A stretch of DNA of 64,000 nt from Notolepis coatsorum (Eukaryota; Chordata; Actinopteri; Aulopiformes; Paralepididae): positions 98,453,674 through 98,517,673 of the forward strand of contig OZ020598.1 of NCBI GenBank assembly GCA_963971535.1, read 5' to 3'. Positions 1 to 64,000 of this stretch are shown here, piece by piece (position 1 is the first letter of the stretch; the number at the start of each line of letters is the position of its first letter). Both the position numbers and the translations under genes were made by a program. Under the pieces are notes generated by a model. It saw nothing but the letters and a program-made list of their open reading frames with translations, made no database searches and was not told the origin of the DNA.

Positions 1-120
1 TCACGAGTGAATATTTCCTGCTCGTAAAATAAATATCATATTCTCAAAATAAACTGACGGGCCAGAAATTATTGCTGGCGGGCCCTTTTCGGCCCGCGGG
101 CCGCCTATTGCCGACCCCTG
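1..120. mobile_element. hAT-type DNA transposon, terminal fragment cut by window edge
   Basis: The segment ends in CCGACCCCTG, the complement of a CAGGGGTCGG hAT-like terminus, with a GC-rich subterminal stretch just inside. Directly after it the sequence resumes in the middle of a BEL LTR. The uninterrupted LTR copy at 9638 continues straight through this point, so the fragment is one end of an element inserted into the 5' LTR. The bases at 121-128 would be one copy of the 8-bp target duplication. The other end lies outside the window. No coding sequence is visible. Confidence 0.75.
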
Positions 121-942
121 ATGTATAGTGTATCGTGCGGCTACCGTTCTACAGTGACCAGCATTACCACCGCTTCATCGTACCGAGCTAGTGTGCTTAT
201 CCAGGCTGGGCGGCCTAACCTTGTGCCGCCATCCGAGGAGCCCTAGACGAAAACCGTGTGGATATGTACACTGGATAACCTACACCGACTAATGCAGAGC
301 CCTTTTCGGCTGGATTATATTGCTTTGGTCCTGTGGCTGCTGGAGCAGAGAACCGTCTACCCCCACTACCGTGTGGGATTTACCCTGTGAGGAGCCCCGT
401 CGAGCCCGCCTCTAGGACTCAGAGGCTGGCTAGCTTTCATCCATGCTGCAGTGCATACCGGAGTATAGCTGTTGCTTTGTCTAAGGACCAAGGGATTATT
501 GCACCGTCTCCTGTACCTGGAGTCTCTTTATTCCTCGTTGATCCAGACTTTTGCTCCCGACAATTCCTCTCCCCTGCTGGCTTACAACCGGAGGGAACCC
601 CCCTAGTATCTCCAGCTGACCTACGAGTGTACCTTATATAATTCTTATGCTACAGGTGGTATTAATTATCCCCATCGTAATATGCTCATGGACTTACGTT
701 CTTGACCTATTCATGCACATTCTTCGCCTTACAAGCTCTAATTCTCAATACTGTAATATAATATTGCTGCTCTTCTAATAAATATTCCAAACAGGACTTT
801 CTTTGTTAAGCCGTGTTATTGTGTGGGTGTTCATCACATATACCTGTGTACTGTATGGCCAGTAGTAAAGTACATAACTCAGTAGTGGTTTAATGATACC
901 ATACTTATCAATACAGTCAGGGAATTGTACCCCTCAGTTACA
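121..942 (+). repeat. 5' LTR of the BEL element, distal part only
   Basis: This segment aligns along its length with 9638-10471 of the 3' LTR, with scattered substitutions and small indels. It ends in CAGTTACA. The missing front part was displaced by the hAT insertion at position 120. The differences between the two LTRs show that the insertion is not recent. Confidence 0.92.
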
Positions 943-944
943 AT

Positions 945-961
945 TGGTCCTTCGAGCCGGA
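945..961 (+). promoter_or_regulatory. Primer binding site complementary to tRNA-Tyr 3' end
   Basis: Two bases after the 5' LTR the sequence reads TGGTCCTTCGAGCCGGA. This is complementary over 17 nt to the CCA-bearing 3' end of vertebrate tRNA-Tyr, recalled as ending TCCGGCTCGAAGGA plus CCA. It would prime minus-strand DNA synthesis. Confidence 0.8.
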
Positions 962-1062
962 TGGTAATCAGTGTAATATTTAATATAATATTAATATTGA
1001 CATGGCCAGCGATGAACACTCCACAAACGGCTCTCCTAAGCTAGAACGCCCGCAGCGCAGAC

Positions 1063-1950
1063 CAGCGTTTCCGTTAGCCGGTAATTACCGGTATTTGACC
1101 AGCAAAATCTGTTGAAGTCCGACATATTTCATCTCTCCGGTCTTAATGTCCGGTGAAAATAATTCCCTGAGTCTAAGCACAATTTGATTATTTGAATTGT
1201 ATTAAAATAGGCTAAAATTAAATAGCCTATGCGATGAACGAAACGATCATTACATTTGTTTCCTCGTTTGCTTCTAATAATGACAACGACGTTGTCAGCG
1301 AGAGCTTAGTGCTGGGTGTGCGAACTTTTGTGAAGCTGCAGAGCCATAGCACCAGCAGCACAATGCAGTATTCCAGCAGTACTCCAATTCAGCCATTTTC
1401 AGCCAATGTTGGGTGGGGGGCGCTGCTGTGCGGTCCCCAGAAAAGAGCCAATAACAGCTGGATCAGCTGCTCTGCATCGCCATACTCTTTGCAAATAAGT
1501 CGTTGCGAGGTGGAGAGAGTCGTCACGCAAACCACGATAATGTTGCCGTCTCTCTGCTTTCTCAGTTCTTCGCTTGATATAATTAATACAAATGTCCAAT
1601 ATAACGGAATTCGTTAGCTCATAAAAATGTGATTATAACAGACTGCTGTTTAGTGTCGAACCGACTGCCCACATACGCGGTCTATTTTATTTCAAGTCAG
1701 CAGCAGCACGGAGTATCGAGGGACTTATTTTATTTGGAATATATTAATGACTGTAAACGCAAAAGTAGCCTAGTTTTAAGTAATACTATTATAAATCTAC
1801 ATGCCTTGAGGATGACATTCTTTATATAGCCTGCCTATCAATTGTTTTAAAGCTCAATAAACTATGACCGGAATTAATCTCATTTGTCCGGTAGATTGAA
1901 ATCTTGCAGGTCACGGAGACCGGCAACAATTTTTTCTAACGGAAACCCTG
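1063..1950. mobile_element. hAT-like non-autonomous element (MITE) in BEL leader
   Basis: The termini are CAGCGTTTCCGTTAG on the left and, reading inward from the right, CAGGGTTTCCGTTAG. They are flanked by a perfect 8-bp duplication GCGCAGAC at 1055-1062 and 1951-1958. Element length is 888 bp. Short ORFs inside show no recognisable transposase. An 8-bp duplication with a CAGGG-type end is the hAT signature. Confidence 0.9.
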
Positions 1951-2050
1951 GCGCAGACGGCAGCCACCTCCTTACCTAGAGGACTACGCTGCCAGTCTAC
2001 TACCTAGCTTTATACAGACGTTAAACGCGGAAAAAGCGGATAGTAAAAGT

Positions 2051-4440
2051 ATGTCAAACCCTACCGACCAGGCGACCCTGCCAGTAGAGACCCTAGTGGG
2101 TTCTAACGTAACTGACCAAGCTCACGGGGGGGACCAGGAGGGACATGACATGACTTTACCCCCCGACAACGTCAACGGGACAGTCCCCGGAGAGCTCCAG
2201 GATAAAGAAAGCACTCCAGGGACGGAACCCGACCCACTACCAGAAGAGAAGCGCACCCAGGAGATGGACCTCCTCGGAGCGCGACAGGAGAACGGATCTC
2301 CAACGAGCACTGTCAGAAGCCAATCACCTCCATCAGTGTCTTCCCCCAGCGAGGCGGACAAGATGCTGGCGCAGGCATTTATCGCCACCCTGGCAGCCTC
2401 CACTGAACGCGATCGACTCCAAGCACAGACGCTTAGCGAGCGCGAACATTCTTCCATGGAACAAGAGCGCCTCCGAGCGCAACACCAAAGTGAGCGCGAA
2501 CACTCTACCATGGAAAGAGACTGCCTGCAGGCTCAACAACTGAGTGAGCGCGAACAATCTGCAGACCAAAGAGAACGCTTTTACGCGCAACTCCAAGCGC
2601 AAGCCCTTAGTGAACGCGAACACTCTGCGACCCAGCGAGAGCGCTTCCAGGCGCAGCAAAGGAGTGAAGACGACCGCATACGCCTGGAGACCAGACGCCT
2701 CCAGACGGAAGAGAATATTGAAAGAGACCGCCAATGCACAGCGCGACGCAGCCCAAGCCCAGCGCGAAGCAGAGCGCGACCTCGCTCACATCAAGCGCGA
2801 AGCCGAGCGCGACCGATTACAAGCGCAGATAATGGAGCAACTGATTGCCAGGGCGACTCCCCCTCCCTCCGCACGGAGCTCCAGGGCCTCGTCAAGACAA
2901 GGGTCTAGGGCACCTTCCCCTACCCGATCAAGCGACCCGGAGCCCGGCCAACAGAAAGAGCCTATACACGTCTCCGAACCCCCTCCCCGACCGGTCCATG
3001 CGAGACCCAGCAACAGGGAAGAACCGGCCTACGCCGCCGAGAGACTGAATAGACGATTGCAAGATCTAGAAGACCTAGCAGAGGAAGAAGAAGAGGAAGA
3101 GGAGGAAAGTCAAGCCCACCAGCAGCATCGTACTCCACAGGACCAGGAGGTCCAGTACAGCCCAGACTTTACCCCCGAGGCCCTGCGTTACAGACCCCCG
3201 ACTCAACTCAAGGGTGAGTTTGACGCACCGCCAGCCCCGAGGAACAGCACCTGGGTACCCGGGCTTTGGTACCCACCAGGTACCAGCCCACGACGACACG
3301 TACGGGGAGACTCGCCCAGGAGGCCTCTCCCCCAACGCTCACCGATGTGGCATCGTACCTTGGCACACCGACGTTCCCGGATTTCACACACGAGGACAGA
3401 GCACAGTACACAGAACTACGAATGTGCTTAGAGACTATGATGTCCGATGTCCCCGATGAGACGTACAAGTATGCTATCCTCCTCAAGCACCTGAAGGTGC
3501 CCAGAGCGCATAATATAGCGCTGGCATATTCCAACTCAAGTACCCCATACACCGCGGCTCTAGTAGCCCTCGACCAACGTTATGGACGCATATGGGACTA
3601 CGTAATACAAGAGATAAGGAATATTGACCGTCTACCCCCAGCCACAGACAATCGCTCATTGGATGACCTCTCTATCAAGGTACAATCCCTGGTAGGGATG
3701 CTGGGGGCACAAAAGGAAAAGGGTAGGCACGAACTGTACGCAAACTCTAATGTTGAAAGGATATTAGAGAAGCTTCCTCCCGCCCGACAAGAGCGCTTCA
3801 GGCGGCAAAGAGACCACCGTGATCCCAACGGTCCCGAGCCATCCCTCCTAGACCTGGCCGACTTCCTCGCGAGAGAAGTCAGCAGCCTACGACTGGATAC
3901 GTTCGTGCGGAGTGGACCAAGCCCCAGAGAGGGACCTCGGAGATCAAACGATAACCGCAGGCTGGTGACCGTCATGCACCAAGCCGAATCAGTACCGCGT
4001 AACAAGAACCACAGCACCCCCTCGACCAAAGAGAAGTGGAAGATTGTATGCCAGTACTGCGAGAAAGAACACTGGCTGTCACACTGTGACACGTTCAAGA
4101 AGATGACCGCCGACAAGGTGAGTCAATGGATAAAGTCCAACCGCCGCTGTTACCGCTGTGCGCGCAGCCACATGGCAGCCGAGTGCCGCTTGAAGAAGAG
4201 GTGCAGTCGGTGTGACGGAGCCCACTTGGACGTCTTACATGACAGTAACAGAAAGAAACCCGCACCCTCAAGCAGCACCAAAGCAACAAGCAGCACCAAA
4301 GCAAGCGTCATGTATATTGACCCCGCCAGCAGCGGGGGCTCCCGGGTGCTCTTGAAGGTGGTCCGAGTGACATTAAGCTACGAGGACAAGGTCATGGACA
4401 CCTACGCCGTCCTTGACGACGGGTCAGAAAAGACTCCTCC
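2051..4440 (+). pseudogene. BEL Gag and start of protease, frameshifted
   Basis: Gag packages retrotransposon RNA into particles. The reading frame opens at 2051 and runs in a Gln/Glu/Arg-rich repeat region (repeats of an A-Q-x-L-S-E-R-E-H-S type, predicted coiled coil) to about 2740. It switches frame to about 3265, including a run of acidic residues near 3075-3110, then returns to the first frame. A DUF1759-like Gag domain spans about 3340-3900. Three Cys/His zinc knuckles follow at about 4050-4245. An aspartic-protease-like DDGS motif lies at about 4415. The two frame changes make it non-functional as written. A SINE interrupts the protease region just downstream. Confidence 0.85.
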
Positions 4441-4523
4441 TCGCATCCGCTGCGGCCCAGCTGGGTCTGCGGGGGAGCGAAGAAACGATGACGATTCGGA
4501 CTATAAGAAGAGACCTGAAGACA

Positions 4524-4767
4524 GGGCGGCTACGTGGCGTAGTGGGCAAGGCGCTCGCCACGAAATGCTGGAGACGCTGGGCTCATCAGTTCGAGCCCAG
4601 CGCTCCACATTTGCTTTCAGTTTAGCTGGTCGTCCGTACTAATACACATTGGCCGTATTAGGGGGTGGGAAACTGATGGGTGGGGATCGGGCGTTGTGGA
4701 CAGCGACTTCTAAAAGTATATACGAAAATATAGAAAAAATGGGAGAAAAAGTGGATCCAAAAAAAAA
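4524..4767 (+). mobile_element. tRNA-derived SINE, short form, inside BEL protease region
   Basis: The insertion begins GGGCGGCTACGTGGCGTAGT (A-box-like) and has a B-box-like GTTCGAGCCC about 60 nt later. It ends in an A-rich tail. It is flanked by a 19-nt direct repeat at 4505-4523 and 4766-4784, the mark of LINE-machinery integration. Compared with the reverse-oriented full copy at 28844-29324, about 260 nt from the middle is missing, while head and tail match. Confidence 0.92.
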
Positions 4768-4784
4768 GAAGAGACCTGAAGACA

Positions 4785-5935
4785 ATCAAGGGTGAGAACG
4801 TCTCCTTCACTATCGCAGCAAGCGGGCAGCCAGAGAGACGGTATAGGATCACTAACGCTTTCACCAGCCAAGACATAGGCCTGTCGCGGTACACCTACCC
4901 CATCGCCAAGCTGATGGACAAATACGTGCACCTGCGTCAACTACCTATACCGCTCATAGACGGCGCCACCCCGACCCTGCTCATAGGATCCGACCACGCA
5001 CACCTCATCGTCCCGACGGACCGGGTCCACATTGGGCCCAGAGGCTGTCCAGCAGCAGTCGAGACCCGCCTAGGATGGACACTACAAGGCCCCCTCTCCA
5101 GGTCTCCCACCCGAACAGCAGCCACTCGCTGCCTCCACTCCAGAGTGACAGAAGAAGACACCACCCTCTTACAGCACGTCGAGAGGCTATGGACACTAGA
5201 GACAATGCCCTTTAAGAATGAAAAGAAACACATTCGTTCCAAGGAAGACATTTATGCCATAGCCCTCCTCGAGCAGGGGACAAAGAGAGTCAAAGTCAAC
5301 GGAGTGATGGGATACACAACTCCACTCCTGAGGCGAGAGGGTATGCCTACCTTCCATGCCTTAAAAGAAGCGATGGAGCGATATCTACTGAACACTGAGC
5401 GGCGCCTAGCCAGAGACCCCGCTCAAGCCACTGTGTACCGCGCTGAGATTGACAAGCTAATCACAGCGGGACACATAAAGAAAACAGACTGGCGGCGTCG
5501 TGCTCTGCTCCGCGCCTCCCTGATCAAAGGCGGCTTTGATCTCCGGCAGTGGGCCAGCAGCGACCCTCAAGTACTGCGCAGCCTCTCCCCAGAGGACAAG
5601 GCAGCAAGCAGCGAGACCTGGATGGCGACCATCCCAGGTGAAGCCCAAGAAATGACATTAGGACTAGTCTGGCGCTTCAAAACAGACTCGCTCCATTATA
5701 GACACACACCCCTGACCAAGCAGGGAAGGTCGATTTCACTACCGACCACCAGACGGAGTGTATACAGAACACTCGCCAGACAATATGACCCGTTGGGATG
5801 TATTCTACCTTACACCACCAGGGCAAAGATGATTGTACGAGCGCTATGGGACAAGGACCAGGGCTGGGACGACCCCATACCCGACCACCTTGCTTCCACA
5901 TGGAGAGTGGGAAACAGAACTCAGCTCGCTCCCAG
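4785..5935 (+). pseudogene. BEL protease/RT region with RT core deleted
   Basis: The frame resumes after the SINE with the rest of the protease-linked domain (GSDHAHLIVP and ETRLGWTLQGP motifs at about 4985-5095) and the linker leading into RT. At about 5487 it passes from the pre-RT segment (LITAGHIKKT) directly to the post-RT segment (SLIKGGFDLRQWAS). The whole catalytic RT core with its YxDD box is therefore absent, a deletion of roughly 150-250 residues by comparison with the family. The downstream connection region (YDPLGCILPYTTRAK) continues until a hAT element interrupts it at 5944. Confidence 0.82.
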
Positions 5936-5943
5936 GTGTCAAC

Positions 5944-6973
5944 TAGAGCCATATGAAATCCGCGTTCACGGAATCGCGGACGGAATCGCGGAATTGACCA
6001 ATAAAAATGGAATCAACTGCAAAACGTGGAATATTGCAGAATTTGGCCTAATCTGGACTGAAATTCCGTTTTTGGGTGGAACGCTTGGTGCACACGCGAC
6101 CGGGGAGGCGGACGCTAGAGCGGGTTACACACAACACAGGCAGTCTCCCAAGCGTCTCGCTGCTTCGGTGTTTACATCGTCAAGAAGCTAATAAATTCCC
6201 CAATAAGCCCTCAATTCAGAGCAGAGCAGTATCCTAATGACTTTTATGCCTCCGGCGATAAGGTGTTTTGCTAATTCTGTCAACGTTCCGTGGACTGGAG
6301 CCACAAAAACACTTGCGACACTATTGTGATAATAGCTATAACGTTAGGACATGATCGCTTCTTGCTAAATCTAGTGCACCCATCCATTTGTTTAATGCAA
6401 ACGAGTCATTATACACTGCCCTTTATAATCGAAATAAACTTAAATAGCTATGAAACGTTTTACAGTACATAGGACTATAGATGGAAATTATAGCTTCTTG
6501 CTAAATCTGGTGCTATCCATTTGTTTAATGCAAACGATTGTCATTATACACTGTCCTTTATAAACGAAATAAACTAAACTAAAGGTGCCTAAATTATGCA
6601 TTACTATATTTCATCACAATAAAATAGATATAGCTAGGCTACTGACATTGTGATAATGTCAGTAGTAGTAGCTGTATCTATTGTTTACACTTGAAATGTG
6701 TATTTTTATTTTGTCACAATATTATTTGAAAAGTATTGTGTAAAATGTAACTGTATTTCTGAGTTGCAGCACTTAAAAACATTAAATGGACTGTTATATC
6801 ATATTCAATTGTAGACATTTATTCATTCCCACTTATTAGACACTATTTCTGATGGTAAAATGAGCATAAAAAGCAAAATACAGAATTCTGAAATATTAAA
6901 ACGGAAAAAACGGAATTTGGGAAAAAATAAAATGGAATTTGGAAAATAATAAAACGGATTTCATATGGCTCTA
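5944..6973. mobile_element. hAT-like element with relic BED zinc finger, inserted in BEL pol
   Basis: The inverted termini TAGAGCCATATGAAATCCG and its complement are flanked by a perfect 8-bp duplication GTGTCAAC (5936-5943 and 6974-6981). At 6216-6320 on the plus strand a BED-finger-like peptide is visible: a QYPNDFYASGDKVFC start, C-x-x-C with the first x replaced by a stop codon, then SVDWSHKNTC. This resembles the N-terminal finger of hAT-derived CGGBP1-like proteins. The catalytic domain is not present, so this is a non-autonomous derivative of a coding hAT. The remainder is A/T-rich with a repeated sequence block at about 6360-6560. Confidence 0.88.
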
Positions 6974-6981
6974 GTGTCAAC

Positions 6982-9044
6982 ATACGCCGCAGCTACTTCC
7001 CACCCACAGTGCGGCTGGAAACGTGTCAGATGGACTTGCACGTCTTCAGCGACGCCTCCGAAGTAGCCTACGGTTCGGTGGCCTACTTGCGGGCCCGAGA
7101 GGAGGGAGGAGAAATACATACCGCCTTCATCCTGGCTCGTTCAAGAATAGCCCCCCGCAAGCAACAATCGATCCCGCGTCTAGAGCTCTGCGCAGCCCTA
7201 GTAAGAGCGCAACTCGCCACATTAATCCAACGTGAACTCACCATCCCGGTGCAAAGAACAATCCTGTGGTCAGACTCCATGACCGTACTCACATGGATCC
7301 AGTCCGATTCGTGTAGATACAAGGTCTTCGTGGGAGTCAGAATCACAGAGATCCAAGATTTAACAGAAGCAGCATGCTGGAGGTACGTGGACACAAAACA
7401 GAACCCAGCAGACGTCATCACACGGGGAATGACCCTGGATGACCTCACACGTCACAATCTCTATAGTGACGGTCCCGAGTTCCTCAAGCTCCCGGAAGAA
7501 GAGTGGCCTACACCCACCCCACGGGAGGCTAGCCAAGAGGAGGCAGAGATGAAGAAATCTATGTTCTGTGGGTTGACGCATACACCAGTCCCCACAGATC
7601 CCAACATAGACGACTGCCCTACCCTTGAGAGTGCGCAGTTAAAGACATTCCTGTAGCACCACCCTGAGGTTCCCTCCACTACTGACATTAATGCAGCTAA
7701 CTACGAAGAAGCAGAACTCCTTCTGCTACAGCGAGCCCAAAGAGACTCGTTCCCCGACGAGCTAGACTGTCTGCAGGGATCAAAGCCAGTCCCGTCAGAC
7801 AGCAGACTGCTCCACTTGGCCCCTGAGAGCGACGCCCATAATCTCATCAGAGTGGGTGGTCGTCTGAGAAGAGCCCCAGACTTAACGGATGACGTCAAGT
7901 TCCCGATAGTTCTCAACAGCCGACACAAGGTCACAGAGCTCATCATAAAGAAATACGACGAGGACGTGCACCACGCCGGGGCAGAGAGAGTCTTCGCTGA
8001 GATCAGACGTCGCTATTGGATACTGCAAGGAAGAGAAGCAGTACGACGCTTCCAGCGGACCTGTCTAGACTGTCGCAAGTGGCGAGCACAGCCCAGTATA
8101 CCCCGGATGGCTGACCTACCCCCCTGTCGCCTCCGACTCGGCGACAAGCCCTTTCACTCCACCGGTATGGACTGCTTCGGCCCGCTGTATGTGAAGAAAG
8201 GAAGAGGGACGGAGAAGCGGTGGGGTATTGTATTCAAATGCATGACCACCCGAGCGATACACATAGAACTCCTTCCAACCATGAGTACGGACTCATTCCT
8301 TATGGCCTTCCGGAGATTCACAGCGCGGAAAGGAAAACGTCTATATTATTGTCTGATCACGGGACAAATTTCAAAGGCGGAGAAAGAGAGCTGAGAGAGA
8401 GCTTCCAAGCTATGGGCCCAGAACTTAAGACCCACCTCGCTCCCTCTCAGATTGATTTCCAGTTTAACCCCCCGAATGCCCCTCACTTCGGGGGAACTTG
8501 GGAACGAGAAGTACGTTCAATAAAGACAGCCCTGTACGCCGTGCTTGGGGCCCAGACCGTGGCGGAAGAAGTCCTCACGACAGTCCTCACGGAGATCGAG
8601 GGAGTATTGAACTCAAAGCCCCTCGGTTACGTCTCAAGTGATGTAGCAGATGTCGACCCAGTCACCCCCAACACTCTCTTGATGGGGCGGCTGGACCCCG
8701 CGCTCCCACAGACAGTGTACAGACCTGAAGAAGCGAACGGCCGAAGAATGTGGAGGTACAGTCAAGTATTGGCTGACAAGTTTTGGAACAGTTTCCTCCT
8801 CCACTATCTACCGTCTCTACAGACAATGGGTGAAAGAAAGAGACAATTTGACGGAAGGTACAGTCGTCATGATTATCGACCAGTCACTACCCCGAGCAAA
8901 GTGATCACTGGTGCCGACGGAAAGGTCAGAGCGGCAGAAGTGCTCGTCCAAGGGCGGACATACACCCGACCCGTGGCGAGGCTGATAGAGTTGCCAAGGC
9001 TCCCCGACTCTCTCGATGACGACCATGACCCCCTGACTTTGTGA
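6982..9044 (+). pseudogene. BEL RNase H - integrase - DUF5641 region, one stop and one frameshift
   Basis: RNase H motifs are clear: FSDASEVAYG near 7045, RLELC near 7178 and WSDSM near 7268. One in-frame TAG at 7654 ends the first segment, yet the same frame continues afterwards through the integrase zinc domain (HHAGAERVF, then CLDC, about 7965-8075). The catalytic core follows: GMDCFGP near 8166, SDHGTNF near 8360 and GTWEREVRS near 8500. A frameshift near 8335 lies between the first and second catalytic Asp. The C-terminal WRYSQVLADKFW and DUF5641-like region runs to the stop at 9042-9044. All three integrase acidic residues survive, but the frame is broken. Confidence 0.9.
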
Positions 9045-9138
9045 ACTGCCCTACCCTCACAACTGACATTGAGTAGTGGACAGTGCGGTTAATCTGTCTC
9101 TGCTTATCTAATTAGGTGCGGACTAATTAGGAGGCGGC

Positions 9139-10471
9139 TGTTACGAAGGATCAGATTAAACCGAATATATATATTTATTACTTGAGATATATTGTATAGT
9201 ATTTGTATATCGTCTGATATCCCTTGTATATTCTTTGTACATATACACGGAATATCCCTTTACCTAGTACATACCATAATATTTCGTTCTCCTATTGGAC
9301 AGCGATCCCCTAGGCGCCACGGCCATACCCCCAATGTCTAGTTCAAAGTCACCGCCAAAGACATGCCTGGACATGACCGGCTCTGCGCAAGAATACGAGA
9401 CAGAAATAAGGCTGGTACTAGATTGTTCACCTAACGTATAAATACGGCGCAGGTGAATACAGCAGTATGTTAACCAATAAGTTGAAGCCTCACACCACGA
9501 TACAACGTGCTGTGAAGTGGGCCCGTTTTGCCCCAAATAGAGCCTTGAGACCGCGTGCGAATTGATAGCTGAAGTGTCAGAGTTTAACGCTGTATCGTCG
9601 AGTTCGACCTATTCTATTATTTAAGTAATAGTCTATTATGTATAGTGTATCGTGCGGCTACCGTTCTACAGTGACCAGCATTACCAACGCTTCCTCGTAC
9701 CGAGCTAGTGTGCTTATCCAGGCTGGGCGGCTTAACCTGGTGCCGTCATCCGAGGAGCCCTAGACGAGAACCGTGTGGATATGTACACTGGATAACCTAC
9801 ACCGACGACTACAGAGCCCTTTTCGGCTGGATTATATTTGCTTTGGTCCTGTAGCTGATGGAGCGGAGAATCGTCTACACCCACAACTGTGTGGGATTTA
9901 CCCTGTGAGGAGCAACGTCGAGCCCGCCTCTAGGACCCCTGAGGCTGGCTAGCTTTCCTCCATGCGGCACTGCATACCGGAGAATAGCTGTTGTTCGTCT
10001 GCGGATCAAGGGATTATTGCACTGTCTCCTGTACCTGGACTCTCCTTATTCCTCGTTGACCCAGACTTTCGCTACCGACAAATCCTCTCCCCTGCTGGCC
10101 TACAACCGGAGGGACCCTATTAGTATCTCCAGCTGCCCTACTAGTGTACCATATATAATTCTTATGATACAGCTGATATTAATTATCTCCTGCGTAATAT
10201 TCTCATGGACTTACGCTCTTGACCTATTCATGCACATTCTTCGCCTTACAAGCGCAACTCTCAATCTTGATAAGTAAAGTAATGTAAGATAATCTTCGTG
10301 CTGCTAATAAATATTCTTCTAAACAGTATTTGTTGTGAAGCCGTGTTATTGTGGAGGTGTTCATCTCATATACATGTGTACTGTATGGCCAGTAGTAATG
10401 TACATAACTCAGTAGTGGTTTAATGATACCATACTTATTCAATAGTCAGGGAATTGTACCCCTCAGTTACA
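9139..10471 (+). repeat. 3' LTR of the BEL element, complete
   Basis: The LTR starts TGTTACGAAGG directly after a purine-rich tract (about 9126-9138) that would prime plus-strand synthesis. It ends CAGTTACA at 10471, giving TG...CA ends and a length of 1333 bp. Its distal two thirds match 121-942. At 9638-9645 it keeps the ATGTATAG site that is the hAT target in the 5' LTR. Confidence 0.92.
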
Positions 10472-10892
10472 ATTATTAACACGTTACTTAGTTTGGTTTA
10501 AGATGTAGTCATAGTTCATCCGAGTAGCAATTAAAGGGGCAGTTCACCCTAAAACACAATATGTGACTTGATCTTACAAAATCACATTGAGCCGAAAACA
10601 CATTTTGAGATGTATACAATAGAAAGAGGAGAATGTTAGCTATGAGACGTGTGTGCACGTGTGTGTGTGTGTGCGCACGTGCACACTCATACACATACAG
10701 TAGAGATACACAAACTTTGTAGCTAACGTTAGCTAGCTATATCGATATCTATCCCGAAAAGCTGGCTGCACTAGGACATATGGGATGGTCGTGTAACATA
10801 CTATAGTATATATGTGACTTGCTCTTACAAAATCAGTCGTGTGCATATACACAGATACAGTAGAGATACTGTAATATAAATAAATTACAACA
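10472..10892. other. Non-coding spacer with GT microsatellite
   Basis: No gene is seen. A GT/GC-rich simple repeat lies at about 10650-10690. An AGGGGCAGTTCACCC motif at about 10536 resembles a MITE end, but no partner was found. The phrase GTGACTTG-TCTTACAAAATCA occurs twice, near 10563 and 10813. Confidence 0.5.
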
Positions 10893-11842
10893 TTAACACA
10901 TTGACCGCCAAAAACGGCTTACGACGGGTTTGCTAGCCATGCGAATTCTGCCAGACCACGCTGTACGACGTTATTGAGATCATATTTAATTTTTTCGCCA
11001 TGGCATTCATAATTCCGCCACCCAGCCTCTGGTGATACAGTGGGAGCCTGCACAACAGTGCAACGCCTCAATACCGCCGCCTGGTGGATGATCGGGCGAG
11101 TTACAACCGGAAGTGGATCTGGTGATCTCGGTGCATCTGGGAAATCCATCCGGCAGTCACATATCGTTGCGGGACTACAGACACACACTGGCGTGCATAT
11201 GGATCGCTGCCATAACTCAATAATCGATATGATTTGGGCGTTTATTGCGCCATACAAACCGGAAATGGATCTAGTCGATCAACGTCAAATAAGTGGGATC
11301 TTTTTCCTCCAGTCTCATCGGCGAACGGTAAGAGGACAGTAATGTTACTTTCAGCTTGATTGTTTATTCTTTTCACTGCAAACCGATCAGATCAATATAT
11401 CACCCATACTACATAAAGCATTTACTGACGATCACGGAATTATAAACGACCCCCCCCTTTCATCCGCGCATGATGAATCATAACATATACGATCATGTAC
11501 AGTTTAATTTTTTAATATAGCGTGTATCTGCAATAAACGGCAGTTGATAATCTATATATGCGTTTATGCCTATAACTCACGTTCTATGAATTACTGCAGA
11601 AAACGATAAAAACATACTTATATTCTAGAAGGTATTTTTGGAAGAATCTATAAATGAAAAAGTATAACGTTCCTACATCCTGAACGATAGATAATCGATG
11701 TTGAATGGGCCATAGTAATGTCAATTTAGCAATACAATTAAAAAAGTTATAGCCCTGCAAAGATGGTGAACATCTCCATAGGCTTAGACTGGTGGCAGTT
11801 AGCCTACATTGATGGATAGAAGCGTGGCAGGGAATGTGTTAA
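10893..11842. mobile_element. piggyBac-like non-autonomous element (family 1)
   Basis: The ends are TTAA-CACATTGACCGCCA and, at the right, TGGCAGGGAATGTG-TTAA. TTAA targets with a CAC(A/T)TTG inverted end fit piggyBac-like transposons. The interior matches the family at 31269-32228 in the same orientation and those at 14104 and 17261 in reverse. No transposase ORF is present. Confidence 0.78.
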
Positions 11843-12800
11843 GTAACATCTCTAATAAAAATGACAGGTGACAAAAAAAAATTGGCTCAAGTGAAAAAGT
11901 AAAGTGGTAAAGGTAGAAACATTTGCATGTTCTTGGTATCTAGGGACATCTATGAACCTCAGTGAATGTATTCCCAGTGTCAGAAATATTGTGTGTATTA
12001 CTAGGGTTGCTAAATTTGTGATGAAACAAAGGAGAATATGAATTCTGATTTTTCTTTGCATCTTTGACAGTGAATAACACCATGCTAAAAATTACCAGAC
12101 ATGAAGCTCGTTCAGTACCTTTTTGAGATCACGTGTACAAAAGATCTAAGCAAATGAATACATGGAAGTATGATTAAACAGAAGGTTTTGTAGATGCAGT
12201 ACTGAATTCTGCCATCCGGACACATTATTATAGAATATCAGGCTATATCAATTACCTTATTATAGCCATGTTGCATATCTATGGATCGGGACAAATCTAA
12301 TCTTTCCAATGGTAGAGTTCAATCTGAATTTAGTATCACAAGAACCGTGAATGAAATCTATAAATAATAAACGTATGGCCATCGCCATTTTTTGGATAGG
12401 TTTTTCAACTCGGATTGTTGCTAAACTTTCACAGAAAGTAGATACAATAACTGCGCTCCAATATATGCCAATTACGTTCAATTTTGTGATAGATAATCCC
12501 GAGAAATAAGATAAATAAAAAACAAAATGGCGATCGCTGCAATTTATAGCACGATAATCGCCTGTAAACAAATACATTTCACAACCATCTCTCATTTCTA
12601 CGCTTCAAAATTATATTTCCCAGTCTAAATGAGAGATAATTCATACGTATTATGAAAGCCAAGGTGTTGTTTTATTAGAATCTGTTAAAAGCCCAAAACG
12701 GACACAAATCCGTCATTTGAGATAAAAAGGCATTATATGTAGATTTGACTTCCGACTGATTCTGTGAGAGCACGAGCCGGTCTGCCACATAACACATTAT
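11843..12800. repeat. Repeat related to the TTAA element at 49011-51564
   Basis: From about 11925 to 12360 this stretch matches 49090-49480 plus 50930-50990, the two halves of an element that elsewhere is split by a solo LTR. The copy here is uninterrupted and shows the pre-insertion arrangement. Its own boundaries are not sharp. A 111-codon minus ORF at 12260-12595 has no recognisable domain and is probably chance. Confidence 0.55.
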
Positions 12801-12947
12801 TTACTATATATATTTACTGTTTTCTAGCTGATGGAGCTGATGAATCTTCAGCCAACGTTAGCTGTCCCTGTCTCAGGGATGTCTCGGGATGTCAAGTTCA
12901 ACAGTCTGAGGCGACGTAGTAACACAGAAAGATTCCAGCAGCTCGCG

Positions 12948-13058
12948 GGCTGGCTCGTGCGAGACTATGCCCTTATTTGGAATGTTCTTTTGTGGGCTGG
13001 CTCGTGCGAGACTATGCCCTTATTTGGAATGTTCTTTCGCGGGCTGGCTCGTGCGAGA
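12948..13058. repeat. Tandem duplication, about 50-bp unit
   Basis: The phrase GGGCTGGCTCGTGCGAGA occurs three times, joined by near-identical spacers (ACTATGCCCTTATTTGGAAT). This gives about two and a half units. Confidence 0.8.
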
Positions 13059-13070
13059 TAATACAGACAG

Positions 13071-13132
13071 TATTCGGAAAAGTACCTGTCTGACGACATA
13101 ACGGAAATAATGAATGACATGGAAACTGAACG
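13071..13132 (+). other. Candidate host exon (first of three with compatible phase)
   Basis: The segment follows an AG (ACAGACAG) and is followed by GT (GGTAATGTC). It reads open with an acidic sequence ending NDMETER. Its end phase matches the next candidate at 15084. I do not recognise the protein. This is a splice-pattern inference only, and the tandem duplication immediately upstream makes the 5' boundary uncertain. Confidence 0.3.
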
Positions 13133-13261
13133 GTAATGTCTTATGGGTTATGGCCTAACTGGCTGGATACTTGACATTTCCGAGATTTATTACCTCGAAT
13201 ATCAAGTTATGTTAATATTATTGTCGACATTGCTGAGATTTTCAACAAGTATATCCAACTG

Positions 13262-14049
13262 TTAACACTATGGCGACCGCAGTCTTGCAGCGGACAAGAG
13301 GATTGTAAACAAACCGATGTACTTTCTAAGATATATATATATATATATCATTTATAGTATTGCTTTCCTTCAGTAGGCTGCAAAAAAGGCTAAACGTTGG
13401 CGCCGTTATATCAAACGCCATTTCTGCTGTATATATACTAATGAAATAAAACAAACTGCGTAGCATCCGGACTATTACAGAGCATCTATGGATGAAATGG
13501 GGGCGGCGGGGAACGCCGATCAGTATTATTGATTAGCAATAGAGTGTGCGTTCAGGTAGCCAATGTCAGTAGTCTATCACGTTAGGTTATAAAACAATGT
13601 CCAATCCAGCTGTAATTTGGGGTAATATTATCCTACCGTCAGGCCATGTGATCGCCGGCAGCATTTCCTCATTAGTCATCGGATTCTGGTAGATCGATAT
13701 GAACATTGGCTAATCATAAATCCCATTATTCCACGCTGAAAAATACGTTTGGCAAGCTGATCAAAGATGGAGGGTCTTCGTTTGGAATCAAGGCTCTATG
13801 ATCCGCCCACAGGACTGTAAAAGCATTTTTTTTTTATCCCCTCAATGATACTGCAGTGGAGCGATGGCGCCCTTAAGCGGATCTGGCCGGTACTGCATGT
13901 TTCGAAAATCAAATATGTGGAAAGATCTTGCAAGTGGATCGGGGACCTAATAAGCGTTATAAATATGGAATAAAACAATAACAACTCGTGGACCAGAACG
14001 CATAGAATCGAAACACGTATATACTCGTGAACGGACGCCATAGTGTTAA
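13262..14049. mobile_element. piggyBac-like non-autonomous element (family 3)
   Basis: The ends are TTAA-CACTATGGCG and CGCCATAGTG-TTAA. The interior matches 16505-17090 in reverse orientation, including the AGATCGATATG and CATGTGATCGCCGGCAG blocks. A short TA repeat lies at about 13331-13348. No transposase is present. Confidence 0.85.
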
Positions 14050-14103
14050 TGTTGACTATGCCGTTAGTTGACTTTGCTAACGTTAGCTGTTTCTGCAATA
14101 ACG

Positions 14104-14976
14104 TTAACACTTTGATTGCCTAAGGCTAAATTCATGATATACCATAGGTTGCCAGCTCTATTTGTCTATGGATAAGTACCCCTTCTTTGCAGGGCTATAA
14201 CTTTTTAAATTCTATTGCTAAATTGCCATTATTATGGCCCATTCAAAGTCCTATATGTATTGTTCATTGTGTAGCAACGTTAAACTTTTTCATTCACATA
14301 TTCATAGTAAAATATGGTCTAATGTATAAGTATGTTTTCATCTCTTTCTGCAGCTTTCTCCAGAACGTGATCTATAGCCCCAAATGCATTATATTGATGA
14401 TGAAATACAGCGGGGGATCGTTTATAATTCCGTGGGCAGCGTTATATCATTCATCTAGTGTGGGTCATATGTTCATCAGAGCAGTTTATATCGAACACGT
14501 TAAAAAATAACGCTGAATCTTACCGTATCTTCCTCGCGCCGTTGGACGATCAGCGTGGTGTAGACCGTTTTCGATTATGGGATGTTTATCCAGATTAACC
14601 ATTTTCAGGTTGTATAATACTATATACGTCCAAATAACGTTGTTTATTGAGTTAGGGCGAGCGATTGATCATCCAGTGTGTTGAGATGGAGTCCGGCTAC
14701 CGATCGCGAGTGCCCGGAGCACATAGGATGAGCACTTCCTGTTTGGCGAGCCCCTCCCTCTTGGCCGATCTGCCGATCGGCCACCAGATGGCGCTCTCGA
14801 ACCGTTAAACAGTTGATGGGAGCTCACCAGTACATCTCAGGGCTCCGGAAAGAAAATATGATTTCGATCACAGATTTTTGAAATATTGATATCAAAGACG
14901 AGTTACGGCGTCTTCGGCAACTTGAGCATGGCGGGGAAGGACGCCTAAAAACGTCTTCCGGCAGCCAAACTGTTAA
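14104..14976. mobile_element. piggyBac-like non-autonomous element (family 1), uninterrupted
   Basis: The ends are TTAA-CACTTTGATTGCC and GGCAGCCAAACTG-TTAA. It is the same family and orientation as 17261-19560. It serves as the empty-site reference there, because its TATAATAC at about 14615-14625 is not interrupted. Confidence 0.85.
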
Positions 14977-15083
14977 CGTATTTAATAATTTTACGTTATT
15001 ATTATTGTATTATTATTATTGTACATTGTACGTTATTGTTTTTGTAATGTTATCTAACGAATGTGTGTGTGTGGGTCTGTTAG

Positions 15084-15145
15084 GGAGAATTACAGAGGCC
15101 TATCAGCAGAGGACTTGAGGACCACTCTGGCAGAGGCTTTGCATG
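15084..15145 (+). other. Candidate host exon (second of three)
   Basis: A T/G-rich tract ending in TTAG precedes it and GTAAT follows. With the two bases carried from 13132 it reads ENYRGLSAEDLRTTLAEALH, with no stop. The length of 62 nt and the phases at both ends agree with the flanking candidates. Protein identity is unknown. Confidence 0.35.
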
Positions 15146-16504
15146 GTAATTACAAACTATTTTATTATTTTATTTGTATATCCTAGGAATAGCTATATAA
15201 CCTAGGATTTGGTGAAAATACCAAAATAATGTTCCAGCTGTTTTGGGATTTGTCTGTTTTGGGATTTGTCTGATTCACATCCACCTATGACCACAAAGCT
15301 TTATAGATCAAAAAGTAAATGGGCAGGATCTGCTGGAATTTGAACATGGTGTCATGGTTTTTGCCTTATTTCACCTTTCTGTGAGTGATAGCTGTCAATC
15401 CCTGTTCCCTGTGGTTAATTGCCCCATGGGTCGGCAGGTGTGTGGGCTTGATTGCACCTGATGCAGTGCAGCTGTGCCTATGGCCATGTAGAGTCTATTT
15501 AAGTTTGGAGATCGCAGTGTCAACTGCTTTTTCATTTTCTTGTGCTGGCTATACTTTTGGTCAGGCTTCTTATATTTAAGTGTAGTGCTGCCCTATTCAG
15601 CATTTAGCCTTTTGTAGCTATACTCGTTTTCGTCTACTGGCTTAGTTTACACTTTATTTTATAAAGGCTGAGTCCTTTATGGTAGTGTTTTCTTTTGTTC
15701 TTTTGGAACTGCCCTTTGCACATAAACTCCCTTGGTGGAGGTTTATTGTTTTATGTTTGCAATATAAACTCTGTTTTTAGGAGTTGCCTTTGTGGCTTAT
15801 TTATTTTCTCTACAATACCTCTTTAATGAGTGTCCTGTTTTTTTGGACATTACTTATTTTCTTGAATACTCACTTTGAGGCTTCCACCTGTAAAGGTTGT
15901 TTTGTGTTGTTTATTTTCCCCCTTCTCCTAAAAGGTCTCCTAATATGGGCATACCTTGACACATACAAGTGCGCACGCCAATTGCGTGAACACTTAAGGC
16001 AACTAACATGTGCTTCCGCATTGCTCTGATTGGCCAGCGCTCTCCTTCGTGAATCCCAGCAGCTCTTATGCACCGAGCGTAGAACGAAAACAGAAAGCCG
16101 CCATCTTTGATTTCATTTGCAGCAGGAACGCAGCAGGAACAAGTGCAATAAACAAAAAAGGATACAGTCACTGTGTATTCTGCCTCATTTCATTCTGCCT
16201 CATTTATTGGAGTATTCTGCCTCATTTATTGATGAATAGGAAGTACTTGAGGTTGTTGTTAAATACGTGTGTTTTAATAAACAGTATAACTGTAAAAGTA
16301 ATGTTGAATTGTCGTGTCGCTAAACTAGACAAAGAGGTTTGAAAATACGAGCGTCTTGGCGTGTAATGACTAGCGATGAATTATGTGTTTTAAATATGTT
16401 GCGATTGTTGTTAAAAACTGAGGGATACTAGCTAAGGTGTGGGGGAGTTGGTGTATATAAGTTGATTGCTTTAAAAACTGAGAGAAATGTTGTATTTACG
16501 CTGT
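15146..16504. other. Non-coding stretch with short repeats
   Basis: No convincing gene is seen. A short direct repeat (ATTCTGCCTCATTTATTG-like, about 16177-16232) occurs three times. The block at about 15999-16035 (GCAACTAACATGTGCTTCCG) recurs inverted at about 20872-20910, so it is part of a dispersed repeat. Confidence 0.5.
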
Positions 16505-17090
16505 TTAACACTATGCCGTCCGAGAACGAGTATATACGTGTTTCGAAAAAGAGCGTTGTGGACCAGAGCTACGAGTATATACGTGACGAGTTATTGTTTT
16601 ATGCCATATTTATAGCGCTTCTCAGGTACCCGATCCACTACCAGCATCTTTTCAGATATTTGATTTTCGAAACATGCAGTACCGGCCAAACCCGCTTAGG
16701 GGCGCCATCGCTCCACTGCAGTATCATTGTGAATAAAAAAAAAAAAAAAAAAAAAAAAGTTCTGTGGGCGGATCATAGTTCCTTGATCCCAGCCGAACAT
16801 CCTCCATCTTGGATCAGCTTGGCGAGCGTTTTTTTCAGCGTGGAATAATGGGATTTATGATTAGCCAATGTGCATATCGATCTACCAGAATCCGATGACT
16901 GGTGAGGAAATGCTGCCGGCGATCACATGGCCTGACGGTAGGATAATATTACCCCAAATTACAGCTGGATTGGACAGATAGCAATACTATAAATGATATA
17001 TAAAGCTCTTAGAAAGTAGATCGGTTTGTTTACTTTCTGCTGTCCTCTGAAGCCTAAATCGCCGGGCCGCGCCGGTCGTCATAGTGTTAA
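16505..17090. mobile_element. piggyBac-like non-autonomous element (family 3), reverse copy
   Basis: The ends are TTAA-CACTATGCCG and GGTCGTCATAGTG-TTAA. It is inverted relative to 13262-14049 and about 200 bp shorter. It contains an A-run at about 16736-16758. The 128-codon plus ORF starting at 16462 that crosses its boundary is not a gene. Confidence 0.82.
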
Positions 17091-17260
17091 AACGGGGTGA
17101 TGGGGGAAAATCTTTGGTTTTAGCTTAACGTATGGGGTGGAGTTCAATTCGCGAGCGGGTAAGAGGCCTACGTAATGTTTAAAGAACAAGATTTAAGGTT
17201 ATGTGGAATTTACAAATATAGATGTGAAGAAAGATTTTGAAAAGATGTTTTAATTTGCTG

Positions 17261-19560
17261 TTAACACTTTGATCGCCATGGTTAAATTCATAATTTACCA
17301 TCCCTAGCCAGCTCTATTTGTCTATGGAGAAGTTCCCCTTCTTTGCAGGGCTATAACTTTTTTAATTCTATTGCTAAATTGGCATTATTATGGCCCATTC
17401 AATGTCCTATATCCATTGTTCAGGGTGTAGCAACGTTATACTTTTTCATTCACATATTCATACTAAAATATGGTCTAAAGTATAAGTATGTTTTTATCGT
17501 TTTCTGCAGCTTTCTCCAGAACTTGATTTATAGCCCCAAATGCATTATATTGATGATCAAATACAGTTTGGTAGCGATCGGTGCCAGATGAAAAATTTCA
17601 ACTGGAGGTACTTCTAGAAGTTACTACGTATCATCTGATATTGACCGGATGGGCGGGGGGTCGTTTATAATTCCGTGGGCAACGTTATATCATTTGTCTA
17701 GTGTGGGTCATATGGTCATCAGAGCAGTTTATATGGAACACGTTAGAAAATAACGTTGAAACTCACCGTATCTTCCTCGCGCCGTTGGACGATCAGCTTG
17801 GAGTAGACAGTTTTCGATTATGGGATGTTGATTTAGATGAACCATTTCCAGGTTGTATAATACTAGGGGTGCACCGATATATCGGTCGGGTATCGGTATC
17901 GGCCGATAAGTGCCTTGTTGAATGCTATCGGCCTATCGGCCGATAAGCTCAAATGTGCCGATAGCAGTCGCCGATAAATAACCATCAATTTTTGTAGCGT
18001 CAAAAGGCAAAAAAATTAAAAGTTCACTCGCGACCTACCTGCACAACGCCCGCCGTCCCCCACACACAAGCTACTGCATCAAAGTTACTTTATGATTAAC
18101 AAGGCATTCGTTTTGTGGCATTAACGTTATATAGTTAGTGTTACACGGACAATAACATCAGCATATTATTATTACCCATAGCAGCAAGGCATTACTCCGA
18201 GTCCGTTCATTAGCTACCGGGAGATGCAAGACTAACGTTACTGGTGAAAATGTGATTTGCGTTGGAATACTCCTTTGCCAACTTGCTGTACTTTGCTTGC
18301 AGGTCTGCAGCCATTATTGCTGGATTATGAATAGCCCAAACTTTAGCCAAGGTAACGTTATGGCTAAACCTTTAACAATAGTTAACGCTAGCTTTCGGTT
18401 AGCTGTTCAATGCTATTAATAACACAACTCCCTGTCAACACCCTCTCTCGGGAAGATGGCATTTAAGAAAGTATCTGCTGTTAAAATGACACAAACATTT
18501 GTTTTGTGGCATTAACGTTATATAGTTAGTGTTACACGTTCAATAACAAGCATATTATTTACCCGAAGATAGCAGTAAACAAGGCATTACTCCGTTAGTC
18601 CGTTCATAGCTGAGTTCCATTCCGTTGCTCATTCCGTACCAAACTACCCATTCTGCAATCTGTTAATAAAGTTTTCAACCAGACAAATGTATAGAAAGGC
18701 TTTGTTTTATTATAACATTTGTTGCAGTAAAATCATTATGTCTCATTTGGTCATGCTGTGGAGCGCTGGTCGGCGGGCCGGGCAGCTAACGTATTCGCTC
18801 TCGCAAACAGAACAATGGCGGCATGCCCGAAAGTAGAAAATGAATAAACGCTTGCCGATTGGTGGTAAGGACAGCAGGAGGTGGGTGCTAGCGGTGTGGC
18901 GTAATTGGCCGAATCGACTGTCAATCAAAATGGTTCCATTGCATTGGTTGAAAGCTCTGGTTGAGAGAATAGTATCCCGCTGCAGGCCGCCAGACGATAC
19001 TGGGAGAGAGATAGTGATACCATAAACATATTTCTTGATGTTTCCTTTTTTTAAGTAAGTAAAGAGGCCTACAAATACAAACATACACATACAAATATAC
19101 AGTAGTTTCATTAAAAAAAAATTTAAATACATTTTTTTTTTTTTTTATTACAAATACTTATATACAAATATCGGTATCGGTATCGGCCGATAGTGTTAGT
19201 TGAACAATCGGTATCGGTGGCCAATTTTCATATCGGTGCATCCCTATATAATACTATATACGTCCAAATAACGTTGTTTATTGAGTTAGGGCGAGCGATT
19301 GATTATCCAGTGTGTTGAGATGGAGTCCGGCTAACGATCGCGAGTGCCCGGACGAAATATGGATGAGCACTTCCTGTTTGGCGCGTCACTTCCTGTTGGC
19401 CGATCTGCCGATCGGTACATCTCATGTCTCCGGAGGAGAAATATGATTTCGATCACAGATTTTTGAAATATTGATATCAAAGACAAGTTACGGCGTCTTC
19501 GGCAGAATGAGCATGGCGAGCAAAGACGAGTTACGGCGTTCCCGGCGATTAAAGTGTTAA
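17261..19560. mobile_element. piggyBac-like non-autonomous element (family 1) split by a hAT
   Basis: The ends are TTAA-CACTTTGATCGCC and GGCGATTAAAGTG-TTAA. The outer parts (17261-17863 and 19255-19560) align with 14104-14976. The extra length is the hAT element at 17864-19246. Confidence 0.87.
17864..19246. mobile_element. hAT-like element (TAGGGGTGCACCGATA ends)
   Basis: The termini TAGGGGTGCACCGATA and TATCGGTGCATCCCTA are flanked by perfect 8-bp TATAATAC duplications (17856-17863 and 19247-19254). Subterminal repeats of a CGGTATCGGCCGATA type are present at both ends. At 1383 bp without a transposase ORF it is non-autonomous. An internal block (ATTAACGTTATATAGTTAGTG) is present twice, near 18120 and 18512. 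Confidence 0.93.
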
Positions 19561-19603
19561 TTTAGATAAGTTGCCGGTGAGGTAACGTTAGAGTGACGCG
19601 GTG

Positions 19604-19620
19604 GGGGGGGGGGGGGGGGG
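19604..19620. repeat. Poly-G run
   Basis: A homopolymer G tract lies between two TTAA elements. Its length should be treated as unreliable. Confidence 0.8.
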
Positions 19621-19718
19621 CACTGTACACTGTACATTTGCTGCTCAAGTGCAACATCCCTATATACTATACTCATGTACCATGTTCTACAGTAAGTGGG
19701 GAGTGTAAACATTTATAG

Positions 19719-20364
19719 TTAACACTTTCTATGCCACTCACGAGTTTTCTCTGAATTATTAATATCTCGTTGAAAGCCACTCTTTTTTTTTAGCGATCTG
19801 AAATCAGGAATTGGAATATACCAGTTGGATACCATCTGATGTCAGGTAAGGAATCTATGTTATCAGTGTTAGGATAATCAGGCTCATTTTGATGAAGATA
19901 TAAGCTGTTTTGTGAAATGTCCTCTATCGGTTTCACTGTAAAAATCCAAGAGGAAATGAACACGGCGATTATCCGTGCGCGGCTCTAATGGGCGTGCGTG
20001 TACGTATAATATTGATCATCTAGCGTTTATTTGAAAACGATTCATAAATAGGCCGACAAATATCAACGTTCTGGAATATTCCAGTAAAAGACGATTATCA
20101 TAGAATGGCCCAGAATGGACTGTTTTTTACCTCAAAACGGGTGCTTTTCAAAATGCTCTCAAACGGAAATGAAGCGATAAAAAACCAATCTGCCTTGACA
20201 GCACTGACTGGAAAAGGATTCTTTGATAAGCGACGGGCAGATTAGACACATAATTAGACACATAATTTAAAACGTAGATTAGGCGATATTAACGATAACA
20301 TTAAAGTGGATGGTGGCATTCAAGCGCTAACTCTGGCGCCACCTCGTGGCACTGAAAGTGTTAA
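19719..20364. mobile_element. piggyBac-like non-autonomous element (family 2), short copy
   Basis: The ends are TTAA-CACTTTCTATGCCACTCACG and GTGGCACTGAAAGTG-TTAA. The interior matches 33081-34010 but lacks part of the left half. Confidence 0.85.
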
Positions 20365-21272
20365 AGACAGTAGAGCTTGAGAACTTTTCGATAGGGCTTT
20401 GATTCAAACCGGTGCATGATATGGGGTTCTATATGTAGAACATGGTACAGTAAGGCATGAGTGTAAACAGTGATGCAAACCCCCTCAATGTACAGTGATT
20501 CAACCCCCCTCAATGTACAGTTCCTGCACATTGATGCTTTATACTAGTGCAAGACAGTTTCGATAGGGCTTTGAATCAAACCCCCTCAATGTACAGTTTC
20601 TGACAGCTGGGCTGTGTTGCGAAATAACGTTATGAATAAAGCGCGAAATAACAGCATATAATGTTATGAATAAAACGTTATGTTATATAACGTTTATGAG
20701 TGAATCTGGTAGAGTGAATCTGGTAGTTGTCTGGTAGAGTGAATCGCGTTGGTAGTTGTTTTGATAAATATGTACATTCCCATTTCCGCGAGTAGGTCGC
20801 TTAACATTACAAGGCTCGCTTGCGTTACCGGCGTGCGGGCGAAAACGAGCGTAGCATCACGTGGGGTCAGTGGGCCAATCAGAGCAATGCGGAAGCACAT
20901 GTTAGTTGCTTAAAGTGTTCACACGAGCCAATTAGCGAGCGCGAGCCGGTCTGCCACTATATAAGAAATCGAATATAATCGAATTATTCTGAAGTTGAAA
21001 GAAATTATACTTATGACATTACATTAACATTCCACGATAAGCAATGTATGACTTCAGTAAAACGTCATTGTACTGGATATTTAAAATGTGTTTATCGTCT
21101 TCCTGAATGAGCCATATGGGTGTGGTCCAAATCCACTTAAATGACTCAATCTTGCCATTGAATAAATAGGCCGGTCCTCCTGAAGTTCAAATGGTTTTGA
21201 TTGATTGATTGAAAATGTTATTAACATATTGCAGAATGGGTACAATACAGTACAGCTCAATACACACAATTG
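20365..21272. other. Non-coding, short tandem motifs
   Basis: A CCCCCTCAATGTACAGT motif occurs three times between about 20480 and 20600. The right end (about 21200-21272) begins a repeat that continues beyond the TTAA element at 23309. No gene is supported. Confidence 0.5.
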
Positions 21273-21705
21273 TTAACACTTTGGATGCCCAACCCGAGTT
21301 TTCTCGGGTTTACCCCCCGCGGGTTGAATGCCCATAACGAGAATATTCATTTTTTTCTCGTTCTTTTTTTATTAGTGATCTGAATTCATATTTCATCAAC
21401 CGAGTCTACCGTTGGAAAATCAGCCACCCCAGGCGCTCAGATGTGAAAATAGCGCCCCCTATCGTCTCCCAGATGGTAATTCACCCTTTTGGATTGGACT
21501 CAATGAAAATGAATGAGAAAAAAAGACCCGGACTCCACATTTTACTTCTCACTCATGTAACCGGGGTCGATCAGCTTCATGCTGGACCCTCAGAGCAGCG
21601 GGGATTATGTGTTTTTACTGTATCAATGTGGTGGATCAATAAAAGGATCTATTTTTTCGAATGGCGATCAGGAATTGGAATAATCCATTTGGATACCATC
21701 TGATC

Positions 21706-22819
21706 TGTTATGGTTTGTAACCGACCCCAATCGCACAACACAAGACAGGTATGAGAGTAAGCCAAGAACAGGGCATTTATTGAATACAAACAAAAAGCGG
21801 CACTGTCCCTTTAAGGGAGAACACAAAATACTGGAAACAAGAATTAGGGAAAATTGGCACTGTGCCTTTAAGAGGCGAGCAGGCTAAGGGGCTAAGGCTA
21901 AAGGACAGGGCCAGGGCAAAGGACAGGGCAGGAACAGGGGCACTGGAGAGGGGGACAGGGACAGAGGCCCGGGGAGGCGGGCTGGAGACAGGGACAGAGA
22001 AAACAGGGTTAAGGCCTTGGACAGGGCGAGGACCAGAGCTGCTTACAGGGATGTAGTAGGAGCGCGCAAGCTAGACGTCTGGAATGGAGCGCGTCGGCTT
22101 GAAGAGCGCGCCGGCTCGGGGTCTGGAGTGGGGCGCGTCGGCTTGAAGAGCGCGCCGGCTCGGAGAGACGCATCCTCCCGTAGAGGATTAGGAAGCGATG
22201 CGCGTCTGGAGTAGTAGTGTTTGACGTCTGGAGTGGGGCGCGTCGGCTTGAAGAGCGCGCATCCCCCCATAGGATAGGGAGCGATGTGCGTCTGGAGTAG
22301 TAGCGCGCCAGCTAGACGTCTGGAGTGGGGCGCGTCGGCTTGAAGAGCGCGCATCCCCCCGTAGGATAGGGAGCGGTGTGCGTCTGGAGTAGTAGCGCGC
22401 CAGCTAGACGTCTGGAGTGGGGCGCGTCGGCTTGAAGAGCGCACCGGCTGTGTCCCACTCCAGGCAAACGGCGACAGGTGGCGATGGCTGGCACCTCGTC
22501 TCACGCCGGAGAAGAACCAGCATACAGATACAGATAAGATACGGATACGGAACGACCCGACCAGGACTGGAGGGGAAGTCCAGGTATTTAAAGCCCTCTG
22601 GGGCGCTAATTAGAACACACATCAGGTGCGTGATGGTAATTGATACTTGACTTAGAAGTGTGTGTTCGGCACGGACCAATCAACACAGAATCCTCACAGT
22701 ACCTTAAAGGAACGGAGCGAGGCAGGGAATGCAATACATCAACAAAGTACCTTAGAGGAACGGAGCGAGTGGGTGGGAAGACAGGGAATTAAAGGTCCAG
22801 GGAACAGGCGAACCTCACA
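21706..22819. repeat. Probable solo LTR with internal minisatellite
   Basis: The unit starts TGTTATGG and ends CTCACA (TG...CA) and is flanked by a 5-bp TGATC duplication (21701-21705 and 22820-22824). It interrupts a phrase that is continuous in the family-2 copies at 33081 and 39607. No internal retroelement sequence remains, as expected after LTR-LTR recombination. A TTTATT near 21777 would be a poly-A signal if the LTR is on the minus strand. Family not determined. Confidence 0.72.
22089..22450. repeat. GC-rich minisatellite, about 92-bp unit
   Basis: The core GCGCGTCGGCTTGAAGAGCG recurs near 22089, 22133, 22238, 22330 and 22422. The last three copies are spaced 92 bp apart. The open reading frames across it (up to 153 codons, minus strand) are products of the repeat and not genes. 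Confidence 0.88.
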
Positions 22820-23308
22820 TGATCTCAGGTAAGGAATCTATGTTACCAGTCTTAGGATAATCAGACCCCTTTTCACGGAGATATACGCTTTTTCTTTTTT
22901 TTGTGATATGGCTGTTTGACTCTAAGAGCGATCAGGAACTGAGAGAATGTTCAGCGCACGGCACTAGCGTGCACACGTACACATATACTATCGATAATCT
23001 AGCGTTTATTTGAAAACGATTCATAAATAGGCCAACAAATGACAACGTTCTAGAATATTACAGTACGGGGCGATTATCATGGAATCCTCTTTTTTTCCGT
23101 GAAAACGAGGGGTTTTCTAAATACTATGTAACGGAAATGAACCGATAAAAAAACAATCTGCTTCGACAATGTTGACTGGAAATAGGTAATTGATAATGCG
23201 ACGGGCAGATTAGACACATATATTAGGCGATATTAATGCTAACATTGAAGTGGATGTGGGCATTCAAGCACTAAATGTGCGCCCCCTGCTGGGCATTCAA
23301 AGTGTTAA

Positions 23309-24130
23309 GGGGATGCAGACCAGAGAAAGACTTTCGTCTTGTTTACATCAGGGTCCCCCATTTTCAATTCATCATAACATATATGACATACATGACATAC
23401 AGATAGACAGTACTGCTACATCTATACATTTATGACATACCAGATCTACAAATATACAGTGCTGATGAGTACAAAAAGTTTACAAAGAGAGTATATACAT
23501 TTGAGGGGGAATCAACTGTACATTGGAGGAGGTGGGGTGGGGGGGGGGGAACTGTACTTTGGAGGTGATTGGGTGCAGGGTGGGGGGGGGGGTTGAACTG
23601 AGTATGAATGAATGAAAACTTTATTTAACAGATTGCAGAATGGGTACAATACAGTACGGCTCAATACATACAATTGTTAAGGGGATGCAGACCTGAGAAA
23701 GACGTTTGTCTTGTTTCCATCAGGGTCCCCCATTTTCAATTCATATAGACATTTATGACATACACAACAAACATGACATTTATGGCATAGGGACATATAG
23801 GTATTTAGTACTGATACATTTGTGACATAAACGGTATTCAAATATACAGTACTGTTACCCCTAGATCCTGACAGAGTATATACATATGATGGGGAGGGGA
23901 CTGTACATTAGGAGGGGGTGGGTGGGTGGGAGAGAAATATACATACGGCGGGGAGGGAATATATACATGCGGTGGGGAGGAGACTGTCTATTAGGAGTGT
24001 CTCAACTGAATAGGAAGATACCATATTTCAGCTGGGAGCTTAGCCTGTGTGTGTGTGTGCGGGCGTAAGAGAGAGAGTGTGTGTGTGTGCAAATGTGTTT
24101 TGTTTAAATTTTTTGGGAACTTTGGGAACC
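23309..24130. repeat. Duplicated dispersed repeat with simple-sequence tracts
   Basis: The block GGGGATGCAGACC...TCAGGGTCCCCCATTTTC appears at 23309-23365 and again at 23680-23740. The second copy is preceded by CAGAATGGGTACAATACAGT at about 23637, the same phrase that precedes the TTAA element at 21233. G-runs (about 23530-23590) and a GGGGAGG/GTATGTATATTT minisatellite-like stretch (23886-24000) follow. A GT repeat lies at about 24045-24095. Confidence 0.7.
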
Positions 24131-24229
24131 ACTGGCCTAGAGTTATCTAAATTAGTATACTTTGAATGTTGCAAAGTGTTCATTGGCTAATCAAGCTTTG
24201 TTGGTTTTATGTGCAGCTTGACAAGCCAG

Positions 24230-24272
24230 GAGATGACTTCCTCAAAGGAAAAGTTGGGGAAAGTAAAGCAAG
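24230..24272 (+). other. Candidate host exon (third of three)
   Basis: After an AG at 24228-24229 the segment reads GDDFLKGKVGESKAR when joined to the base carried from 15145, and ends before GTATTT. A stronger-looking acceptor at 24216 would bring a stop in this phase, which weakens the model. No homology is recognised. Confidence 0.25.
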
Positions 24273-25491
24273 GTATTTTCACAATATTCCACCACATTGT
24301 AACGTTAGCTAACTGTCTGTAAAGTAAACTATGGATGAGTCGGTCGCACTAACCAGTTGAGCTATTAACAGCGTTCGCTCAGCTGTCACACACGGAAGCA
24401 ACACGACGCGCGCGATAGGGTGAAGTGGATGGGCCAATGGAATTGAAGGGAATTCATCCCACCCAAGTCCTTTGTATTGATATTAGTATGGACCAGCTGA
24501 CAGATTCAAGCGACAAAGTTGTATCAGACGGTGTCTTTATTGTCGAACACAAGAACACACAGAGAAGAGAACTCCTGCAGCCCACGGGCTCAGCCTCTCA
24601 GAATGCTGACACACATTGACATTTATACTCCTCATGGACAAAGGAAGAGAAGGGAGGGGTGCGTGTGTGTGTGTCTGTGTGTGTGTAAGTGAGAATGTAG
24701 GGAGGGATATGATTTATCTGCCCCTCCCCTGACGGGCCGAGCCACAGCCCCAACAAATCAAGAGGGATGCAGCAACGGGGTCATCAGGTCACTCAAGCCA
24801 GATGTAGGGAGAGAGACACAGAGACGCCCCGACAGTCCTACAGCCTGCATCATGGGGAGACAATGGGTGCACAGATATATAAGATATTGACATCAAATAT
24901 TACTAGATCAATGAATCAGAATGAGCACACTGTGTGCACCCAGTCCTCGTGGGTGGTGTAGTATTATGTAGTATCACCTGGATTGACTTAATTATTGCAG
25001 ATGCCTTTTGTAGACTACAATGTTTTTTTTTCATAGAAAAAAAGTCACCCGCCACTGTGGCCGGTAGAATGACGGAGTTACCCATTTGGCGGGTGTTAAT
25101 GTCAAGCCCTGGTTGTGCTGCTTCTGGGCTCACCGAGGACGAGAGGAATCTACAAGCCGACAAGATTAGATCCAAGGCGAGGGCAAGAAAACTGGCCAAA
25201 AGTAGGTCTTCTTTTTTTCCCCTTCTTGCGTTTTCAGCCACCGGACTCAAACTTGCGGACATACCGCCAGTGTTGTCCTTGTCATTTGCCTGGGGGGGGG
25301 ACTTTGTCCCGCGAGATAACTTTTCAGGCTTCATGGGAATTGTGTCACTATATCCTGGTCCGGCTGCCCAGTGTTTTTTCGCTGCATAGTGCAGCAGTCT
25401 TGGCTTCGGTTGTTTCCAGTGTCAGAAGTCTCATGAGATGGGAAACACCGCCGGTGGTTTTGTTATTATGCATAATAATTTGTCAGCAGAG
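24273..25491. other. Mostly non-coding, no gene assigned
   Basis: A GT repeat lies near 24662-24690. An open plus frame at about 25040-25210 includes TEDERNLQADKIRSKARARK and is followed by a possible GTAGGT donor, but I cannot tie it to a gene. The segment from about 24510 to 24960 starts TGTATCAGACGG and carries a reverse poly-A-like TTTATT. An LTR is possible but no second end was found. Confidence 0.35.
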
Positions 25492-26190
25492 AGCTAGACC
25501 CCTAACATAACCCTCAGAGCAGAGGTAGACCCCTAACATAACCCATCAGAGCACAGAGCTAGACCCCTAACACAACCCTCAGAGCAGAGGTAGACTATGC
25601 ACTATGCAACAACCATCAAATGCACACAGCACACACACCCACACGCACACACTCACTCAAACAAACAACACACTGCAGCACCCACTCTCCACACTTTAGA
25701 TCACACAAACACACTTTACACTTTATATTTATTGATAAAGGATTTGCACTACAACTCGTACACCTACTGTGAATTGTACCTAAATTGCACCTCGTCCCAT
25801 TTCTGCCTTGCACTATATAGTATTGTATATTAGTACACTGCACAGTATTGTATATTGTATGGTAACTACGTCTATTCTGCATCGAACATTGTACATATGT
25901 CTAAACTGAACACTGTGACCTAATTTTTTTACTTCTAATTTTACTATGTTATTTTATTTCATACTTATCTTGTCTTGCACAGTCTCTGGAGCGTAACAGT
26001 AAGAAACATTTTGTATAAAAGTATTCTGTACTTCTGTATGACAAATATTAAAGAAACTTGAAACTTGACCCCTAACATAAACCTCAGAGCAGAGGGAGAC
26101 CCCTAACATAACCCTCACAGCAGAGGGAGACCCTTAACCTAACCTTCAGAGCAGAGAGCTAGACCCCTAACATAACCCTCAAAGCACAGA
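25492..26190. repeat. Minisatellite, about 33-bp unit, split by a LINE 3' end
   Basis: Units of an AGACCCCTAACATAACCCTC plus AGAGCAGAG type lie at 25492-25595 and resume at about 26066-26190. The interruption between them is a LINE 3' untranslated region. Confidence 0.82.
25596..26065 (+). mobile_element. LINE 3' UTR fragment, same family as 54906-56605
   Basis: This fragment aligns with 56106-56605, from AACAACCATCAAA to the shared end TATTAAAGAAACTTGAAACTT. It is 5'-truncated to the untranslated tail, with no coding sequence, and sits inside the minisatellite. Confidence 0.85.
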
Positions 26191-26218
26191 AGTTAACTCG
26201 TCTTTGGCGCTGAATGAG

Positions 26219-27899
26219 TTAATGAAACAAATAGTTAGCCATCTTGATGACAGTGGGTGAGATCTTTCCTTGAGGTACATTTGGCATTAGGTACTTTTCA
26301 ATGAAAGTAAGAGTGTTTTTGACACTCTTGTGGTACTGAATATTCAAATCAAAATAAATCAAGGTCCCCAGCCCGATGTCATCAACCGGATGGGTGAGGA
26401 CGTATGTGTAGTCCAGTTGCACGCCAAAACTAGCCTCCAAGAAGGGGTTCCCTGAAATTGTGAGGACAGGCGTTGGGACCTCTGGATTCTAGGGCAGACA
26501 AAAAAAACAACATTCTATAAATGTTATATGACATGGCTGAGAATTACCTGGACAGTGTTCTGGTCAACTGACAATAACTAGGGATGTCCCGATCAAGTTT
26601 TTTTGCTCCCGATCCCGATCATGTGATTTTGAGTATCTACCGATACCAATCTTTCCCGATCCGATCAAAAAAATTATAATAAAAAAATGTTCACGTCTTA
26701 AACTCATACTGAGGCCTTCGTTTTGGTTTTAAATTGCATATCATCATTCATTTATTTATTGTCACACAGAGCAGAAGAATTTTGCCAAAACAAACCAATA
26801 GTATCCAGCTGCAGAACGGCAGACCAGCCACACTCTCAGACCCAAACGCATTTCCTTTGATTTAATTATACATCAAATGATTTATGTCAAGGATTGCAAT
26901 GCCTCGCTTGAATGAAGTTAACTTTTCACCTGGATAACGTCAACATTCAGGGTGAATGTAATGTGAGAAATTGGGACAAAATTCTTCTGCTCTGTGACAA
27001 TAAATAAATGAATGATGATATGCAATTTAAAACCAAAACTAAGGCCTCAGTATGAGTTTAAGACGTGAACATGGTCTTTTTTTTTTTTTTTATCCCGATC
27101 TTCGGAAAATCACGTGATCGGATCAGGACATCCCTAACAATAACCCATGTGTCATTGTAACTATAGGCATACCTTGTTGATCATGTAGAGGGCGTTGGGG
27201 TCCTCTTTGAACAAATAGGCGAGTAACGAAGCCAGGATCACTTGCAGACCTTGTGTTGGAAAGATAAATAAAAATGTAAACATAAAAATGACATGTCAAT
27301 TGTCAACAAAAACGACACCAGATTTACATAAATTATATCGAAACACAATTACAGATATTGTAATGAGAAATTGCCCATGTAATTGCTTCTATTATTATTG
27401 ATAGGTATTAATATTACCTCTGTGTGACTCCTCTGCACATCCATTCTTGGCCTCTTCATACAGTACATGGCGAAGAAGTCTAGTCCAATTGCTCACTGCT
27501 CACATTCTTCCATGACTTTCTTCGCCACTTGGCCCATTCCCATCATTATGCTGCGATCGATGTCAACATCAAGCTGATCTTGTGATTCTGTGAGGAGCTG
27601 TGAACACACACGCACAGTCACAAACAAAAACACACATGCATCAGCACGTTTTTGTTAGATACCTTTGAATTTAGAGCTGAGCGAATGAAAAAGGGAATAA
27701 TCTGACTTACTATTACTGGAAATCGGAGTGCAGGATACTCCTCAAGTGCCTCCAAAGTGGAATGTTTTCCCAAGTATTCTACCCTTGTCCGGACCATTTT
27801 CTCTTTAAGAATGGACAGATTGGGGTGTTTCTTAAGGCACTCAGCCTGCATCTTGTTCTGGTGACACGTGACCTGATGCTGGATGCATCCTCTCCATGA
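26219..27899 (-). pseudogene. Split host-like gene, at least four exons, one frameshift
   Basis: Four minus-strand exons join with GT/AG borders: 27899-27711, 27597-27418, 27249-27173 and 26488-26219. The phases agree at the joins. The last exon ends in a stop at 26219-26221. The peptide includes QAECLKKHPNLSILKEKM, then LLTESQDQLDVDID, LQVILASLLAYLFKEDPN and NPEVPTPVLTISGNPFLEA. The style recalls a teleost family of uncharacterised SAMD3-like or repetitive host proteins, but I cannot name it. Exon 27597-27418 changes frame near 27480-27490, at a GTGAGCAGTGAGCA direct repeat, so the gene is either a pseudogene or carries a sequence error. The 5' end was not found. A hAT MITE occupies the last intron. 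Confidence 0.5.
26579..27136. mobile_element. hAT MITE with long internal palindrome, intronic
   Basis: The ends TAGGGATGTCCCGATC and GATCAGGACATCCCTA are flanked by perfect 8-bp ACAATAAC duplications (26571-26578 and 27137-27144). Inside, about 90-100 bp at 26690-26790 is repeated inverted at about 26975-27070, so the transcript could fold into a long hairpin. It lies in the last intron of the host-like gene. Confidence 0.93.
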
Positions 27900-28326
27900 C
27901 TGTGATCATCTCCAGTCTGTCTAGTCTGCCAATGTCAAAATCTCAAAGTTTATGAAGAGCATCAATGGAAATGTAATGTCTAAGTTTTAGAAAAATTATG
28001 GTTTAAGAATTCATACAAGTCCATGACAGTTCAAAGATCTTAGTGAATATGAACAACACTCAAACTTGTGATGTCATCAGGTATAAAGTGGAGCTGCTCC
28101 ACAGACAATGAATAGGGAAACATGGTAAATGTGACACTGAGAGAACCCAGGGGAATGTTCTGTGAATACAGGTATTTTCTGTTTCAGAACTGAGAACACT
28201 ACTATAGAATAAAGGAATCAATTGGGTATAAAAACAAACATTATGTGGGTCCACAAAATGTATTGTCTATGGAGCAGCTCCAGACTTGCTCCTGATGACA
28301 TCACAAGTATGGGTCATACTTGTCTG
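27900..28326. other. Non-coding, short inverted similarity
   Basis: Nothing is firmly identified. The region contains an inverted pair around CTGATGACATCACAAG (about 28065-28085 versus 28280-28310) with GGAGCTGCTCC palindromes nearby, which suggests a small fold-back MITE of about 250 bp. Confidence 0.4.
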
Positions 28327-28700
28327 TAGGGGTGTAACGGTACGTGTATTTGTCCCGCGGAATTTACGGTACAGCCGTCACGGTGCGGTATGTGCAGCCA
28401 TACGAAGAATACGCCTCACAGCGCAAACAGACCAGTCGCACATGCAGGCACTCTGTGCTGCGAGAACAGCATGCGTGGCCGGGCACACCAAGTCCGACTT
28501 CAGAGCGGGCGAAAGTGCATGGAGGAAGGCACATTTACATTGGAACAGCTGCAGGGTCATTACAATTTTACAGTTTTCTTTCATTTTCTTGTTCGCCCAA
28601 TAATAGTTAACCAAATGAAACCAATGGAAAGAAACACACCAACAAACACACCAACATTCTCCCCCACCGGACTCGAGTAGGGTAAATCTGCAGTGCCGCA
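28327..28700. mobile_element. hAT-like element, one end only
   Basis: The segment begins TAGGGGTGTAACGGTACG, a hAT-like terminus similar to that at 62276. The matching right terminus and target duplication were not found, probably because of the later insertions at 28844 and beyond. The inner boundary is approximate. Confidence 0.55.
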
Positions 28701-28843
28701 GCCCCATACATTGCCGGACTCACAGGCACAGCTGATCAAATAAAAAAAAGAAACATACTTTTCCTATAGAAATTTTTTCTGTTTAATAATAATTGTCATA
28801 AATATAATATATACATTTAAAAAAATGTATATTATTAATATTC

Positions 28844-29324
28844 TTTTTTTTTTATCCACTTTTTCTCCCATTTTCTATATTTTCTCCCATCCCAATTTCG
28901 TATCATCCAATTCAACCCTCCCCTGTCACGGACGCTGTTTCTTGCCTCCCACAAGCCGGCTGCAATGTGGACTAAGTCATACATAACACAAGTCCCCTCC
29001 GGTACTTGAGGTAACAGCAGTCGCATCTTTTCACCTGCGCAGCTCGATCTCTCAGTGGCGAGGAGTAACGCGTGGGAGGCTCACGCTGCCCCCGACACTT
29101 CCTGATTCTACTGCGCAGGCGCACCAACCGACCTGTAGGAGTCGCTGTCCACAACGCCCGATCCCCACCCATCAGTTTCCCACCCCCTAATACGGCCAAT
29201 GTGTATTAGTACGGACGACCAGCTAAACTGAAAGCAAATGTGGAGCGCTGGGCTCGAACTGACGGGCCCAGCGTCTCCAGCATTTCGTGGCGAGCGCCTT
29301 GCCCACTACGCCACGTAGCCGCCC
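28844..29324 (-). mobile_element. tRNA-derived SINE, long form
   Basis: Read on the minus strand it starts GGGCGGCTACGTGGCGTAGT at 29324, has a B-box-like GTTCGAGCCC about 65 nt in, a unique body, and a tail ending GGAGAAAAAGTGGATAAAAA. Head and tail match the short copy at 4524-4767. The middle (about 28890-29150) is found only here. Possible AT-rich target duplications (TATTAATA) flank it. Confidence 0.9.
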
Positions 29325-29330
29325 TTTTTA

Positions 29331-31146
29331 TTAATAATTATTATAAATATTTTCACATGTATAGCGACCAGAACACAATTTTCAAGAAAACTGTCCTACT
29401 CCCTAAGCAAACAGACAACCCCACAGCTACAGGCACTCCCTCCACTCCTGGCCTTCTTCGCCGAAGGTCCAGCAGCGGCGGTGGTGGTGGCGGAGGCAAC
29501 GGTCGTGGTCCTCTGCCGGCGTTGCTTCTTCCGGACATCACCGGTGGCATCAGGTCAGGGGAAATGGGGTTGGAGCACAGAGCGCTGCTCCATCTCTCTG
29601 CAGGCTGCCGTCATCTGCTGCATGGCGACCCGAATAGCCCATCATCAGAGAGGGGGGCCGTGAGCAGCGGAATCCTCCTCTGTTCCGGCACCCGCGCCTG
29701 CTCCAGCCATAGGTGCCGCTGGGAGAGAGTGGCCAGGGCGCGCTCCTTCCCCGCGGCTATCGCCTGCAGCTGGGTTAGGTGCAGGATGGCTCCAGCCGCC
29801 TGGGCGTGAAGGCATCCAAACTGGGGTTGATGGTCATCCAATACCGACCCGCCCGCCATCAGCCCCGACATGTAGCGCGCTAGCTGCGCGATGTTGGAGG
29901 TCGCAGCTAGGCTCTGAGTCGCGGCGATGTACACCTGGTCACTCCAATTAGCCAACTGCCTAGCCGATTTCCCTTGGGGAACCGGCTTTCGCAACGGCTC
30001 CCACACCATTTCGAGACAAAGTATGGATGCCATCAGGCTATCAAGCCGAGGCACCCCGTCCTTTAGCCCCTGGACCAAACCCACCACCCGCGTGACTGGC
30101 ACGTAGGCGGGGGTAAGGCCAACAATGCGGGAGATTAGCTGTCCCTGTGTCACGTAGGCCTCCATCGCTGGGAAGAATGGGCAGACAACGCCCGTCTCTC
30201 TCACAGGACGATGTTGCCAGAGATGACCTATCATGTCATCAGGAACACGTGCTGGCAGTGGCTGCGGCAACGCCACGCCATTAGCGGCTGCGGCCGCCGC
30301 CATGAGCTCGGGGAACAAGGCAACTCCCCTTGCGTACCTCCCTCCACGTCACTCACACACACGTACGGGAGGCTACCACGGGCGCCACCATCCGACGCAG
30401 CAGATAGCTGGGCATCGTGTCTCAGGGTCGGAGGTTCTAACCCAACCCTGGAGTACAAGGCACCCCAAGGAGATGCAACACTCCCTGCCACTCCCCGAGG
30501 GGGTTTGTGGTACGTCTCTACTGGGGCTTCGAACAAGAGAGCTCTCGCCCCCTCCATATAATCCTCAGTCTCCATCGGAAATGGAGACGAGGCAAGAGAA
30601 TTCTCGTCCAGCTCCAGCACAACATCAAAGCCAGGCCGTTCGCCCCTGCTGCTTACGACGAGAGCGAGCTGAGGCGAAGAGTCTGCGTCGCAAATCCCCT
30701 GCCACCAGAGGAGCTGTCTGCCTATCGGCCGACTGTCCACTGGCGGGGGAACCAGGGCCGGAACCAGGCCATCTCACAGGAGATGGAGGCTCAACGGCCC
30801 CTCGGAGAGGCAAACTCACCACCGGGCGCCGCCCAGGCGTATCTGGCTGCCACGACCGCGGAGCCAGAGACACCCCACGACGCACGGAGGACGCGGCTGG
30901 TGAAGGGTGACGTTGCGAGCGTCCAAACCCTCCGAAGGTGCAAACATTATGTCTTAGCTTTTCTCGTAAAATTGCGATACAATGTCCACGTAGCTCCTTT
31001 CCAACAAGTATTTTGGCACTAAACTCAAAGTGGTGTATACAGTCACTTCTACGGTGGTGAAAATAGGGAAGGAGCTGTTAGTATGGCCACGACCCCGCTT
31101 ATGTAGAGGAGCGGATGTGGGTGTGGCCAGGTGGATGGGTGTGTAC
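29331..31146 (-). mobile_element. DIRS element A, Gag half and part of 5' inverted terminal repeat
   Basis: This minus-strand element is homologous to element C (58090-61366). The terminal repeat at about 31022-31146 includes the phrase GTGGCCACGACCCCGCTTAT and breaks off at GTGTGTAC, where a large hAT element begins. The terminal repeat resumes after that hAT at 44889-44973. Gag follows from 30947. The distal boundary near 29331 is approximate. Confidence 0.8.
29353..30947 (-). pseudogene. DIRS Gag-like protein, frameshifted (element A)
   Basis: The start codon at 30947 gives MFAPSEGLDA, parallel to MSSPSEGLDD in element C. The protein then runs through several frames: 30885-30625 (ending LRRRLFASARS), 30740-30231 with METEDYMEGARALLFE, and 30318-29611 (VPDDMIGHLWQHRPVRE, FFPAMEAYV, WSDQVYIAATQSLAATSNIA). 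A proline-rich tail follows at 29550-29353. In DIRS elements this first ORF is the Gag analogue. The frame changes make it inactive. No RT, methylase or recombinase follows. Confidence 0.7.
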
Positions 31147-31268
31147 CAGTGGAGGTTGCTGACCAAATTTTTTGGCGAAGCACAAATTATTATATTATAT
31201 ATTAAATTATATTTTTAAAACATCCCCCACTGTGTGTCAGTGGTCAGTGGACACAGATGAAAACATAT

Positions 31269-32228
31269 TAACACTTTGGGTGCCGGGAAACGCCTAAACA
31301 CGTCATTCCCGGCCATGCTCAAGTTGCAGAAGACGCCTTACAGCGTCTTTAATATCAATATTTAAAAAATCTGGGATCGGATTCATATGTCCCCTCCGCT
31401 GGCCTGAGATCCACCAGGAGGACCCACTGAGCTCTCTGGCGGTTCAGGAGCGCCATCTGGTGGCCGATCGGCGCAATCGCTTAACAGGAAGTGCCGTAGA
31501 GGTTGTGCTGGACGGCCGTATTACTTCCGGGCACTCGCTAATAGGTCCCGGGACTCGATCTCGACACACTACATAGCGATCGATTGCCAATAACTCGATA
31601 AACAACATGATTTGGACGTATATACCATTATACAAGCTGGAGATGGACCGGGTAAATCTACATCCCATAATGATAAAATGTCTACTCTACGATGATCGCC
31701 CAACGGCGTGCGGAGACTGTGGTGAGTTTTAGCGTGTAAAGTTACCTTCTTCGATACTAACTGCTATTATCAACATTTGACCCACATTAGATGATTGGTA
31801 TAACGCTGCCCACGGAATTATAAACGCCCCCTAGCCCATCCGGTCAACATCAGATGACGTGTAGTAACTTCTAGAAGTACGTCTAGTTGGAATTTTTTAT
31901 ATCGCGCTGATTGCCATAAAACTGTATTGCATCATCAATATAATGTATTTGGGGCTATAGATCACGTTCTGGAGAAAGCTGCAGAAAGAGATGAAAACAT
32001 ACTTATACATTAGACCATACTTTACTATGAATATGTGAATGAAAAAGTTTAACGTTGCTACACAACGAACAATACATATAGGACTTTGAATGGGCCCTAA
32101 TAATGGCAATGTAGCAATAGAATTTAAAAAGTTATAGCCCTGCAAAGAAGGGGACTTTCTCTATAGACAAATAGAGCCGGCAACCTACGGTTGATAATGA
32201 ATTTAACCCATGGCAGCCAAAGTGTTAA
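31269..32228. mobile_element. piggyBac-like non-autonomous element (family 1), reverse copy
   Basis: The ends are TTAA-CACTTTGGGTGCCGGG and GGCAGCCAAAGTG-TTAA. It is inverted relative to 14104-14976 and sits within the hAT subterminal tandem repeat. Confidence 0.88.
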
Positions 32229-32452
32229 CATTAGGTGACAGCGCACCTGACCAGATAAAAACATATTAGGTGACAGCGCACCTGACCAGATGAAATCATA
32301 TTAGGTGACAGCGCACCTGACCAGATGAAAACATATTAGGTGACAGCGCACCTGACCAGATGAAAAAATATTAGGTGACAGCGCACCTGACCAGATGAAA
32401 ACATATTAGGTGACAGCGCACCTGACCAGATGAAATCATATTAGGTGACAGC
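32229..32452. repeat. Tandem repeat, 35-bp unit, hAT subterminal
   Basis: ATTAGGTGACAGCGCACCTG plus ACCAGATGAAAACAT is repeated about six times with few changes. A similar phrase (CAGATGAAAACATA) precedes the TTAA element at 31255, so the array was probably split by that insertion. Confidence 0.9.
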
Positions 32453-32665
32453 CAGTGGCAGCTGCTGACCAAATTGAGCAGAAATTATATTTTTAAAACA
32501 TCCCCCTCTAAACGGTTATCAGTAAATACTCACAGTGCTCTGAATTGAGGGACTGGGGATTTGGGTGACCTCTGTTTCAGCTGGACAGTTGAGGGAGGGA
32601 CACAGGGGGCTGTTTCTTCTCCAGGAGAGATCAAGACTGGTGTTGGACACAGGTCATTTCATCTG
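32453..32665. mobile_element. Second hAT-like terminus of the same family
   Basis: The segment starts CAGTGGCAGCTGCTGACC, close to the terminus at 31147, and then shares a TTTTTAAAACATCCCCC block. The GTGACAGC before it could be a target duplication, but no partner was found downstream. It may be a duplicated end or a separate nested copy. Confidence 0.5.
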
Positions 32666-32954
32666 GGAAAACATAAAAGGCATAAAAGCATATTAGCCAT
32701 TATCACAAATAGCATTTATACAATGTGGATGTAGCCAAATATGATAATTTTCAATTCTCCATTCTACCATACTGTATGTATATTTCTTTCAGTTAGTTAG
32801 ATAGTAAATCATAACACAACCTTATGCATACTGCACCTTACGTGATACTGTGAGTGAATACTGTATATTTCAGTTAGTTAGTTAGATAGTAAATTATATT
32901 GACTTATTTGTTTACACTGCTTGTGTTGTTTTTACTACCTGTTTTTACTACCTG

Positions 32955-34390
32955 TACTACCTGTACTCCACCAGGCATGTGTCAATGGAAAGATGTACTG
33001 TAAAGATGCCAAGAACAAATGCAATGAAAAGGACTGTGATGTATAGAGCAATGACTGCATGGAATTCCTTACCACCTGCATTAACACTTTGACTGCCACT
33101 CACGGCTAATCTCGGGTTTACGATAGTTACGTTGAAAGCCACACAGAGATTTCTCGGAATTATTTTTTATTTAATTTTTTTGCTATCTGAAATCATATTG
33201 CATCACGCGAGCCTACCCTAGCCTACCCAAGGGCCGCCGGCGATCAGATGTGAAAAAAGCGCCCCCTATCGTCTCCCAGATGGTAAATGGTAAATGGAAT
33301 GGACTCAATGAAAATGGATGGGGGAAAAAAAATATTCCAGTCCACATTTTCCAGTCCACTGATGCAGCCGGGGTTACCAGAGTTCATTCTGGATCCTCTG
33401 AGCCCCACTGATCATGAGTTATACTGTATTTGCTGTATTTGAGATTTATACACTTATCGATTTTTTCGAATGGTGATCAGGAATTGGAATATACCATTTG
33501 GATACCATCTGATGTCAGGTAAGGAATCTATGTTATCAGTGTTAGGATAATCAGACTCGTTTTCGAGGAGATATAAGCTTTTTTCTGATATGTGCTCTAT
33601 CGGTTTCACTGTAAAATCCATGAGGAAATGAAAACGGCTATTATCAGCGCGCGCCTCGAACGTGCGTGCGTGTATACTATTGATCATCTAGCGTTTATTT
33701 GAAAACGATTCATAAATAGGCCGTCAAATATCAACGTTCTGGAATATTCCAGTAAAAGGCGATTATCACAGAATGGGCTGTTTTTCACCTGAAAACGGGC
33801 GCTTTTCAAAATGCTCTCAAACGGAAATGAAGCGATAAAAAACCAATCTGCCTTGACAACACTGACTGGAAAATGATTCTTTGATAAGCGACAGGCAGAC
33901 ACATAGCCATAATTAAAACATAGATTAGGCGATATTAACATTAACATTGGCGCCGATGGTGGCATTCAAGCACTAAGTCGTGCGCCCCCTGGTGGCACTG
34001 AAAGTGTTAACTAAGGTTGAAGAAAAACAGACATTTAAAAAACACCTTAAAAATCATATAAGAAAGAATGGTACTGTCAGTTAAGTAAACATAGTGGGTG
34101 ATTGAGAATATGGGTATGTGTGATTGGGGAACTTAGATTTGTTATATGTGTATTTTGTATTGAGATGTATTGTTGTACTTTAAGTGAACATATATGCCTT
34201 GAAACATGATTGAGTAGATGGGTATATGTGATTGGTGAACTTACAAATATTATATAATAAAATATGTGTTATTGGGGTGTATTGTTTTATTGTATTGTAT
34301 TGATTTTATTGTATTGTATTGATTTGTGTGGACCCCAGTAATAGTAGCCTGTGGCAATGGCTAATGGGGATCCGAATAAACTAAACTACC
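32955..34390 (+). pseudogene. LINE ORF2 C-terminus and 3' UTR, split by a TTAA element
   Basis: Before the TTAA element the frame reads YSTRHV...AMTAWNSLPPAL, a typical C-terminal end of CR1/L2/Rex-like ORF2. After the element the same frame continues TKVEEKQTFKKHLKNHI to a stop at about 34084. The 3' UTR ends near 34388 in GGGGATCCGAATAAAC, followed by a poly-C run (34389-34408) and another LINE-like tail (CTGAATTTCCCCAAGGGG) at 34420-34470. Confidence 0.8.
33081..34010. mobile_element. piggyBac-like non-autonomous element (family 2)
   Basis: The ends are TTAA-CACTTTGACTGCCACTCACG and GGTGGCACTGAAAGTG-TTAA. The target TTAA is the Leu codon plus one base of the LINE ORF2 it interrupts. The minus ORFs inside (33454-33965) lack transposase features. 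Confidence 0.92.
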
Positions 34391-34410
34391 CCCCCCCCCC
34401 CCCCCCCCAT

Positions 34411-35818
34411 GCTGCTATGATGCCTGAATTTCCCCAAGGGGCTCAATAAAGGAATATCTTATCTTATACTGACACTTAGTGGTGCAAAGGAATAATATCA
34501 CTCAGCTAACTAAACCAGCAACTGAATTTGGCACTATGCCCTAAATTCACATTTGTAAGAGTGTTCTTGCTGTTGTTAGTCTGACCTTTCACCTGGTACT
34601 AGTACAGCAAGGTCATGCATATAGTACTCAAGATGAGATCATAAGCTTTCCCACCACGCCAAGGTTACAGCAAATAGGGAAAGTTCTCACACACTCCGCT
34701 CAGTTTATATGAGTGGCATGGGTGAGTGGTTTGACAGGACACAGTTATTGGTAGAGTTTTATTGTCCCTTTATTATTTATGATTTATAATATGTATTCTG
34801 TATTATTATTATTTATTATTTATGCTATTTTTCAATTGGTTTTACGTTATTTTAAATGCTTAAATTTAATTAATTATATTATGTATTATAACTGAATATT
34901 ATAGGCGTATCTTTCTCCAAAACCTAGAGATTGAGTTACTTAGTTGTTGTAGCTAGCTAATAGGTAATTATAATTATTCTAACCCCTTGGATCAAATCTG
35001 AGGTAACAAGAACTGAAATTCAATTATATTAACAAAGTGACCATCATTCTTCCATCTCAGAAATATTGCAAAAGTGAATCAATTAATCAAAATGAACTGA
35101 ACCTTTCATATCTAGCCTAGACTAGAGGTCCAGCAGATTTTTTTATTGAGTTTGGTTTAGAGGCCGCGTATTGTTTATGCACCTTCTCCATTAGGTCATA
35201 AAGGTTTTTCCAAACCATAGCGTCTTTGAATTATGGGTCCGGGGCCCATATGCCTAAGAAGCATCAAAGTCACCTCCGCCCACAGGGAGGGCCATTCACA
35301 GGGCCATGTTCACAGGGAGTTAATAATGCCTTCTACATGGCGATGCAGAACCATAGTGACTGCTATCCTTGATAATTTTAGGATGCATGACTTGTTGTAA
35401 CATGTAATGTATTTTAATAATTGTCAAATAAACTAAACTAAAAAGACTGTTCTGCTCTGTTCTAATGGAAGACAGATGCAGACACGGAGCAGGGCAAACA
35501 CCACTACGCTCAATCAATGTGTTTATGTTGATGAGTGCTGTGTGTGTGTATTAGTGTGCCTGTGTCCATGTGTGTGTGTTCAGTAACTGTTGATTGATAT
35601 GCACTGTCCCTAAACTAAAACTATAAACTAAACTATGTGCCGGTGAGAATCCAAGTCACATATGGGTTATTCTAATCCGTTAAACTCTCTGTCCCTAAAC
35701 TAAAACTATAAACTAAACTATCTGCCGGTGAGAATCAACTCAATCAAGTCATGTCACATATGGGTTATTGATTCTCCCTCACACCTTGTAAATTAATTCT
35801 ATCCTCCTTTCTTTCTTT
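34411..35818. other. Non-coding, tandem duplication
   Basis: No gene is seen. A block of about 85 bp (CCCTAAACTAAAACTATAAAC ... CACATATGGGTTATT) is present twice, at about 35606-35690 and 35692-35770. Confidence 0.6.
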
Positions 35819-35908
35819 GTGAAGTTGTCAATCACTCTGTCATACCAGCAAGGATTTTTTTCCATCGACTTGATTATTCTCCTCTCAATTGCTATCACTG
35901 CCAAGTTT

Positions 35909-36437
35909 CTAAGTCGTTCCTGTCCTATGGTGTTCCTGGAGTATGTCTTGAGAGCTCAGTTTAAAAAAAAAAAAAGCTATGAGGTCACACAACTTGCCGT
36001 TGCTGATATGAAGCTCCCTGTCTGAGTACAGAACTCGCAACTCTGCCTTCAACCTGTCTGAATCAAAGAAATGCCCATAGCCTTTCTTTAGACACTCAAA
36101 TGCCTCAAAGGGGAAATCTTTCACCATGCTATCAAACTTCACTGGATCAAGCAGCTCCAGGAAGCGTGTGTTATCCATGTTAACATAACGCTGGGTGATC
36201 TGGTCAATCAAGTTGGTCAAGACAGCCATGTACACATCCCTGAAATGCTGCTTGGTATCTTTAATGTTCCCTCTGCGTCATCTTTTCCTGGGATGATGAT
36301 CTGGCTCCTCTGTCATGCCAGCAGCTTTTGCATATATTGCTTGCAATGATGCATCAGACCTTTGCAAAGGACAGAAGAGACTCAATCCTTGATTTGCAAA
36401 ACACAACATCTGCTGCTTTCTGTAGCACAATATCAAA
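35909..36437 (-). pseudogene. hAT transposase, C-terminal part
   Basis: This minus-strand segment continues the transposase that breaks off at 42723. It reads FDIVLQKAADVVF, then after small frame changes YMAVLTNLIDQITQRYVN and FPFEAFECLKKGYGHF, ending near 35909. This matches the C-terminal region of DUF4371/ZMYM1-like hAT transposases. A long A-run at about 35961-35973 may contribute to frame disturbance. Confidence 0.75.
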
Positions 36438-36684
36438 AACAGTAGGTTATGAATATAACCGTGTTCTATGAGTATAGTGACGCTCAGCGTCTACTGCACA
36501 TATCTCACTCCAGTGACGTGCACTGAATAAAAACTTCACAATGTACCTTTACATACCAACATCCGTCTGGCCACACCCCATCTGCTACCTACATAAGCAG
36601 GGGTGTGGCCACACACTCATCTCCTTCTCAATCATTTCACCACAAGGTAAGATCAAGGGCCGCAGTGGCGTCTAGACGCTGAGC

Positions 36685-36775
36685 GTCACTATACTCATAG
36701 AACACAGTTATATTCATAACCTACTGTTCTATGTCGTATAAGCTCTCGCTCAGCGTCTACTGCACAACGGGAGCT
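36685..36775. repeat. DIRS internal complementary region (element B)
   Basis: The first half (GACGCTGAGCGTCACTATAC ... CATAACCTACTGTT) is complementary to the element's left end at 36438-36486. The second half (CTATGTCGTATAAGCTCTCG ... TCTACTGCAC) is complementary to its right end at about 42682-42720. The two meet at GTT, the complement of the AAC at each outer end. In DIRS elements such a region templates completion of a circular DNA intermediate. Confidence 0.85.
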
Positions 36776-39606
36776 GAGCGGGAGCTGATGCTCGACAAAT
36801 GTACCCCACTGAGGCCCCCCACAACCATCAGAACCGGGGAGGACCGAGCCCCGCGACCCTCCCTAATGGAGAGATACCCTCCCTATTGGAGGACGGGAGG
36901 GAGACGGATCCGACCGTGCGAAGACGAACTCGAGCAACTTAACGCACAGGGTGAGCAGACCGTGGCTTGACCCCACAACTACGCACACGCACAACCCGCA
37001 CGCACAACCCGCATGCCACCAGGGAACGAACGGAAGGAACAAACCTCGTTACCGCCCCCAAAATCACGGGGTCAAGAGCAAAGCTCAACCCCGTGGCAAG
37101 GCCGTAGCAGCGGAGCGCGAAGGAAGACCCAGACCCAGAAGGGACTGGATCCCCCCGGAAAAAAGGGGGCCCGGAGAGGCCAATGATGCCACAGCATCAA
37201 GACCTCACCAGGCGGTCACTAGTGACACCGCCCCCCACATCGCCAGCGTATTCGGACAGGGCCCATCCAAGAGCAGGCCCTTCCCCCCACTAGCACGCCG
37301 CCTGGCTCACTGACCCTGGCATACTCAGGCAGTCAGCATGGCTGTAACTCGAAGCACTCAAGAGGCTACACCACAGCGGGAGCAGGCAGCGCACCGGGGA
37401 GACGACCTCCAGAAGAGGCCGATCCCTCAATCCAGGCAGCAGGCACTTGACCCGAGCCTGGAGCACTGCGGACGAGACAGGCGCCAAAGGGGTCAACTAA
37501 AAACAGCACCCCGGCGGAAGGGGCGTATGCTGACATTGTTGAGCACCATGTCAAAGCCTCCACCAAAAAATCCCAGACGCTCTAGAGGGGCCGAGGCAGA
37601 GAAGGCTGACACGATTAGCAGACGTCATGAACGTGCAGGGGCACACTCAACCGGGTAATCCGGGAGTTGACTCCGCTCCAACACACCAGGGAATCAACCA
37701 CCCTCTTGGTTCAACATGCAGTGGTTGTTCCTATAACCCCTCAGGAAAAAACTCCAAAACACACCTGCGGGTATACACTGGCTATACCGCAGTACAAGTG
37801 TTTTAGTTTTCAAAAAGGGGTTATCCCAGGCCTACGGGTAGACGAAAACGACTTTGGACCGGGACGTACACAGGGATGCCAGAGGAGTACTATAAAAACC
37901 ACCTCAACAGCCCCCTCTCAGCCATGCATAAGCGGGAGAAGAGAGGGGCGAAAAGAATGGAGAACGAACATCTCCATAATACCAAACCCTGTGACACCCG
38001 GGCTGACCCGGCATTTTTCCCCCTGAAAAAAGCACTAGTCCCTCAGGGTACCAGAACAGCAGATCTGCGTCCTTGGCGGACAACGGGTTAACTGACCTGG
38101 ACCAGCGTGACCAGAACCAGTCCCGTGCCATAATCACGCCAACATCCCCAACTCTAGGAGGGGGGTAGGTACGCGTGTCTATCTAAAACATTATAGAGGG
38201 CGCCACCCAGACGGTCCCATTCGTACCGCGCTCAGTGGCCCACCCCAAGGGCGTGAGACCCCTCTACCTATGCTTTGATCTATTCCGTTAACATCTCCCA
38301 GATATGAACGAGAATTCGTCGAGACAAACCTAGTAAACTGGCGCTCGGAAGAGACAAACTCCATCCCAGTTGCCCCATAAAAACGCTGTTTTAATGATGA
38401 GCAACCAAGGCGCACAAGCCTCATGTGTGATTCCTATCAGAAACACCCAGGGCCAGCACTATGTACACGTCGAGACCCAAAACACATCAATGGATAGTCT
38501 AACAAGACACCAGATACCGTTCCTCCAAGCCACCTGGGGAACGACAAGAAGCAGTTTTTTTTATTTTACATTTTTTTAGAAAAAAGAAAAAAATTATACG
38601 GACATGGGTCCCATGCGACGCGGCTGAGGGAAAACACCACCCCGTCAACCACACTTCATAAGAGGGGACGGTGAGCGACGTACCCCTATGACAGGGGGAA
38701 ACCCATGACTCAACAGACCTGTAAGGCGAGGAGTCAGGGAAACCCTAAACCATACTCCAAAAAGGAGAGGATGGGGAACCCCCAGAGAGACTTCCCACGT
38801 GAGCTGTAAAGACATATTGCAGCATTGAGCTATGTAACAATTGGGTTAGGACTCTCCGAGGAGGAGCTCTGAACTCCCCGAGGAGAAAACTCCGACACCA
38901 GAGGAGGAGGCTCTGACCCAATACACACATTACCAGTAGGGAGCAGCGCAGAAGAACCACGTCTCTACTGCGCTGCATCACCCACCAAGCTCAATAATCG
39001 AATTGAATTGAATCGAATACACATACAACAGAGCAGAACTCCTTTTCGAAGTTCTACTCACCTTGACAATCTGAGGAGGAGGTTCTGAAACTCTGAGGAG
39101 GCTCCCTCACTGGGAGGGAGGGTCCGAACTCACAGAAGGCTCTTCTCCCTGAAGAAGAGCTCTGTGAGGAGGAGGCTCTGAAAACTCCCTGAAACAGAAC
39201 CATAACATGGAACCTGACCAACTCACGGAAGTCTTACCAATAGAAACGCGCCCAGTGACGTACTCTATGGTGGGGGAATTTCCGCGGTGCACACGCCCAA
39301 TCTTTCAGGGCGTGGGACCAGGAAACTCCCCCCCCTACCCTGTAACATGCCGAACCAACAACGTGACAGGAAGCCCGAAGGACAGGGGGTTTTAACCCCT
39401 GCCCAAACAGAAAAAGGGGGAGGAAGGGTTTACCAGTTCACCCCTTTACGACCCCTCACCCCTGATACGATGTAATGACAAAGTAGAGCCATGACACCAG
39501 TCATAGCATGCTACATGAAGCATTTAACAGCTTCACATAGCTCATGTGCTAACCTGTTATCTGATTTTTACTAAGGAAAAAGAAACGCAGAACAGAGAGG
39601 GCCCCT

Positions 39607-40532
39607 TTAACACTTTCAGTGCCAGGCCGTGTTTTCCTTTTTACCCCATTGATGCCACGGTCCACGGCACGTTAATATCGCCTAATCTATGTTTTAAATT
39701 ATGCTATGTGTCTAATCTGCCCATCGCTTATCAAAGAATCATTTTCCAGTCAATGTTGTCAAGGCAGATTGGTTTTTTATCGATTCATTTCCGTTTGATA
39801 GCATTTTGAAAAGCATCCGTTTTCAGGTGAAAAACAACACATTCTATGATAATCGCCTTTTACTGGAATATTCCAGAACGTTGATATTTGTCGGCCTATT
39901 TATGAATAGTTTTCAAATAAACGCTAGATGATCGATAGTATATGTGCACGCACGTTCAAGCCGCGCGCTGATAATAGCTGCTCTCATTTCCTCATGGCTT
40001 TTACAGTGAAAACAGCTAGAGCACATATCACAAAAAAGCTTATATCTCTGTGAAAACGAGTCTGATTATCCTAACACTGATAACATAGATTCCTTACCTG
40101 ACATCAGATGGTATCCAAATGGTATATTCCAATTCCTGATCACCATTCGAAAAAATCGATAAGTATATTGATCCAACGTGTGTACAGTATAACCCATGAT
40201 CGCCGCGGCTCAGATGCTCCAGAATGAACTCTGGTGACTCCGGCTGCATGGGTGAGAAGTGAAACGTGGACTGGAATATTTTTTTTCCCCATCCATTTTC
40301 ATTGAGTCCATTCCAAAAGGGTGATTTACCATCTGGGAGACGATAGGGGGCGCTTTTTTCACATCTGATCGCCGGCGGCCCCTGGATCTCCAACGGTAGG
40401 CTTGCGTGATGCAATATGATTTCAGATCGCTAAAAAATAAATAAAAAAAATATCCGAGATTTGCCGTGACGTGGCTTTCAACGTCACAATCGTAAACCCG
40501 AGATTTGCCGTGAGTGGCGCTCAAAGTGTTAA
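39607..40532. mobile_element. piggyBac-like non-autonomous element (family 2), reverse copy
   Basis: The ends are TTAA-CACTTTCAGTGCCAGG and GTGGCGCTCAAAGTG-TTAA. It is inverted relative to 33081-34010 and nested in DIRS element B. Confidence 0.9.
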
Positions 40533-41309
40533 GAGCCCCGGTACCAGACTTACACATGTGCTTTTGTGGGCCAAAATCTAACCCAGTTGTAAATCTCAAC
40601 GACACACACAACCCTTCATCACAAAAAAAAAATGGCAAAAGTACACTCTTACTACAGAGGAACGCCGTTTTTCATAACTAGAGAGACATAAGTCCTGGAT
40701 TATGTATTGGCCACAGGCCTTGCTAAGCACACATGACAGTGACCAAACAACCTTTTCCCTAGGAAATAAATCGTTTCTCAAGCAGAAGCACAACCTCAGC
40801 AGTTTAAGCTGAGGGTTACATCGTATCCCCACAAACACAGTGACACAATATATTGTAAACAAAACATGTCTGAGAGGAGGGGGGGAAGCCCCAGGGAAAA
40901 ACCGGGGGGGTCACCCCTCCTACCTTACCCTTGATACGACCAGGTTGAACAGGTACCCCTGTTAATATGTGAACACGCTGTTCATTGTCATCACAAGCTG
41001 AGAGAAGAATTTATTCCTCAATCACATGTCACTAAGCATAGCTTCATAGGTTAATTAACCCACTTAGTTGTGAGTTCAACCATGTTACTAACGTTACATG
41101 AACACACATGTTCTCATCACAACTAAACCAGTTCATTTTTACACACGTAAAAAACAACGCCGATTTCCTAGGTAGAGAGAAGCTATACCAGCGACAAGAC
41201 AATTCATACACAACACGCGTCGTATCCTCAATGTATTGCAGCAACACACGTTTTGGAAAACATCGTTATTACAAAACATTTAGAAGGGAAGGAAAGAAGA
41301 AGTGTTAAA

Positions 41310-41445
41310 GTCCGGCAGGACTCCTACCTCCACCCTGAGCGCAGGCCGAGAGGACTGCAACACTGGTTAACGGGACAGCCGAAGTCGAACCCGGCGTCTC
41401 CTGCGTTGGTGACGAGGGTAATGTCCGCTGCGCCACCCAGCCGCC
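41310..41445 (-). mobile_element. SINE, tRNA-like head fragment
   Basis: The minus strand reads GGCGGCTGGGTGGCGCAGCG (A-box-like), then GCCGGGTTCGACTTC (B-box-like). It is related to the SINE heads at 4524 and 29324 but diverged, and lacks their body and tail. Confidence 0.6.
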
Positions 41446-42722
41446 GTTCTCCATGTTGACGAAGTCCTCGCTGGCATGGCACCCGGTGTAGGGTCGACTA
41501 ACATCCTCTGTCAAAGATGACGTCGTAGTCAGAGTGTTTAAGGCTTGTTATACTCACAGCAACGTTCAACAGTGTAGCATTAAGCTAACAGCCGCTCCCG
41601 ACTGATAGCAACACGCTAACGTTTCCTAGCCTAGTGACACAACGGGCTAGCGCCGCAGCTAACAGCTGACTGGCTAACAGTAGGCCACACACTAGCACAC
41701 AAGCTAAGCAGCTATCACCTGAACTGTACACAACGACATAACAAGCCACACTTCAGACAGGCCGCCGCCTGACTCCCTCCTCATCCTAAGAGAGAAGAGA
41801 AAAAGAAATGTCAACACAGTTTTCAACTGTGATTTAACAGACATAACAGCGGAGTCGGCACAATTCCCATATGGGCTGCAGCCGACTTGAGCATGGAACT
41901 ACCGATAAAGAAGATCCAGACCCACATTTCCTCGTGTTTAGGGTGTACTCTAACATTCATTTGAAAGATGGGGCCTTCACGGGACAGAGAAGCATCCGCT
42001 CGTCCAGAGAACCCCGGGTTTAAACCAGATCTCGGTCGCGGCCCACTAGTTTGACCATCATGGGCGTCAGACCAGGACCCTCCGTCCGTCGCCTAAGAGG
42101 CCGAGCAGAGGACCCCAATCTGGGGCCGGCCTTCGTAAAATTTTCAGCCAACCCCCATAGCATTAGCAGACAACTGGTGCTCGCACAGCAAAACATTACT
42201 CACCCAGCCCAGAAAACAACCAGTTTCTCACAACAGCCGGTGCCTCCTACAGTCCAGCTGTATAACCGGAGGTTCAATACCTATCCAGCCGCAGCAAGGA
42301 GAACTGCAGGTGGGGAGTAGATCAGCGACGCGAGCCCCTAATACGAAAAAGCCGGTGGAGGTCAGAATGATCATCATCTTCCAGACACCCCAGTGACGAA
42401 GACATTATCGCCGTATTTTCTCGAAAATAGTGAGAGAGAAAATAAAGATATAACGTCAACGTATCTCCTTGTTCTTCTGTTTTCCTTTCTTCAGCTAAAT
42501 ACTTTCTCCATGTCAAGTGATTGGTATACAGGCACTCTCTTGTGGTGAAATTTGAGAAGGAGATGAGTGTGTGGCCACACCCCTGCTTATGTAGGTAGCA
42601 GATGGGGTGTGACCAGACGGATGTTGGTATGTAAAGGTACATTGTGAAGTTTTATTCAGTGCACGTCACTGGAGTGAGATATGTGCAGTAGATGCTGAGC
42701 GAGAGCTTATACGACATAGAAC

Positions 42723-44132
42723 CACAGCTGTCTCACAGAAATCTGTTAATATGCGGATTATGCGAGCAGCATAAAAACAAAATCAAAATCTTCTAACGTT
42801 CTGATAAACCCATTTGCAGCACTGATAGTCTCCTCATCTGTCACACTGTCCGATTCAATCATGCTCTCAAAAGTTGTGATTAGCTTCTCGTGATTGTTTA
42901 CTACTGTGCTGACAATGCGTGATGAAAAGTTCCAGCGTGTTGGTGCATTTTTAGGAAGCTTACAACAACCACTTTCCTCCAAATCTTTTTTTCTCTTTGT
43001 CGACTTGGTGAAAAAAGTAGCAAAACCTGACAAGTTTGCAAAAACGATTCTAGCCTCTGGTATGCATTTTGCTCCCTGACTCAGCACGAGATTGAGCCGA
43101 TGCGCATAGCAAAGGACAAACTCTGCATATGGCGCAACTCTTTTGACTTTAGCCTGAAGTCCGTTCAATGCAGATGCCATCACAGCTGCACCATCGTACG
43201 TTTGACAAACAAGTTTCTGTTTGTAATCATAACTAGCCATCTCTCTGTCAACTAAATTAAAGACAGACTCAGCATCCCTGCCTCCTGACACATCAAAAAA
43301 CCCAATGAAACGTTCCTGTATTATGCCTGCAGCATCGACATAGCGTACAATTATGGACAGCTGGGCTTTGCAAGAAATATCTGTCGCCTCGTCTATCTGC
43401 CACGCAAAAAAACGGTGCAGCTGCAATCTCACTTTTGATCTCATCTTGAACGGTTGCAGCTATAGCTTCAATCAAGTCATTTTGTATGGTCTTAGACAAC
43501 CCAGAAAATACAGTGGCCGATTTCAAATGCGCAGCTAGAACATCATCATACAGCAGTTCTATCATCTCTCTGTAGTTTCCCTTATTATCAGACGTTAACG
43601 TCTCATCATGTTCCTGACGACCCAATAATGACACAGAATCAATCAATCTTTTCATAATGTCACGGTTTTTCCGGACCGTGTCGTTATGCTTTGCCAACTG
43701 GAGACGCTTTCCTTCATCAAGCAGAGTATCAATTCTGACTTTTCCCAACAGACTTAATTGTACTTCAGCGCTGACATGATCATTCGATTTTTCATGAATC
43801 CTTACAGACCTGTCGAAATTCTGTATATCCGCAAATCCTTCTCTTGCAAACTTTGAACACCCGAAACCTACAGCAGCAGACTTAAACATGATGCACGGCC
43901 AGCAATACGTGCGATTGGTTTGCATGCTCCCAGTTAACCACAGCACTTTGTCATACTTAGCTGGTTGAAAACGTCGTTGTCGTCCCGAGCCAAGTTGTTG
44001 ACTCAAGTTGATGTTAGGTTTTGGTCTTCCGTCTGCTTTCACTCTTAGCTTTTCTTCATAGGAGAATGTGTGAAAAGATTCCCGTAGGATCCGATCTACG
44101 ATGTTTGGAGCAGCATCCATAATTCTTTGCAA
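42723..44132 (-). pseudogene. hAT transposase, N-terminal and catalytic part
   Basis: A DUF4371/ZMYM1-like transposase starts at 44132. A TTF-type zinc finger region (RRFQPAKYDKVLWL ... TYCWPCIMF) lies at about residues 50-85. The catalytic region follows: AWQIDEATDISC with the first Asp, and QTYDGAAVMASALNGLQ with the second. A frameshift at a seven-base homopolymer near 43405 moves the frame from the 44132 ORF to the 43444 ORF. A further shift near 42768 gives a stop in the long ORF. The open frame IIRILTDFCETAVV then runs exactly to the DIRS insertion at 42722 and resumes at 36437. It is inactive as written. Confidence 0.85.
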
Positions 44133-44691
44133 AAATAATTACCTAATATAGCTATTAGCTAGCTACAACAAGTTAGTTAGAACTATACTACTGTCTTCAA
44201 CTGAGATAAAAAAAAAAGAAAAAAAAAGATATATCATCAAACGATGCAGTGCACAATAAGTTGATGAAGTTCAACAATTGAATAAAGATCTTAAAATATG
44301 AATGATTATATTAGGTAAATGAATGTTCTTCTCCACTAGTCCAGACTCCAGTCTCTTTCCAGGCAAATTGCACACGTGAGATGATGAAACTTCTAGAACA
44401 TATTGACGCCAGTCCAGCTGCAGGTACGCAGGCAATGCCAGGCATTCTCTGATTGGATTTCAAGGCTGTCAATCATTCAATCCCTGTTCGTGAATGGCGT
44501 GCGCAAAACTGCACGGACCGGGCTTAGATGACGTTAATAGCCTATTTTAATTGATTGACAGCTCGCCATTACTGCAGTTATGTGAGCAGGCCTGATCAGA
44601 GAGCTCAGAGCTGTCACTTGGCCATTTTTGAAGAAGAAAAAATTATTCACTGGCATTTATTTTTTACAGAGGAAAACATTTCTAATAAAAA

Positions 44692-44827
<136 letters not shown>

Positions 44828-44888
44828 AATTAATAATAATTATGAGTGAATTTCTGCCTCACGTGTTGTCATGGAATAAACTCCACTG

Positions 44889-44973
44889 GTGTGTACATGT
44901 GAAGAAAATTATTCAGTATTAGATTGATAAGGGATAGGGTTCCACTAGAGTGCAGAGCGTAAGCTATACGATA
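44889..44973 (-). mobile_element. DIRS element A, outer end of the terminal repeat
   Basis: GTGTGTACATGTGAAG ... AGCTATACG aligns with 61283-61363 of element C. It completes the terminal repeat broken at 31146. It is the far side of the hAT insertion. Confidence 0.85.
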
Positions 44974-45079
44974 ATATAACTGTAGCTCTTGTGAAACAAA
45001 ACACTGTTATTTTGATGCAACCTTTCCTCAACATTCAGTGCTAAGAACCACAAAAATAAATGGAATGCAATCATCATAT

Positions 45080-45425
45080 CAAGCTGCAAGCAGAATTATT
45101 GTTAAATCTATGTCACAACGAGAAAAAGCAACCAAGTCCTCACTCAGTGGCATGGGTTTTGGCTAAACACAAGAAGCCATTCTCTGATGCATACATAATA
45201 AAATAATGTGACTGAAGTGATGGAGACCATGTTTGAAGGCAAACAAAAGCAAATCCCCCTCAGATAGCACAGCAACCAGAATAACTGAAATACTGGCTGG
45301 TGATTTGATTAAACAGCTTTGTGATATAATTAAAAAAAAAAATAATGCACAGTGCATTTCCATAGCTGTGGATGAGTCCACTGACACCACTGAGAAGCCT
45401 ATGTTCTGAAGAACCGTTACTGTTC
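45080..45425 (+). pseudogene. hAT (ZBED5/SCAND3-like) transposase remnant
   Basis: Across several frames the plus strand encodes WVLAKHKKPFSDAYIIK, then STATRITEILAGDLIKQL and CISIAVDESTDTTE. The last carries the first catalytic Asp motif. This is the central part of a Charlie/ZBED-like hAT transposase. Stops and frameshifts are frequent and both ends are missing. Confidence 0.75.
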
Positions 45426-45572
45426 ATGTTCTGAAATGTTATTGCTAAAGATTGAGAAGATTGGATCAGTTGTACTTTTTTTATAATCATAAGTGATTGT
45501 TAGTCTGGGTGGTCATTTTATTTATTTTGAGTACTTAAGTTAACACCCATTAGAGACAAAAGGAAAAAAATG

Positions 45573-45575
<3 letters not shown>

Positions 45576-45604
<29 letters not shown>
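45576..45604. repeat. GT microsatellite
   Basis: An uninterrupted GT dinucleotide run. Confidence 0.97.
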
Positions 45605-45606
<2 letters not shown>

Positions 45607-45689
45607 ACAAGTATATCAAATACCAACCACTGCTCAGTGTGATGGCCGACCTTGGGTATAGGTGTAGATATAGTGTACTTGTATTCGGA

Positions 45690-46295
45690 AGTATTGGCCA
45701 TGTACTTCCATGTACACCCGGTCCCGTGAACACATCACTCCTGTCCTCCACTCTCTCCACTGGCTCCCAATCAAACAGTGCATAAACTTCAAAACACTAC
45801 TCCTCACCTTCAAAGCCCTCCACCCCCCCCCCCCCTACCTGACTGATCTCCTTCTTCCCTACCGCCCCACCCGTTCCCTCCGGTCCTCCTCCACTGCCTC
45901 CCTCACTGTCCCGACATCCAAAATCAAAAACGTTGGTGATCAGGCCTTCTCTCGCACTGCACCCCGACTCTGGAACTCCCTCCCTCAGTCCATCAGACTC
46001 CCCTACACTCTCCACCTTCAAAGCTCGCCTCAAAACCCACCTGTTCTCCCTTGCATTCAACCCCCCCCCCCCCCCCCCATAACCCCCCCCTCCAACTCGA
46101 TTGATGTCTGGCTCCTGTCGCTCTGTCTTTTTGTGCTATCATGCTGTCTTCCCCTGTTCCCCCCATGGTCTCATGTTCCTTTTGTTTTTATTTCTTTGTT
46201 TTGGTTTCTTTGTCTTTTGTTTCTTTGTTTTTACTATGTTCCTAACTACTGTCAGCGACTTCGGGTCATTGAGAAGCGCTATATAAATAAAATGA

Positions 46296-46356
<61 letters not shown>
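45690..46356 (+). pseudogene. LINE (CR1/L2-like) ORF2 C-terminus and 3' tail
   Basis: The frame from 45710 reads HITPVLHSLHWLPIKQCINF ... AFSRTAPRLWNSLPQS, the standard C-terminal domain of CR1/L2-like ORF2. A short 3' UTR with two C-runs (about 45827-45836 and 46062-46078) leads to CTATATAAATAAAATG and an ATT microsatellite (about 46298-46356). RT is absent, so this is a 5'-truncated copy. Confidence 0.82.
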
Positions 46357-46357
<1 letters not shown>

Positions 46358-46430
46358 GTATACAAATGCACAATGGGCCTCATTCAACAATACTCTTATT
46401 ATTTTTCTTATATTCTTGCTTACCTGTCTG

Positions 46431-47000
46431 TTAACACATTCCCGGCCATTGGGGGCCGTCTAATCTCACTCTATAAGGCCAGCATTTCAAAACATACTTG
46501 CATTGTGCGTGAGGCTGTTTGTAGAGCTAAATCTATACTTTATAGTATTGCTATCTGTCCATTCTCATTGTCAATTGAGACCATAAACCGTCCCTTCAAA
46601 ATGGCTTAAAGAATTTTTTTTTCATCAATACGTTCTCATTTTATAGCGTCTTGAATATAAGCGTTATATGGGATTTGGTCTCGTATATTTCCTGGAAGGC
46701 GAGATACAGGGCGCTAAGCTAATAACATTAAATCAAACAGCGTTTCGGCACTACAGAAGTTAGAGCTAAAACTCAAAATGCATATTGTCGGTATTCATGG
46801 TCCACCATGAATGCATGAAAGGGGGAAGTCGTTTCTGATTATTGATTACCAATAACGGCATTAGCCTCAGTAGCCACATTCGCTGATCGCCTGGTTGGCT
46901 ATGATAACAAGGCCTGATCAGCATGTAATTTACGTGAAAAAGATCTTATCGCCGGTTTGCGACGTTCTGGTGAGCAGCCAGCAGCTCCCGGTCGATGAAT
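46431..47000. mobile_element. piggyBac-like element (family 4), right end not found
   Basis: It starts TTAA-CACATTCCCGGCC. The interior from 46555 to about 46900 matches 63655-64000 inverted, and 46515-46560 matches 61510-61550. The right boundary is approximate, as no matching TTAA end was seen before the LINE. Confidence 0.65.
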
Positions 47001-47189
47001 ATCAAAAAAGGAAGTAAAGCAACTCAAAACGAAATAAAAAGTGACAATTCAAGGATATAAGAGAAAAGGAAGGATGAACATGAGAAAAAACGAGAGAAGA
47101 GCGACCCTAGAAGAGTGGGCAGAGGGGCTAATAGCTAGCATACAGGCTAACACGCAGTGCGTCTGAGCGAGATAGTAAGACGCAGGGAG

Positions 47190-49006
47190 GACAGAAACAT
47201 CTACCTGAGAGATAGGACTTAAACCACTCATGTGCACTCCCTGTGACACCCACCCAATCTCTGAGCCTATTTAGCAGAATGTTGTGATCCACAGTGTCAA
47301 ATGCAACACTAAGATCCAGTAGCACTAAAATGGAGCATCTACCAGAGTCGGTGGACATCATTAGATCATTGGATACTTTTAAAAGTGCAGTCTCCGTGGA
47401 GTGTTGCTTACGAAAACCCGACTGGAATTTGTCAACAATGTGGTGTTCATTTAAAATAGATATAAGCTGGTTGGCAACAATTTTTTCTAAAATCTTGGAC
47501 ATAAATGATAATTTGGAGATGGGCCGATAGTTACTTAGTAACGAGGCGTCCAGACTTGGCTTTTTTAAAAGCGGCTGAACGATTGCCTGTTTGAAGTAGG
47601 CGGGGACCTGGCCAGAGACCAAAGAGAAATTTATGATGGAAAGCAGACTGGGACCAATAGTGCTGAAAACGTCCTTTAACAGAGAGGTTGGGATGGTGTC
47701 TAATGGGCTAGAGGAGGTTTGTGTGCTTCTCACTAGCTCTGTTAGGTCGTGGAGGGAAATGGGTGAGAAGGAATTCAGAGTAGACTGACTGTTAGGAGAT
47801 AACGGTTGGATTGAGGTGGAGGGTGTAATACCTGCTCTGACATTGGCAACCTTATTTACAAAAAATTGGAGAAAATCATGACAGTCCTCAGCAGATAAAA
47901 CAGGTGTGACAGGGGTTTGTGGACTGACAATGGTATTAATGGTGTCGAATAGGACTCTGGGGTTTAGTTTGCTATATGAGATTAAGTTTGTGAAATAGGC
48001 AGCTCTCGCATCCTTAACCATACTGTTAAAATCAATTAAAAGTTGCTTAAAATTAAGACGGTGTATATTAAGCTGAGTGGACTTCCACTTTCGCTCAATA
48101 CACCGGCAATTTCGTCTAAAACGACGAATATCCTCATTGAGCCAGGGAGAGGAATTTAAAGTGCGAACAATGCAGGATTTCAGAGGAGCAACTACATCTA
48201 AAATGTCTGAGCAGTGCCGGTTAAAAGCATGAACTAAAGTATCAATGTCGCCATTAACGTTCAGAGATGGCACCGCACTGCTCTCAAAGGCTGTGGAAAA
48301 TGTATCTGCCGAGAGGTCATTTAGCATGCGCAAGCGTTTAACTCGCTTAGTGGAAATAGTGTCAGTTTTAAAAACTAAATTAAAAAGTATGCATTTGTGA
48401 TCACTTAAAATCATTTCCTCATAAACAATGTTATCTATGTCTAATCCAAGAGTAAAAACAAGATCAAGTGTGTTACCTTTGTTGTGTGTGGGGCCTGAGA
48501 CATGTTGGACAAAATTGAAGGATTCAGTGATACAAATAAAATTGGTAGCAAAATTGTCATTACAGTTATTAATATGGAAATAAAAATCTCCTAATAAAAC
48601 GATTTTTTCCAGTTTGATGATGGAGGTTAAAAAATCGCTAAAATCTGTCAAAAAAGAACTATTAAAACCAGGGGTCGATAAATTAAAATACAATAAAATG
48701 GGTCGGTGTGCCCAACTTTGGTGATTCAAAGTTCAAAGGAGCTGTGTGTAGTACTGGAGTGCACAACCCTGGAGGAAAAACAGTTCTTGTGCACCAGCGC
48801 TATGCCGCCTCCTACGCGACTGGTGGTGGCATTTGACCGGGGGGGTCTGGGGGCACAGGTAAAAGAGAAGTTTGGCGGACACAGTTCATTTAAAAATACA
48901 TATTCCTCTGACCTTTGCCATGTATCTGAGAGACAGAAAATGTCCAAATCTTTGGCTGTAATGAAATAATTTAGGATGAAAGATTTGTTAGCTATAGAAC
49001 GGGCAT
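47190..49006 (-). pseudogene. LINE ORF2: endonuclease and N-terminal half of RT
   Basis: This minus-strand CR1/L2-like ORF2 begins at the TTAA junction with LNARSIANK. Its endonuclease motifs are LDIFCLSDTW, GDFYFH (usual form GDFN) and LSDHKC. After a frame change near 48727 the frame runs on to RT motifs NYRPISKLSF, FQSGFRKQHSTETALL and LLDLSVAFDTVDH (first catalytic Asp). It ends after YLSGRCF at about 47190, before the YxDD box. The sequence is therefore 3'-truncated and inactive. Its 5' part continues beyond the element at 49011-51564. Confidence 0.88.
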
Positions 49007-49010
49007 TTAA

Positions 49011-51564
49011 CCTGTTCCACCCCAGGTGAAAATCTGCATAAAATGTATACCTAGGTAAATGGAATATTGCTCCACTTCTACAAGGGCTATTTGCATATTC
49101 TTGGTATCTAGGAACATCTATGGACCTCAATGAATGTATTCTCAGTGTCAGAAATATTGTGTCTATTACTAGGCTTGCTTAAATTATGATGAAACAAAGG
49201 AAAATATGAATTATGATTTTTCTTTTCATCTTTGACAGTGAATAAAACCATGATAATAATGACCAAACTTAAAAAACTGCCACTGAGCTCATTCAGTACC
49301 CTCTTGAGATCATGTGTACAAAAGATCTAAGGGAATTAATAAAGGGAAGATGATCAAACTGAAGGTTCTGTATATACAGTACTGAATTCTCCCATCCGGA
49401 CCAATGCAATTTGAAATATTATTATAGAATATAGAATATATGCTTATACATTACCTTATTATAGCCAATTCGCACATTTATATATATATATGTAACTGAG
49501 GGGTACAATTCCCTGACTGTATTACTAGATATGATACTTACTACCACTACCTTTGTACTTAATATTCGGCCACCCAGTACACGGCATAAATATATTATGA
49601 TGAACACTGTCACGTAGATGAAACGGATCCAACACAAATGTACGAATTAGAAATAGGTCTTTATTTCTACACAGCGATGGTGTGTAGAGCAAGCACTTAA
49701 TCAAATCAATCACATTTATGAATGGAATTAGTATGCACTTTTATGGCAAGAGTATTCGTCGGTATATCAATAGAGAATGTCCAATCTCTGAAGGCGCAGG
49801 TGGTACATATACGACCTGGAATAGTTTAAGGAATAACAGCAATGATACTTTAATGATTATATACTGGACACACTAGGGGGGGTTAATCCGGTCGCTTGTA
49901 AGCCGACAGGAGTAGGAGGGGGGGGGGGTAGAATCCGGCTGCCTCATCCGGCCAAGGGTATCCCAGGTGAACCCACTGTAGTGCCGTTCAATGCGCCGGC
50001 GATCCTTGGACCACAGATGAAAGCAGGTGGACTCTTTGTGGGCCGGCGTCGTCCGGTCCACGGAGGAGAGACGTGAAGCGACCTCGTCTTGCAGAGCGTC
50101 TCCTCACCTTGCGTCCTCTCCAGGGGGGGGGGGTTCCAACACACGGCAGTGTCGGGGGTCTTTATCCATGGAATAATCAAAGTATACAAAGCATAATCCG
50201 TGCCTGGGAAGGCGGGCTGTCGTCGGTAGAATAATCCGGTATACAGGTCCACTCGCTCGTCGGCTCTGGGGCTCCTCGGGTGCAGCTTCACGTGGGGTCA
50301 ACCACCCTGGATAAGCAGCCAGTTCTCTGCCCGAAACGATGGGGTACTGACTACGGTAGTATTCTCACCGCACGAAGCACTATATATTAACAGACTATTA
50401 TTAGCTTAATAGACTACGTCCAACTCGACGATATAGTGCCAAATATGACTATTCAAATATTAATATACACGATGTCTCAATACCGATGGTAGGCGAACTT
50501 GGCCTTACTCCCACACGTGGCGTCGCGGGGAGGCTTTACGTCTGTGACTCTATTGGAGGGTAAGAAACTGGACTGAAAAGAAAGTCCTACTTTAGTAGCG
50601 CAGTATATATACGCACTATGAACAAATAGTCCCATTAGTGGTGCGGTAGTCAGATTCCTACGCGGAACTAGGACTTGTTCGTACATGTGGAGCGGTACGT
50701 TTGAACTGGGTCTGAGGGGTATGGCAGCCTGGCACCAAGGTCTCGACCAATAGTAGAATGGAGACTATTATGGGATGTTCAGTAGGCTAGAATGGATATT
50801 CAATGCATATTGTACAAGGAATATACAAGGGATATCAGGGAATATTAGAGAATATACAAATACAATTAAATATATATATATAAATAAATATATATATTCG
50901 GTTTAATCTGGCCCTTCACAACAATATACATATAGTATCTTTCAAATGGCCGAGTTCAATTTGGATATAGTATCACCAGGCTTGCATAATAAATAACAGA
51001 TACTGATATTTACTGTAATCGACTGTACTATTTTATTTCCCCCACAGTGTAACCATTTTGAAACTAATTTCAGATCTAATTCTTCCTACATGGTACCAAT
51101 AGTGTGGAGAAACTGACTGCGTTTCAATATTTGTCAAAAACGTTACCTTTTGTAGCTTATTATCGCGAATCATAACAATTATTGATATGATTCATTCAGA
51201 ACGCTGAACTTTGAACCACCATAGTATGTGACAGGAAGTGTAGATCGGAGAAATTTCAATGCTGGAAGATAGCTAGCGATCTCCTCTACAAAAAAACTAC
51301 AATTCCCATGGTTCAACATTTCCATTTCCGGTTCCGGGTCAAAATAGACGATCGCAAATAGAAAACTTAAAATTATATAAGTACACTTTTAACCTATTGC
51401 TAAACTAACGTTTTACATTCTACATGTATTTGTGACATAGTAGTGATGTTTCTACTTGAAAACGGTTGATTTTAAAATCACAAATTATTTTCATAATTAA
51501 AAAATATGCCTATATGATAATAAGGTCAAAAGGGGTCGGTACCGACCCCGTCGAGTGGAACAGG
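49011..51564. mobile_element. TTAA-targeting (piggyBac-like) element inside LINE, holding a solo LTR
   Basis: The inverted ends CCTGTTCCAC and GTGGAACAGG are flanked by TTAA (49007-49010) and TT (51565-51566). A TTAA in the LINE sequence at this point restores the expected ORF2 start region, so the right duplication seems to have lost two bases. The outer parts match 11925-12360. Without the LTR the element is about 1.1 kb. No transposase is visible. Confidence 0.72.
49491..50923 (-). repeat. Solo BEL-type LTR, reverse orientation
   Basis: Starting TGTAACTGAG and ending TTCACAACA, it is the reverse of a TGTTGTGAAGG ... CAGTTACA LTR related to 9139-10471. A 5-bp ATATA duplication flanks it (49486-49490 and 50924-50928). 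It is 1433 bp long, with internal differences that mark a distinct subfamily. No coding remains. Confidence 0.9.
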
Positions 51565-51566
51565 TT

Positions 51567-53117
51567 GGTCCTAGTTTACAGGGTGGTTGTGACAGTGGGC
51601 ACAGATGACAGGCATTCGTGCCCCGGCAAAACCTGCCACCAGACTCCCGAGGACTACGCCGTGACCAGTGATTTATGATGACTGGGATGGGGAAGGAGGA
51701 AGAGCTGTCGAGAGGGTTCACAAAAAACATAATACCATGGTCGGATGGGAGTGCTGGGACAATTAAGTTGAGACGGTTATTAGCTACTTTGAGAGTGTTG
51801 GATGAGCAGTGATCAGCAGGACCCACAGTGGGATGCTCAACATAATGACCAAGTAAGGATTCTAGTGCAGGGTGATGCTGAGGTAAGTATCAATCAGAGT
51901 TAAAAGCAATGTGTTGGATAAAATTACATATGAGCTGTTTAATTCCCCTTGGACTGGGATGCAGCCCATCTGGTTTATAGAGGTCAAATCTTGTCCAAAA
52001 ATAATCAAAATTACTAATAAAACCATGTGCAGTTGCAATACAAAATGATTTTAGCCATTCATGGAGGCAAAAAATACTGCTAAAATGTTCAGGACTTTTT
52101 GAGGGAGCTGGGATGGGACCAGAGAACACACAGGTTCTACCCAAGCTCTGTATTGTCATTGCCAGAGAATCCAGCTGGTCACGGAGATCCACAGATTGGC
52201 CACGCATGACGTCGTTGGTACCCACGTGGATGATCAGTGTGTGAGCTGAGGGCACTGGAATCAGTTCTGAGATGTCTGAAACCTTACTGCCTGGGAGGCA
52301 GAAAGTGACAGCACCTGGGAGTTCGACATGTCTTACAATGGAGTCACCAATGATCAGCACTTCAGGTTGACCATTCCTGCAGCCCCCCCCCCCCCCCCCC
52401 CCCCCCGTAAACAGAAAGTTTGGGGTGAAGAAGAGTCTGACTGTTAGCCAAACCAGTCACCAGGGCGGTGTCTGGAGCAGTAGTTGAATGCGGTTCACCT
52501 GCGCAGGAAGACGGCCGCGAATCATCACATGTGATGTCGTCATCGCTGGCCACAGCAGTGTCCAGAGGTGCATTGTGCTGATGAGACGAAAGCTGGAGGC
52601 CGGCAGGAGAGATCCCAGAGTTGAAGACAGCAGTCGGAGAGCAGCGCCGACGGCGCTTCCCTCTGGACACAGGGGACGTCGGGGAAAACCGTCTCGTTCT
52701 CACCGAGCTGGAGAAGCTCGCTCCAGAGTAACCGGCTACAGGCTGCTCCAAAAAAGCCGGATGGACAGTCGACGCGCCTGTGGAAGCTAACTCTGTTAGC
52801 CCTTCAAGTGGAGCAAACTGGTTGTACAGCAGAAACGGGTCATTATCCACGTCTGGGAAGAACAGGGGGAGCGATACCCTTCTTCCTTTACCCTGCTTTA
52901 CTACACACGACCAAGGAAGAGGAAGCGCAGTAGAAGAGGGGTTTTCCAGGAGATCCAACCGGGAGACGAGCACAGCCTTTTGCTGGATGATGTCGTCCAG
53001 GAGGCACTCGATAGTACGGAGACCACACCTGAGACTGGATAACTTGGTTTCCACTGTGGTGAGTGTTGACATCTTGTAAGATAGCTTTTTATTCTCACCG
53101 TATAAAACAGTGTACAC
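51567..53117 (-). pseudogene. LINE ORF1 with SGNH esterase domain, frameshifted at G-run
   Basis: ORF1 starts at or before 53117. A Ser/Pro-rich N-terminal half (with a segment KLSSLRCGLRTIECLLDDI that may form a coiled coil) runs to a C-run at 52383-52406, read as poly-Gly on this strand, where the frame breaks. In another frame the esterase follows: VLIIGDSIVRHVELPG (block with the GDS nucleophile), IIHVGTNDVMRGQ and LYKPDGLHPSPRG (catalytic Asp and His block), ending at 51890. Such esterase ORF1 proteins are typical of CR1/L2 LINEs. The stretch 51567-51889 is the inter-ORF region leading to ORF2. Confidence 0.87.
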
Positions 53118-53429
53118 GATGATCCAATAGCTATCCTAGCCACCAGGCTAAAGGCAAGCCAGGTTAGCATTAGCCGGTAGCGTTTAGCTGTAGCTATGAC
53201 AACAACAACAAGTTTAGATCACGACAAGTCGGAGTCACATAAAACCAACAGCATAAACGATAAAAGCAATAAAGTCACAATGATCAGTTAAGATCAATGG
53301 CTAAAAATGTTTTAAAAAAATAACGTAAAAGAAAACAGCCAAGGAAGTTTGGAAGACAGATCCTCACAAAACACGTCTGTTCACGTCGAGGGGTTCACTT
53401 GTTTTTAGTGTGACGAAGGGACAGGTACA

Positions 53430-53830
53430 GCACGAGGAGATGACGCAGCAAGTAATACAAGCTAGCTTGGAGTTGGACCGCAGCGAGGCCTGGCCGGAGA
53501 AGGAGCTGCAAGCTAACACGGAAGCTACCACGAGGAATATGACGCAGCAAGCGATACAAGCTAGCGGGGCGTTGGACCGCAGCGAGGCCTGGCTGGAGAA
53601 GAAGCTGCAAGCTAACATGGAAGTTAACACAGTGAAAATGAAGCAGCAAGGGATACAAGCTAACGGGACGTTGGACCGCAGCGAGGCCTGGTTGGAGAAG
53701 GAGCTGCAAGCTAACAAGGAAGCTAACACGATGAAAATGAAGCAGCAAGGGATACAAGCTAGCGTGACGTGGGGCCACAGCGAGGCCTGGTTGGAGAGGG
53801 AGCTGCAAGCTAACATGGCCAACACACGGA
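53430..53830 (-). repeat. 99-bp tandem repeat in LINE 5' region
   Basis: The core CAGCGAGGCCTGG recurs near 53481, 53580, 53679 and 53778, exactly 99 bp apart, giving four units. Because 99 is a multiple of three, long open frames arise on both strands. They are unlikely to be genes. The position upstream of ORF1 suggests promoter monomers of the LINE. Confidence 0.85.
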
Positions 53831-54149
53831 ATGGACTCGAGGCAAAGCGGGGTATTCGGAGGAACATGGAGGCTGGATCGGGAGAGGGGAAACGGACGGC
53901 CCCCGGGGGAGGGACAGGGAGACGCTGGATACAATCGGACCAACCAGGACTCGGGCACCGAGGTCGGCCGGACCATCCGCACACGAGATGCAGGCGCGGA
54001 GCCCGCCCGGGCCGGCCAAGATACGAACACCAACCGGGATCCGAGCACCAAGATCAACCGGACCAGCCAGAACTCTAATAACGAAGTCTCACACACCAAG
54101 CAGGACTCGAGCACTGAGGTCATACACACCGACCAAGATTCAATATCAC

Positions 54150-54380
54150 ATATCGCTGCTGTCGGGACAAAACCTCATTGAATTTTTTTTTATTATATAA
54201 ATCAACTCCGTAGATCATCCTCCATATGTGTGTGTGGGTTTTACAAAGTTTAAACAATGGGAAAGCATTAAACCGATCATCTCTTAACTCTATTCACCCT
54301 CAAATCTGTGTTAGTTTTTTTCATCTGCTGAAAAGTTGGGTTTTTGGAGTTATGAGGTTTTGTCCCGACAGCAGCGATAT
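54150..54380. mobile_element. Short MITE with 29-bp perfect inverted ends
   Basis: ATATCGCTGCTGTCGGGACA and the following nine bases (54150-54178) recur inverted at 54352-54380. At 231 bp with a TA at each outer edge, a Tc1/mariner-type MITE is the simplest reading. Confidence 0.65.
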
Positions 54381-54840
54381 GCATATTATTTGATAGTGAA
54401 TGGAGGTTATGGTTCGAGACACACTGCGGATAATACACAGACCACTGGGAGTACAGACAAGGTAAACACATTAGTTGGGGAAATTGGGACTTGATTCGGG
54501 ACATATAATACAAATAATACGTACTAGACTAAACTGTAGACACAATCACACATGACACACAGCTAAGAGGACGGGGAACATGGGGAATCACATTCGGAGA
54601 CCTGACCGGGAGCTCTGAAAATGTACTATCATATGAAAGAGAGAAATTCAAATAAAATGTTGGACAATAATAGGGACATTGGAGAATCCCCACAGGGGAT
54701 ATCTCCGTCGTTATAGGAGGGGCCCTCTCCAGGAGAGCCTTACCCCTCCAACCCGCCAACAGGGTTTAAAAGAATTACCTGGGAAGTGCCAATTGTCTTT
54801 AGTCTTCTTTTATATTATTTCTTCAGAGTTATGTTAGAAT
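54381..54840. other. Non-coding stretch, nothing identified
   Basis: No gene, terminal repeat or simple-sequence tract is supported here. Confidence 0.4.
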
Positions 54841-54905
54841 TAGGGATGTCCAATATTATCGGCCGACCGATATTATCGGCCGATATCGGCATTAAAATGT
54901 GATAT

Positions 54906-56208
54906 TATCCCTGTACCCAAAAAATCCAAGCCTGCTTGCCTCAACGACTACCGCCCTGTAGCTCTCACCTCCATAGCCATGAAGTGCTTTGAGAAGCTAG
55001 TAAAGGGCTACATCTGCTCCTCCCTCCCCATCAACATGGACCCCCTGCAATTTGCATACCGCCCCAACAGGTCCACGGAGGACGCCATAGCCCATGTGCT
55101 GCACACAGCAGCATCACACCTGGACAAGAGGAAGGGGAACTATGTGAGAATGCTATTCATCGACTACAGCTCGGCATTCAATACCATAGTCCCCTCCAAA
55201 CTCATAGCCAAGCTCAGGGACCTGGGCTTGAACTATGACCTCTGCCAGTGGGTCTTGGACTTCCTGACGGGCAGACCCCAGGTGGTGAGAGCAGGCAACT
55301 GCACCTCCTCATCCATCACCCTCAACATAGGGGCCCCCCAGGGCTGTGTTCTGAGTCCCCTCCTCTACTCCCTGTACACACACGACTGTGTGGCTCAGCG
55401 GAGTAGCAACACAATCATCAAATTTGCTGACGACACAGTGGTGGTGGGCCTGATCTCTGCCAACGACGAGAGGGCCTACCTGGAAGAGGTCAAGGTCCTG
55501 GCGGGATGGTGCCAGGAAAACAGCCTCTCCCTGAACGTCAGCAAAACAAAGGAGATGATTGTGGACTTCAGGAGGTCGGGGGTCAAGGACTACAGCCCCC
55601 TCAGCATCGACGGGGCACCGGTTGAGAGAGTCAACAGCTTTAAGTACCTCGGAGCCTACATATCCGAGGACTTGACATGGACCACACACATTGACAGTGT
55701 TGTGAAGAAGGCACGACAACGCCTCTACTTCCTCAGGCGCCTAAGGAAGTTCCAAGTCAGTCAGAAGATCCTTAAGAACTTCTACTCATGTACAATAGAG
55801 AGCATCCTGACTGGCAACATCACCTCCTGGTTTGGGAATAGCACTGCACAAGACCGAAGCAGACTACAAAGAGTGACACGTTCAGCCGAACGCACAATTG
55901 GAGGGGGGCTCCCCACCCTCCAGAACATTTACAACAAGCGGTGCAGGGGCAAAGCTAAGAGAATCATTAAAGACTCCAGTCACCCGAACAACTGCCTCTT
56001 TGAACTGCTGCGGTCAGGCAAGCGATACCGGAGTCTCAAGGCGAGCACAGAGACTCAGAAGAAGCTTCTATCCCCAGGCCATCAGGCTGCTCAACGAACA
56101 ATGAACACTACACAACAACAACCATCAAACGTACATAGCACACACATCCACATGCACACACTCACTTTAAACAAACACACTGTAGCACCCACTCCCCACA
56201 CTTTATAG
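54906..56208 (+). CDS. LINE ORF2 fragment: reverse transcriptase and C-terminal domain
   Basis: One uninterrupted frame of about 430 codons encodes an RT that copies LINE RNA at the insertion site. Motifs are in order: [44 protein letters not shown] (first catalytic Asp), [23 protein letters not shown] (catalytic pair) and [12 protein letters not shown]. The C-terminal domain follows: [16 protein letters not shown] and [18 protein letters not shown]. The N-terminal endonuclease is missing and there is no native start, so the copy is dead on arrival. Its open frame makes it among the younger insertions here. The last 40-50 codons run into 3' UTR by read-through of a changed frame. Confidence 0.9.
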
Positions 56209-56605
56209 CACACACTCACTTTAAACAAACACACTGTAGCACCCACTCCCCACACTTTATATTTATTGATGAAGGATTGCACTACAACTCGTACACCTTA
56301 CTGTAAATTGTACCTAAATTGTACCTCATCCCATTTCTGCTTTGCACTATATAGTATTGTACATTAGTACACTGCATAGTATTGTATATTATATGGTAAC
56401 TCAGTTACGTCTATTCTGCATCGAACATTGTACATATGTCTATACTGAACACTGTGACCTCATTTTCTACTTCTAATTTACATGCTATACTATGTTATTT
56501 GATACTATCTTGTCTAGCACAGTCTCTGGAGCGTAACAGTAAGAAGCATTTTGTATGAAAGTATTCTGTACTTCTGTATGACAACTATTAAAGAAACTTG
56601 AAACT
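54906..56605 (+). mobile_element. 5'-truncated LINE (CR1/L2/Rex-like) with 6-bp target duplication
   Basis: The copy starts within RT at the sequence coding IPVPKKSK and ends in TTAAAGAAACTTGAAACT. TGATAT flanks both sides (54900-54905 and 56606-56611). The 3' UTR (56106-56605) contains a 53-bp tandem duplication around ACACACTGTAGCACCCACTC and is shared with 25596-26065. Confidence 0.87.
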
Positions 56606-56639
56606 TGATATCGGATATATATATATTTTTTTTTACTTT

Positions 56640-56830
56640 GAATGGAGTTTACTGTTAGCTGGAATCTATACGTGTAGCCTGTAGCTTGGAATACCTTTTG
56701 CGACGCCGAATTCACTATGTAGTAAAGGAATATATCATCAGCCAATGGACATATCGATCTACCAGATGGCGATCGATAACTGGGAAATCCTTTTGGGGAT
56801 CCAACCGGCCCACGGTAAGATATATATATT
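56640..56830. mobile_element. piggyBac family-4 internal remnant
   Basis: CAGCCAATGGACATATCGAT and its surroundings align with 63424-63620 of the element at the window end. No TTAA ends are seen. Confidence 0.6.
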
Positions 56831-56929
56831 TTTTTTTAAACAAATTATTTTATTAACATTTATAGACAAACAACACTTACATAATACCTACAATGACATC
56901 AACAACACGACAGTACATCCACATGGGCC

Positions 56930-57420
56930 CCTTGAATTCGGCCGCACTCAGCCTCCAGAAACAGGGTTCCCCCACATCCCAGGGCCGTCCCACGCGGGGC
57001 CGAGCACTCAGCGACACGGGTACCTTGAATTTGATTGGGCCAGGCCCAGCAGAGGTTCGAGGGGTGGCACTCCCCCCCACCGAGCCAAGCCCGCTACCTC
57101 CCATGTCTCCAAGCACCCCACCCCACGGCCGATGAACCCACAACATCCAAGACCCCCCCCTCCCGGACCAAACCGCGGAAACGATGGTCCCCTCCCCCGA
57201 CACCCCCCCCCTGAGTTAAGCCCATTGGAGCCCCCGATATCCCAGGCCGCTGCGCTCGCAGCCGGGCCCCCAGCGACACGGGTCCATTGAATCAATTGGG
57301 CCAGGCCCAGTAGAGGAAAGGATAGGGGACTCCCCCCCACCGAGCCAAGCCCGCTATTTCCCATGCCCCTGAGAGCCCCACCCCCACCGACCCCCCAACA
57401 CACAGGGCCCCGCCGGGTAA
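56930..57420. repeat. GC-rich imperfect tandem repeat, about 270-bp spacing
   Basis: The phrase TTGGGCCAGGCCCAG with flanks GCGACACGGGT and CCGAGCCAAGCCCGCT occurs at about 57012-57095 and again at about 57272-57352. The proline-rich open frames across it (for example 56745-57290) look like repeat artefacts. Confidence 0.65.
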
Positions 57421-57424
57421 AGCC

Positions 57425-57612
57425 CAGTATGTATATATTCTCTCCCCACCGTATGTATATTTCTCTCCCACCCACCCACAGTCTCCTCCCCACCGTATGT
57501 ATATTTCTCTCCCACCCACCCACGCCCTCCTAATGTACAGTCTCCTCCCCACCGTATGTATATATTCTCTCCCCACCGTATGTATATTTCTCTCCCACCC
57601 ACCCACCCCCTC
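57425..57612. repeat. Minisatellite of CTCCCCACCGTATGTATATT type
   Basis: Five CCCCACCGTATGTATAT blocks alternate with TTCTCTCCCACCCACCCAC. The complementary form occurs at 23886-24000, so this is a dispersed repeat and not a single local expansion. Confidence 0.85.
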
Positions 57613-57822
57613 CTAAGCGTCACTATACTCATAGAACACGGTTATATTCATAACCTACTGTTCTATGTCGTATAAGCTCTCGCTCAGCGTCTACTGCACA
57701 ACGGGAGCTGAGCGGGAGCTGATGCTCGACAAATGTACCCCACTGAGGCCCCCCACAACCATCAGAACCGGGGAGGACCGAGCCCCGCGACCCTCCCTAA
57801 TGGAGAGATACCCTCCCTCATA
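57613..57822. mobile_element. DIRS fragment D, B-type internal complementary region
   Basis: GCGTCACTATACTCATAGAA through GGAGAGATACCCTCCCT matches 36692-36890 of element B almost base for base. Both sides are cut. The left abuts a minisatellite and the right abuts the 3' side of a LINE. Confidence 0.85.
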
Positions 57823-58330
57823 GATGTGAAGTTCTGTGTATTGTGATTGTGATTAATGTGTTGTCTTGTTTCATGTAAATAATAATAAAAAAAAAATTAT
57901 CAAAAAGAAATGGTAAATAAGACGCTCTGATTGGGCATTTCCCATTTTCACACTGAAATCTTTCTGTTAAATAGTTTTGAAACCAACTGCAAGCACCTGT
58001 ATCAAAGCCAACACTCTTTAATCTTTGTAATAGGAGACGGTGGTCAACAGTATCAAACGCCTTTGACAAATCTACAAACAAACAATGTAATTTATAACGA
58101 AGGTTATTCTATAACCCTAGTTATATGAGTATAGCGAGCGCTCTGCTCTATTGGAACTATCCCTTTAATCATACTATCAATGAAAAAACGTTCTCCACAT
58201 GTACAAACCTACTCACCTCTGCCTGGCCACACCCACATCCGCTCCTATATAAGCGGGGTCGTGGCCACACAATCAGCTCCTTCCCAAGTCTTTCACCAAA
58301 AGGGAAGACCGTGGGGTCCTCAGTGAGTCA

Positions 58331-58425
58331 GAGCAGAGCGCTCGCTATACTCATATAACTAGGGTTATATAATAACCTTCGTTATAAATCGTATAGCTTT
58401 ACGTTCTGCTCTGTTGGAACACAGG
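58331..58425. repeat. DIRS internal complementary region (element C)
   Basis: GAGCAGAGCGCTCGCTATAC ... CCTTCGTTATA is complementary to the left end at 58093-58150. The adjoining CGTATAGCTTTACG ... TGTTGGAAC is complementary to the right end at 61332-61363. They meet at AAT, the complement of the ATT at both outer ends. Confidence 0.88.
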
Positions 58426-59869
58426 AGCTGAGCAGAGCGAAAAGCCCCTACAACCATCAGAATACCAGGGAGGATCCGAGCCCCCCGGCCCCCCCTAGTG
58501 GGGGAGGGAGATCAGACCTGACTGTGCAAAGAGGGTTTAGCACCTTAAACGCACAGGGTGAGCAGACGTGGGACTTACCTTTGTTTAGAAGGGCCCGCGA
58601 CCACTTGAGCGTGCATCCCAGGGAACGGACGTGAAGCAAGAAACCCCCGTCACAGCCCCCAACATCACAGGGTCGGGGTTCAATAACCCAAACCCTGTGG
58701 CAAGGCCGTAGCAGCGGAGCGCGGAGGAGGTCCCAGCTCTAGGACAACCCAATGACTAGGACTCCCTGAAAAAGGGGCCTGGTGAGGCCAATGAGGCTGC
58801 GGCATCGAGACCCCACCAGACGTCACTGGTGACACCACCCCCCACATCGCCAGCGTATCGGACAGGGCCTAAATCAAGTGAAGGCCCTTCCCCCCTTGGC
58901 ACGCCGCTCTTAAGCGCTCTTTTTAAAAAAAGGCCACCCCCCCACAACACTGTGGGGCCAGTCGGCGTGCCGGGGAGACAACAGGTCCCAAGAGCAGAAC
59001 TCGACCTGTGCCCGGAGCACTGCGGACTAGACAGGCGCCTAAGGGGTCTACTGCAAGAACAGTACCCCGGTGGAAGGGGTGTTCGGTATGCTGTGCACCA
59101 TGTCACAAACTCCACGAAACCCGACCCTGCCAATTTATCACGCCAGCGGGGTCGAGGTTCAGAGAAGAGGCTGACACAATTGGCAGACGTCATGAAAGAT
59201 GCGGGGGCATACTCTCGGGCAGACGGGGTCAGGCCCGGCCTCAACCCGAGAGTCGACTCTGCTACCAAAACACCAGGGGAGCCAACCACCCCCCTATGTT
59301 TAGTTTAACAGGAGGCGGTTGTTCCCTTAACCCACCAAGAAAAACTCAGAAACATAACTGCGTGTATACACAGGCTATACAAGCAGTTCAATAGTTTCAG
59401 ATTTCAAAGGGTTAACCCAGGCCAACAGGTTATCGATGACGAGGCACGACCTGGGCCTGGCGGACCGGGACCTACACAGGGATGCCTAGAGGAGTTGACA
59501 GGGCAACCTCCTCGACAGCCCCCTCCCATCCCTGGCCTAGCAGGGAGGGAGGGGTGAAACAAATGGAGAAGGACCAAGCCCCCCTAACATAGCACAAAGG
59601 TACAACACAGTATGGACCGAAGCACGTCACTGTTAAGGGCAACTCGTGGTGGCATACACATGACACACACATCCATGACATCAATCCTCGCAACGTCCGG
59701 CCCAACCCAGCATTTCCCCCCCGGAAAAGCACAAAGTCCTTCGGGGTACCAGAACAGCAGATCTGCACCCCGGCGGGCAACTGACCAGGTCCGGCGCAAC
59801 CAGAACCAGTCCCGTGTCCTAGTCACGCCACCATTCCCAGTCCTAAGAGGGGGATAGGTACGCGTGTCG

Positions 59870-61077
59870 AGTCAGGTGCAGGATGGCTCCAGCCGCCTGG
59901 GCGTGGAGGTACCGTTGACGGTCGTCCAGTACCACCCCGCCCGCCATCAGCCCCGACATGTAGCGCGCCAGCTGCGCAATGTTGTAGGTTGCAGCCAGGT
60001 TCTGTGTCGAGGTGATGTACAGTTTGTACACCTGGTCACTCCACGTAGCCAACTGCCTAGCCGATTTCCCCTGGGGAAATGGCTTACGTAATGGCTCCCA
60101 CACCATCTCGGGGCAAAGGATGAATGCCATCGGGCTATCAAGTCGAGGCACCCCGGCCCCAGGACCAAACCCACCAGCTGTGTGACTGGCATGTAGGAGG
60201 GGGTAAGGCCGACGATGCGGGAAATGACCAGTCCCTGTGCCACGTAAGCCTCCATTGATGGGAAGAATGGGCAGACAACGCCTGCCTCCCTCACAGGACG
60301 GTGTTGCCAGAGATGAGCTATCATGTCATCGGGAACAGGTGCCAGCGGTGGCTGCGGCAACGCCACACCATTAGCGGCTGCGGCGGCCGCCATGAGCTTG
60401 GGGAACAAGGCAAGCAACTCCCCTTGCATACCTTCTTCCACATCACTCGCGTTCGGGAGGCTGCACACACTGTCTCCAAAAGATAAGCGGGAGCCAGCAT
60501 CCGATGCGGCAGATAGCAGGGCATCTCATCTCCGGGGTGGAGAATTTAACCCAGTCCCGGAGCACAAGGGTCCCCAGGGAGACGTAGCACTCTCTGCCAC
60601 TCCCCGAAGGGGAGAGTGTGTCGTCTCCGCCGGGCCTTCGAACAAGAGAGCCCCCGCCTCCTCCATGTAATCCTCAGTTTCCATCGGATATGGAGAAGAG
60701 GCGAGGGAACTCTCGCTCGGATCCAGCACAACACTGCCACTAGGCTGTTCACCCCCGCTGTTCGCCGTCATAAGACAAGAACGAGCCGAGGCGAAGAGTC
60801 TGCGATGCAAATCCTCCGCCACCAGAGGAACTGTCCGCCTATCGGCCGACTGCCCTCTGGCGGGGAAACCAGGGCCGGAACTCAGCCACCTCACAGGAGA
60901 TGGGAGCTCAGCGGCCCCTCGGCGAAGCAAATTCCTCTCCGGGCGCCGCTCAGGCGCACCTGCCTGCCACAACCGTGGAGCTAGGAACGCCCCACGATGC
61001 ACCGAGGACGCTGCGACAGTGAAGCGCTGGTGGAGGGTAGAACTGTAGTCGTCTAGGCCCTCCGATGGTGAAGACAT
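59870..61077 (-). pseudogene. DIRS Gag-like protein (element C), frameshifted and C-terminally deleted
   Basis: It starts MSSPSEGLDDYSSTLHQRFT at 61077 and stays open to 60526, with an acidic METEDYMEEAGALLFE segment. After a frame change it continues from 60468 with ELLALFPKLMAAAAAANGVA, VPDDMIAHLWQHRPVRE and FFPSMEAYVAQG. It changes frame again near 60160 to MVWEPLRKPFPQGKSARQLA and AQLARYMSGLMAGG, then ends at the deletion junction. The family assignment rests on the DIRS-type ends. The protein has no catalytic motif. Confidence 0.72.
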
Positions 61078-61428
61078 ATTGCTTTATTTTCTCGAAAATT
61101 AGTGAGAGATAAAAAACAAAGATACATTGTCAACGCAGCTCCTTTACCAACTAACTACTTTTAGCACTAAACTAAAGCGGTGTATAATACACAAACTTCT
61201 CTGTGGTGAAAGTAGGGAAGGAGCGGTTGTGTGGCCACGACCCCGCTTATTTAGGAGCGGATGTGGGTGTGGCCAGGCAGAGGTGTGTACATGTGGAGAA
61301 CGTTTTTCATTGATAGTATGATTAAAGGGATAGTTCCAATAGAGCAGAGCGTAAAGCTATACGATTTATAACTACATTAACCGCCGAGATTGTACTGTGT
61401 TTTTCTCTAAAACCAGATTGGTGTTGGT

Positions 61429-62272
61429 TTAACACATTGAGTGCCACACCCCTTCCGGGAAGTGACCCCTTCCGTGCCGTCCATTAAACCCATGTAAACG
61501 TAGTTGTAGTTTGTAGAGCTAAACCTATATTTTATAGTATAGCTATGAGTATAATAACGCATTCGAGTCTCAGTGAGCTGCTTCTGGTCAACGTGCAAAA
61601 AACAGATTCTTTTTTCATCCGTACATTTCCGTTTTATACCGTTTTGAATATGAACATAGTCCGGCCGCTTCTGAGCAATTCCAGGGAAAAGACACGAGAA
61701 CAGCATTCTTGTGTAATTCAATAAACTCAACTATAGATCAACTATAGATCATCATTATTATCTTTCGTGTGATTTAGACCGGCGGCGCCCCCCCCCCCCC
61801 CTGCAACCCAACAGCAAACAGCCATACACATAAAACACAGATAGCTTCAATAGCTGTAGAAATAAATATCAGATCAACGCAAGCTTTCATATATGGTGTA
61901 TGGTGTATACCTGGTCTCTGAAGTAATGCAAAAAAAAGAATCCAATAATCTCATCACTATTCCAGTTATCCACAGCGATCCTGTCTCCGACATTGTTGGG
62001 CATTGCACTTTAACGGGCGGGCGCGTGTTTTGCCGGAGTGTTTAGGACCCGCCCCCACGCCGCAGCTCGGTAGAGAAAATAAACTAACCCGTTTCTAACG
62101 GGGTGCAATAATGCCGGAAGGCGTTAGAGGGCGGTATAAGACTGTCTGCCAGCTCAGACACACTCAGAACAGTATGCACAAGGTGCCCCGCTGAATTATG
62201 AATGGCAATAGCTAATAAAATAAATACCGTGACAGAAACGTAAATCTACGTTTCCGGCAAACAATGTGTTGA
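61429..62272. mobile_element. piggyBac-like non-autonomous element (family 4)
   Basis: The ends are TTAA-CACATTGAGTGCC and, at the right, CGGCAAACAATGTG followed by TTGA (62269-62272). The unmutated TTAA survives in the right-hand duplication of the neighbouring hAT (62624-62627). Its target is the RT coding region of the LINE. Confidence 0.82.
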
Positions 62273-62275
62273 TAT

Positions 62276-62622
62276 TAGGGGTGTAACGATGCATCGATTA
62301 ATCAAAATGCATCGATTCTAATGTGTTTGATTCGTTTTATTGATTTGAATATGTTAGAATCGATTATAATCGAAATAATAAAAAAAAATTGTGTGTGTAT
62401 TGTTTTTATTTACCTATAGTCCATTCATGCTGAGTGAATCGGTTCCCCCAGCCACATTTGTGTATTCAAAAATGTTTGGGGAATTAACTGATTCATTTTA
62501 ACTGATTAAAATTAATCGAATCGAATCGTGGTCAAATGAAGAGATTTCATGATGCATTGAATCGTTGCCTGAAGAATCGTAATCGAATCAAATCGTTGTG
62601 AGGTCGAATCGTTACACCCCTA
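62276..62622. mobile_element. hAT MITE (TAGGGGTGTAACGATGC ends)
   Basis: The ends TAGGGGTGTAACGAT and TCGTTACACCCCTA are flanked by GTTGATAT (62268-62275) and GTTAATAT (62623-62630), an 8-bp duplication with one change. It is 347 bp of A/T-rich, ATCGATT-repeat sequence, landed on the edge of the TTAA element. Confidence 0.9.
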
Positions 62623-63339
62623 GTTAATATAGAGTGCTTTGTGATGAAAGTTGGTTGTTTACCAATGACTCCAGGATTTTTGCTAGACAGGATAACTTGG
62701 AGATTGGTCTGTAATTATTTAGGTCACTTTTATCCCCCCCTTTATGCAAGGGGGCCACATAGGCTGTTTTCCAGGCAACAGGAACCACACCTGTTAGTAG
62801 TGAAAGATTAAATATATGTGTTATTTGCTCCGAAACCAATGGTGCAGCTAGTTTGAGGAAAAATTGATCCAACCAATCCTCTCCAGTTGATTTCCTGGTA
62901 TCAATGGCTTGAAGTGCCTCAAGAACAGAGTTTACAGACAAGGGTTGTAAATTAAACTGAAAATCATTTCCTATCTGCACAGGGAATGTACAGGGCTCCT
63001 GATCCTGTCCACCAGGTGGCCCTACATGGCTATTCTCAAATAGATGACCAGCTTCGATAAAATGTTTGTTTATGGCTAAACAGACCTCTTTTTGTTCCGA
63101 GATCAAGGATTCACCCTTTCTAATCTCTGTAGGGAGGGAAATTGTGGTTCTGGTCTTATTTAAATGTACCGCCTTCCAATACTTAGCAGGATCTGAGTAG
63201 GAGCTGGTTACTAGTTCTAAGTGATACTCAACTTTAGCCGTTCTCACAGATGCTGTACATTTATTTCTGAGCTGTCTAAATACTGCCCAGTGTGACTGAT
63301 CACCAGAGTGTCTGGCAAATGACCAGGCTCTATCTCTCC

Positions 63340-64000
63340 TTAACACAAGTGCAATACCGGCCAGATCCTCTTAGGGGCGCTATCGCGATAATGCAGTGTT
63401 CCCTGTGGACGAACGGTGGACTATTTTTTTTAACTTTCAATGGAGTTTTGTTAGCTCGATTCTGGATCTGCAGCCTGTAGCTTGGATTAAGTTTTGCATC
63501 GCAGATTTCACCATGCAATAAGGCGATTTATCATCAGCCAATGGACATATCGATCTACCAGATGACGATCGATAACGGGGAAATGCTCGGGGGATCCCAC
63601 CGGACCACGGTAAGATCTTTTTCACGTAAAGTACATCCCGATCGGGCCTTGTTTTGATAGCCATCCAGGCGTTCGGCCTATGAGGCTAACGCGGTTATTG
63701 GTAATAAATAATCAGAAACGACGACGTCGCCCCCCCCCCCCCCTTCATGCATACATGCGTGAGGATCGTGCCGATCATATGCAGTTTGAGTTTTAACTGG
63801 AGCGTATCTATAATTGAAATGCCATTGGATTTAACGTTATTAGCCCATTATCTCGGCTTCCAGGAAATATACTAGACCAAATCCGGTATAATGCTTATAT
63901 TCACGGCGCTATAAAATGAGAACGTATTGATGATTTTTTTTTTCTTTAAGCCATTTTGAAGGGACGGTTTATGGTCTCAATTCACAATGAGAATGGACAG
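63340..64000. mobile_element. piggyBac-like element (family 4), runs off window
   Basis: It starts TTAA-CACAAGTGCAATACCGGCC within the LINE coding sequence. The interior matches 46555-46900 inverted and 56640-56830 directly. A C-run lies at about 63731-63743. Confidence 0.75.

Follow-up and report, generated by a model that had tools for sequence, protein, structure and literature searches.

The window analysed here is a 64,000-nucleotide stretch of DNA from Notolepis coatsorum. At 36438-42722 it contains a structurally complete DIRS1-like element, B, which splits frames that the original prediction assigns to a hAT-type transposase. The features are the following (ITR, inverted terminal repeat; ICR, internal complementary region; coordinates are those of the window):

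36438..42722, minus strand: DIRS1-like element B, whose sense orientation follows this strand, from the 5′ end at 42722 to the 3′ end at 36438
36438..36440, unstranded: AAC at the 3′ border of B, GTT on the sense strand
36438..36462, minus strand: right extension of B, 25 nt beyond the ITR match in the ITR alignment
36444..38179, minus strand: 3′ part of B homologous to a relative, C, at 67-75% to C 58101-59868
36463..36646, minus strand: right ITR of B
36673..36728, minus strand: half of B's ICR matching the right end, complementing 36438-36493 at 55/56
36726..36728, unstranded: GTT (sense AAC) where the ICR halves overlap, the circular junction
36726..36766, minus strand: half of B's ICR matching the left end, complementing 42682-42722 at 98%
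36767..42321, minus strand: body of B without detectable genes, ~4.6 kb excluding the nested insert
39611..40528, unstranded: nested insert of 918 bp, with TTAA flanks at 39607-39610 and 40529-40532
~40900-42290: segment of B at the place of gag
42322..42405, minus strand: gag-start remnant of 27 codons plus stop, placed where gag begins in C (ATG near 61077)
42406..42538, minus strand: 5′ leader of B, between the left ITR and the gag start
42539..42722, minus strand: left ITR of B, 184 nt; the first ~20 nt unlike the right ITR, the remainder near-identical
42720..42722, unstranded: AAC at the 5′ border of B, GTT on the sense strand
42758..44138, minus strand: hAT-type transposase frames split by B, with DUF4371 in 42758-43459

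The outer ends of B had been predicted to be inverted repeats, and the alignments bear this out. Arms at 36530-36631 and 42552-42653 match over 102 nt at 99%, and exact inverted matches reach 59 nt (end-to-end) and 33 nt (end-to-ICR), while the maxima in 500 single-base shuffles are 12 and 10, respectively. Besides these 184-nt ITRs, B has the second structural mark of DIRS1-like elements, a 3′-proximal ICR that complements both ends with a 3-nt overlap, through arms of 56 nt (36438-36493/36673-36728, 98%) and 41 nt (36726-36766/42682-42722, 98%). The original prediction was right that the complements of the two ends meet at a 3-nt GTT in an internal region, but its coordinates, 36685-36775, were about 10 nt off; the ICR is 94 nt long and occupies 36673-36766. 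The two ends read AAC followed by AGTAGG and CATAG followed by AAC, and the palindrome GGTTATGAATATAACC sits in the right extension (36438..36462). With its ITR/ICR organization, B does not have the split direct repeats of Ngaro elements. Searches returned no Rfam family and, by ARAGORN, no tRNA.

Three fish DIRS1 elements, GaDIRS1, GaDIRS2 and TnDIRS1a, are described by Piednoel et al. 2011 (PMC3266345) with a GTT start, an AAC junction, an ITR tip divergent over ~20 nt, a length above 5 kb and no target duplication, and B is like them in each of these respects. The ICR halves measure 41 and 56 nt in B against 36-46 and 56-57 nt in the three elements, and the right extension 25 nt against 26-27 nt; the conserved ITR is longer in B (~164 against 144-148 nt), which we count against our preferred explanation. 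According to a table in that source, GTT/AAC is also found outside fish, in SkoDIRS2 of a hemichordate.

Integration of B-type copies at the junction trinucleotide, as in DIRS1-like elements, was found at three sites, in line with the earlier claim that no target duplication is present. For the hAT site, the sole query consisted of the flanks joined via one AAC; 19 of the 28 matches listed cover query positions 1-318, and 13 of these 19 are exactly 318 nt, as judged by the span of each match. No uninterrupted hAT copy was present among the fetched loci, but the genome-wide search did match the joined flanks. The second site is a B-type copy within a gag frame and the third is a copy in a tandem array, and with the empty hAT sites they rule out a target duplication beyond the AAC. 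The hAT frame does read across B when one AAC is kept, as had been noted; however, we dropped it as a test of integration, because an AAC amounts to a single codon and the frame stays open whether none, one or two are kept.

The 28-nt ICR junction occurs, with at most 2 mismatches, at 76 places in the genome, including the window's B and a window fragment at 57613-57818, and the reversed pattern at none. The 20 copies fetched were the best after the window's B among 40 scored for similarity to its ends, and therefore their age spread tilts young. All 20 have the interior in whole or part (each ~0.7 kb or more), and 11 reach the opposite end. K2P distances among 21 copies, the window's B included, are 1.8-3.8% (mean 2.9%), with no close pairs and a star-like pattern. 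Borders are near-identical across copies. AAC stands at the 3′ border (36438 side) in the window's B and 17 of the 18 fetched copies keeping that end, which is missing in L049 and L050, and at the 5′ border in the window's B and 10 of the 11 fetched copies with the end located; the two variants, ATC in L037 and AAT in L042, respectively, weigh against our preferred explanation. The gene-free interior of B was recently amplified, and DIRS ends around such an interior in many near-identical copies place B in a putative class of non-autonomous DIRS1-like derivatives.

The 918-bp nested insert, unmentioned in the original prediction, is presumably a piggyBac-like MITE, judging by its ends and target; a single TTAA without the insert is found in 7/7 fetched copies displayed at this site. 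In the remainder of B, the 27-codon gag start is the sole coding trace detected. Six-frame translations of 36700-39608 and 40530-42560, with stops as X, gave no Pfam match at E ≤ 1; the same library, whose models may miss some DIRS YRs and methylases, picks up RVT_1, Pao peptidase and DUF4371 in other parts of the window. Each of the six frames has 66-82 stops common to at least 60% of the aligned copies, the longest stretch free of them outside the insert is 447 bp, and codon periodicity is absent across 17 bins. Since these stops are shared among copies only ~3% diverged, the common ancestor was already without long frames. The claim that B lacks a recombinase, RT and methylase thus holds against Pfam, and the check for an RT or YR remnant turned up none; for the tyrosine recombinase, the shared stops also leave no frame above 447 bp. 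B thus differs, in having no detectable RT/RNase H/methylase or YR, from the DIRS1-like elements described in PMC3266345, which carry gag, RT/RNase H/methylase and YR.

That B is a DIRS1-like retrotransposon, large, non-autonomous and moved in trans, is in our view very probable. A non-autonomous DIRS lineage had been suggested from the start, and the DIRS ends and ICR, the one-AAC integration and the gene-free interior in young copies support that reading. The B family (5.4 kb) has probably lost its genes, kept its end signals and come to borrow enzymes from a relative. We infer a trans-mobilisation in which B would be transcribed from its own ITRs, and the reverse transcriptase of a relative would copy this RNA, restoring the missing ends from the ICR. 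The product would be a circle closed at a single AAC, which the tyrosine recombinase of the putative helper would put into a genomic AAC.

SIRE is, like B, a non-autonomous derivative of a tyrosine-recombinase retrotransposon with both ends kept; however, it comprises 185 bp, ~30 bp and 220 bp from VIPER, whereas B is ~5.4 kb, and VIPER has split direct repeats where B has ITRs and an ICR. LARDs are large non-coding derivatives of LTR retrotransposons, with LTRs and a DDE integrase, that are moved in trans. B resembles them in the gene-free body of autonomous size between functional ends and in the proposed movement in trans, but differs in its ITR/ICR and in the proposed use of a tyrosine recombinase. 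No coding-free DIRS1 family was noticed in the literature covered (titles and abstract openings, with few subscription papers and without Repbase), although a non-autonomous DIRS may have been described, and the phrase “non-autonomous DIRS” appeared in no paper of the mostly non-subscription literature searched.

The relatives of B bear on where its enzymes may come from. B 42351-42722 is ~66% identical to 61026-61372 of C, and the gag region of C has no counterpart in B, though the flanking DNA aligns at 66-75% on both sides. Among 30 of the 76 ICR places and one PF00589 match followed up, gag-bearing relatives at ~65-75% came to light but no autonomous partner sharing B's ends, which counts against our preferred explanation. 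The stretch followed at that match (L051, 651 nt downstream) has a 31-nt direct repeat, intron-like breaks and no DIRS ends.

As a refinement of the trans-mobilisation reading, it is possible, though we hold this tentatively, that B forms one layer of a broader pol-less system: its gag-bearing relatives A, C and the L043 element would likewise lack RT/YR and give only gag, with RT and YR coming from another source. In L043, a gag frame is followed by ~1 kb without long frames, of which two pieces are homologous to B's body, and in C homology to A's gag stops at 59871 where homology to B's 3′ part starts at 59868. The gag search gave 14,749 candidates, most of the 150 scored and listed being stop-free in the matched stretch; the gag-like frame matched a single public protein, unnamed, at 51% identity (P0001). 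PF05869, the sole methylase model searched, had no match in the genome, which also fits; however, it matched in only 1/14 control genomes, Pfam may miss DIRS YRs and methylases, and the result is not readable as absence of DIRS. In addition, the L043 sequence breaks off at 9924 and C may have arisen by internal deletion, so full copies could still carry RT/YR further downstream. About as tentative, in our view, is a long-lived layered DIRS parasite system of gag-bearing pol-less elements and the dependent gene-free 5.4-kb B, with B subfamilies ~10-20% apart, ends always rebuilt from their own ICR, and RT/recombinase supplied by elements sharing little sequence with B.

In five elements, right ends agree at 93-100% with the ICR of the same element and at 68-88% with the ICRs of other subfamilies, the pattern that rebuilding of ends from the ICR would produce. 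Ends and ICR appear from these alignments to co-evolve across subfamilies, although gene conversion or ICR-end recombination could produce the agreement instead. This bears on a Crypton-like alternative, in which B moves as a DNA circle via tyrosine recombinase alone with no RNA stage. Integration at AAC without further duplication suits any tyrosine-recombinase element, and PF00589 (tyrosine recombinase) has 18 matches in the genome from 55 candidates, 7 of them alike in the length (419-aa open frame) and score by which they were compared; yet a pure DNA circle needs no ICR, and in every subfamily the ICR follows the ends, which makes this alternative very improbable. Decay in place of an ordinary autonomous DIRS copy, as B's DIRS ends, ICR and gag-start remnant might suggest, is hardly credible and was rejected on the shared stops; the absence of a detected domain and the unmatched gag region of C between aligned flanks also speak against it.

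A 2017 review (PMC5633606) regards the DIRS replication model, with ICR-rebuilt ends, a circle and site-specific integration, as short of full experimental proof, and reports that DIRS circles were demonstrated in a single mutant strain of Dictyostelium. A family such as B, gene-free but intact at its ends, separates the needed sequence signals from the proteins. The B subfamilies offer natural covariation evidence for the ICR and ends being copied from one another, and B-like elements could act as minimal tagged substrates for probing the role of the ICR.

Element B lies in a 3.42 Gb genome (the window is G000:C43:98453674-98517673) and has the inverted ends and internal complementary region (ICR) of a DIRS1-like element. 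Its features are the following:

36438-42722, minus-strand sense: element B, with inverted ends and an ICR
36673-36766: ICR of B, inside the 3′ end
39611-40528: insert nested in the window copy, TTAA on both flanks
42405-42322, minus strand: trace of a gag start, a 27-codon frame MSSSLGCLEDDDHSDLHRLFRIRGSRR with a terminal stop

The borders read AAC followed by AGTAGGTTATG at one end, and CGACATAG followed by AAC at the other. The facing inverted terminal repeats (ITRs) measure 184 nt; about 20 nt at their tip diverge, and the 3′ end extends 25 nt further. One half of the ICR is complementary to 36438-36493 at 55 of 56 positions and the other to 42682-42722 at 98%, the two halves sharing a GTT overlap. 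Chance is excluded for these inverted matches, since the longest exact ones are 59 and 33 nt against maxima of 12 and 10 nt in 500 single-base shuffles.

A published table of 28 annotated DIRS1-like elements includes three from ray-finned fish, all with a GTT start and an AAC junction; TnDIRS1a, one of the three, has a GAT end (PMC3266345). In these fish elements the two ICR halves measure 36-46 and 56-57 nt, the right extension is 26-27 nt long and the conserved ITR covers 144-148 nt; a hemichordate element in the same table also has GTT/AAC (PMC3266345). In B the junction is AAC, both ends carry GTT, the ICR halves measure 41 and 56 nt, the right extension is about 25 nt, and the conserved ITR is somewhat longer (about 164 nt). 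By the values in that table, therefore, the outer anatomy of B is that of a fish DIRS1, apart from this small difference in ITR length.

The longest stop-to-stop frame in four copies (window, L032, L033 and L037) is 153 aa and runs across the nested insert of the window copy; the next longest is 152 aa. Stops were counted as shared when 60% or more of the aligned copies have them, at positions covered by four or more fetched copies; there are 66-82 per frame in all six frames, and the longest stretch outside the insert that is free of them is 447 bp. In none of 17 bins did substitutions follow a codon phase (the lowest p was 0.07). When both strands were translated with each stop written as X, Pfam returned no match up to E = 1; in other parts of the window, the same library detects RVT_1, Pao peptidase and DUF4371. 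The 27-codon frame occupies the position where the gag-like frame (MSSPSEGLDDY...) of C, a relative at 58101-61372, begins; frame and stop are kept in 9 of 12 matched places, the exceptions being L036 (frameshift), L044 (deletion) and L047 (an older relative without the ATG).

Relative C retains both ITRs, its own ICR and broken gag-like frames (59843-61083, minus strand), with no Pfam match to reverse transcriptase or tyrosine recombinase on its sense strand. Two blocks of B align with C, 36444-38179 with 58101-59868 and 42351-42722 with 61026-61372, and in C these blocks flank gag on either side. No counterpart of this gag was found in B at the sensitivity used; the segment in its place is about 1.4 kb. 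In locus L043, a gag-bearing element runs on past its gag stop for about 1 kb that contains no long frame; two pieces of this stretch match B, one at 40604-40881 (68%) and the other at 39190-39519 (73%). Therefore, part of the body of B already followed gag in a relative that carries gag. Gag-like frames abound in this genome (14,749 candidates), most of the 150 scored being stop-free in the matched stretch. Fragment A (29354-31154), 78% identical to C, is DIRS gag-like and retains its ITR only in part. By eye, tRNA-like A/B-box wording occurs in the body of B at 41340-41450 (minus strand), perhaps an old SINE head; ARAGORN found no tRNA there.

Three independent integration sites show a single AAC and nothing beyond it. 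For the hAT site, the flanks joined by one AAC were used as query, and 19 of 28 matches cover positions 1-318 by match coordinates, 13 at exactly 318 nt and six spanning 279-323 nt. The copy in L043 sits inside a gag frame, and its flanks joined by one AAC align without gaps to A and C (scores 184 and 188, versus 175 and 179 with two AACs, and 173 and 173 with none). In L045, one AAC restores a tandem array of 20-bp units. The base preceding AAC is A or T at 18 of 19 sites, and the following base is C at 7 of 12. The original prediction had also argued from the hAT reading frame continuing across B, which is not diagnostic of the integration mode.

The 353-nt end region of B has 3,797 candidate places in the genome, and the 40 scored, window included, show 94-100% identity. 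A 28-nt ICR junction was found at 76 places with up to two mismatches (reversed control: 0); 30 of the 40 scored places fall among them, and 46 of the 76 lie elsewhere. The 20 best end-region places after the window were fetched with flanks, a sample that favours young copies because it was chosen by similarity to the window's ends. All 20 have at least about 0.7 kb of interior in common with B, coverage is 20 copies deep near the ICR and drops to about 10-14 across most of the body, and in 11 of the 20 the fetched 10 kb included both ends. Two copies that lack large indels are 5,345 nt (L032) and 5,371 nt (L037) long. In this young-leaning sample, K2P distances are 1.8-3.8%, mean 2.9% (210 pairs, 21 copies with the window), and the closest partner of any copy is at least 1.8% away. 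Such a spread without close pairs is the pattern of one recent burst. The nested insert is absent, with a single TTAA, from all seven other copies read at that point; its ends and target suggest a piggyBac-like MITE. Related sequences (81-88%) lie at 19803-20366, 21361-21704, 22820-23220 and 33081-33939.

Older relatives occur within the fetched loci at about 90% (L041r) and 80% (L045r, L048r, L047r) identity to B, and C, in the window, stands at about 66-75%. Right ends match their own ICR at 98% (B), 93% (L041r), 98% (L045r), 100% (L048r) and 98% (C), and the ICRs of other subfamilies at 68-88%; L045r and L048r act as a single subfamily (95-96%). Over 18 copies of B, the own-ICR match is 994 of 1005 positions. 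Such agreement is what would be predicted if the ends are rebuilt from the ICR in each round; alternatively, the ICR and the ends could have been kept alike by gene conversion or recombination. The replication steps assigned to B, rebuilding included, come from the published DIRS model, which a 2017 review describes as experimentally not fully proven, with circles demonstrated in one Dictyostelium strain (PMC5633606).

Other features of the window include a 99% copy of the ICR region 36679-36884 alone at 57613-57818, which adjoins minisatellite-like repeats and is not a complete element end. An LTR-type element (121-10253) has direct repeats at 121-321/9638-9838 and 594-736/10111-10253, with Pao-type frames (Peptidase_A17, Integrase_H2C2) between them. 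A frame at 51890-52456 resembles GDSL/SGNH hydrolases, with an E value of 1.8e-6 that does not reach Pfam's cut-off.

Genome searches with PF05869 (methylase) and PF00589 (tyrosine recombinase), with one PF00589 match followed, found no autonomous helper. The absence of PF05869 matches is weak evidence, because just one of 14 control genomes had a match to that model. PF00589 gave 18 matches, seven of them with equal scores and an open frame of 419 aa (see G000:C6:87969783-87970010 and L051). The 651 nt downstream of the L051 match contain a direct repeat of 31 nt and breaks that resemble introns, and no DIRS ends; the seven matches may represent a young family of Ngaro or Crypton type. We found no printed description of a non-autonomous DIRS1-like family of this kind in a coverage that leaves out Repbase and most subscription journals. 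Our verdict is that B represents a non-autonomous DIRS1-like family, with recent amplification and older subfamilies, that is probably mobilised in trans.
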